NCBI GenBank assembly: GCA_026125665.1
Contig: JAHCKS010000051.1
Location: forward strand, 1-35,812
DNA length: 35,812 bases
From: Rubrivivax sp.
GTDB taxonomy: Bacteria > Pseudomonadota > Gammaproteobacteria > Burkholderiales > Burkholderiaceae_C
Direction: 5' to 3'
Made by a program: the position numbers and the translations under genes
The notes under the pieces: model-generated
Databases searched by the model: none
What the model was told of the DNA's origin: nothing
Seen by the model: only the letters and a program-made list of their open reading frames with translations
Shown here: positions 1 through 35,812 of the stretch, in pieces
How positions within the stretch are numbered: position 1 is the first letter of the stretch
How the letters are laid out: each line of letters opens with the position of its first letter

Positions 1-876
1 GGCGCCGAGCGCCGGGTTGGCGCTGATGCCCGAGTAGCCGTCGCTGCCGCCGCATTGCAGGCCGACCGTGATGTGGCCGGCCGGCACGGGCTGGCGGCGC
101 ACGCGGTTGGCGTCGGCGAGCATCTCGTTCACCATCGCCACGCCGCGCGCCACCGTCTTCGCCGTGCCGCCGGTGTCCTGGATGTTGAAGGTGCGCAGCC
201 AGGCGCCTTCGGCCAGGCCTTCCTGCGCGACGAGGCCCTGGATCTGGTTGGTCTCACAGCCCAGGCCGACGATCAGCACGCCGGCGAAGTTGACGTGCCG
301 CGCGTAGCCGCCGAGCGTGCGGCGAAGCACGATCAGCTCCTCGCCATCGCTCGCCGTGGCGCAGCCCATGCCGTGCGTGAGCGCGACGACGCCGTCGACG
401 TTGGGGAAGGCGGCCAATGCCTCGGGGTGGATGTCGCGCCGGAAGTGGTCGGCGATGGCGCGCGCCGCGGTGGCCGAGCAGTTCACGCTCGTCAGCACGC
501 CGATGTAGTTGCGCGTCGCGACGCGGCCGTCGGGCCGCAGGATGCCGTCGAAGGTGGCCGGCGTGTCGACATACGCCGTGGGCGTGACGCCGGCGCCCGG
601 CTCGTGCGCACGCCGGAAGTCGCTGAAGGCGAGGTTGTGCGTGTGCACGTGCTGGCCCGGCGCGATGGCCTGCGTGGCGGTGCCGATGACCTGGCCGTAG
701 CGGCGCACCGGCTCGCCGGCGGCGATGGGTGCCGTGGCCACCTTGTGCCCCGGCGGCACGAGGCCGGCGACAACCACGCCGCCTTCTTCGGCCAGGCGGT
801 CGCCTGAGACGAGCTGGCGGCGCGCGATGACGACGTTGTCCGCCGCGTGGATGCGGATGGTTGGGGTGGTGTTCAT
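1..876 (-). CDS. UxaA-family altronate/galactarate-type dehydratase (C-terminus outside window)
   Basis: Read on the minus strand from ATG at 876; 292 codons are visible and the frame is still open at base 1, so the C-terminal half is missing. The first ~95 residues look like the small SAF-type domain of UxaA proteins (KVATAPIAAGEPVRRYGQVI, then HVHTHNL). The UxaA core follows with SVNCSATAARAIADHF, LTHGMGCA, IVGLGCETNQ and GLQCGGSDGYSGISANPALG, all family landmarks including the conserved cysteines. Known members dehydrate D-altronate or galactarate to a 2-keto-3-deoxy acid in an iron-dependent reaction in the cytoplasm. It is the last visible gene of the TRAP/acid-sugar operon, 33 bp downstream of the FAH hydrolase. 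The family call is secure. The substrate (altronate, galactarate or another) is not. Confidence 0.9.
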   Translation of the reverse strand, partial: MNTTPTIRIHAADNVVIARRQLVSGDRLAEEGGVVVAGLVPPGHKVATAPIAAGEPVRRYGQVIGTATQAIAPGQHVHTHNLAFSDFRRAHEPGAGVTPTAYVDTPATFDGILRPDGRVATRNYIGVLTSVNCSATAARAIADHFRRDIHPEALAAFPNVDGVVALTHGMGCATASDGEELIVLRRTLGGYARHVNFAGVLIVGLGCETNQIQGLVAQEGLAEGAWLRTFNIQDTGGTAKTVARGVAMVNEMLADANRVRRQPVPAGHITVGLQCGGSDGYSGISANPALGA

Positions 877-909
877 CGCGCGCTGCCGCGAGGGCGGCCT
901 CCGGAATCG

Positions 910-1773
910 TCAGGAATCGATCAGTTCCGGGTTCCAGGCGTGCACGGTCTGCTGCTGCTCGCCGAGCTTCTCGATGCCGAGCTTCATCACGTCGCCCGCC
1001 TTCAGGAACACCGGGTTCGGTTTCACGCCCATGCCCACGCCCGGCGGCGTGCCGGTGGTGATGCAGTCGCCGGGCTCCAGCGTCATGAACTCGCTGACGT
1101 AGCTGACGAGCTTCGCGACGCCGAAGATCATCGTCTTCGTGTTGCCGGTCTGGAAGCGCTTGCCGTTCACGTCGAGCCACATGGCGAGGTTCTGCGGGTC
1201 GCCGACCTCGTCGGCGGTGACCAGCCACGGGCCGACGGGGCCGAAGGTGTCGCAGTTCTTGCCCTTGTCCCACTGGCCGCCGCGCTCGATCTGGTACTCG
1301 CGCTCGCTGACGTCGTTGACGACGCAGTAGCCGGCCACGTGCGCGAGCGCATCGGCCTCGGAGACGTAGCGAGCGCGCGTGCCGATGACGACGCCGAGCT
1401 CGACCTCCCAGTCGGCCTTCACGCTGCCCTTGGGCAGCACCACGGGGTGGTGGGCGCCGACGGCGCAGCCCGGGCTCTTCATGAAGACGATCGGCTCCTT
1501 GGGGATCGGCAGGTTCGATTCGGCGGCGTGGTCGGCGTAGTTCAGGCCGATGGCGACGAACTTGCCCATGCCCGCCCACGGCACCGCGAGCCGTCCTTGC
1601 CTGACCGCCGGCAGCTTTGCCGCGTCGACGCTGGCAAGCGCCGCCAGGCTGGCCGTGGCCAGCGTGGCGGGCGTGATGTCGCCCACGAGGCCGGAGAGGT
1701 CGCGCAACGTCCCGCCGGCGTCGAGCAGGGCGGGTTTCTCGTGGCCCTTCGGGCCGTGGCGCAGGAGCTTCAT
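910..1773 (-). CDS. Fumarylacetoacetate hydrolase (FAH) family protein, probable 2,4-diketo-3-deoxy acid hydrolase
   Basis: 287 residues from ATG at 1773. The FAH fold signatures are clear: metal ligands in the WEVELGVVIG segment (two Glu) and NDVSERE (Asp), the Lys of QWDKGKNCDTFGPVGPWL, and TGTPPGVGMG near the end. FAH-family members hydrolyse or hydrate C-C bonds of diketo acids. In the Xanthomonas L-fucose and related L-rhamnose routes, a member of this branch cleaves a 2,4-diketo-3-deoxy aldonate to pyruvate and a hydroxy acid. Here it sits directly downstream of an SDR and an enolase-superfamily dehydratase, the two preceding steps of such a route, so that role is inferred. An 85-bp gap with a 10-bp tandem repeat separates it from the SDR. 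Automatic pipelines might label it ureidoglycolate lyase; the context argues against that. Confidence 0.9.
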   Translation of the reverse strand: MKLLRHGPKGHEKPALLDAGGTLRDLSGLVGDITPATLATASLAALASVDAAKLPAVRQGRLAVPWAGMGKFVAIGLNYADHAAESNLPIPKEPIVFMKSPGCAVGAHHPVVLPKGSVKADWEVELGVVIGTRARYVSEADALAHVAGYCVVNDVSEREYQIERGGQWDKGKNCDTFGPVGPWLVTADEVGDPQNLAMWLDVNGKRFQTGNTKTMIFGVAKLVSYVSEFMTLEPGDCITTGTPPGVGMGVKPNPVFLKAGDVMKLGIEKLGEQQQTVHAWNPELIDS

Positions 1774-1812
1774 GCGGGGTTCCTGTTGGGAGGGAGACGA
1801 CGTGAGGATTGT

Positions 1813-1852
1813 GCGGCTCGACGCGGCTCGACGCGGCTCGGTGCGGCTCGGC
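1813..1852. repeat. Four-copy 10-bp tandem repeat
   Basis: Four consecutive units of GCGGCTCGAY/GCGGCTCGGY lie at 1813-1822, 1823-1832, 1833-1842 and 1843-1852. The first two are identical; the last two differ only in the final two bases. They fill nearly half of the gap between the SDR stop (1859) and the FAH gene start (1773). The repeat is non-coding as far as can be seen, and its length may vary between strains. Confidence 0.85.
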
Positions 1853-1858
1853 GCTTGC

Positions 1859-2614
1859 TCAGAGGGACCATCCGCCGTCGACGAGCATCGTCGTTCCGGT
1901 GGTGAAGCGCGACTCGTCGCTCGCCAGGTACACGGCCATCGCGGCGATCTCGTCGGGCGTGCCCAGGCGCCCCATCGGCTGGCGGCCGATGAACATCGCC
2001 TCCACCTGCTCGTAACTCTGGCCGGAGCTCTTCGAGAGCGCCGTCATGCGCTCGCGCAGCGAAGGCGACTCGATCGTGCCCGGGCAGATGGCGTTGCAGC
2101 GCACGCCCCGGGTGACGAAGTCGAGCGCCACGCTCTTCGTCAGGCCGATCACCGCCGCCTTCGTGGCGCCGTAGACGAAGCGGTTGCCTGCCGCCTTGAT
2201 GCTGCCGGCGCCCGAGGCGACGTTGACGATGCTGCCGTTGCCCTTGGCGAGCATGCCGGGCAGGAACGCCTTGATTGTGCGGTACATGCTGCGCACGTTC
2301 AGGTCGAAGGCGAACTGCCACTGCTCCTCGGTGCAGTCGAGCACGTGGCCATGGTGCACGTGGCCGGCGGCGTTGAACAGGATGTCCACGCCGGGGTGGC
2401 GGCGCGCCGCCTCGGCGATGGCGCCGGCGTCCAGCGCGTCGAGCCTCTCGACGACGAAGCCGGGCTGGCCCTTCAGCGGCGCCAGCAGCTCGGCGTCGAC
2501 GTCCGTGGCGACGACCATCGCACCTTCACGCGCGAAGGCCTCGGCGGTGGCGCGGCCGATGCCCTGGCCGGCGGCGGTGACGAAGGCGGTCTTGCCTTGC
2601 AGGCGGTTGCTCAT
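1859..2614 (-). CDS. SDR-family dehydrogenase, 2-keto-3-deoxy-L-fuconate dehydrogenase-like
   Basis: 251 residues from ATG at 2614. A Rossmann Gly motif (TAAGQGIG, residues 13-20) and an Asp at the end of strand beta-2 (D38) indicate NAD preference. The catalytic set is Ser134, Tyr148 and Lys152 (NVAS...YGATK). The stretches [34 protein letters not shown] and [15 protein letters not shown] resemble the 2-keto-3-deoxy-L-fuconate dehydrogenase / DHRS6 branch of the SDRs. That enzyme oxidises the C4 hydroxyl of a 2-keto-3-deoxy aldonate to the 2,4-diketo acid. It lies 35 bp downstream of the acid-sugar dehydratase and 85 bp upstream of the FAH hydrolase, exactly between the predicted steps. The family is certain; the substrate is inferred from neighbours. 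Confidence 0.9.
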
Positions 2615-2649
2615 GGTTCGGCGGTGCAGTGGGAGTGGAGAGTGGCTGT

Positions 2650-3762
2650 TCAGTGGATCACGTGCCGCGCCACGGCGCGGCGTTCGATCTCGTCCCAGCG
2701 CCAGTGAATGCCGAGGCCGGGGGTGTCCGGCACGAGGGCGTGCCCGTCCTCGATGGCCAGGCGGCTGGCGGCGACGGCGTCGAGCTGCGGGATGTACTCC
2801 ACCCAGCGTGCCGCCGGCGTGGCGCCGGTGAGCGAGACGTGCAGCTCCATCAGGAAGTGCGGCGCCACGGCGAGGTTGCAGGCCTCGGCGAGATGCGCCA
2901 CCTTCAGCCATGGCGTGATGCCGCCGACGCGCGCCACGTCCACCTGCAGGATAGCCGCAGCATCGGCGCGCACATAGTCGGCGAACTGCCCGGGCGAATA
3001 CAGCGACTCGCCCACTGCGATCGGCAGCCCCTGCGCGTGCGCCGCGGCGGCGAGCTTCGCATGGCCCGCCAGGTCGTCGGCCGGCAGCGGCTCCTCGAAC
3101 CACGCGACGCCGAGCGCCGCATAGGCCGGCGCGCGCTTCAGCGCCTCGGGCAGCGTGAAGCACTGGTTGGCGTCGACCATGATCTCGAACGCGTCGCCCA
3201 CCGCCTCGCGCACGGCGCGCAGGCGCGCGAGGTCTTCGGCCAGGTGCGGCTTGCCGACCTTGATCTTGGCGCCCCTGAAGCCGGCCTTCTGCGCGGCCAC
3301 CGTCTCGCGCACCAGCGCCTCGGGGCTCAGGTGCAGCCAGCCGCCTTCGGTGGTGTAGACCGGGATGCGCCGCTGCGCGCCGCCGGCGGCTTGCCACAGC
3401 GGCAGGCGGGCGGCGCGGCAGCGCCGGTCCCACAGTGCGGTGTCGATGGCGGCCAGCGCCAGGCTCGTGATCGCGCCGACGCTCGTGGCGTGCGTGGCGA
3501 AGAGCCCGTCGCGCCAGATCGCCTCGATGTCGTCGGCTTCGCGGCCGACGAGCCGCGGCGCGAGATGGTCGCGCAGCAGCGCGAACACCGAGGAGCCGCC
3601 GGTGCCGATGGTGTAGCTGTAGCCGGCGCCCTCGCTGCCGTCGGCGCAGCGCAGGCGCATCATCGGCGTCTCCTGCACGACGAAGCTCTGGATGGCGTCG
3701 CTGCGCGGCACCGGCGGCGGCAGGTTCACCTGCAGCACTTCGACTTCGAGGATGCGCGGCAT
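2650..3762 (-). CDS. Mandelate racemase-subgroup acid-sugar dehydratase (talarate/galactarate dehydratase-like)
   Basis: 370 residues from ATG at 3762. This is an enolase-superfamily enzyme with the mandelate racemase KxK base (Lys166-Ile-Lys168), metal ligands Asp197, Glu223 and Glu252, and a His302 general acid/base following Asp275. The segment APHFLMELHVSL and the following WVEYIPQLD resemble L-talarate/galactarate dehydratase (known from Salmonella) more than fuconate or rhamnonate dehydratases. The enzyme abstracts the proton alpha to the carboxylate and eliminates water to give a 2-keto-3-deoxy acid. It starts 19 bp after the dctM stop, so its substrate is probably what the TRAP transporter imports. 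Alternatives are another hexarate or aldonate dehydratase of the same subgroup; specificity cannot be fixed from sequence. Confidence 0.9.
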   Translation of the reverse strand: MPRILEVEVLQVNLPPPVPRSDAIQSFVVQETPMMRLRCADGSEGAGYSYTIGTGGSSVFALLRDHLAPRLVGREADDIEAIWRDGLFATHATSVGAITSLALAAIDTALWDRRCRAARLPLWQAAGGAQRRIPVYTTEGGWLHLSPEALVRETVAAQKAGFRGAKIKVGKPHLAEDLARLRAVREAVGDAFEIMVDANQCFTLPEALKRAPAYAALGVAWFEEPLPADDLAGHAKLAAAAHAQGLPIAVGESLYSPGQFADYVRADAAAILQVDVARVGGITPWLKVAHLAEACNLAVAPHFLMELHVSLTGATPAARWVEYIPQLDAVAASRLAIEDGHALVPDTPGLGIHWRWDEIERRAVARHVIH

Positions 3763-3781
3763 CGCTGCGGCTCCGGGGACG

Positions 3782-5188
3782 CTACAGCCCGGCCAGGCGC
3801 GGCAGCCACAGGCCGATCGCTGGCACGTAGGTCAGCACCACGAGCGCGACCAGCAGCGGCACCAGCCAGGGCAGGATGGCCACGGTCGTGCGTTCGACGC
3901 TCAGCTTGGCCACGCGGGCCAGCACGAACAGCACCATGCCCATCGGTGGGTGCAGCAGGCCGATCATCAGGTTGAGCACCATCACCAGCCCGAAGTGCAC
4001 CGGGTCGACACCGAGCTGGCTGGCGATCGGCAGCAGGATCGGCACGAGGATCGTGATGGCCGCTGTCGGCTCGAGGAAGCAGCCGACGAACAGCATCAGC
4101 AGGTTGGCCATCAGCAGGAAGAGCCACGGCTCGTTGGTCACCGCGAGCACCCACCGGGCGATGTCGGCGGTGACGCCAGTGGCCGTCAGCATCCAGCCGA
4201 AGATCGACGCGGCGGCGACGATGAACATCACGGTGGCCGTCGTCTCCACCGAGTCGATGCTGATCTTGACGAAGAGCCGCCAGCTCATCGTGCGGTACCA
4301 CGCCAGGCCGAGGAACATCGCCCAGGCGCTGGCGGCGATCGCGCCCTCGGTGGGCGTGAACAGGCCCGTCGTCATGCCGCCGATCAGCAGCACCGGCGTC
4401 ATGATGGGCAGCACGGCCTGGAACTTCCACTTCCAGTCGGCGAGGAACAGCAGCACGATGGCGCCGATGACGATCGGCTGCGCGGGCAGCGCGGCGGCGG
4501 TGGCCGCCTGTGCCGCGTAGTAGGTGAGCGTCGGCGCGGCGGCGACGATGCCCAGCTCGATCATCGCGCGGCCGAAGCGCGTGGCGCTGAACTTGACGTC
4601 GCCGCCCCAGTTGTTCCTGTGCGCGAAGTACGCGACGGTGATCATCATCATCACCGCCATCAGCACGCCGGGCAGCAGGCCGGCGAGGAAGAGGGCGCCC
4701 ACCGAGACGTTGGCCATCATCGCGTAGATGACGAAGGGCAGGCTCGGCGGAATGATCGGCCCGAGCGTCGCCGACGCCGCGGTGACGCCGACCGCGAACT
4801 CCTTCGAGTAGCCGTGGTCCTTCATGGCCTTGATCTCGACCGTGCCGAGACCGGCCGCGTCGGCGATGGCGGTGCCGCTCATGCCGGCGAAGATGACCGA
4901 GCCGACGACGTTGACGTGCCCGAGGCCGCCTTTCAGCCAGCCGACGAGCGCGAGCGCGAAGTTGTAGATGCGGTTCGTGATGCCGGCGTTGTTCATCAGG
5001 TTGCCGGCGAGGATGAAGAACGGCACCGCGAGCAGCGGAAAGCTGTCGATGCCGCCGATCATGCGGTGCACCACGGCGAAGGGCGGCAGGTCGCCGCTGA
5101 TCAGGATGTAGATCAGCGACGAGCCGGCCATGGCGATGGCGACGGGCACGCCGCCAGTCATCATCAGCAGGAAGAGGGCTTTCAACAT
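3782..5188 (-). CDS. dctM: TRAP transporter large permease, DctM family
   Basis: 468 residues from ATG at 5188, hydrophobic throughout. DctM landmarks are visible: PFFILAGNLMNNAGIT, a SGTAIADAAGLGTVEIKAM cytoplasmic loop, GPIIPPSLPFVIYAMMA, FTPTEGAIAA and HPPMGMVLFV. It forms the Na+-coupled transport channel with DctQ in the inner membrane. Usual DctM length is about 425 residues. This one carries an extra ~40-residue, mostly hydrophobic stretch after the AHRNNWGGDVKFS segment, which may add one or two membrane spans. The upstream gap holds a near-copy of its own first 15 codons ending in a stop (separate entry). A TAGAGG sequence about 9 nt before this ATG can serve as ribosome-binding site. 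Confidence 0.95.
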   Translation of the reverse strand: MLKALFLLMMTGGVPVAIAMAGSSLIYILISGDLPPFAVVHRMIGGIDSFPLLAVPFFILAGNLMNNAGITNRIYNFALALVGWLKGGLGHVNVVGSVIFAGMSGTAIADAAGLGTVEIKAMKDHGYSKEFAVGVTAASATLGPIIPPSLPFVIYAMMANVSVGALFLAGLLPGVLMAVMMMITVAYFAHRNNWGGDVKFSATRFGRAMIELGIVAAAPTLTYYAAQAATAAALPAQPIVIGAIVLLFLADWKWKFQAVLPIMTPVLLIGGMTTGLFTPTEGAIAASAWAMFLGLAWYRTMSWRLFVKISIDSVETTATVMFIVAAASIFGWMLTATGVTADIARWVLAVTNEPWLFLLMANLLMLFVGCFLEPTAAITILVPILLPIASQLGVDPVHFGLVMVLNLMIGLLHPPMGMVLFVLARVAKLSVERTTVAILPWLVPLLVALVVLTYVPAIGLWLPRLAGL

Positions 5189-5200
5189 GGCGGCGGGCCT

Positions 5201-5254
5201 CTAGTGATGCGGCACGCCGCCGGTCATCATCAGCAGGAAGAGGGCTTTGAGCAT
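5201..5254 (-). other. 17-codon leader ORF made by duplication of the dctM 5' end
   Basis: ATG at 5254 reads MLKALFLLMMTGGVPHH then TAG (5203-5201). The first 15 residues equal the start of DctM (MLKALFLLMMTGGVP, ATG at 5188). At the DNA level about 44 bp are repeated with three or so mismatches, offset 66 bp. Its stop codon overlaps the AGAGG ribosome-binding sequence of dctM, an arrangement that would favour translational coupling. No convincing ribosome-binding site precedes the leader itself. Translation is not proven; it may simply be a duplication relic. Confidence 0.6.
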
Positions 5255-5272
5255 GTGGCGCGGGCGGGCGGT

Positions 5273-5842
5273 TCAGCGGTCCTGCATCGTGGACTCGGGC
5301 CGTTCGAGCACGCTGTAGCCGCGCTGCCAGTGCACCTTGGCCACCCAGATCGAGCGCAGCGTCATCGCCGCGAAGCCGAACAGGCACACGCCGTAGACGA
5401 TGTTCATCGGCAGGTCGATGATGGTCATCTGGTAGTTGCCCATCTTCTCCATCATCATCACCGTCAGCACCGTCATCGCGCCCATGAAGGCGACGCGCAG
5501 GACATCCACCCCGCGTGACAGCCACTTCCCGGCCGCGTGCGGCAGGTAGCGGTACAGCAGGTCGACCTGGATGTGGTTGTTCTTCGCCACGCCGATGGCC
5601 GCGCCGACGAACACGGTGCCGATGAGCAGGTAGCGGGCGATCTCCTCGGTCCAGGCGGCCGAGTCGTTGAGCACGTAGCGCGTGACGAACTGCGTGAACA
5701 CGACGCCGGCCAGGGCCCAGAAGAGCACGACCGAGATCCAGGCCTCGGCCGGCACGTTCGAGAAGTCCACCGCCTCGTCGGTGGCGTGGAACTCCCCGTC
5801 GTCGCCCATCACCTTCGGGCCGGCGTCGATGTCGATGGTCAT
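5273..5842 (-). CDS. dctQ: TRAP transporter small permease, DctQ family
   Basis: 189 residues from ATG at 5842. About 30 hydrophilic residues are followed by four membrane segments: around WISVVLFWALAGVVFTQFV, YLLIGTVFVGAAIGVA, VAFMGAMTVLTVMMM and VYGVCLFGFAAMTL. The motif VAKNNHIQVDLLYRYLP after the second segment is typical of DctQ. With DctM it forms the inner-membrane unit of a tripartite, periplasmic-binding-protein-dependent importer. It lies between dctP and dctM in the common P-Q-M order. The 102-bp gap to dctP is filled with inverted repeats, which may adjust the ratio of binding protein to permease. Confidence 0.93.
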   Translation of the reverse strand: MTIDIDAGPKVMGDDGEFHATDEAVDFSNVPAEAWISVVLFWALAGVVFTQFVTRYVLNDSAAWTEEIARYLLIGTVFVGAAIGVAKNNHIQVDLLYRYLPHAAGKWLSRGVDVLRVAFMGAMTVLTVMMMEKMGNYQMTIIDLPMNIVYGVCLFGFAAMTLRSIWVAKVHWQRGYSVLERPESTMQDR

Positions 5843-5862
5843 TCGGTGCGCTCCGAACGTGG

Positions 5863-5932
5863 AGCGGCCGGCGGCGCCCCCCGGGGACTCGAAGAGTCCC
5901 TCGCAGGACTCGAGGGGGGCCGCCAGGCCGCT
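5863..5932. repeat. Nested inverted repeats between dctP and dctQ
   Basis: An outer, slightly imperfect inverted repeat pairs 5863-5882 (AGCGGCC...CCCCCC) with 5914-5932 (GGGGGG...GGCCGCT). Inside it lies a perfect 7-bp hairpin, GGGACTC-GAA-GAGTCCC, at 5884-5900. There is no T-run, so it is not a classical terminator. It resembles REP-like intergenic palindromes and could protect the dctP message or attenuate read-through into dctQ. Confidence 0.6.
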
Positions 5933-5944
5933 TCGGGAGGGGGG

Positions 5945-6931
5945 TTACTTCACCCCGACGATGCGGTCGTAGTCCTTCTTGTCGAAGCCGAGCGAGGCGA
6001 GCGGCACGTTCTTCAGCACGGCCTGCCGGAAGCTCTCGCGGTCCACCTCGTGCACGCCGAGGCCGCGCTTCTTGAACTCGGCGGCCAGCTCGGCCTCGCG
6101 CGCCTTGATCTTCGCGCTGGCGCGTGCCGCGGCCTCGAGGGCCACGTCGGTGAAGATCTTCTTCTCGGCGTCGCTGAGCTTGTTCCACACGTGCGGCGCC
6201 ACCTGCGTCACGAGGCCGTCGACGATGTGGCCGGTGAGCATGATGTGCTTCTGCACCTCGTAGAACTTCTTCGCCTCGATCGTGGTGAGCGGGTTCTCCT
6301 GCGCGTCCACGGTCTTGTTCTGCAGCGCCAGGTACACCTCGGCGAAGGCGATCGGCGTCGGGTTGGCGCCGCAGGCGCGGGGCGTGGCCGTGTAGGTCGG
6401 CACGTCGGGCACGCGGATCTTCAGGCCCTTCATGCCGGCACAGTCCTTGAACTCGGTCTGGCTGGTGGTGTGGCGGGCGCCGTAGTACGTGTAGGCAAGG
6501 ATCTGGATGCCGGTCTTGGCGCGGAAGCCCTCGACCATCTCCTTGAACACGTCGCTCTTGCTGTAGGCGAGCAGGTGGTCGCCGTCGCGGAAGATGAACG
6601 GGTAGTAGGCGATGCCCAGGCGCGGGTACGAGCGGGCCGCGAAGCTCGGGCCGCTGATGATCATGTCCACCGTGCCGAGCTGCATGCCCTGGTTGATGTC
6701 GGTCTCCTTGCCCAGCGAGCTGGCGGGGAAGACCTGGATCTCGAACTTGCCGTTGGTGCGCTTCTTGATCTCCTCGGCCGCCCAGACGCTCTCGGTGTGG
6801 TACGGCTCGCTCGTCTCGTAGACGTGCGCCCACTTGAGCTTGGTCTGCGCGAAGGCGCTGCCGGCGAAGGCCAGCGTCAGCGCGGCCGCGGCCGTGGTGG
6901 CCAGCACGGACTTCAACAACGTGCGCTTCAT
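5945..6931 (-). CDS. dctP: TRAP transporter substrate-binding protein, DctP family
   Basis: 328 residues from ATG at 6931, preceded by a good GAGGAGA ribosome-binding site. A Sec signal peptide occupies about residues 1-28 (MKRTLLK, a hydrophobic core, then AFA before QTKLKWAH). The mature part has DctP landmarks: YHTESVWAAEEIKKRTNGKF, GMKGLKIRVPD with the carboxylate-binding Arg, ANPTPIAFAEVYLALQNKTVDAQENPL, and a C-terminal FRQAVLKNV. It binds an organic acid in the periplasm and hands it to DctQM. As the following genes are acid-sugar enzymes, the ligand is probably an aldonate, aldarate or uronate. It is encoded 106 bp downstream of the GntR regulator. Confidence 0.95.
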   Translation of the reverse strand: MKRTLLKSVLATTAAAALTLAFAGSAFAQTKLKWAHVYETSEPYHTESVWAAEEIKKRTNGKFEIQVFPASSLGKETDINQGMQLGTVDMIISGPSFAARSYPRLGIAYYPFIFRDGDHLLAYSKSDVFKEMVEGFRAKTGIQILAYTYYGARHTTSQTEFKDCAGMKGLKIRVPDVPTYTATPRACGANPTPIAFAEVYLALQNKTVDAQENPLTTIEAKKFYEVQKHIMLTGHIVDGLVTQVAPHVWNKLSDAEKKIFTDVALEAAARASAKIKAREAELAAEFKKRGLGVHEVDRESFRQAVLKNVPLASLGFDKKDYDRIVGVK

Positions 6932-6980
6932 CGAAATGTCTCCTCTGTCGGTGGCGGTGGGACGGGGAAAGGCCCGGGCG

Positions 6981-7000
6981 CCACGACCCGGGTCTCGTGG
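6981..7000. other. Hairpin between gntR and dctP
   Basis: CCACGA (6981-6986) and TCGTGG (6995-7000) form a 6-bp stem around a CCCGGG-containing loop. It lies in the 106-bp gap between the regulator stop and the dctP ribosome-binding site. It could be an mRNA processing or attenuation structure, or part of a dctP-proximal operator; no further evidence is visible. Confidence 0.35.
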
Positions 7001-7037
7001 TGGTTTCACTGGAAGGCCTTCGGGCGGCCGGGCGTGT

Positions 7038-7787
7038 TCATGCAGTTCGCCTGCGGGGGGCGGGCGGCGGGGCATCGCCGGCGGCGTGCACGGCGTCGAC
7101 GGCCATGTGCGCGTAGCGGTGCTGCGAGCGCTGCAGGTGGCGGTGCATCGCCTGGCGGGCGCCGTCGGCGTCGCGTGCGGCGATTGCCTCGACCACGGCG
7201 GCGTGCTCGGCCAGCGCCTTGCGCCACGTGGCGACGTTCTCGAAGTGGTGGCCGAAGGTCTCGAACAGCGGGTTGTTGCGCTCGTCGTAGAGCTCGGTGA
7301 TCGTGCGCAGCAGCGGGCCGTTGTCCGCCGCCTCGGCGATGCGCAGGTGGAACTGCCGGTCGCCGAGCAGCGGCATGTGGCCCGCGGCGATGTCGGCGGC
7401 CATGTCGCGCAGCACCTCGCGCAGCGCGGCAACCCGGGTCTTCGTCATGCGGCGTGCGGCGATGGCGGCGAGCTCGCCCTCGATCACCTGGCGCGCACGC
7501 ATGATCTCGAACGGGCCGCGCGCGTCGCCCAGGCGCCGCGTGCCCCTGGCGGCGGCGCGCTCGCGCACGTGCACGCCGGAGCCGACGCGCACGTCGACGA
7601 GGCCCTCGACCTCGAGCGCGATGAGGGCTTCGCGCACCGACGGGCGCGAGACGCCGAGCTGGTGCGCCAGGTCGCGCTCGGCCGGCAGGCGGCCGCCGGC
7701 CCGGTACTCGCCGGCCAGGATGCCTGCGCGGATCTGGTCGGCAATCTGGCGGTACAGACGCCGCGACTCGATGGCATGCAGCGGCAC
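7038..7787 (-). CDS. GntR-family (FadR/FCD) transcriptional regulator of the TRAP operon
   Basis: About 249 residues from a GTG at 7787. The N-terminal winged helix-turn-helix (RRLYRQIADQIRAGIL...GGRLPAERDLAHQLGVSRPSVREALIALEVEGLV) is typical FadR subfamily. The C-terminal FCD ligand-binding domain has FH (DRQFHLRIAEA) and later His residues in EHAAVVEAI and MHRHL that usually bind a metal. The frame is open upstream to an ATG at 7934, but that would put an operator-like palindrome (7833-7857) and a terminator-like hairpin inside the gene; family members normally begin about eight residues before RRLY, as GTG 7787 does. It is transcribed with the TRAP genes it probably represses. The effector is likely the imported acid sugar or an intermediate. 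Confidence 0.88.
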   Translation of the reverse strand: MPLHAIESRRLYRQIADQIRAGILAGEYRAGGRLPAERDLAHQLGVSRPSVREALIALEVEGLVDVRVGSGVHVRERAAARGTRRLGDARGPFEIMRARQVIEGELAAIAARRMTKTRVAALREVLRDMAADIAAGHMPLLGDRQFHLRIAEAADNGPLLRTITELYDERNNPLFETFGHHFENVATWRKALAEHAAVVEAIAARDADGARQAMHRHLQRSQHRYAHMAVDAVHAAGDAPPPAPRRRTA

Positions 7788-7832
7788 GGCGGGTTCGTTG
7801 GCGGTGGAAAGGGGGACGGCGACGGGACGGCT

Positions 7833-7857
7833 GGTCAGGTGGTCAGGCCACTTGACC
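7833..7857. promoter_or_regulatory. 25-bp palindrome, candidate operator of the adjacent GntR regulator
   Basis: On the minus strand the arms are GGTCA-N-GTGG and CCAC-N-TGACC around a 5-bp centre; all 9 paired positions match. The core TGGTCAGGCCA differs by one base from the FadR-subfamily consensus TNGTNNNACNA. It lies 46 bp upstream of the chosen regulator start, where an autoregulatory site would be expected. No -35/-10 pair could be assigned with confidence. Confidence 0.65.
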
Positions 7858-7894
7858 GATTCTGGCCGCAAAGCACCCGCCGGCCCGAGCGTGG

Positions 7895-7912
7895 AAACCC
7901 GGGCCCCCCGGG
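7895..7912 (-). terminator. Terminator-like hairpin after the mannitol dehydrogenase-family gene
   Basis: On the minus strand a CCCGGG-GGG-CCCGGG hairpin is followed immediately by TTT. It lies 27-44 bp after the stop at 7939 and upstream of the operator palindrome. The T-run is short, so termination may be weak. It supports a transcription boundary between the manD group and the gntR-TRAP group. Confidence 0.4.
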
Positions 7913-7938
7913 CCGGGGCACGCCCGGCGGCCATCGCG

Positions 7939-9543
7939 TCAGTCGCTGCGCGACCAGCGCGCCAGCGTCGTGCGCACGCCCACGCCTTGCAGGCTGGCCA
8001 GGGCCTTGGTCAGCGCATCGACGAGGGTCGCGTGCCCGGCGAGGTCGCCGAACACCGGGGTGAAGTGCGTCAGCGCGGCGACGCGGTCGTGCAGCGTCGG
8101 CTCTCGCTGCGCGGCCTCGCGGGCTGCGGCCAGCGCCTCGGCCAGCGGGTCGTCGATGACGTACGGGCGGCCCCACTCGTCGATGCCGCGCAGGTAGTGC
8201 ATCCACGCCGCGACGGCCAGGGCCAGCCGCGGCACCGGCAGGCCGGCGGCCAGCCGCAGCTCGATCGGCGCCAGCAGCCGCTGCGGCAGCTTCTGCGAGC
8301 CGTCCATCGCGATCTGCTGCAGCCGGTGCGCCAGCGCCGGGTTGGCGAAGCGTGCCAGCAGCCCCTCGACATAACGTTCGAAGTCCAGGTGGGGCAGCGG
8401 CGGCAGTGTCGTGCGTACCTCCTCGAGCAGCATGGCGCGCACGAAGGCGCGCAGCTCGGGCTGGGCGACGGCCTGGTCGACCGTCGTCCACCCGGCCATC
8501 ACACCGATGTAGGCCAGCGCCGAGTGGCTGCCGTTGACGGCCCGCAGCTTCAGCTGTTCCCACGGCGCCGCGTCGGCGACGTAGCGCGCGCCGGCCAGGT
8601 GCCAGTCGGGCCGGCCGGCGGCGAAACGGTCCTCGACCGCCCAGTCCATGTACGGTTCGGCCGGCACCGGCCAGGCGTCGAGGCAGCCGAGCGCGGCCGC
8701 CACCTGCGCGCGATCGGCCTCGGTGGTGGCCGGCACGATGCGGTCGACCATGCTGTTGGGGAACGTGCAGTGCTGCTCGATCCAGTCGGCCAGCGCCTCG
8801 TCGATGCGGCGCGCGAAGGCGAGCACCAGGCCCTGCAGCGTGCGGCCGTTGTGCGGCAGGTTGTCCAGGCACAGCAGCGTCACCGGCGGCAGGCCGCGCG
8901 AGCGGCGCAGCGCCAGGCCGTGCACGATGAAGCCGAGGGCCGAGCGCGGCGCCGTGCCTTCCCGCAGGTCGTGCACGACGTCGGGGTGGTCGTCCTGCAG
9001 GCGGCCGCTGGCCGGATCGTGCAGGTAGCCTTTCTCGGTGACGGTGAGGCTGACGATGCGCGTCGCCGGCGCGGCGATCGCCTCGAGCACGGCGCGCGGC
9101 TCTTCCGGCGCGACGAGCTGCTCGATCAGGTTGCCGATGACCTGCAGCCGCTGGCGCGGCCGGCCCTCGGCGTCGGCGTCGCGGCGGGCCACCGTGTACA
9201 GCCCCTGCTGCGGCTCCAGCGCGTCGCGCACCGCGGGGCTGCGCAGCGACACGCCGACGATGCCGTAGTGCGGCTCGCCGCCGGCGTGGATGGCCGTCTC
9301 GTTGAAGACACCGAGGAAGGCGCGCGCGAACGACCCGAGCCCGAGGTGCACGATGCCCGGCCGCAGCTCGCTGCGGTCGTAGCGCGGCACCATCACGTCG
9401 CCGGGCAGCCGCGACAGCGCGGCGGGGTCGAGGCGCGGCGGGAGCGAGGAGCCGGCGGCACCGTCGGGCGCGTCACCGCCGGCGGAGAAGCCCGCCTCGC
9501 CGGCGGCGCCGCCTGCGTGGCCGAGCGTGCCCGTGCCTTCCAT
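7939..9543 (-). CDS. Mannitol dehydrogenase family oxidoreductase, probable fructuronate reductase (UxuB-like)
   Basis: 534 residues from ATG at 9543, chosen because ACGAAGG lies just upstream and the start falls 20 bp after the manD stop; an in-frame ATG at 9576 would overlap manD. An Ala/Gly-rich leader of about 40 residues precedes the Rossmann domain (PGIVHLGLGSFARAF). SLTVTEKGY and LKLRAVNGSHSALAYIG follow, the latter holding the Lys, Asn and His of the polyol dehydrogenase active site. Family enzymes interconvert mannitol/fructose, fructuronate/mannonate or tagaturonate/altronate with NAD(H). Placement next to D-mannonate dehydratase favours fructuronate reductase. Mannitol or arabinitol dehydrogenase activity remains possible. 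Confidence 0.88.
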   Translation of the reverse strand: MEGTGTLGHAGGAAGEAGFSAGGDAPDGAAGSSLPPRLDPAALSRLPGDVMVPRYDRSELRPGIVHLGLGSFARAFLGVFNETAIHAGGEPHYGIVGVSLRSPAVRDALEPQQGLYTVARRDADAEGRPRQRLQVIGNLIEQLVAPEEPRAVLEAIAAPATRIVSLTVTEKGYLHDPASGRLQDDHPDVVHDLREGTAPRSALGFIVHGLALRRSRGLPPVTLLCLDNLPHNGRTLQGLVLAFARRIDEALADWIEQHCTFPNSMVDRIVPATTEADRAQVAAALGCLDAWPVPAEPYMDWAVEDRFAAGRPDWHLAGARYVADAAPWEQLKLRAVNGSHSALAYIGVMAGWTTVDQAVAQPELRAFVRAMLLEEVRTTLPPLPHLDFERYVEGLLARFANPALAHRLQQIAMDGSQKLPQRLLAPIELRLAAGLPVPRLALAVAAWMHYLRGIDEWGRPYVIDDPLAEALAAAREAAQREPTLHDRVAALTHFTPVFGDLAGHATLVDALTKALASLQGVGVRTTLARWSRSD

Positions 9544-9563
9544 GCGCGCCTTCGTTCCCCGGG

Positions 9564-10775
9564 CTACCAGTCCCACAGCGTGCCGTCACGCTGCAGGCGG
9601 TTCACCGGCAGGTAGGCGCGCTGGTAGGGGTACTTCGCCGCCAGCGCCTCGTCGATCTCGACACCATGCCCGGGCGCCTCGCCCGGATGCATGAAGCCGG
9701 CGTCGAAGCGGTAGGCATGCGGGAACACCGCGTCGGTGGCCTCGTTGTGCGGCATGTGCTCCTGGATGCCGAAGTTCGGCACCCACAGGTCGAAGTGCAG
9801 CGCCGCGCCCATGCACACCGGCGACAGATCGGTGGCGCCGTGGCTGCCGGTGCGCACCTGGTACAGCGCGGCGAGATCGGCGATGCGCCGCAGATGCGTG
9901 AGGCCGCCGGCATGCACGACCGTCGTGCGGATGAAGTCGATGAGCTGCTCCTCGATCAGCGCCTTGCAGTCCCACACGGTGTTGAAGATCTCGCCCACCG
10001 CCAGCGGCGTCGTCGTGTGCCGGCGGACGAGGCGGAAGGCTTCCGGGTTCTCGGCCGGCGTCGCGTCTTCCATCCAGAACAGGCGGTACGGCTCGAGGTC
10101 CTTGCCCAGCCGCGCCGCCTCGATCGGCGTGAGGCGGTGGTGCACGTCGTGCAGCAGCTCGTGCTCCCAGCCGATGGCGCTGCGCACGGCATCGAAGAGC
10201 TGCGGCACGTGGCGCAGGTACCTCGGCGTGTCCCAGTCCTCTTCCCTGGGCAGGCCGCGCGTCGCCGGTTCGTAGTGCTTGCCGTCGGTGGCGACGCCGT
10301 AGACCTTGTTCAACCCCGGCACGCCGCTTTGGGCACGGATGGCGCGGTAGCCGAGCGCCGCCTGGCGCTGCACCTCGTCCACGGTCTCGGCGATGTCGCG
10401 GCCGTTGGCGTGCGCGTAGACGAGCACGCGCTCGCGGCTCGCGCCGCCGAGCAGCTGGTACAGCGGCATGCCCGCCGCCTTCGCCTTCAGGTCCCACAGC
10501 GCCGTGTCCACCGCGGCGATGGCGCTCATCGTCACCGGCCCGCGCCGCCAGTAGGCGCCGCGGTACAGGTACTGCCACGTGTCCTCGATGCGCGTGGCGT
10601 CGCGGCCGACGAGCAGCGGCACGACGTGGTCGTTCAGGTAGCTGGCCACCGCGAGCTCGCGGCCGTTCAGCGACGCGTCGCCGAGGCCCGTGAGCCCCTG
10701 GTCGGTCTCGAGCTTCAGCGTGACGAAGTTGCGCCCGGGGCAGCAGACGATGACGCGGGCGCCGGTGATCTTCAT
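9564..10775 (-). CDS. manD: D-mannonate dehydratase, enolase superfamily (ManD/RspA)
   Basis: 403 residues from ATG at 10775, the usual length of ManD. Residues known to matter in the Novosphingobium enzyme occur at the same numbers here: Arg147 and Tyr159 (RAQSG...KVYG), metal ligands Asp210, Glu236 and Glu262, and His212 (LHDVHHR). The C-terminal [10 protein letters not shown] and [15 protein letters not shown] are also family-typical. The enzyme uses Mg2+ to dehydrate D-mannonate to 2-keto-3-deoxygluconate. The family also contains low-activity and gluconate-active members, but a complete catalytic set and linkage to a fructuronate reductase-like gene favour a true mannonate dehydratase. 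The frame is open further upstream to 11006, but that extension overlaps the next gene and lacks family homology. Confidence 0.93.
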
Positions 10776-10851
10776 GGGTCGGACACGGAACCGCTCGCGT
10801 CGGCGCCCATCGACATCGAGGCAGAGGCGCCGAAGGCGCTTCGCGGGTGGG

Positions 10852-11760
10852 TCATCCTCGCGGCACGAGCTTCGCGCCGGTGAGCTGCTCCTGCGCCTCC
10901 ACCAGCGATGGCACGAACTTCCTGCCATGGCCGAGTGCGCTGGCGATCGCCAGCGCCTGGTGCACCGCCTCGCCCACCACCGAGGGGGCCGCCACGCTCT
11001 CGGCAAGGTGGGTGTAGTAGCGCACGTCCTTGCGCGCGTTGTCGAGCTCGAACTTCAGGCCGTCCATCTGCCCGGTCAGCGTCTTGGCCATGGCCTGGAA
11101 GAGGCCGTTGTTCACCGGGCCGGCGGCGATGAGCTCCACCAGCTTCTTCACGTCGACGCCCGCGCGCTGGCCCACGGCGAAGGCCTCGGCCGTGGCGGTG
11201 CAGATCGACTGCGCGATGAAGTTGTTCAGCAGCTTGATGATGTGCCCGGCCCCCGGCCCGCCCATGTGGAACACGTTCTCGGCGAAGGCGCGCAGCACCG
11301 GCTCGAGCTTCGCGAAGTCTTGCGGCGTGGCGCCGACCATCACGTTCAGCCGTCCGGCCTCGGCTTCGATCGGCGTGCGCGACAGCGGCGCGTCGACGAA
11401 GCTGACGCCGGCGGCGGCGCAGCGCTCGCGCAGCCGTGCGGTGGACTCGGGCTCGCTCGTCGAGCAGTCCACCACCAGCAGGCCCTTCGCCGCCCCGGCC
11501 AGCAGCCCCTGCTCGCCGAGCACGGCCACTTCCACCTGCGGCGAGCCGGTGACGCAGATGAACACGATCTCGCTGCCGAACTTCGGCCCGGCGAGCTCGG
11601 CCGCGTTCGCCGCCTCCTTGGCGCCCGCGGCGAGCAGGTCGGCCACGCGTTCGCGGTTGCGGTGCACCGTGAGCGCCAGCGCGTGCCCCTTGGCCAGCAG
11701 GTTCTTCGCCATGCCGTGGCCCATGAGGCCGCTGGCGCCGATGAAGCCGATCCTCGCCAT
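10852..11760 (-). CDS. Beta-hydroxyacid dehydrogenase (3-hydroxyisobutyrate dehydrogenase superfamily), DAPLSRTP subtype
   Basis: 302 residues from ATG at 11760. An N-terminal Rossmann domain ([18 protein letters not shown]) with HRNR after strand beta-2 suggests NADP use. The catalytic Lys176 lies in GHIIKLLNN. The substrate loop, normally DAPVSGG, reads DAPLSRTP (residues 124-130). The same change and the same CVTGSPQVE and EAEAG segments occur in the gene at 27645-28598, so the two are paralogues. Superfamily members oxidise or reduce beta-hydroxy acids such as 3-hydroxyisobutyrate, tartronate semialdehyde and threonate. The altered loop implies another substrate. It is downstream of the SDR (24 bp) and upstream of manD (76 bp). 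Confidence 0.88.
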
Positions 11761-11784
11761 CGCCGGTTCTCCTTGACTCGGGGT

Positions 11785-12528
11785 TCAGCCGCGGCCGACG
11801 AAGGGCATCTTCGTCGCCATCACGTTCACGAACAGCATGTTCGACGCGAGCGGCAGGCGCGCCATCGTCAGGAAGGCGTCGACCACCGACTGCAGCTCCA
11901 TGCGCGGCTCGGGCCGCACGCTGCCGTCGGCCTGCGGCACGCCGCCGGTCATGCGCTCGGTCATCTCGCTGGCGGCGTTGCCGATGTCGAGCTGGCCGAC
12001 GGCGATGTCGTAGGGGCGCCCGTCGAGCGCCGCGGTGCGCGTGAGGCCGCTCACGGCGTGTTTGGTGGCGGTGTAGGCGATCGAGCCCGGCCGCGGCGCG
12101 TAGGCCGAGATCGAGCCGTTGTTGATGATGCGCCCGCCCATCGGCTTCTGCGCCTTCATGATCCGAAACGCTTGTGACAGGCAGTAGAACGAGCCGTTGA
12201 GGTTGGCATCGACGACGCGTCTCCAGTCGGCCGGGCTCACGAGGTCAGGGGTCTGCGGCGGCAGGCCCATGCCGGCGTTGTTGAACAACAGGTCGAGGCG
12301 GCCGAACTCGGCTTCGATGCGCGCGAAGGCGGCGGCCACGGCCTGGTCGTCGCCGACGTCGCAGGGCAGGGCGAGCGTGCGCGCCCCCGCGGGCGCCTGC
12401 GCGGCGGTGGCGGCGAGCGCGTCGGCGCGGCGGCCGAGCAGCGCGACGGCCCAGCCCTCCTTCAGCAGGCCGAGCGCGCACGCGCGGCCGATGCCGCTGC
12501 CGGCGCCGGTGACGGCGGCGAACTTCAT
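11785..12528 (-). CDS. SDR-family oxidoreductase
   Basis: 247 residues from ATG at 12528. It has the TGAGSGIG cofactor motif (residues 7-14), NNAG (83-86) and a catalytic Ser139-Tyr152-Lys156 set (NNGSISAYAP...YTATK). The region after the active site (GQLDIGNAASEMTERM) is unlike the usual PG-motif of classical SDRs, and the C-terminus lacks the common DGG ending (MLFVNVMATKMPFVGRG). It probably oxidises or reduces a hydroxyl on an acid sugar or its lactone-derived product. It follows the IlvD/Edd dehydratase after a 100-bp hairpin-bearing gap. No specific function is recognised. Confidence 0.85.
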   Translation of the reverse strand: MKFAAVTGAGSGIGRACALGLLKEGWAVALLGRRADALAATAAQAPAGARTLALPCDVGDDQAVAAAFARIEAEFGRLDLLFNNAGMGLPPQTPDLVSPADWRRVVDANLNGSFYCLSQAFRIMKAQKPMGGRIINNGSISAYAPRPGSIAYTATKHAVSGLTRTAALDGRPYDIAVGQLDIGNAASEMTERMTGGVPQADGSVRPEPRMELQSVVDAFLTMARLPLASNMLFVNVMATKMPFVGRG

Positions 12529-12574
12529 GTCGGTCTCCTCGGATGATTGTGTCTACCGCCGGTGCTTCGCGCCT

Positions 12575-12630
12575 TGACTTCGCTGCGCGAAGTCAGCCTG
12601 CAACGCAACCGTCGAGCGGCTGCGCCGCTC
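12575..12630. repeat. Two perfect hairpins after the IlvD/Edd dehydratase gene
   Basis: Hairpin 1 is TGACTTCGC-TGC-GCGAAGTCA at 12575-12595. Hairpin 2 is GAGCGGC-TGC-GCCGCTC at 12614-12630 and includes part of the dehydratase stop codon. Both are perfect and share the TGC loop closed by GC pairs. No T-run follows on the minus strand, so they are better read as mRNA-stabilising or processing structures than as intrinsic terminators. Confidence 0.65.
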
Positions 12631-14368
12631 AATGGTTGTCCTTCGGCACGAACGCGCCGCGCTTGCCGCGCAGGAAGTCGAGGTCGGCGCCCTCGTCGGC
12701 CTGCAGGACGTGGTCGATGTAGAGCTTCCAGTAGCCGCTGTCCAGGCGCGGCACCGGGGGCTTCCACGCCCCGCGGCGACGTCCGAGCTCGGCGTCGTCC
12801 ACGTGCAGGTGCAGGCGGCGGCCCTTCACGTCGAGAGTGATCTGGTCGCCGTTCTTCACCAGCGCCAGCGGGCCGCCGGCGGCGGCCTCGGGCGCGGTGT
12901 GCAGCACCACGGTGCCGTAGGCGGTGCCGCTCATGCGCGCGTCGCTGATGCGCACCATGTCGGTGATGCCCTTCCTGAGCACCTTCGGCGGCAGCGGCAT
13001 GTTGCCCACCTCGGCCATGCCGGGGTAGCCCTTGGGGCCGCAGTTCTTCAGCACCAGGATGCAGGTCTCGTCGACGTCGAGGTTCTCGTCGTCGATGCGC
13101 CGGTGGAAGTCGTCGCTGTCCTCGAACACCACGGCGCGGCCGGTGTGCTGCATCAGCGCCGGCGTGGCCGCACTCGGCTTGATGACGGCGCCGCGCGGCG
13201 CGAGGTTGCCGCGCAGCACGGCGATGCCGGCCTTGTCCTTGAACGGCTGCTCGACCGACTTGATGACCTTCGGGTTGAAGTTCTGCGCGCCGGCGAGGTT
13301 CTCGCGCACCGTTCGGCCGCTGGCGGTGACGATGTCCAGGTGCAGCACGCGCTCGATGGCCTTCATCACCGCCGGCAGGCCGCCGGCGTAGCAGAAGTCC
13401 TCCATCAGGTACTCGCCGCTGGGCTGCAGGTTCACGAGGCAGGGCATCTCGCTGCCGAGCCGCTCGAAGTCGTCGATCGACAACGGCACGCCCAGCCGCC
13501 CGGCGATGGCGATGAGGTGGATCACCGCGTTCGTGCTGCCGCCGATGGCCGCCAGCGTGCGGATGGCGTTCTCGAAGGCCTCGCGCGTGAGCACCTGCGA
13601 GATGGTCTGGTCGGTGTGCACCATCTCGACGATGCGGCGGCCCGCCTCGCGCGCGATGACGTTGCGCCGGCCGTCCACCGCCGGGTACGCGGCGTTGCCG
13701 GGCAGGCCGATGCCGAGCGCCTCGACCATGCTCGCCATCGTGCTCGCCGTGCCCATCGTCATGCAGTGGCCGTGGCTGCGGTGCATGCAGCTCTCGGCCT
13801 CGAAGAAGTCAGCGAGCTTCAGCGTGCCGGCGCGCACCTGCTCGCTCATGCTCCACACGCCCGTGCCGCTGCCCAGCTGCTGGCCGCGCCACTGGCCGTT
13901 GAGCATCGGGCCGCCGCTGACGCCGATGGTCGGCAGGTCGGCGCTCGAAGCACCCATCAGCAGGCTCGGCGTCGTCTTGTCGCAGCCCATCAGCAGCACG
14001 ACGCCGTCGATCGGGTTGCCGCGGATGCTCTCCTCGACGTCCATGCTGGCGAGGTTGCGGTAGAGCATCGCGGTGGGGCGCAGCAGCGTCTCGCCGAGGC
14101 TCATCACCGGGAACTCGAGCGGGAAGCCGCCCGCTTCGTACACGCCGATCTTCACCTGCTCGGCCAGCGTGCGGAAGTGCGAGTTGCAGGGCGTCAGCTC
14201 GCTGAAGGTGTTGCAGATGCCGATGACCGGGCGGCCGTCGAACTGGTCGTGCGGCACGCCCTTGCCCTTGACCCAGCTGCGGTAGGCGAAGCCGTCGCGG
14301 TCCTGGCGGCCGAACCACTGCTGGCTGCGTAGCGTCTTCGGGTCGCGGCGCTTGCCCTGCGTGCTCAT
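12629..14368 (-). CDS. IlvD/Edd-family sugar-acid dehydratase (L-arabinonate dehydratase-like)
   Basis: 579 residues from ATG at 14368; an in-frame GTG at 14392 would add eight residues with no family match. Likely cluster and metal residues lie in GICNTFSELTPCNSH (Cys52, Cys61), LLMGCDKTTP (Cys129, Lys131) and HRSHGHCMTMG (Cys202), the pattern of [2Fe-2S] sugar-acid dehydratases. The C-terminal RISDARMSGTAYGTVVLH contains the catalytic Ser loop. It resembles L-arabinonate/D-fuconate-type dehydratases rather than amino-acid pathway IlvD. It removes water from an aldonate to give a 2-keto-3-deoxy acid. It is the first gene of the block and is divergent from the D-2-hydroxyacid dehydrogenase, so the 155-bp gap between them holds its promoter. 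Confidence 0.92.
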   Translation of the reverse strand: MSTQGKRRDPKTLRSQQWFGRQDRDGFAYRSWVKGKGVPHDQFDGRPVIGICNTFSELTPCNSHFRTLAEQVKIGVYEAGGFPLEFPVMSLGETLLRPTAMLYRNLASMDVEESIRGNPIDGVVLLMGCDKTTPSLLMGASSADLPTIGVSGGPMLNGQWRGQQLGSGTGVWSMSEQVRAGTLKLADFFEAESCMHRSHGHCMTMGTASTMASMVEALGIGLPGNAAYPAVDGRRNVIAREAGRRIVEMVHTDQTISQVLTREAFENAIRTLAAIGGSTNAVIHLIAIAGRLGVPLSIDDFERLGSEMPCLVNLQPSGEYLMEDFCYAGGLPAVMKAIERVLHLDIVTASGRTVRENLAGAQNFNPKVIKSVEQPFKDKAGIAVLRGNLAPRGAVIKPSAATPALMQHTGRAVVFEDSDDFHRRIDDENLDVDETCILVLKNCGPKGYPGMAEVGNMPLPPKVLRKGITDMVRISDARMSGTAYGTVVLHTAPEAAAGGPLALVKNGDQITLDVKGRRLHLHVDDAELGRRRGAWKPPVPRLDSGYWKLYIDHVLQADEGADLDFLRGKRGAFVPKDNH

Positions 14369-14523
14369 CGTGCGTCTTTCGAGAGGGTCCACCGCAGGCC
14401 GCCCATGCTGGCTTTCCCGGGGGGGTGAAGGGGTCCAGGGCGAATACTATGGTATGACGATTGGCGCCCCGCCCCGGGGCAATCCCGAAGGTCCGCCGAA
14501 GGTCCGCGAAGACGCACGCCACC
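14369..14523. promoter_or_regulatory. Divergent promoter region with FadR-type operator
   Basis: This gap separates the leftward dehydratase block from the rightward ketogluconate block. It contains TGGTATGACGA at 14450-14460, an exact match to the FadR-subfamily consensus TNGTNNNACNA, beside a TACTAT (14445-14450) in the only A/T-rich patch. A GntR regulator, perhaps that at 18421, could control both directions from here. A confident -35 box was not seen. Confidence 0.55.
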
Positions 14524-15483
14524 ATGCCCGCCATCGAGATCCTCACCGCCTCGCGCCTGCCGCCGCTGTACTTCGACCGCCTGAAGACCGACTACGTCGT
14601 GCACGAGCGGCTGCACGACACCGACCCCGCCGCGCTGCAGGCGGCCGCGCCGCGCATCCGCGCCATCGCCGCCAGCGGCGAGAGCAAGGTGCCCGGCGAG
14701 CTGATGGCGCGCCTGCCCAGGCTCGAGATCGTCTCGGTGATGGGCGTCGGCTACGACGGCGTCGACGTCGCCGCGGCGAAGGCGCGCGGCGTCATGGTCA
14801 CGCACACGCCCGACGTGCTCAACGACGAGGTGGCCGACACGGCGATCGGCCTCATGCTGTGCGCGGCGCGCCAGCTGCCGGCGGCCGACCGCTACGTGCG
14901 CGCCGGCCAGTGGCTCAACGGCCCGATGCCGCTGGCGCGCAAGATGAGCGGCTCGCGGCTGGGGCTGGTCGGCATGGGCCGCATCGGCAAGGCCATCGCC
15001 CACCGCGCGCTCGCCTTCGGCATGAGCATCGCCTACACGGCGCGCAGCGCGAAGGCCGAGCTGCCCTACCGCTTCGAGCCGAGCGCGAAGGCGCTGGCCG
15101 CGGCGAGCGACTTCCTCGTCGTCATCACGCCCGGCGGCGCCGGCACGCGCAAGCTCATCGACGCCGAGGTGCTGGCCGCGCTCGGCCCGAAGGGCATCCT
15201 CGTCAACGTGGCGCGCGGCTCGGTCGTCGACGAGGCGGCGCTGGTCGAGGCGTTGACCTCCGGCAAGCTCGGCGGCGCGGCGCTCGACGTGTTCGAGAAC
15301 GAGCCGAACGTGCCGCAGGCGCTGATCGACCTGCCGCACGTGGTGCTGGCGCCGCACATCGGCAGCGCCACGCGCGAGACGCGGCAGGCGATGGCCGACC
15401 TGGCGCTGGCCAACCTGAAGGCGCACTTCGAGGGCAGGCCGGTGCTGACGGCGGTGCCCGAGCTGCGCGCCGCGAAGGCCTGA
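14524..15483 (+). CDS. D-2-hydroxyacid dehydrogenase (ketogluconate/hydroxypyruvate reductase-like)
   Basis: 319 residues from ATG at 14524; an upstream in-frame ATG at 14461 falls inside the operator and is unlikely. The NAD(P) motif GLVGMGRIGKAIA follows the catalytic-domain N-terminus, with TARSAK after strand beta-2 suggesting NADP. Active-site residues are Arg in NVARGSVVDE, Glu in VFENEP and His in APHIGSAT. It reduces a 2-oxo acid to a D-2-hydroxy acid. With gluconokinase and a gluconate 5-dehydrogenase-like gene downstream, 2-ketogluconate reductase is the best guess; glyoxylate/hydroxypyruvate reductase is the alternative. It is the first gene of the plus-strand block. Confidence 0.9.
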   Translation: MPAIEILTASRLPPLYFDRLKTDYVVHERLHDTDPAALQAAAPRIRAIAASGESKVPGELMARLPRLEIVSVMGVGYDGVDVAAAKARGVMVTHTPDVLNDEVADTAIGLMLCAARQLPAADRYVRAGQWLNGPMPLARKMSGSRLGLVGMGRIGKAIAHRALAFGMSIAYTARSAKAELPYRFEPSAKALAAASDFLVVITPGGAGTRKLIDAEVLAALGPKGILVNVARGSVVDEAALVEALTSGKLGGAALDVFENEPNVPQALIDLPHVVLAPHIGSATRETRQAMADLALANLKAHFEGRPVLTAVPELRAAKA

Positions 15484-15531
15484 GGTGCCGGCAGCACCGC
15501 AGCGCGCACGGCCGCCACGGGCGGGAGCACG

Positions 15532-16608
15532 ATGAGCGACATGCACGTCTTCGCCGTCGGGCCGCTGCGTGCCGCGATGCGCCTCGTCGTCGCCGGCTTC
15601 GGCAGCGCACGCGAGGAGATCGACGCCGTCGTCGACAACCTCGTCGAAGCCAACCTCACCGGGCACGACTCACACGGCATCGGCATGCTGCCGCGCTACG
15701 CGGCCTCCTACCTCGAAGGCGGGCTGAAGCCGAACACGCACGTGCGCGTGGTGCACGACGCCGGTGCCGTGCTGCGGCTGGACGGCGACACCGGCTTCGG
15801 CCAGGTCATCGGCCACGAGGCGATGGCGCTCGGCATCGAGCGCGCGAAACGGCTGGGCACCTGCGTCGTGGCGCTCGGCCACTCGCACCACCTGGGGCGC
15901 ATCGGGGCCTGGGCCGAGCAGGCCGCCGCCGCCGGACTCGTCTCGCTGCACTTCGTCAACGTCGTGTCGCGGCCGATCGTCGCGCCGTTCGGCGGCGCCC
16001 GCGCCGGCTTCGGCACCAACCCGTTCACCGCCGGCGTGCCGTTGCCGGGGCGGCCGCCGTTCATCCTCGACTTCGCCACCAGCCGCATCGCCCAGGGCAA
16101 GACGCGTGTCGCCTACAACAAGGGCGAGCTGGTGCCCGAGGGTTGCCTCATCGACGACCGCGGCCGCCCGACCCGCGAGCCGCGCTTCAGCGTCGTGCCG
16201 CCCACTGGTGCCATCCTCACCTTCGGCGAGCACAAGGGCTACGGCCTCGCGGCGCTGTGCGAGCTGCTCGGCGGCGCGCTCGCCGCCGGGCTCGTCGGCC
16301 ACCGCGAGGACGGCACGCGCATGCGCGTGTGGAACGGCATGCTCAGCGTGCTGCTCGACCCGGCGGCGCTCGGCAACGTGCCGCGCTTCGAGGCCGAAGC
16401 CGGTGCCTTCGTCGAGAGCCTGCTCGGCGCCCCGGCCCGCGAAGGCTTCGAGCGCGTGCTGGTGGCCGGCGACCCCGAGCGGGCGATGCGCGCCGAGCGC
16501 ACGGCACGCGGCGTGCCGGTCGATGCGACGACCTGGCAGCAGATCCTCGACGCGGCGAAGTCGCTCGGTGTCGACCCGCGCGGCGTGCACGCCGCGGCGG
16601 CGGGCTGA
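15532..16608 (+). CDS. Ldh/MDH2-family dehydrogenase (malate/L-lactate/ureidoglycolate type)
   Basis: 358 residues from ATG at 15532 (a second ATG at 15541 is possible). TGHDSHGIGMLPRY holds the catalytic His, followed by LGHSHHLGRIGAWAEQAA, RPIVAPFGG...FGTNPFTAGVP, and GEHKGYGLAALCELLGGAL. This fold is distinct from classical lactate dehydrogenases and oxidises alpha-hydroxy acids with NAD(P). Known substrates include malate, ureidoglycolate, 2,3-diketogulonate and other sugar acids. In this block it could take the place of L-idonate dehydrogenase or act on a related aldonate. It lies 48 bp after the preceding gene and 27 bp before gluconokinase. Confidence 0.88.
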   Translation: MSDMHVFAVGPLRAAMRLVVAGFGSAREEIDAVVDNLVEANLTGHDSHGIGMLPRYAASYLEGGLKPNTHVRVVHDAGAVLRLDGDTGFGQVIGHEAMALGIERAKRLGTCVVALGHSHHLGRIGAWAEQAAAAGLVSLHFVNVVSRPIVAPFGGARAGFGTNPFTAGVPLPGRPPFILDFATSRIAQGKTRVAYNKGELVPEGCLIDDRGRPTREPRFSVVPPTGAILTFGEHKGYGLAALCELLGGALAAGLVGHREDGTRMRVWNGMLSVLLDPAALGNVPRFEAEAGAFVESLLGAPAREGFERVLVAGDPERAMRAERTARGVPVDATTWQQILDAAKSLGVDPRGVHAAAAG

Positions 16609-16635
16609 AGGCGCCGTGCGCATGGCGATGGCTCG

Positions 16636-17193
16636 ATGGCGGCCTGGCGCATCGTCGTGATGGGCGTCAGCGGCTGCGGCAAGAGCACGGTCGGCCGCGC
16701 GCTGGCCGAGGCGCTGGGCGCGCGCTTCGTCGAAGGCGACGAGCTGCACCCGCCGCAGAACGTGGCGCGCATGGCCGCCGGCGTGCCGCTGACCGACGCC
16801 GACCGCGCCGGCTGGCTGGACGACATCGGCCGCGTGCTGGCCGAGGCCGGGGCACCCGGGGCGGCCGGCGGGGTGGTCGTGTCGTGCTCGGCGCTCAAGC
16901 GCGCCTACCGCGACCGCCTGCGCGCCGCCGCGCCCGGCGTGCTGTTCGCGCACCTGCACGGCCCGCGCGAGCTGCTGCAGGCACGGCTGGCGCAGCGCCG
17001 CGGCCACTACATGCCGGCTTCGCTGCTGCAAAGCCAGTTCGAGGCCTTGCAGCCCCCGGCCGACGACGAGGGGGCGCTGGCGGCGGACATCGCGCTGGCG
17101 CCCCAGGCCATCGTCACGAGCCTGCTCGCGCAGCTCGGCGTGGCGCCGGCGCCCACCGAAGCAACACCACCCGTGCCGGACGTGCAGCCATGA
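16636..17193 (+). CDS. gntK: Gluconokinase
   Basis: 185 residues from ATG at 16636. The P-loop GVSGCGKST is near residue 10. EGDELHPPQNVARMAAGVPLTDADRAGWL is the classic GntK substrate segment, followed by VVSCSALKRAYRDRLR and an RRGHYMPASLLQSQFEALQPP lid. It phosphorylates gluconate at O6 to 6-phosphogluconate, feeding the Entner-Doudoroff or pentose phosphate route. Its stop overlaps the next start by ATGA (17190-17193), so the two are translationally coupled. The pairing of gluconokinase with a 5-ketogluconate reductase mirrors idnK-idnO of enteric bacteria. A C-terminal Pro/Ala-rich tail exceeds the usual ~175 residues slightly. Confidence 0.93.
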   Translation: MAAWRIVVMGVSGCGKSTVGRALAEALGARFVEGDELHPPQNVARMAAGVPLTDADRAGWLDDIGRVLAEAGAPGAAGGVVVSCSALKRAYRDRLRAAAPGVLFAHLHGPRELLQARLAQRRGHYMPASLLQSQFEALQPPADDEGALAADIALAPQAIVTSLLAQLGVAPAPTEATPPVPDVQP

Positions 17194-17963
17194 CGATCGA
17201 CGCGCAGACCTTCCGCCTCGACGGCCGCCTCGCGCTCGTCACGGGCTCGTCGGCCGGCATCGGCCTGGCGCTGGCGCGCGGCCTCGGCCAGGCCGGCGCC
17301 GTGCTGGCGCTGAACGGCCGCGACACGGCGAAGCTGCAGCGCGCCGCCGCGATGCTGCGCGCCGAGGGCCTCGTCGTGCACGAGTGCCCGTTCGACACCA
17401 CCGACGCCGCCGCCGTGGCCGCGGCGGTGGCGCGGCTCGAGGCCTCCGCCGGCGCCATCGACATCCTCGTCAACAACGCCGGCATCACGCGCCGCGCCCC
17501 GTTCCCCGAGCTGAAGGCCGAGGACTGGCACGACGTGCTGCACACCAACCTCGACGGCCTGTTCATCGTCGGCCAGGCCGTGGCGCGGCGCATGATCGAG
17601 CGCCGGCGCGGCAGCATCATCAACATCTGCTCGGTGCAAAGCGACGTCGGCCGCCCCGGGCTCGCGGCCTACGCCACCAGCAAGGGCGGCGCGAAGATGC
17701 TGACCAAGGCGATGGCCATCGACCTCGCGCCGCACGGCATCCGCGTCAACGCCATCGGCCCGGGCTACTTCAAGACGGAGCTCACCGCGGCGCTGGTGGC
17801 CGACGAGCAGTTCAATGCCTGGCTCGTCGGCCGCACGCCACAGCGCCGCTGGGGCGACGTGGCCGAGCTGGCGCCGGCGGCGGTGTTCCTGGCCAGCGAC
17901 GCGGCGAGCTTCGTCAACGGCCACGTCCTCTACATCGACGGCGGCCTGACGGCCACGCTCTGA
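17190..17963 (+). CDS. idnO: Gluconate 5-dehydrogenase / 5-ketogluconate reductase-like SDR
   Basis: 257 residues from ATG at 17190, overlapping the gluconokinase stop by 4 bp. Motifs: TGSSAGIG (18-25), NGRD with Arg44 after strand beta-2 (NADP preference), NNAGITRRAPFPEL, and Ser148-Tyr161-Lys165. The ending RTPQRRWGDVAELAPAAVFLASDAASFVNGHVLYIDGG is close to gluconate 5-dehydrogenases. It reduces 5-keto-D-gluconate to D-gluconate, which the adjacent kinase phosphorylates. The family is certain. The assignment to 5-ketogluconate rests on sequence resemblance and coupling to gntK. Confidence 0.87.
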   Translation: MTIDAQTFRLDGRLALVTGSSAGIGLALARGLGQAGAVLALNGRDTAKLQRAAAMLRAEGLVVHECPFDTTDAAAVAAAVARLEASAGAIDILVNNAGITRRAPFPELKAEDWHDVLHTNLDGLFIVGQAVARRMIERRRGSIINICSVQSDVGRPGLAAYATSKGGAKMLTKAMAIDLAPHGIRVNAIGPGYFKTELTAALVADEQFNAWLVGRTPQRRWGDVAELAPAAVFLASDAASFVNGHVLYIDGGLTATL

Positions 17964-17993
17964 GAGCGGCGGACAACCCTGCGGAGGAACGGC

Positions 17994-18374
17994 ATGCAGT
18001 TCACCAAGGTCATCCTCCACACCGGCGACGACGGCCGCGCCCGCTTCCGCGAGGAGGTGATCGCGCTCACCGAAGGCAAGCCGCAGGCGCGGCTGTCGGC
18101 GTTGATGCCGAGCGGCGGTTACCAGCTGCGCATGAGCCCGCCGGGCTTTCGCAGCGAGTTCCACTGCACCGAGAACCCGCAGTGGGTGTTCATCCTCGGC
18201 GGGCGCATGGAGATCGGGCTGCAGGACGGCAGCTCGCGCATCTTCGAGCCCGGACAGCACTTCTACTCGGCCGACACGCTGCCGGCCGGCGCCACCTTCG
18301 ACCCGGCGCGGCACGGACACTGGAGCCGCCAGGTCGGGCCCGAGCCGCTGGTGACGCTGTTCGTGCGCGGCTGA
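17994..18374 (+). CDS. Small single-domain cupin protein
   Basis: 126 residues from ATG at 17994 with a strong GGAGGA site. The cupin barrel is visible: PPGFRSEFHCTENPQWVFILGGRMEIGL (motif 1 region) and FEPGQHFYSAD (motif 2). The canonical HxH metal pair of motif 1 is replaced by FHCTE, and motif 2 retains one His, so metal binding is uncertain. Such proteins in sugar-acid operons may be isomerases, lactonases or ligand sensors; none can be assigned. It is co-transcribed with the SDR upstream (30 bp) and the regulator downstream. Confidence 0.8.
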   Translation: MQFTKVILHTGDDGRARFREEVIALTEGKPQARLSALMPSGGYQLRMSPPGFRSEFHCTENPQWVFILGGRMEIGLQDGSSRIFEPGQHFYSADTLPAGATFDPARHGHWSRQVGPEPLVTLFVRG

Positions 18375-18400
18375 CGGGTCGCGGCAGCGGCGGCGACCCG
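18375..18400 (+). other. Intercistronic stem-loop between cupin gene and fadR-type gene
   Basis: CGGGTCGC (18375-18382) and GCGACCCG (18393-18400) form a perfect 8-bp stem with a 10-nt loop starting at the base after the cupin stop. The AGGAGG ribosome-binding site of the next gene follows at 18406-18411. No T-run is present. It may reduce regulator expression relative to the enzymes or protect upstream mRNA. Confidence 0.5.
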
Positions 18401-18420
18401 ACGGCAGGAGGCGGCACGCC

Positions 18421-19206
18421 ATGGCCAGCAAGAACCTGCTCGGTCACGCGCTCGACGCGCTGGGCGAGGCCATCGCGGCCGGCCGCTACGCCGGCGGCGC
18501 GAGCCTGCCGCCGGAGCCGAGCCTGGGCCTGCAGCTGGGCGTCAGCCGCACGGTGGTGCGCGAGGCGGTGAAGTCGCTCGTCGCCAAGGGCATGCTCGTC
18601 ACCGGCCCGAAGCTGGGCACGCGCGTGCTCGCCGCCGAGCAGTGGAACTGGTTCGACCCCGACGTCGTGGCCTGGCACACGAAGGTCGGGCCGACACGCG
18701 AGTTCCTGCGCGACCTGCAGGAGCTGCGCCGCGTCGTCGAGCCGGCCGCCGTGCGGCTGGCCGCCGAGCGCGCCACCGCGGCCGACATCGCCGAGCTCGA
18801 GGCGGCCTTCGCCGGCATGTGCACTGCCGTGGCCACCGGCGGCGACTACGTCAGCAGCGACCTGCGTTTCCACCAGGGCCTGCTGCGCGCCGCCAACAAC
18901 CGCATGATGGCGCAGATGGCCAAGGCGCTGAGCGCGCTGCTGCGCACGAGCTTCGAGATCAGCACCACCAAGCCCGGCGGTGCCGCCGCGTCGCTGCCGA
19001 TGCACCGCGCCGTGCTCGATGCGGTCATCGCCCGCCAGCCGGGGAAGGCCGAACGCGCGTGCCTGGGCATCATCGACGGCGCGCGCGAGGACATCGACGC
19101 GGCGCTTGCCGCCGGCTTCTCGCTGCGGCCGCGCGTGCCGCGGCGGGGCGCCGCCCCCCCGGGCCCGCGCGCTCGGCGCGCCGGTGCCGCCACGCGCGTC
19201 GGCTGA
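18421..19206 (+). CDS. GntR-family (FadR/FCD) transcriptional regulator
   Basis: 261 residues from ATG at 18421 with AGGAGG upstream. The helix-turn-helix region is GASLPPEPSLGLQLGVSRTVVREAVKSLVAKGMLV. EQWNWFDPDVVAWH after the DNA-binding domain is typical of the DgoR-like branch that senses aldonates or their keto-deoxy products. The FCD domain shows ELRRVVEPAAVRLAA, LRFHQGLLRAANN and MHRAVLDAVIA. The last ~25 residues are low-complexity Arg/Ala/Pro. It probably controls the plus-strand block, possibly through the TNGTNNNACNA site at 14450. Its TGA overlaps an ATG at 19206, and the E1 alpha gene follows closely. Confidence 0.9.
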   Translation: MASKNLLGHALDALGEAIAAGRYAGGASLPPEPSLGLQLGVSRTVVREAVKSLVAKGMLVTGPKLGTRVLAAEQWNWFDPDVVAWHTKVGPTREFLRDLQELRRVVEPAAVRLAAERATAADIAELEAAFAGMCTAVATGGDYVSSDLRFHQGLLRAANNRMMAQMAKALSALLRTSFEISTTKPGGAAASLPMHRAVLDAVIARQPGKAERACLGIIDGAREDIDAALAAGFSLRPRVPRRGAAPPGPRARRAGAATRVG

Positions 19207-19241
19207 TGCCGCCGCGCCGCCGCGAAGGAACCCGGCCGCCG

Positions 19242-20252
19242 ATGCCGCCCGCCGACCTGCTTGCCCTGTACCGCACGATGGCGCGCATCCGCGCCTTCGA
19301 AGAAGCGGCCGAGGCCGCCAGCCAGGGCGGCGTGCAGGTGCTCGGCGCCGCCGCCGGCGCCGTGCCGGCCAAGGTGCGCGGGCCGCTGCACCTGTCGATC
19401 GGCCAGGAGGCGGTGGCCGCCGGCGTCTGCGCGCATCTCGAACGCGCCGACCTGCTGACCAGCACGCACCGCGGCCACGGCCACACGCTGGCCAAGGGCG
19501 CCGACGTCAACCGCATGATGGCCGAACTGTTCGGCAGGAGCGGCGGGCACAACGGCGGCAAGGGCGGCTCGATGCACATCGCCGACTTCTCGGTCGGCAT
19601 GCTCGGCGCCAACGGCGTCGTCGGCGCCGGCCTGCCGATCGCCTGCGGCGCGGCGCACGCGCTGAAGATCCGCGGCCTGCCGCAGATCGTCGCCTGCTTC
19701 TTCGGCGACGGCGCGGTGAACCGCGGCCCTTTCCTCGAGGCGCTGAACTGGGCCGCGGTGTACACGCTGCCGGTGCTTTTCGTCTGCGAGGACAACCGCT
19801 GGTCGGCGACGACGGTGACCGGCCCGCTCACGGCCGGCGAAGGCGCGGCGGCACGGGCGCGCGCCATCGGCGTGCCGGCCGAGGCGGTGGAAGGCAACGA
19901 CGTCGAGGCCGTGTCGGCACTCGCGGCGCGCCTGGTGGCCGAGGTGCGTGGCGGCGGCGGCCCGCGCTTCGTGCACGCCTTGACCTGGCGCGTGAAGGGC
20001 CACGTGTCGGTGGATGGCCAGGGCTACCGCGACCCGGCCGAGATCAACGCGGCGCGCACCGCCGATCCGCTGGCGCGGGCCCGTGCGCGGCTGCTCGCCC
20101 AGGGCCTGGCGCCCGCGGAGATCGACCCCATCGACGCGGCGGCGCGCGACGAGATCGACGCTGCACTTCGTTTTGCCGAAACCTCGCCGCCGCCCGAGCC
20201 GGCCGCGGCCTACGACGACGTGCAGACGCTGGGGGCGGGACTGTGGAGGTGA
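19242..20252 (+). CDS. Thiamine-dependent 2-oxoacid dehydrogenase E1 alpha subunit (AcoA/PdhA-like)
   Basis: 336 residues from ATG at 19242, preceded by GAAGGAA at a slightly long 12-nt spacing; ATG 19206, overlapping the regulator stop, would add 12 residues with no family match. The TPP motif begins GDGAVNRGPFLEALNWAAV and ends in the Asn of CEDNRW. THRGHGHTLAKG and HNGGKGGSMHIAD are standard E1 alpha segments. An insertion of about ten residues (EAASQGGVQVLGAAAGAVPAK) precedes the usual HLSIGQEA. E1 decarboxylates a 2-oxo acid or acetoin-like compound and passes the acyl group to E2. It overlaps the beta gene by GTGA (20249-20252). Confidence 0.9.
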   Translation: MPPADLLALYRTMARIRAFEEAAEAASQGGVQVLGAAAGAVPAKVRGPLHLSIGQEAVAAGVCAHLERADLLTSTHRGHGHTLAKGADVNRMMAELFGRSGGHNGGKGGSMHIADFSVGMLGANGVVGAGLPIACGAAHALKIRGLPQIVACFFGDGAVNRGPFLEALNWAAVYTLPVLFVCEDNRWSATTVTGPLTAGEGAAARARAIGVPAEAVEGNDVEAVSALAARLVAEVRGGGGPRFVHALTWRVKGHVSVDGQGYRDPAEINAARTADPLARARARLLAQGLAPAEIDPIDAAARDEIDAALRFAETSPPPEPAAAYDDVQTLGAGLWR

Positions 20253-21256
20253 ACGCTATCGACGGACACGGCGCGGCCGGCGGGCCGCCGGGTGCCGTGC
20301 AGACGATGACCTGCGCCGAGGCCGCCGCCGCGGCGCTGGCCGACGCGATGGCCGCGGACGAGCGCATCGTCGCGCTCGGCGAGGACCTCGGCCGCGGCGG
20401 CATCTTCGGCCAGTACCAGGGCCTCGCGCAGCGCTTCGGCGCGGCGCGTGTCATCGACACCCCCATCTCCGAGAGCACGATCATGGGCGCCGCGGTGGGC
20501 ATGGCGCTCGCGGGTCTCAGGCCCGTCGTCGAGATGCGCGTCGCCGACTTCGCGATGTGCGCGATGGACGAGATCGTCAACCAGGCGGCGAAGAACCGCT
20601 ACATGTTCGGCGGCCAGGGCCGCGTGAACCTCGTCGCGCGGCTGCCGATCGGCCTGTGGGGCGGCTCGGCGGCGCAGCACTCGCAGAGCTTCGAGGCCTG
20701 GTTCGCGCACCTGCCGGGCGTGGTGGTGCTGTGCCCGAGCACGCCGCAGGACAGCTACACGATGCTGCGTGCCGCGCTCGCCGGCGACGACCCGGTGATC
20801 CACATGGAGCACAAGGAGCTGTGGGGGCGGAAGGGCCCGGTGGACCGCGGCGCGGCCGCGATGCTCGGCCGCGCGCGCACGCTGCGGCAAGGGCGCGACC
20901 TCACGATCGTCACCTGGTCGGCCGCGGTGCACGTCGTGAACGACGCCGCGGCGGCGCTCGCTGCCGGGGGCATCGACGCGAGCGTCATCGACCTCGGCAC
21001 GATCTGGCCGTGGGACCGCGACGCCGTGTGCGCCGACGCGGCGCGCACCGGCCGGCTGCTGGTCGTGCACGAGGCGGTGCAGGCGGCCGGATTCGGCGCC
21101 GAGGTGGCCGCGAGCGTGGCCGAGCACACCGGCTGCCGCGTCGCGCGCCTGGGCGCGCCGCGTGTGCCGGTGGGGTATGCGGCGGCGCTGGAGGACGAGG
21201 TGCGGCTCGGGGTGCAGGGCGTCGTGCGGGCGGCAACGGCGATCCTCGCGCGATGA
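20249..21256 (+). CDS. Thiamine-dependent 2-oxoacid dehydrogenase E1 beta subunit (AcoB/PdhB-like)
   Basis: 335 residues from a GTG at 20249 overlapping the alpha stop; GGAG lies directly upstream, and family homology begins near an internal ATG at 20306. Landmarks: ERIVALGEDLGRGGIFGQYQGL, DTPISESTIMGAAVGMA, MDEIVNQAAKNRYMFGG, AQHSQSFEAWFAHLPGVVV and HMEHKELW. It forms the alpha2beta2 heterotetramer with the preceding gene. No E2 (lipoyl acyltransferase) or E3 follows: an Rhs fragment begins within 10 bp of the stop. The complex must use E2/E3 encoded elsewhere, act as a stand-alone decarboxylase, or have lost its partners. Confidence 0.9.
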   Translation: MNAIDGHGAAGGPPGAVQTMTCAEAAAAALADAMAADERIVALGEDLGRGGIFGQYQGLAQRFGAARVIDTPISESTIMGAAVGMALAGLRPVVEMRVADFAMCAMDEIVNQAAKNRYMFGGQGRVNLVARLPIGLWGGSAAQHSQSFEAWFAHLPGVVVLCPSTPQDSYTMLRAALAGDDPVIHMEHKELWGRKGPVDRGAAAMLGRARTLRQGRDLTIVTWSAAVHVVNDAAAALAAGGIDASVIDLGTIWPWDRDAVCADAARTGRLLVVHEAVQAAGFGAEVAASVAEHTGCRVARLGAPRVPVGYAAALEDEVRLGVQGVVRAATAILAR

Positions 21257-21265
21257 GGCCGCCGG

Positions 21266-21510
21266 GTGACGAGCGTCTACACCACCGAGGCGACGAGCAA
21301 CCGGCTGCTGGGCATGATGAAACCCACGCGCAGCCTGGGCCACGACGCGGCGGGCAACACCACGGCCGACAGCGGCTACGGCCTGGGCAGCTACAGCGCC
21401 ACCTACGGCCTGGACAACCGCATGGCCGCACTGAGCAAGGCCGGCGTGACGACCACCTACGCGTTGGACGGCATGGGGCGGCGGGTGCGCAAGCACGACG
21501 GCACGGGGCC
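21266..21510 (+). pseudogene. Rhs/YD-repeat protein fragment
   Basis: A GTG at 21266 opens an Rhs-type frame: SVYTTEATSNRLLGM, TRSLGHDAAGNTTAD, YSATYGLDNRMAALSKAG, TTYALDGMGRRVRKHDGTG. These are YD-type repeats, as found before the C-terminal core of RHS/polymorphic-toxin proteins. Similarity stops near 21510, where the DNA becomes the reverse strand of a caspase gene; the frame then runs on to a stop at about 21553. Only about 80 codons remain of a family usually >1000 codons, so this is a remnant with no start, secretion signal or toxin domain. Confidence 0.75.
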
Positions 21511-21732
21511 CGCGTCGTTCACCGGGTTGCGCAGCTCGGCGCCCTTGGCGTAGGCGGCGTTGCCGATGACGAGTGCCACGCGGGGCGGCGCTGCGCCGGC
21601 CGCGGAGCCGGGCGCCGGCCCGGCCGTGGGTTGCGCCAGCGCCAAGCCGGCGGGCACCAGCCCGGCCAGGCACCACGCCAACCGGACGAGCCTCGACACG
21701 AAGCGTCCGCAAAGCGATGTCATGAGTCTCAT
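21457..21732 (-). pseudogene. Truncated caspase-domain (peptidase C14) secreted protein
   Basis: ATG at 21732 gives a signal peptide (MRLMTSLCGR, then LAWCLAGLVPAGLALA), a Pro/Ala linker, and the first caspase-fold motif RVALVIGNAAY...LRNPVNDA. After codon ~74 (near 21511) the match ends, because the DNA switches to the Rhs fragment; the frame stops at 21457. The catalytic His and Cys of C14 peptidases would lie further downstream and are absent. It is downstream of the sensor kinase on the same strand, 173 bp away. It is probably a non-functional remnant that may still be secreted as a short peptide. Confidence 0.7.
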
Positions 21733-21905
21733 GCGCGAGCCCTCCCACGGCCTCGTCCGCCGCCATTCGAGCGGCGGCGGCCGCTGCACGCAGGGAGCAT
21801 GGCCGCGCGCCGTGGGCCACTTGCCACCTGCCACTTGCCGCCCGGCTGCGGCCCGGAGCGCGCCTCCAGGTGACGCAGCGCCGGCTGGCGCAGCGCGCCG
21901 GGCGT
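21733..21905. other. Gap with hairpin and heptamer repeat between truncated caspase gene and sensor kinase
   Basis: A 7-bp inverted repeat, CCGCCGC (21757-21763) and GCGGCGG (21771-21777), could form a hairpin. Three consecutive CCACYTG heptamers run from 21817 to 21837. No open frame with family similarity was seen. Confidence 0.5.
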
Positions 21906-23951
21906 TCACCGCGCCAGCAGCTCGTCGATGCGGGCCAGCAGCGACGCCACCTCGATCGGCTTCGTCACGTAGCCGACGAAGCCGGCCGCCTTGGCACGCT
22001 CGAGGTCCTTGGGCATCGCGTGCGCGCTGATCGCCAGCACCGGGATGTCGCGCGTGGCCTCGTGCTCGCGCAGGCACTGCAGCACGGCGTAGCCGTCCAT
22101 GTCGGGCAGGTGGATGTCCAGCAGGATCAGCGCCGGGCGGTGCGTGCGCGCAAGCTCGAGGCCGAGCCCGGGCGCCAGCGCACTGAGCAGCCGCACCTGG
22201 GGACGGCGCGCGAGGATGCCTTCGATGAGGCGCAGGTTGGCCGGGTTGTCCTCGATGCACAGCACGTCCACGGCTGCGGCGGCGGGCGCCGTGCCGTTGT
22301 CGCCGGCGGCTGTGCCCGGCCCGGCCCGGTCGCCCACGGCCGCTCCGCCGTCGGCCAGCGGCAGGCGCACCCAGAACGTGCTGCCGGTGCCCGGCGTGCT
22401 CTCGACGCCGATCTCGCCTTCCATCACCTCCACCAGCCGCTTCGTCAGCGCCAGGCCGATGCCGGTGCCTTCGATGTGGCGCTGGTCGGCGTCGAGCCGC
22501 TCGAACGGGACGAAGAGCCGGGCCTGCTGGTCGCGCGTGAGGCCCGGGCCGGTATCGCTGACGCGCACGCACACCGCGGGCACGCGGCGTGCCGGCTCGG
22601 CGACGCAGACGACGTTGACGCTGCCCAGCCGCCGGTTGTACTTGACGGCGTTGGACAGCAGGTTCAGCAGCACCTGCTTGAGCCGCGTACGGTCGGCGCG
22701 CACCTGCACGTCGCAGTGGCGCGTGGCCTCGTGCAGGCGCACGCCGGCAGCCTCGGCCTGCGGGTGCAGCAGCGTCAGGCACTCCTCGATCAGCGGCGCG
22801 AGCGCCACCGGCTCGGGGCTGACGGTGAACCTGCCCGACTCCACGCGCGCCAGGTCGAGCACGTCGTTGATGAGGTCCAGCAGGTGGCGGCCGCCGGCGA
22901 CGATCTCGCGCACCCAGCCGGCACGCGCGTTGCCGACCACCGGATCACCCTGCAGCAGCTGGCCGAAGCCGAGAATGGCGTTCATCGGCGTGCGCAGCTC
23001 GTGGCTCATGCGCGAGAGGAACTCGCTCTTCGTCCGGTTGGCGCGTTCGGCCTCGTCGCGCGCTGCGGCGAGCTGCGCCGTGCGCTGCGCCACGCGCTGC
23101 TCGAGCTCGGCATTGAGCGCGGCGCGCTCGCGCTCGGCCTCGTCGCGCCGCTGCAGCGCCTGCTGGAAGGCACGCACGGTGCGGGTGACGGCGCCGAACT
23201 CGTCGCGCCGCTCGCCGGCCGGCGGCGTGATGGTCGTGTCGCCGGCGCTCAGCCGCTCCAGCGTGGCCATCAGCGCGCCGAGGTCGGCGGCGAAGCGGCG
23301 CGACAGCCACAGGCTCGTCAGCGCGATCAGCACCAGCATCGCCGACAACGCGGCGAAGAAGCGCCAGCGCGCCGCCTGCAGCAGCTCGACCTGCAACGCG
23401 CTGTCGGCGGCGATGGCCGCCTCGGCGTCGGCCACCAGGGCCAGGAACTCGCTGTTCGCGGCGTCGTAGGCCTGGTTGGCCTCGAGCATCTGGCGCGCGA
23501 TGAGCTCCAGGTCCACCGACGACAGCAGCACCGCCTCGCCCATCTGGTCGCGGTAGACGACGAGGCGCCGCTCGAGCTCGCGCACCAGCTCCTGCGCCTC
23601 GACGGTGGTGGCGATGAGCCCGTCGGGCCGCCGCAGCTGCTCGATGATGCCGTTGACGACGAGGATGCGCTGGCGCCCGGCGCGGTAGAACCGGCCCTCG
23701 TGCACGCCGCTGCGGAACGACGCCGCGAGCAGGCTGATGAACTGCACGTGGTTGGTGGAGAACTCGGAGAACAGGCGCGAGCACTCGTGCGCCCGCGCCA
23801 CGTGCTGGGCGCTGATGCGCTCCTGCAGCGCCAGCGTGCGCCGCTGCTCGACGACGTACAGCACACCCAGCGCCAGCATCGCCAGCGCGGCGACGGCCGG
23901 CAGCAGCAGGAACTTCGCCCGGATCGGCAGGTCGGCCAGCAGGGCCTTCAT
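21906..23951 (-). CDS. Hybrid sensor histidine kinase with C-terminal receiver domain
   Basis: 681 residues from ATG at 23951. Membrane segments lie at about 14-35 and 198-217, enclosing a ~160-residue, probably periplasmic, helical sensor region. A HAMP-like linker and coiled coil (to ~310) lead to HisKA with the phospho-acceptor His317 (MSHELRTPMN). The ATPase domain has the N box (NLLSNAVKYN), DTGPGL and GTGIGLAL. A receiver domain starts near residue 560, with DxE-type acidic residues in CIEDN, phospho-acceptor Asp612 (LLDIHLPDMDGY) and Lys664 (TKP). It begins 22 bp after the phosphatase stop. No separate response regulator or output domain is linked, so phosphotransfer to another protein or feedback within the kinase is likely. 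The stimulus is unknown. Confidence 0.93.
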   Translation of the reverse strand: MKALLADLPIRAKFLLLPAVAALAMLALGVLYVVEQRRTLALQERISAQHVARAHECSRLFSEFSTNHVQFISLLAASFRSGVHEGRFYRAGRQRILVVNGIIEQLRRPDGLIATTVEAQELVRELERRLVVYRDQMGEAVLLSSVDLELIARQMLEANQAYDAANSEFLALVADAEAAIAADSALQVELLQAARWRFFAALSAMLVLIALTSLWLSRRFAADLGALMATLERLSAGDTTITPPAGERRDEFGAVTRTVRAFQQALQRRDEAERERAALNAELEQRVAQRTAQLAAARDEAERANRTKSEFLSRMSHELRTPMNAILGFGQLLQGDPVVGNARAGWVREIVAGGRHLLDLINDVLDLARVESGRFTVSPEPVALAPLIEECLTLLHPQAEAAGVRLHEATRHCDVQVRADRTRLKQVLLNLLSNAVKYNRRLGSVNVVCVAEPARRVPAVCVRVSDTGPGLTRDQQARLFVPFERLDADQRHIEGTGIGLALTKRLVEVMEGEIGVESTPGTGSTFWVRLPLADGGAAVGDRAGPGTAAGDNGTAPAAAAVDVLCIEDNPANLRLIEGILARRPQVRLLSALAPGLGLELARTHRPALILLDIHLPDMDGYAVLQCLREHEATRDIPVLAISAHAMPKDLERAKAAGFVGYVTKPIEVASLLARIDELLAR

Positions 23952-23973
23952 CGTGCCACCGCCGGCGAGGGGG

Positions 23974-24657
23974 TCACTGGCGCGGCGGCCTGGCCGGGGG
24001 CGCGGCGGCCCCTCGCGCCAGCTCGGCCCAGCGCCCGGGCGGCACGGTGGCCACGTAGCGGCCGCGGCCCTGGCCGTCGGGCTTGAAGACGATGGCCACG
24101 CCCTCCGGGCTGGGCCAGATGCCGGTGGCTTCCTGCAGGTTACCGGTGTGGCCGGCGAGCACGGTGTTGGTGCCCGCGGCTGGCGGCGTGCCGAGCAGCC
24201 GCGTCAGCGCGGCGCCGCGCCGCTGCGTCGTGGCCGCGTCGGCGGTGACGGTGTGCTCGAGCTCGGCGTCGACGGTGGCGCGGCCGAAGGCGAGCCTGGC
24301 GGTGTCGATCGCACGGCAGTACGGGCTAGCGAGCACCGTGCCGACGGGGATGCGCATCTGCGCGAAGAGGCGGCCGATGTCGGCCATCTGCCGGCGCCCC
24401 TCGGCCGAGAGCTGGCGCTGCTTCGTGCAGTCGGCGAGGTCGATGCGGTCGGCGTCGCGGGTCGCGAGGTCGGTGGCGCCGTGCCTGAAGTAGATCACGT
24501 GGCCGCCGCCGCGCAGCGCGTTCACGAGCTCGGCGCCGTCGATGACGTTGGGCGGGCTGTTCGACGTGTCCTGCGGGCCGGCTGCCGAGGCGGCCGCAGC
24601 GAAGCAGGCGATCGTGCATGCGGCGAGGGCGCCGCGCCACCCTGGGAGCCTGTGCAT
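23974..24657 (-). CDS. Secreted histidine phosphatase-family protein
   Basis: 227 residues from ATG at 24657, with GGAGG upstream; an in-frame start at 24690 would bury the signal peptide. The signal peptide is about residues 1-26 (MHRLPGWRGALAACTIACF...ASAA). The phosphatase signature is YFRHGATD, with Arg in ASPYCRAIDTA, and the second His in VLAGHTGNLQEATG. Members hydrolyse phosphomonoesters in the periplasm; the substrate is unknown. It is co-oriented with and 22 bp upstream of the sensor kinase. The C-terminus is Ala/Pro/Arg-rich. Confidence 0.88.
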   Translation of the reverse strand: MHRLPGWRGALAACTIACFAAAASAAGPQDTSNSPPNVIDGAELVNALRGGGHVIYFRHGATDLATRDADRIDLADCTKQRQLSAEGRRQMADIGRLFAQMRIPVGTVLASPYCRAIDTARLAFGRATVDAELEHTVTADAATTQRRGAALTRLLGTPPAAGTNTVLAGHTGNLQEATGIWPSPEGVAIVFKPDGQGRGRYVATVPPGRWAELARGAAAPPARPPRQ

Positions 24658-24737
24658 CGCCACCTCCGAACGATCTCGGGGACAGGGCACGAGCGTACGC
24701 CCGGCCGGCGGGCCGGGGGCCGGGGAAAACCGGGACG

Positions 24738-24758
24738 AGCGCCGCGGTGTCCGGCGCT
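24738..24758 (-). terminator. Weak terminator-like hairpin after the SDR of block D
   Basis: On the minus strand AGCGCCG and CGGCGCT form a 7-bp stem with a 7-nt loop, 17-37 bp after the SDR stop. A TTTT follows about 9 nt further on (24726-24729). The distance is longer than in strong intrinsic terminators, so read-through is possible. The rest of the 117-bp gap is GC-rich palindromic sequence (around 24701-24717). Confidence 0.4.
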
Positions 24759-24774
24759 GCCCGCTTGCGGCGGC

Positions 24775-25536
24775 TCAGTGGATGTGGCTGCCGCCGTTGA
24801 TGTCGATCTCGCTGCCCGTGACGTAGCTCGCCAGGTCGCTGGCCAGGAAGAGGGCGCACCCGGCCACTTCGTGCGCGTGCCCGGGCCGGCCCATCGGCAC
24901 GCCGGCGACGATCTGCGCCAGGCGCTCGGGCGTCATCAGCGCGCCGGCGATGTCGGTGTCGATGTAGCTCGGGCAGATGGCGTTGACGCGGATGTTGTCG
25001 GGCCCGAGCTCGCGCGCCGCCGCCTTGGTGTAGCCGAGCACCGCGGCCTTGGCCGCCGAATAGTGGCTGCCGCCGAACACGCCGCCGCCGCGCTGCGCGC
25101 TGACGCTGCTGAGGTTGACGATGCTGCCCGCCTTCTGCCTGCGCATCTGCGGCACCACGGCCTGCGTCATGTACAGCGTGCCGCGCATGTTGATGTCGAA
25201 GATGCGCTCGTAGGTGGCGTCGTCCACCTCCATCAGGCGCTGCGGGCTGGTGATGCCGGCGATGTTCACCAGCACGTCGATGCGGCCCCAGGCCGCGAGG
25301 GCCTGTTCGACCAGGGCTTCGCAGTCGGCGCGCTTCGTCACGTCGCAGCGCGCGCTCAGGTGGCCCCGCTCCCGGCCTCCGGGCAGGCCGGCCGCGGCGG
25401 CGGCCGCGGCCTCGGCGGAGAGGTCGGAGATCTGCACCCTGGCGCCGTGTTCGGCGAACAGCCTGGCGCAGGCCAGCCCGAGGCCGCGCGGGCTGGCGGC
25501 GCCGGTGATGAGGGCAGTGCGGTCTTTCAGCAGCAT
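24775..25536 (-). CDS. SDR-family oxidoreductase
   Basis: 253 residues from ATG at 25536. The cofactor loop is TGAASPRGLG, slightly longer than the usual TGxxxGIG. Asp38 after strand beta-2 suggests NAD, and the catalytic set is Ser144-Tyr159-Lys163 (NLSS...HYSAAK). NICPSYIDTDI-like (AICPSYIDTDI) and GSEIDINGG endings are normal for classical SDRs. It is the last gene of the ABC-transporter/transketolase block, 23 bp after the transketolase stop. It probably interconverts a hydroxyl and a ketone on the imported sugar or sugar acid; the substrate is not recognisable. Confidence 0.88.
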   Translation of the reverse strand: MLLKDRTALITGAASPRGLGLACARLFAEHGARVQISDLSAEAAAAAAAGLPGGRERGHLSARCDVTKRADCEALVEQALAAWGRIDVLVNIAGITSPQRLMEVDDATYERIFDINMRGTLYMTQAVVPQMRRQKAGSIVNLSSVSAQRGGGVFGGSHYSAAKAAVLGYTKAAARELGPDNIRVNAICPSYIDTDIAGALMTPERLAQIVAGVPMGRPGHAHEVAGCALFLASDLASYVTGSEIDINGGSHIH

Positions 25537-25559
25537 CGTGTCGTTCCGAGGTGAGGAGG

Positions 25560-27611
25560 TCAGTTCGGGGCCGCTTCGGGGCGGGCCGCGCGCGCCAGGC
25601 CCTGCCGGGCGGCGGCCACCACGGCTTCGACCGTGATGCCGAAGTGGCGGTACAGCTCGTCGGCCGGGCCCGAGGCGCCGAAGCCGGCCATGCCGACGAA
25701 GGCGCCGCGCTCGCCGAGCCAGCGCTCCCAGCCGAAGCGCACGGCAGCCTCGACGGCGACGCGCATCGTGCCCGGGCCGAGCACGTGTTGTTGCCAGGCG
25801 CTGTCCTGCTGCTCGAAGAGCTCCCAGCACGGCATCGAGACGACGGCGGTGGGTACGCCTTCGGCCTGCAGGCGCGCGCGCGCCTGCACCGCGAGCGCCA
25901 CCTCGGAGCCGGTGGCCAGCAGCGTGACGCGGCGCGCGCCGCCGGCGGCCTCGGCCAGTACGTAGGCGCCGCGGCGGCAGAGGTTCTCGGCGGCCGAGCT
26001 GCCGGTGCCCGCGGCCTCGCGCACGCGCGGCAGCGCCTGGCGCGCGAAGACGAGGCTCACCGGGCCGGCGCGATGCTCGAGCGCGATCTCCCAGCATTCG
26101 GCGGCCTCGACGATGTCGGCCGGGCGCATGACCAGCATGTCGGGCATGGCGCGCAGCGCGGCGAGCATCTCCACCGGCTGGTGCGTCGGCCCGTTGCGGC
26201 CGATGCCGATGGAGTCGTGGCTGAAGACGAACTTCACCGGCAACCGCATCAGCGCGGCCATGCGCAGCGCCGGGCGCTCGTAGTCGCTGAAGGCGAAGTA
26301 CGTGACGGCCACCGGCAGCGTGCCGCCGTGCGCGGCCATGCCGTTGGCCATCGCGCCCATCACGTGCTCGCGCACGCCGCAATGCAGGTAGCGACCGGCG
26401 CGGTCGGTGGCGGTGAAGGCGGTGACGCCGCGCTTGTGGCTCGTCGGCGCCTCGAGGTCGGGGCAGAGCACGAAGCGCTCGGGCAGCACGTCGTTCAGCC
26501 GCTCGTGGATCGCGGAGGAAAGGAAGATGCCGCTTTGCGTGGCACCGGCCTGGGCACTGGCCGGCTCGGCGGCCAGCGCGGCGCGCTTGTGCTCGAGCAG
26601 CACGTTGCGCCAGCCGGCCGGCAGCTCGCCGCGCTGCACGCGCTCGAACTCGGCGCGTCCGGCGGCGGGCAGGGCGGCGACGCGCGCGCGCCAGGCGTCG
26701 TGTGCCGGGCGGCTGCGCGCGCCGGCGTCGCGCCACGCCTGCAGCACCGCGGCCGGCACTTCGAAGGGCGGGTGCGGCCAGCCGAGCGCTTCGCGCGCGG
26801 CCTGCGCGTCGGCCTCGAAGAGCTTCGCGCTGTGCCCGCCGCGCTGGCCCTCGAGCCGCGTGATGCCGCGCGCGATGACCGTGCGGCAGGCGATCAGCGA
26901 CGGCCGTGGATCCTCCTTGGCCGCGGCGATGGCGGCCGACACGGCCTCGATGTCGTGCCCGTCGACTTCCTGCACGTGCCACTGTGCGACGCGGAAGCGC
27001 TCGGGCACGCTCTCGCTGATCGAGAGCTCGGTCGAGCCGTCGTCGGTGATGCGGTTGTCGTCCCACAGGAACGTCAGCTTGGCCAGGCGCAGGTGGCCGG
27101 CGAGCGCGATCGCCTCCTGGCCGACGCCTTCCTGCAGGCAGCCGTCGCCGACGAAGGCCCAGGTGCGGTGGTCGACGAGGCTGCCGCCGAAGCGTGCGTT
27201 CAGATGCGCCTCTGCCACCGCCATGCCGAGCGCATTGGCGATGCCCTGGCCGAGCAGGCCGGTGGTGAGCTCGATGCCGGCGGCGGGGTCGATCTCCGGG
27301 TGGCCGGCGGTGTGCGCGCCGAGCTCGCGAAAGCGCCGGATCTGCTCGAGCGTGATGCGCTCGTAGCCGCTCAGGTGCAGCAGTGCGTACAGCAGCATCG
27401 AGCCGTGGCCGTTGGAGAGCACGACGCGGTCGCGGTCGGGCCACAGCGGGTCGGCCGGGTCGTGCTTCAGGTGCCGCGTGTACAGCGCCGTGGCGATCTC
27501 GGCCATGCCGAGCGGCACGCCCTGGTGGCCCTCGCCGGCGCGCACGATGGCGTCGATGGCGAGGAAGCGGATGGCGTGGGCGAGAGGCTGCAGCGGATGG
27601 GCTGGCGGCAT
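25560..27611 (-). CDS. Divergent transketolase
   Basis: 683 residues from ATG at 27611, full-length and single-chain. Thiamine binding is intact: GDG (155-157) with Asn186, and catalytic Glu415 (GVREH). His27-region (GEGHQG), NGHGS, TAGHPE, His260, His465 and Arg524 are kept. Against E. coli TktA compared from memory, substrate-side positions differ. The Asp of GEDGPTHQP is Asn473 here (GRNGPTHQP), the phosphate-contacting Arg near 358 is replaced (GATQSG), and GSADL becomes LCPDL. Normal transketolases move a two-carbon unit between phosphorylated sugars. These changes suggest a non-phosphorylated or otherwise unusual substrate. It lies between a beta-hydroxyacid dehydrogenase (33 bp) and an SDR (23 bp) in an importer operon. 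Confidence 0.88.
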
Positions 27612-27644
27612 CGCGGAAGCGGCGGGTGCGCAGCGCCGCGCCGC

Positions 27645-28598
27645 TCAGGCGGCGCGCTCGGTGGCGGCCGGGGGCACGGCGTTCATGGCGGCGACGAAGT
27701 CGGCGAGCATCGGCACGAAACGATCGCCCTGGCCGGCTGCCTCCATCGCCGCGAAGCTGTGGCGCACGCCGGCCTGCAGCGGCGTGACGAGGCCGAGCTC
27801 GGCCGCCATCGTCGCCAGGTAGCGCATGTCCTTGTGCGCGTTGGCGATGGTGAAGAGGTGCGCCTTCTCGTCGCCGACGAGCGAGTACTGGATGAAGGTG
27901 TCGTAGAACGGGCTGCGCATGCGGCCCGAGCCGATGACCGAGTGGAACTGCTGCACGCTCAGGCCGGCCTTGCGCGCGATGGCCAGCGCCTCGGCGAAGA
28001 GCGCCGCGTAGCCCATCGCGACGAAGTTGTTGACGAGCTTCATCTTGTGCCCCAGGCCCACGGGCCCGAGGTGCACGACGTTGCCGGCCCAGCAGCGGAT
28101 GACGGGCTCGATGCGCGCGAAGACCTCCGGCGGCGCGCCGACCATCGTGTCCAGCGTGCCGGCTTCGGCCTCCTTCGGCGTGCGCGACAGCGGCGCGTCG
28201 ACGAAGTGCACGCCGCGTGCTTCGCACTCGGCGGCGAGGGCCAGCGTGCTGACCGGGTTGGACGTGGAGCAGTCGATGATGACGAGCCCGGGGCGTGCGC
28301 CGGCGAGCAGCCCTTGTTCGCCGCGCACCACGGCCTCGACCTGCGGCGAGCCGGTGACGCACAGGTGCACGATGTCGCACAACGCGGCCAGCTCGCGCGG
28401 CGTGGCCGCCTCGCGGGCCCCGAGCCCCTTCAGCCGTTCCACCGGCTCGCGGTTGCGATGGCCCGTCACGACGAGCGGATAGCCCTTCGTCACGAGGTTC
28501 TTCGCCATGCCGGCGCCCATCAGGCCGACGCCGATGAAGCCGATCGTCGGCCGCGGGCCGGCGTCATCGCCGGCCGTGGGCTTCGCCGCCGCATTCAC
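27645..28598 (-). CDS. Beta-hydroxyacid dehydrogenase, DAPLSRTP subtype (paralogue of 10852-11760)
   Basis: 317 residues from a GTG at 28598 that overlaps the upstream stop by GTGA, implying coupled translation. A ~17-residue polar leader precedes IGFIGVGLMGAGMAKNL, with HRNR again suggesting NADP. Catalytic Lys187 lies in GHKMKLVNN. The substrate loop is DAPLSRTP (134-141) in place of DAPVSGG, as in the gene at 10852-11760. It acts on a beta-hydroxy or beta-keto acid. Direct fusion-like coupling to the LtnD-like gene suggests consecutive or alternative steps on a C3-C4 acid. Tartronate-semialdehyde reductase is a possible pipeline label, but the loop is atypical for it. Confidence 0.88.
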   Translation of the reverse strand: MNAAAKPTAGDDAGPRPTIGFIGVGLMGAGMAKNLVTKGYPLVVTGHRNREPVERLKGLGAREAATPRELAALCDIVHLCVTGSPQVEAVVRGEQGLLAGARPGLVIIDCSTSNPVSTLALAAECEARGVHFVDAPLSRTPKEAEAGTLDTMVGAPPEVFARIEPVIRCWAGNVVHLGPVGLGHKMKLVNNFVAMGYAALFAEALAIARKAGLSVQQFHSVIGSGRMRSPFYDTFIQYSLVGDEKAHLFTIANAHKDMRYLATMAAELGLVTPLQAGVRHSFAAMEAAGQGDRFVPMLADFVAAMNAVPPAATERAA

Positions 28599-29488
28599 TT
28601 CTTCGGTCCCCCGACCTGCGCGCCGTTCAGCGCCCGGTAGGCGCGGATCACCTGGCTGTCGTCGGCCGCGCCGTGGCCGAGGCCCGACGCGGCGAGGAAC
28701 ATCTGCATCGCCGCGGCGGCGAGCGGCAGGCCCTGGCGCATCTGCTTGCCCTGGTCGAGCACGATGCCGAGGTCCTTGACGAAGATGTCGACGGCGCTCG
28801 TCACCGGCGGGTCCTCCTGCATCATGCGCGGGCCGCGGTCGCCCCACATCCAGCTGTTGCCGGCCGAGACCGAGATGATCTCGTGCATCGTCTTCTTGTC
28901 GACACCGGCGCGTTCGGCCACGTGCATGGCCTCGGCCGCGGCGGCGATGTGCACGCCGCACAGCAGCTGGTTGATCATCTTCGCCGTGCTGCCCATGCCG
29001 GCTTCGCGGCCGACGTCGAAGATGCGCTTGCCCACCGCCTCGAACACCGGTCGTGCGCGGTTGATGGTGCCTTCGGGGCCGCTCACCATGACCGTGAGGC
29101 CCGCGGCCTGCGCGCCGGCGACGCCGCCGCTCACGGGCGCGTCGAGCATCGTCAGGCCCATCTGCGCAAGGCGGCCCGCGGTGCGCGCCGCGAGCGCCGG
29201 CGGCTGCGTGCAGGCGGCAACGACAATGGCGCCCGGCGGCAGCGCGGCGGCCGCGCCGAGGTCGAACAGCACGGCCTCGGCCTGCTCGCCGCTCACCACC
29301 ATCAGCCACAGCAGCTCGGCTTCGCGCGCCGCCTCGGCCGCCGACGCAGCGCCGCGCCCGCCGGCCGCCATCAGCGGCTCCACGGCGGTGGGGCGCACGT
29401 CGAAACCACGCACCTCGTGGCCGGCCTTTACCAGGTTGACGGCCATCGGCACGCCCATCGCGCCCAGGCCGATGAATGCAATGCGCAT
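28595..29488 (-). CDS. ltnD: L-threonate dehydrogenase-like beta-hydroxyacid dehydrogenase
   Basis: 297 residues from ATG at 29488. Rossmann motif IAFIGLGAMGVPMA with FDVR after strand beta-2 indicates NAD. The canonical substrate loop DAPVSGG (117-122) and Lys170 (GSTAKMINQLL) are present. The stretches GVHIAAAAEAMHVAERAGVD, SAGNSWMWGDRGPRM, SAVDIFVKDLGIVLD and GHGAADDSQVI match the LtnD branch that oxidises L-threonate to 2-oxo-tetronate. In known pathways LtnD works with an isomerase (OtnI), a kinase (OtnK) and an aldolase (OtnC). An otnK gene lies divergently at the right edge. It is the first enzyme gene after the ABC transporter (46 bp). Confidence 0.88.
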   Translation of the reverse strand: MRIAFIGLGAMGVPMAVNLVKAGHEVRGFDVRPTAVEPLMAAGGRGAASAAEAAREAELLWLMVVSGEQAEAVLFDLGAAAALPPGAIVVAACTQPPALAARTAGRLAQMGLTMLDAPVSGGVAGAQAAGLTVMVSGPEGTINRARPVFEAVGKRIFDVGREAGMGSTAKMINQLLCGVHIAAAAEAMHVAERAGVDKKTMHEIISVSAGNSWMWGDRGPRMMQEDPPVTSAVDIFVKDLGIVLDQGKQMRQGLPLAAAAMQMFLAASGLGHGAADDSQVIRAYRALNGAQVGGPKK

Positions 29489-29534
29489 CGCGCGCTCCTC
29501 GAGAACGGACCGTGTGAACGAAGGAGAGGGCGCG

Positions 29535-30440
29535 CTATTCCTTCACCGCCCCGGTCATCGCCGAGACGTAGTGCTCGACGAAGAAGGCGTAGAGGATCAC
29601 GAGCGGCAGCGAACCGACCAGCGCGCCGGCCATCAGCGAACCCCAGCGGTACTGGTCACCGTCGGTGAAGGCCGACAGGATGGCCACCGGCACCGTCTTC
29701 TTCTCGGCGCTGTTGATGAAGGTCAGCGCGTAGATGAACTCGTTCCAGCACAGCGTGAGGCAGAAGATCGACGCCGAGATGAGGCCGGGCACCGCCAGCG
29801 GCAGGATGATCTTCACCAGGATCTGCCAGCGGCTCGCACCGTCGATCAGCGCGCACTCCTCCAGCTCGTACGGGATGGTCTTGAAGTAGCCCATCAGCAG
29901 CCAGGTGGAGAACGGGATCAGGATCGTCGGGTAGGTGAGGATCAGCGCGAACGGGGTGTCGAAGAGGCCGTACTGGAACACCACCGTGGACAGCGGGATG
30001 AAGAGGATCGACGGCGGCACCAGGTAGGCGAGGAAGATCATGCCGCCCACGAGGTTGGCGCCCTTGTAGCGAACGCGCGTGATGGCGTAGGCGGCGAAGA
30101 CGCTCGCCACCAGCGACAGCAGCGTCGAGGCGACCGAGATGAACATCGTGTTCCACAGCCACTGCGGGTACTCGGTCTTGAACAGCAGGTCCTTGATGTG
30201 CTCGAGTGTCGGCGCCACCGTCCAGAACGGGTTGTGCGTGTCGAGGTCGAGCAGATGCTCCTTCGGCTTGATGGCGGTGATGACCATCCAGTAGAAGGGA
30301 AACAGCAGCACGACGACGATCAGCGCCAGCGGCATGTAGACCGTCACCACGCGCTGCGGCAGCGTGCTGAGGTAGCTCATGCCCTCCGTGTGGTCGGCGG
30401 GCGTCGCCGCCGCAGCGGGCTTGGCGACGGCGTCGCTCAT
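29535..30440 (-). CDS. ABC sugar transporter permease (MalG/UgpE-like)
   Basis: 301 residues from ATG at 30440, overlapping the upstream permease stop by ATGA. Six membrane spans are expected; visible segments begin at LALIVVVLLFPFYWMVI. The cytoplasmic EAA loop is YELEECALIDGASRWQILVKIILPLAVPG, which docks on the ATPase. It forms half of the inner-membrane channel of a CUT1-type importer. As the following genes handle C4-type acids and a transketolase substrate, the cargo may be a sugar acid, polyol or small glycan rather than maltose. Confidence 0.95.
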   Translation of the reverse strand: MSDAVAKPAAAATPADHTEGMSYLSTLPQRVVTVYMPLALIVVVLLFPFYWMVITAIKPKEHLLDLDTHNPFWTVAPTLEHIKDLLFKTEYPQWLWNTMFISVASTLLSLVASVFAAYAITRVRYKGANLVGGMIFLAYLVPPSILFIPLSTVVFQYGLFDTPFALILTYPTILIPFSTWLLMGYFKTIPYELEECALIDGASRWQILVKIILPLAVPGLISASIFCLTLCWNEFIYALTFINSAEKKTVPVAILSAFTDGDQYRWGSLMAGALVGSLPLVILYAFFVEHYVSAMTGAVKE

Positions 30441-31351
30441 GCGTCCTCCCCCTGCTGCCACTTGCGCCGCTGCAGGCCGAACCACGACACCATGATCGCC
30501 GCCAGCAGGAACGGCACCATCGCCGTGGACACCGCGGCGCCTTCGCCGATGCGCCCGCCGAGGATGGCGGTGTTGTAGGACATCGTCGCCATCAGCTCGG
30601 TGGCGCCGGCCGGGCCGCCGTTGGTGAGCACCTTGATGAGCTGGAAGTCGGTGAAGGTGAACAGCACCGAGAAGGTCATCACCACGGCGATGATGGGCGT
30701 CAGCAGCGGGTAGGTGATCTTGACGAACATCTGCCAGCGCGTGGCGCCGTCGAGCGTGGCCGCCTCGTACAGCGACGGCGGCACCGTCTGCAGGCCGGCG
30801 AGCAGCGAGATGGCGATGAACGGCACGCCGCGCCAGACGTTGGCGAAGATGACGCTCCAGCGCGCGTTCCAGGCGTCGCCGAGAAAGTCGATGTTGCCGT
30901 CGATGAAGCCGAGCTGGCGCAGGCTCCAGCTGATGATCGAGAACTGCGGGTCGAAGATCCACCAGAAGGCGATCGCGCTGAGCACCGTGGGCACGATGAA
31001 CGGGATCAGCACGACGGCGCGGATGATGGCCTTGAACGGCAGGTGCTGGTTCAGCAGCAGCGCCAGGTACAGGCCGAGCCCGAACTTCACGACGCTGGCA
31101 AAGAACGTGTAGAAGAGGGTGAAGAAGACGGCCGTCTGGAACTTCGAGTCGCCGATGATCCAGATGTAGTTCTCGAGGCCGACGAACTCGCCGGGGCGGC
31201 CGATCTTCGAATCGGTGAAGCTGAGCCAGATGCCCAGCCCGAGCGGATAGACGAGGAACAGCACCAGGAAGGCGGCCGCCGGCAGCATGAAGAGCCAGCC
31301 GACGAGGTTGCGGTTGGCGCCCCAGCGGGCCAGGCGGTCGGCCGAGACCAT
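30437..31351 (-). CDS. ABC sugar transporter permease (MalF/UgpA-like)
   Basis: 304 residues from ATG at 31351. The first span is WLFMLPAAAFLVLFLVYPLGLG, followed by a periplasmic stretch with WLSFTDSKIGRPGEFVGLENY, usual for this type. The EAA loop is SLYEAATLDGATRWQMFVKITYPLLTP. It pairs with the next permease, which it overlaps by 4 bp. It starts 43 bp after the substrate-binding protein stop. Confidence 0.95.
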   Translation of the reverse strand: MVSADRLARWGANRNLVGWLFMLPAAAFLVLFLVYPLGLGIWLSFTDSKIGRPGEFVGLENYIWIIGDSKFQTAVFFTLFYTFFASVVKFGLGLYLALLLNQHLPFKAIIRAVVLIPFIVPTVLSAIAFWWIFDPQFSIISWSLRQLGFIDGNIDFLGDAWNARWSVIFANVWRGVPFIAISLLAGLQTVPPSLYEAATLDGATRWQMFVKITYPLLTPIIAVVMTFSVLFTFTDFQLIKVLTNGGPAGATELMATMSYNTAILGGRIGEGAAVSTAMVPFLLAAIMVSWFGLQRRKWQQGEDA

Positions 31352-31394
31352 CTCAGCGTCCTTCCGGTGCTTGTCCGCTCGTTCCGCGCCCTGC

Positions 31395-32735
31395 TCAGCG
31401 GTAGATGCGCCGGGCCTGCCGCTCGGCCACGGCGATCGCTTCCTTCACCGATGCGCGGCCGGTGGCTACCGAGGCAAACATGTCGAGCACGACGAAGTCG
31501 GCCAGCGCCGAAGCCGCCTTCTCGCCCACCGAGCCGAGGCCGCCGGCGGTCAACGTGCGCTTGGCGACGTCGCGCACGAGGCTCAGCTTGGGGTCGCTCG
31601 TCCACACCTTGTTCGCGTCGTAGGCGTTGAGCGGGTGCGTCAGGTAGGCCACCGAGTCCTCGAGCCACTGGTTGTAGTTCTCGGCCTCGAGCATGAAGGC
31701 CATGAAGGCCTTGCCGGCGTTCGGCACCTTGCTGTATCGCATCAGCATCAGCGGGTAGGCGATGTGGAACTCGGTGGGCTTGCCGACAGGACCCACGGGC
31801 CACAGCGCGTGGTTCATGTCGTCCATGATCTCCTTCATCTTGGCGTCGCCCTTGGCGGCGCCTGCCTTGGCCGCGGCGTAGATGGACACGCCGTTGTTGG
31901 TGAGGCTCACCTCGCCCGTGAGGAAGGCCTTGTTGTTGAAGGCGTCGTTCCACGAGGCAGTGCCGCTGACGAAGTGGTCGGACATCTCCTTCACGTACTC
32001 GAGCGCCTTCACCGTCTCGGGCGAGTTGATGATGACCTTGTCCTTGGCGTCGACGAGGTTGCCGCCGTGCGACCACAGCGCCCAGTGCACCCACGCGTTG
32101 CCGTCGCCCGAGGCACGCCCGAGCGCGAAGCCGCCCGGCACGCTCTTGGCCTTCAGGGCCTTCATCAGCTCGAGGAAGCCGGCGGTGTCCTTCGGCACCT
32201 CCTTGAAGCCGGCCTTCTCGATCATGCTCTGGCGGTAGTTGATGACGTTGCCGTTGTAGGCCACGGGGATGGCGATCCACTTGCCGCCGCCCTTGCCGTA
32301 GGTCTCGGCCGAGGGCACCCAGCCGCCGTACTTCTTGCCCAGATAGTTGGCGACGTCGGTCACGTCCACCACCTTGGTCGGGAACAGGTGCGGCAGCGAG
32401 TACAGACCCCAGAAGAGGTCCGGGCCCTGGCCGGTGTTGGCCGACACGCTGGCCTTGGGCTGCACGTCGTCCAGGCTCTCGTGCGTGACCTTCACCTCGA
32501 CGCCCGTGGCCTTGCTGAAGGCGTCCACCAGCTTCATGAAGCTGTCTTCCTCGGCCTGGATGAACCGCTTCCAGCGCATCAGCGAAAGCTTGGCGCCCTT
32601 CTCGGGCTTGAACGGCGAGCTTTGCGCCCAGGCCTGGGCGAAGGCCAGCAGGTTCGCCGCGCTTGCGGCGGCCAGGGCTGCGCCGCCCTTCAGGACGCCG
32701 CGGCGGTTGAGGTTCTTCAGGGGGCTTTGCATCAT
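31395..32735 (-). CDS. ABC transporter extracellular solute-binding protein (family 1-like)
   Basis: 446 residues from the first of two ATGs at 32735, with AGGAGA upstream. The N-terminus has a twin-arginine-type signal (NRRGVLKGGAALAAAS...AQAWAQ), so export may be Tat-dependent. The mature protein shows FMKLVDAFSKATGVEVKV, GQGPDLFWGLYSLPHLFP, WIAIPVAYNGNVINYRQSM and ALWPVGPVGKPTEFHIAYP, typical of CUT1 binding proteins. It captures the substrate in the periplasm for the two permeases. The ligand cannot be read from sequence. Confidence 0.93.
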   Translation of the reverse strand: MMQSPLKNLNRRGVLKGGAALAAASAANLLAFAQAWAQSSPFKPEKGAKLSLMRWKRFIQAEEDSFMKLVDAFSKATGVEVKVTHESLDDVQPKASVSANTGQGPDLFWGLYSLPHLFPTKVVDVTDVANYLGKKYGGWVPSAETYGKGGGKWIAIPVAYNGNVINYRQSMIEKAGFKEVPKDTAGFLELMKALKAKSVPGGFALGRASGDGNAWVHWALWSHGGNLVDAKDKVIINSPETVKALEYVKEMSDHFVSGTASWNDAFNNKAFLTGEVSLTNNGVSIYAAAKAGAAKGDAKMKEIMDDMNHALWPVGPVGKPTEFHIAYPLMLMRYSKVPNAGKAFMAFMLEAENYNQWLEDSVAYLTHPLNAYDANKVWTSDPKLSLVRDVAKRTLTAGGLGSVGEKAASALADFVVLDMFASVATGRASVKEAIAVAERQARRIYR

Positions 32736-32821
32736 CGCTGTGTCTCCTGCTTCAGGCTCGATGGGCCGCTGACCGGCCGGTGGCGAAGTGGATCGTCGGG
32801 GTGGAAAGGCGCGCGGCGGCC

Positions 32822-33883
<1,062 letters not shown>

Positions 33884-34106
33884 CAGGGCAGGGCCGCGCC
33901 GGAACCGGAGCGGTGATGCGAAGTGGGTTGGGACGAAGGGCGAGAAAAGGTGGTCGACAGCACGTGGCCGCCGCCGGCACGGACGTGGCGCCATGGCCGG
34001 CCCGCGCACGTGGCGACGGGGCGAACCATAAGCCGCGGGCGAGCGCATCCGCTTCAGGGCAAACCCTTTATTCATGCGATGAAAGTTGTCTGATAACCTG
34101 ACGAGT
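33884..34106. promoter_or_regulatory. Divergent promoter region with FadR-type operator
   Basis: The gap separates the leftward ABC/transketolase block from the rightward gntR-otnK pair. Its only A/T-rich part (about 34066-34097) contains the palindrome GTTGTCTGATAAC at 34085-34097. Five of six arm pairs match, and the core TTGTCTGATAA is one mismatch from TNGTNNNACNA. Two CACGTGGC octamers occur at 33961-33968 and 34007-34014. Binding by the adjacent regulator would control both directions. Confidence 0.55.
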
Positions 34107-34886
34107 ATGGAAACGGCCGCTGGGGGCGTGCGCGGCGTCGGGGCCGGCTGGGCGCCCGTGCGCCTGTCCGACCGCCTTGCCGCGGCGCTGACCGAGCAGA
34201 TCGACAGCGGGGCGCTGCGCCCCGGCGACCGCCTGCCCACCGAGGCGCAGCTGGCCGTGCAGCACGGCGTGTCGCGCTCCGTCGTGCGCGAGGCCGTGCA
34301 GCGCATCAAGTCGCGGGGCCTGCTGCTCTCGCGCCAGGGGTCCGGCGTCTACGTGGCGCCGCCGCCGGCGCACCGGCCGCTCGCCTTCGACCCGGCGGTG
34401 CTCGAGTCGATGGACGCCGTGGTGCAGGTGGTGGAGCTGCGCCGCGTGCTGGAAGGCGAGATCGCGGCGCTCGCGGCCGAGCGCAGCACGCGCGCACAGC
34501 AGGCCGGGCTTCGGCGCGCACTGAAGGCCATCGACGCCGCGATGGCCGCCGGCCACGACGGGGTCGAGGAGGACATGGCGTTCCACCGCGCCATCGGCGA
34601 GGCGACCGGCAACCCGCAGTTCAGCCGCCTGCTGGCCTTCCTCGAGCAGTACCTGCGCGAGGCGATGCGCATCACCAAGGGCAACGAATCGCGGCGCGAG
34701 GACTTCATGCGCCAGGTGCGCGAGGAGCACCGCGCGATCGTCGCTGCCGTGGAGGCACGCGACGCACAGGCGGCGCGCGCCGCGGCCGTCGAGCATCTCA
34801 TCAACGGTGAGCGGCGGCTGGTTGCCGGCGGCGTGGTGCGCCGTGGCGCGGCCGACGTGGCGCGGCGGCGCCGCGCGCCGCGCTGA
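34107..34886 (+). CDS. GntR-family (FadR/FCD) transcriptional regulator
   Basis: 259 residues from ATG at 34107; an in-frame TTG at 34086 would lie inside the operator-like palindrome and is unlikely. The DNA-binding domain is RLAAALTEQIDSGALRPGDRLPTEAQLAVQHGVSRSVVREAVQRIKSRGLLL. The FCD domain has VELRRVLEGEIAALAAERS, MAFHRAIGEATGN, EEHRAIVAAVEARD and AVEHLI, giving the usual three metal-binding His. It is 33 bp upstream of otnK and divergent from the ABC block. It probably represses both in the absence of a tetronate-type inducer. Confidence 0.92.
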   Translation: METAAGGVRGVGAGWAPVRLSDRLAAALTEQIDSGALRPGDRLPTEAQLAVQHGVSRSVVREAVQRIKSRGLLLSRQGSGVYVAPPPAHRPLAFDPAVLESMDAVVQVVELRRVLEGEIAALAAERSTRAQQAGLRRALKAIDAAMAAGHDGVEEDMAFHRAIGEATGNPQFSRLLAFLEQYLREAMRITKGNESRREDFMRQVREEHRAIVAAVEARDAQAARAAAVEHLINGERRLVAGGVVRRGAADVARRRRAPR

Positions 34887-34919
34887 AGGCGCACCGGCCG
34901 GCAAGAGGGCCGCACCGCG

Positions 34920-35812
34920 ATGCCAGCCACGCGCGTCACGCTCGGCGTTGTTGCCGACGACTTCACCGGCGCCACCGATGTCGCCAGCATGCTCGTGCGC
35001 GGCGGCCTGCGCACCGTGCAGCTGATCGGCCTGCCCGACGATGGCAACGCGGCGGCCGCGGCCGGTGCCGACGCGGTGGTCGTGGCGCTGAAGTCGCGCA
35101 CGATTCCCGCGGCCGACGCCGTGGCGCAGTCGCTGGCCGCGTGGCGCTGGCTGCGCGCGGCGGGTGCCTCGCGCTGCTACTTCAAGTACTGCTCGACCTT
35201 CGACTCGACGCCGGCCGGCAACATCGGCCCGGTCGCCGAGGCGCTGATGCGCGAGCTCGGCACCGACTTCACGATCGCCTGCCCGGCGTTCCCGGAGAAC
35301 GGGCGCACGATCTTCCGTGGCCACCTGTTCGTAGGTGACCAGCTGCTGTCGGACTCGGGCATGCGCGACCATCCGCTGACGCCGATGCGCGACAGCAACC
35401 TCGTGCGCGTGCTGCAGGCGCAGTGCGAAAGCGGCACGCGGGTCGGCCTGCTGCGCTACGACACGGTGGCCCGTGGCGCGGCCGCGGTGCGCGAGCGGGT
35501 CGCGGCGCTGCGCGCCGAGGGGGTGCGCATCGCGATCGCCGACGCGCTGCACGACGACGACCTGCGCACGCTGGCCGAAGGCTGCGGCGAGCTGCCGCTG
35601 CTGACCGCCGGCTCCGGACTGGCGCTGGGCCTGCCCGAGCTCTTCGAGCGGCAGGGCCTGCTCAGGCGCCATGCCGACGCCGCGACGCTCGAAGCGATGC
35701 GCGGGCCGGCGCTGGTGCTCGCCGGCTCCTGCTCGCAGGCGACGAACGCGCAGGTGGCGCACTGGCGCGCCGCCGGCCGGCCGGCGCGCGCGCTCGACGT
35801 GCGCGCCCTGCT
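34920..35812 (+). CDS. otnK: 3-oxo-tetronate kinase, DUF1537 family (C-terminus outside window)
   Basis: ATG at 34920 with AGAGGG upstream; 297 complete codons are visible and the frame runs off the right edge. The N-terminal acid-sugar-binding domain is clear: VADDFTGATDVASMLV, CYFKYCSTFDSTPAGNIGPVAEAL, CPAFPENGRTIFRGHLFVGD and HPLTPMRDSNLV. LLTAGSGLALGL and LVLAGSCSQAT lead toward the nucleotide-binding domain, which is cut. DUF1537 kinases phosphorylate 3-oxo-tetronate, D-threonate or related four-carbon acids at O4. These motifs fit the OtnK branch, and an LtnD-like gene lies across the divergent promoter. OtnC (aldolase/decarboxylase) and OtnI (isomerase) would be expected just beyond the window. 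Confidence 0.93.
   Translation, partial: MPATRVTLGVVADDFTGATDVASMLVRGGLRTVQLIGLPDDGNAAAAAGADAVVVALKSRTIPAADAVAQSLAAWRWLRAAGASRCYFKYCSTFDSTPAGNIGPVAEALMRELGTDFTIACPAFPENGRTIFRGHLFVGDQLLSDSGMRDHPLTPMRDSNLVRVLQAQCESGTRVGLLRYDTVARGAAAVRERVAALRAEGVRIAIADALHDDDLRTLAEGCGELPLLTAGSGLALGLPELFERQGLLRRHADAATLEAMRGPALVLAGSCSQATNAQVAHWRAAGRPARALDVRAL

What the first reader, a model, noticed from the sequence alone, without database searches (positions are those of the whole stretch)
24775..34886. Transketolase-centred sugar-acid system with LtnD, an atypical beta-hydroxyacid dehydrogenase, an ABC importer and divergent otnK
Known L-threonate/tetronate pathways use LtnD, OtnI, OtnK and OtnC; a dedicated transketolase and an SDR are not part of them. 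Here importer, LtnD, a coupled atypical dehydrogenase, transketolase and SDR form one leftward run sharing a divergent promoter with a FadR regulator and otnK. A speculative scheme: a C5-C6 keto acid is imported and made by the SDR, the transketolase splits off a two-carbon unit (5-ketogluconate cleavage to tartrate semialdehyde by transketolase is known from Gluconobacter), and the remaining C3-C4 acid is processed by the dehydrogenases and OtnK. This would be a new route.
Basis: partly seen in the sequence, partly recalled or inferred. Interest (0 to 1): 0.72.

Follow-up and report, generated by a model that had tools for sequence, protein, structure and literature searches.

The report
Transketolase cassette for sugar-acid breakdown
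The window holds a sugar-acid import-and-breakdown operon built around an unusual transketolase that has lost part of the usual phosphate-binding site and that, in many other bacteria, sits beside a dehydrogenase, a second split transketolase and an acid importer, which hints at a way of breaking down sugar acids two carbons at a time.

Summary
The operon is real: ABC importer, LtnD-like and second beta-hydroxyacid dehydrogenases, transketolase (TK), SDR, leftward; FadR and otnK diverge. otnK is cut by the contig end; contig C57 carries its C-terminus, then otnC-like, denD, SDR and MFS genes. The TK is not the housekeeping type. It belongs to a separate clade (SH-aLRT 100). In the alignment used, 53 of 53 clade members have Asn for Asp469 and no Arg358 (Ile in 50, E. 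coli numbering), while 52 of 52 other TKs keep D and R. R358I is one of three changes in an engineered TK that cuts 5-ketogluconate. In 36 of 45 well-flanked clade loci, and 0 of 16 control loci, the neighbourhood holds SDR + split TK (two genes) + TRAP binding protein. Linkage to OtnK is rare: the window and one Marivita locus. Best reading: the SDR makes an oxo-aldonate, the TK moves its terminal two carbons to an acceptor, and beta-HADs reduce the remaining semialdehyde; here the module has joined a tetronate (OtnK) pathway. Chemistry and substrate are inferred, not shown.

The parts
24775..25536 (-). SDR1, short-chain dehydrogenase proposed to oxidise the sugar acid; 50-64% identical SDRs in 40 of 45 well-flanked TK cassettes loci, 83% in L044
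25560..27611 (-). clade-A transketolase, 683 aa; ThDP and pyrimidine domains over cut-off; Asp469->Asn, Glu468->Arg, no Arg at 358 (Ile), Ser385 replaced (E. coli numbering)
   Evidence: (663.0 bits, cut-off 682.25)
27645..28598 (-). second beta-hydroxyacid dehydrogenase (HAD2), GTG start overlapping the preceding gene by 4 bp; best named family tartronate semialdehyde reductase, far under cut-off
28595..29488 (-). LtnD-like beta-hydroxyacid dehydrogenase (325.1 bits, cut-off 350)
29535..30440 (-). ABC permease (carbohydrate type, MalG/UgpE/GlcU-like)
30437..31351 (-). ABC permease (UgpA/MalF-like)
31395..32735 (-). ABC solute-binding protein (SBP_bac_8 140 bits); a TAT-signal match is under the curated cut-off (20.5 of 22.7)
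32822..33883 (-). ABC ATPase, UgpC/MalK type (494.7 bits, cut-off 432)
33884..34085 (.). 202-bp divergent intergenic region (223 bp if FadR starts at the ATG at 34107)
34086..34886 (+). FadR/GntR-FCD regulator
34920..35812 (+). otnK N-terminal part (3-oxo-tetronate kinase, 448.3 bits, cut-off 350), cut by the contig end

Best explanation
The leftward operon is an ABC-importer version of a proteobacterial sugar-acid cassette. Proposed working: (1) the importer brings in a non-phosphorylated aldonate-type acid; (2) SDR1 oxidises the hydroxyl next to the terminal CH2OH, giving a ketose-type acid (HOCH2-CO-CHOH-...-COOH); (3) the clade-A transketolase, which has lost Arg358 and the acceptor contact Asp469 and gained basic residues in the same loops, takes the terminal two carbons as the ThDP-bound ketol and gives them to an aldose phosphate, so that they enter the pentose phosphate pool; (4) the acid semialdehyde left (tartrate semialdehyde from C6, tartronate semialdehyde from C5, glyoxylate from C4) is reduced by the beta-HADs, in other genomes perhaps by a D-2-hydroxyacid dehydrogenase; (5) in this genome a C4 product or co-substrate would pass to the divergent tetronate route (DenD, OtnK, OtnC) to DHAP. 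Shown here: gene content, operon geometry, clade, residue changes, conserved linkage. Inferred: every chemical step and the substrate.
For: Separate clade: in a 58-row tree the 28 window-type TKs are one side of a branch with SH-aLRT 100. Plasmid records: the 25 rows listed run from 71.7 to 62.0% identity (15 records) and then drop to 51.5%; the tally counts 16 records at 60-80%, the sixteenth not among the rows shown. Residues in the multiple alignment: Asp469->Asn 53 of 53, Glu468->K 25, R 19, S 8, T 1, Arg358 absent in 53 of 53 (Ile 50, W 1, V 1, Y 1), Ser385 absent in 53 of 53 (P 49, A 4), His-Lys in that loop 53 of 53; the other TKs 52 of 52 D, E, R, S. The numbering was checked by counting along the chain 2r5n, Transketolase 1. 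H26, H66, E411 and H473 are kept in 53 of 53. R358I is one of three changes of an engineered E. coli TK that converts 5-ketogluconate to tartaric semialdehyde (PMC12016104, passages). Linkage: 45 clade-A loci with 6 kb or more on both sides: SDR 42, TKn 39, TKc 39, DctP 39, LysR 39, D-2-hydroxyacid dehydrogenase 23; all four core genes 36 of 45 against 0 of 16 control TK loci (Fisher p 1e-8, loci not independent). 23 of 29 control loci hold gap, pgk, fba or rpe genes (labels by eye), against 0 of the 51 clade-A loci. Transport: one DctP2 protein (L047) is nearest in sequence to 4pdd, 4pdh and 4p9k, recalled as D-erythronate complexes; 9 of 16 loci read around relatives of the window's ABC binding protein hold an L-arabinonate-dehydratase-type gene. 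Precedent for two-carbon stripping of an acidic sugar: sulfo-TK pathway (PMC9594981, passages).
Against: No activity or ligand is shown for any protein. His461 (53 of 53) and Arg520 (52 of 53), also phosphate ligands in E. coli TktA (recalled), are kept, so phosphosugars may still bind; the engineered 5-ketogluconate enzyme changed both. HMMER's pairwise alignment places a gap near 358 and puts Thr, not Pro, opposite Ser385, which would be a mild change; Asp469 and Glu468 lie in a gap-free stretch in either alignment. The usual cassette has two transketolases; the window operon has one (a split pair is alone on C201), which the scheme does not explain. Neither beta-HAD of the operon reaches a curated cut-off. 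9 of 45 loci lack at least one of the four core genes; in 2 of 6 clade members taken from even genome samples no SDR or split TK lies in the 20 kb read. By structure, the DctP2 model ranks other TRAP binding proteins (4p47, 4pf8, 4p1l) above 4pdd. No OtnI lies in the locus.
Confidence: 0.48

Rival explanations
1. Tetronate short cut: SDR1 oxidises a tetronate at C3 to 3-oxo-tetronate, and the TK splits it into glyoxylate plus a two-carbon unit, competing with OtnK for the same intermediate. A special case of the best explanation with a C4 substrate.
For: OtnK (448.3, cut-off 350) in the window and DenD (354.6, cut-off 325) on C57; one TRAP binding protein of the cassettes is nearest in sequence to structures recalled as D-erythronate complexes; Asp469->Asn with Glu468->Lys/Arg would suit a carboxylate next to the reacting carbon (inference); the D-2-hydroxyacid dehydrogenase tested (L050) matches 2-hydroxyacid dehydrogenase and glyoxylate reductase models, all under cut-off.
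Against: OtnK, DenD and OtnC each occur in 1 of 45 well-flanked loci; L093, with a shorter flank, also has a DenD-like ORF (41%). Where both occur the TK would be redundant with OtnK/OtnC; ligands in TRAP binding-protein structures may be co-purified (PMC11668362, section 5).
Confidence: 0.2
2. Branched acid: the cassette handles a 2-C-hydroxymethyl tetronic acid (apionate/isoapionate type). SDR1, or in a few genomes a DXR-like (DRL) enzyme, makes 3-oxo-isoapionate; the TK cuts it to hydroxypyruvate, which the D-2-hydroxyacid dehydrogenase reduces to glycerate for a glycerate kinase.
For: DRL-type gene in 5 of 65 loci and glycerate-2-kinase-like gene in 4 of 65, D-2-hydroxyacid dehydrogenase in 30 of 65 (each family named from one member); DctP1 of L050 is very close to 4oan (E 3e-127), recalled as modelled with acetolactate, a branched C5 keto acid; split transketolases are recalled from D-apiose catabolism (AptAB).
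Against: Nothing in the window itself points to a branched substrate; the DRL protein of L086 matched no NCBIfam family at E 1e-8; the glycerate-kinase-like protein is under cut-off (205.6 of 550); the 4oan title was cut before the ligand.
Confidence: 0.15
3. Ordinary transketolase paralogue: the TK only supplies extra pentose-phosphate capacity during growth on sugar acids, acting on the usual phosphosugars.
For: 46-47% identity to the genome's own two other full-length TKs; His461/Arg520 and the catalytic positions kept.
Against: Asp469 replaced in 53 of 53 and Arg358 absent in 53 of 53; linked to importer and SDR, not to pentose-phosphate or Calvin-cycle genes.
Confidence: 0.13
4. Sulfo-sugar transketolase: the operon strips a sulfonated sugar as in the sulfo-TK route, with HAD2 as a sulfolactaldehyde-type reductase.
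For: HAD2 matches sulfolactaldehyde 3-reductase (154.9 bits); a window gene (15532-16608) matches L-sulfolactate dehydrogenase weakly (198.7); two-carbon stripping is the sulfo-TK logic.
Against: 154.9 and 198.7 are far below their cut-offs (348, 500), and the second protein meets the malate/lactate/ureidoglycolate dehydrogenase cut-off (481 of 336); the divergent operon is a carboxylate (tetronate) pathway. I saw no sulfoglycolysis gene by eye among the called genes but ran no family search for them.
Confidence: 0.04

Closest known systems
L-threonate/D-erythronate (LtnD/DenD-OtnI-OtnK-OtnC) pathway
   Same: OtnK and DenD reach curated cut-offs, OtnC nearly (231.7 of 250)
   Different: [quoted passage not shown] the word does not occur in its main text); here LtnD is only LtnD-like and no OtnI lies in the locus, though a C190 protein passes the OtnI cut-off as well as that of hydroxypyruvate isomerase
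Sulfo-TK pathway (SqwGH) for sulfoquinovose
   Same: a transketolase strips two-carbon units from an acidic non-phosphorylated sugar into the pentose phosphate pool (PMC9594981, passages)
   Different: sulfonate, not carboxylate; no sulfonate gene seen here by eye
Engineered E. coli TktA R358I/H461S/R520Q on 5-ketogluconate (PMC12016104, passages)
   Same: Ile at 358 occurs naturally in 50 of 53 clade members
   Different: H461 and R520 are kept in clade A; Glu468 and Asp469 are changed as well
D-apiose/D-apionate catabolism (AptAB recalled; apionate oxidoisomerase and 3-oxoisoapionate kinase in a passage of PMC11747546)
   Same: a split transketolase and, in 5 of 65 loci, a DXR-like gene accompany the clade-A TK
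   Different: no such gene in the window; the window kinase matches OtnK (448.3), not OiaK (89.4, cut-off 700)

Membership tests
3-oxo-tetronate (OtnK) pathway | OtnK kinase | tested here: met
   448.3 bits against cut-off 350, although truncated
3-oxo-tetronate (OtnK) pathway | tetronate dehydrogenase (LtnD or DenD) | tested here: met
   DenD on C57 354.6 against 325; window LtnD-like 325.1 against 350, not reached
3-oxo-tetronate (OtnK) pathway | OtnC decarboxylase | tested here: inconclusive
   231.7 against 250
3-oxo-tetronate (OtnK) pathway | OtnI isomerase | tested here: inconclusive
   a genome search with one OtnI-type query found a C190 protein and a weak C229 match; the C190 protein scores 351.8 (cut-off 325) as OtnI but 382.9 (cut-off 353.45) as hydroxypyruvate isomerase and lies beside a tartronate semialdehyde reductase
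L-threonate dehydrogenase LtnD (window 28595-29488) | NCBIfam NF043037 cut-off 350 bits | tested here: not met
   325.1 bits; L084 LtnD meets it with 396.9
Bacterial transketolase (TktA type) | NCBIfam TIGR00232 cut-off 682.25 bits | tested here: not met
   663.0 bits
Bacterial transketolase (TktA type) | Arg358, Ser385, His461, Arg520 and Asp469 (roles recalled) | tested here: not met
   Asp469 and Arg358 replaced; Ser385 replaced by Pro (multiple alignment) or Thr (pairwise); His461 and Arg520 kept
Bacterial transketolase (TktA type) | ThDP-binding and pyrimidine domains | tested here: met
   PF00456 371.6 and PF02779 146.6 bits, over cut-off
Sulfo-TK pathway | split transketolase SqwGH | tested here: inconclusive
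   the operon TK is one chain; a split pair lies on C201 but no SqwGH reference was compared
Sulfo-TK pathway | sulfonate-sugar genes and SE isomerase | not tested
   looked at by eye only
Tartronate semialdehyde reductase (HAD2, 27645-28598) | NCBIfam TIGR01505 cut-off 340.75 or NF008592 cut-off 397 | tested here: not met
   172.5 and 178.9 bits
Transketolase acting on oxo-aldonates | cleavage of a non-phosphorylated oxo acid | not testable with these tools
   needs an enzyme assay

The most novel reading that the evidence does not exclude
Proteobacteria share an undescribed ketol-transfer route for sugar acids: an SDR oxidises the acid and a dedicated pair of transketolases (clade A plus a split enzyme), both without the full canonical phosphate site, strips it two carbons at a time into the pentose phosphate pool, the leftover oxo acid being reduced. 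It is the carboxylate counterpart of the sulfo-TK pathway, carried on chromosomes and plasmids with TRAP or ABC importers, and in the window it has merged with the OtnK tetronate route.
Probability: 0.4. Interest if true: 0.8.

Novelty: new variant of a known kind. Interest (0 to 1): 0.6.

Why it matters
If right, sugar acids have a kinase-free entry into the pentose phosphate pool that no pathway I know of describes, and nature already made the R358I change that engineers used for turning 5-ketogluconate into a tartrate precursor. The clade gives ready-made enzymes to test, and genes now annotated simply as 'tkt' (as in the plasmid records) would need a second look.

Tried and rejected
Considered and set aside: (a) chance adjacency of an ordinary TK - disfavoured by clade, residues and linkage. 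(b) H100 as a diagnostic position - dropped, Gly also occurs in 26 of 52 controls. My first placing of the R358 and S385 columns was wrong by a few columns; one search replaces it, and one search was run to check the numbering. (c) SDR identity by NCBIfam - not informative, best hits are FabG and 'glucose 1-dehydrogenase' type; solved structures likewise. (d) Ligands from PDB titles by structure search - titles were cut before the ligand, so the ligands of 4pdd, 4pdh, 4p9k and 4oan are recalled; the DctP1 model was weak (mean pLDDT 63.9), DctP2 86.2. (e) Window ABC binding protein against solved structures: only weak maltose/sugar-type matches. (f) Literature: ten searches, seen as listings and starts of abstracts. 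Those aimed at such a cassette or at TK with sugar acids listed no paper that describes it; the others asked about DUF1537/tetronates (25), PDB codes (42), sulfo-TK (43) and apionate (71). The library holds only open-licence papers, and four key papers were not held, so 'not in print' is not claimed.

Results against or limiting the reading: clade-A TKs are rare, in 4 of 399 genomes of the order sample and 5 of 398 of the phylum sample at 61% identity or more, own genome included in both; 4 of 24 congeners have a 71-75% match (a fifth, G024, has a 98-residue stretch at 65% that I did not follow). In one search a further 71 genomes matched at 48-54% and were taken as outside the clade by identity, not by residues. 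L179 and L084 have the TK without the split pair.

Rows left out: L080, L093 and L120 had no TK called and are absent from residue counts; L080 and L093 entered by ORF position. One search kept 80 of 586 confirmed stretches; 51 of the 80 were taken as clade A (58% identity or more), 29 as controls. Of 15 listed clade-A plasmid records 4 were opened (two had no annotation and were gene-called by script). Of 32 genomes with a binding-protein match (own included) 16 were read. Gene calls are by my own codon-usage script, not a standard caller; overlong N-termini occur. Gene-family labels come from single-linkage clusters at 38% identity and one named member each. The beta-HAD tree draws only on loci already fetched, warns of long branches, and the group of window LtnD with cassette beta-HADs beyond L044 has SH-aLRT 89 only.


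Full report
1. Observation. The window carries a leftward run ATPase - binding protein - two permeases - LtnD-like - HAD2 - transketolase - SDR1 with gaps between -4 and 86 bp, and, 202 bp away, a rightward FadR-type gene and otnK. otnK ends with the contig. The only other match to its C-terminal domain in the genome is at base 2 of contig C57, followed by an OtnC-like gene (231.7 bits, cut-off 250), DenD (354.6, cut-off 325), a second SDR and an MFS-like gene. The divergent side is therefore a near-complete tetronate pathway. The contigs' adjacency is an inference.

2. The transketolase is a distinct clade. It is 46-47% identical to the genome's two other full-length TKs, and 71-75% to TKs in 4 of 24 congeners. 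In one search, 51 of the 80 loci kept have 58-83% identity, mostly Burkholderiales, with Azospirillum, Rhodobacterales and a few others. Among the 25 plasmid records listed identity falls from 62.0% (15th) to 51.5% (16th). In a tree of 58 rows the 28 window-type rows form one side of a branch with SH-aLRT 100.

3. Active site. On an alignment of 105 TKs (53 clade A, 52 others), with columns placed and E. coli numbering checked by counting along the chain 2r5n (roles of the residues recalled): Asp469 is Asn in 53; Glu468 is K 25, R 19, S 8, T 1; Arg358 is Ile in 50 and W, V or Y in 3; Ser385 is Pro in 49 and Ala in 4; His-Lys follow in 53. In the 52 others D, E, R and S are invariant. His461 and His473 are kept in 53 of 53, Arg520 in 52 of 53. 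HMMER's pairwise alignment to 2r5n puts a gap near 358 and Thr opposite Ser385, so the Ser385 change may be mild; the 468-469 change does not depend on the alignment. An engineered TktA with R358I/H461S/R520Q converts 5-ketogluconate to tartaric semialdehyde (PMC12016104, passages seen). The partner split transketolase (TKc, 43 rows against 20 canonical) has Tyr at Ser385 and Gly at His461 in 43 of 43 and a gap at 468-469, while 25 of 43 keep Arg at 358 (a distant alignment).

4. Conserved neighbourhood. Of 65 clade-A loci examined (the window not counted), 45 have 6 kb or more on both sides. In these 45: SDR 42, TKn 39, TKc 39, DctP 39, LysR 39, DctM 36, D-2-hydroxyacid dehydrogenase 23, LtnD-like 8, DRL 4, glycerate-2-kinase-like 3, OtnI-type 2, OtnK, OtnC, DenD and HAD2 1 each. 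In 40 of the 45 the SDR is 50-64% identical to SDR1. In 16 control TK loci: none of SDR, TKn, TKc, DctP; LtnD-like 1, OtnI-type 1. 23 of 29 control loci, and 0 of the 51 clade-A loci, hold gap, pgk, fba or rpe genes (labels by eye). A typical order is LysR< TKn> TKc> SDR> DctP> DctQM> TK> 2HDH>, with permutations. Two annotated plasmid records carry it under generic names. From even genome samples, 4 of 6 further clade members have all four core genes and 2 have neither SDR nor split TK in the 20 kb read, though TRAP-type binding proteins (by eye) lie next to the TK. Loci are related by descent, so the Fisher value (1e-8) overstates independence.

5. What is special about the window. The nearest relative, L044 (83% TK, 83% SDR), has permeases, LtnD-like (70%), then the split TK, TK and SDR: the same operon with the split TK where the window has HAD2; its contig ends before any otnK could be seen. 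In the window genome a split TK pair stands alone on C201. HAD2's nearest kin are in G288 (82%), next to a related ABC importer and an L-arabinonate-dehydratase-type gene, with SDR2, DenD, OtnI and LtnD-type genes divergent and no TK match at E 1e-195 in that genome, and in Marivita L084 (55%), where TK, HAD2, DenD, OtnK, OtnC, certified LtnD and an OtnI-type gene (273.1, cut-off 325) lie within about 20 kb, with a gene nearest to L-idonate 5-dehydrogenase (343.4, cut-off 469). The window thus looks like a merger of three modules: sugar-acid ABC importer with HAD2, TK cassette with its beta-HAD and SDR1, and a tetronate operon (inference). Stretches around relatives of the ABC binding protein hold an L-arabinonate-dehydratase-type gene in 9 of 16 loci read; a gene of that kind is also in the window at 12629-14368.

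6. Mechanism. A TK donor needs HOCH2-CO-CHOH-; oxidation of an aldonate next to its terminal CH2OH gives that (general chemistry). The clade-A site would accept the carboxylate end in place of a phosphate end. Ketol transfer to a sugar phosphate leaves a semialdehyde acid two carbons shorter, for which reductases of the beta-HAD and D-2-hydroxyacid kinds are present in part of the cassettes. The sulfo-TK pathway does the same with a sulfonate (PMC9594981, passages). The substrate may be C4, C5, C6 or branched; the evidence for each is under the rivals. All chemistry is inference.

8. Novelty. Sugar breakdown by transketolase is known (sulfo-TK; D-apiose, recalled), so this is a new variant of a known kind. 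Six literature searches aimed at such a cassette listed nothing that describes it, in an open-licence library only.

9. Changes made on re-checking: best-explanation confidence lowered from 0.50 to 0.48 because the Ser385 change depends on the alignment; the other odds moved by 0.01 at most.

Noticed in passing
window 1-14368: Second sugar-acid cluster: UxaA-type dehydratase (partial; by eye), a gene like talarate/galactarate dehydratase (287.1, cut-off 500), TRAP importer (by eye), fructuronate-reductase-like gene (383.9, cut-off 603), ManD mannonate dehydratase (734.7, cut-off 550) and an L-arabinonate-dehydratase-type gene (854.5, cut-off 882).
   Followed up: partly
window 10852-11760 (-): A paralogue of HAD2 (49% identity) inside the mannonate/pentonate cluster.
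   Followed up: no
window 16636-17963 (+): Gluconokinase (189.5 bits, cut-off 113.75) directly before an SDR whose best named function is gluconate 5-dehydrogenase (304.7, cut-off 408): a conventional 5-ketogluconate route about 7 kb from the TK operon.
   Followed up: partly
window 19242-21256 (+): Two genes that look like acetoin/pyruvate dehydrogenase E1 alpha and beta subunits (by eye), another ThDP enzyme, next to a GntR-type regulator.
   Followed up: no
L129 11895-13792 (contig C201): Orphan split transketolase pair (TKn, TKc) of the window genome, without TRAP or SDR genes of the cassette nearby.
   Followed up: partly
L061: A second TKn-TKc pair with a beta-HAD downstream of a complete cassette in Caballeronia calidae.
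   Followed up: no
L058, L083, L086, L087, L125: A DRL-family (DXP-reductoisomerase-like) gene near the clade-A TK.
   Followed up: partly
L184, L185: Clade-A TK (61%) without SDR or split TK, near a CO-dehydrogenase-like gene set and two TRAP-type binding proteins (by eye), in two genomes of one unnamed genus.
   Followed up: no
G024:C25:24706-24996: A 98-residue stretch at 65% identity to the window TK in a fifth congener, perhaps a gene remnant or fragment.
   Followed up: no
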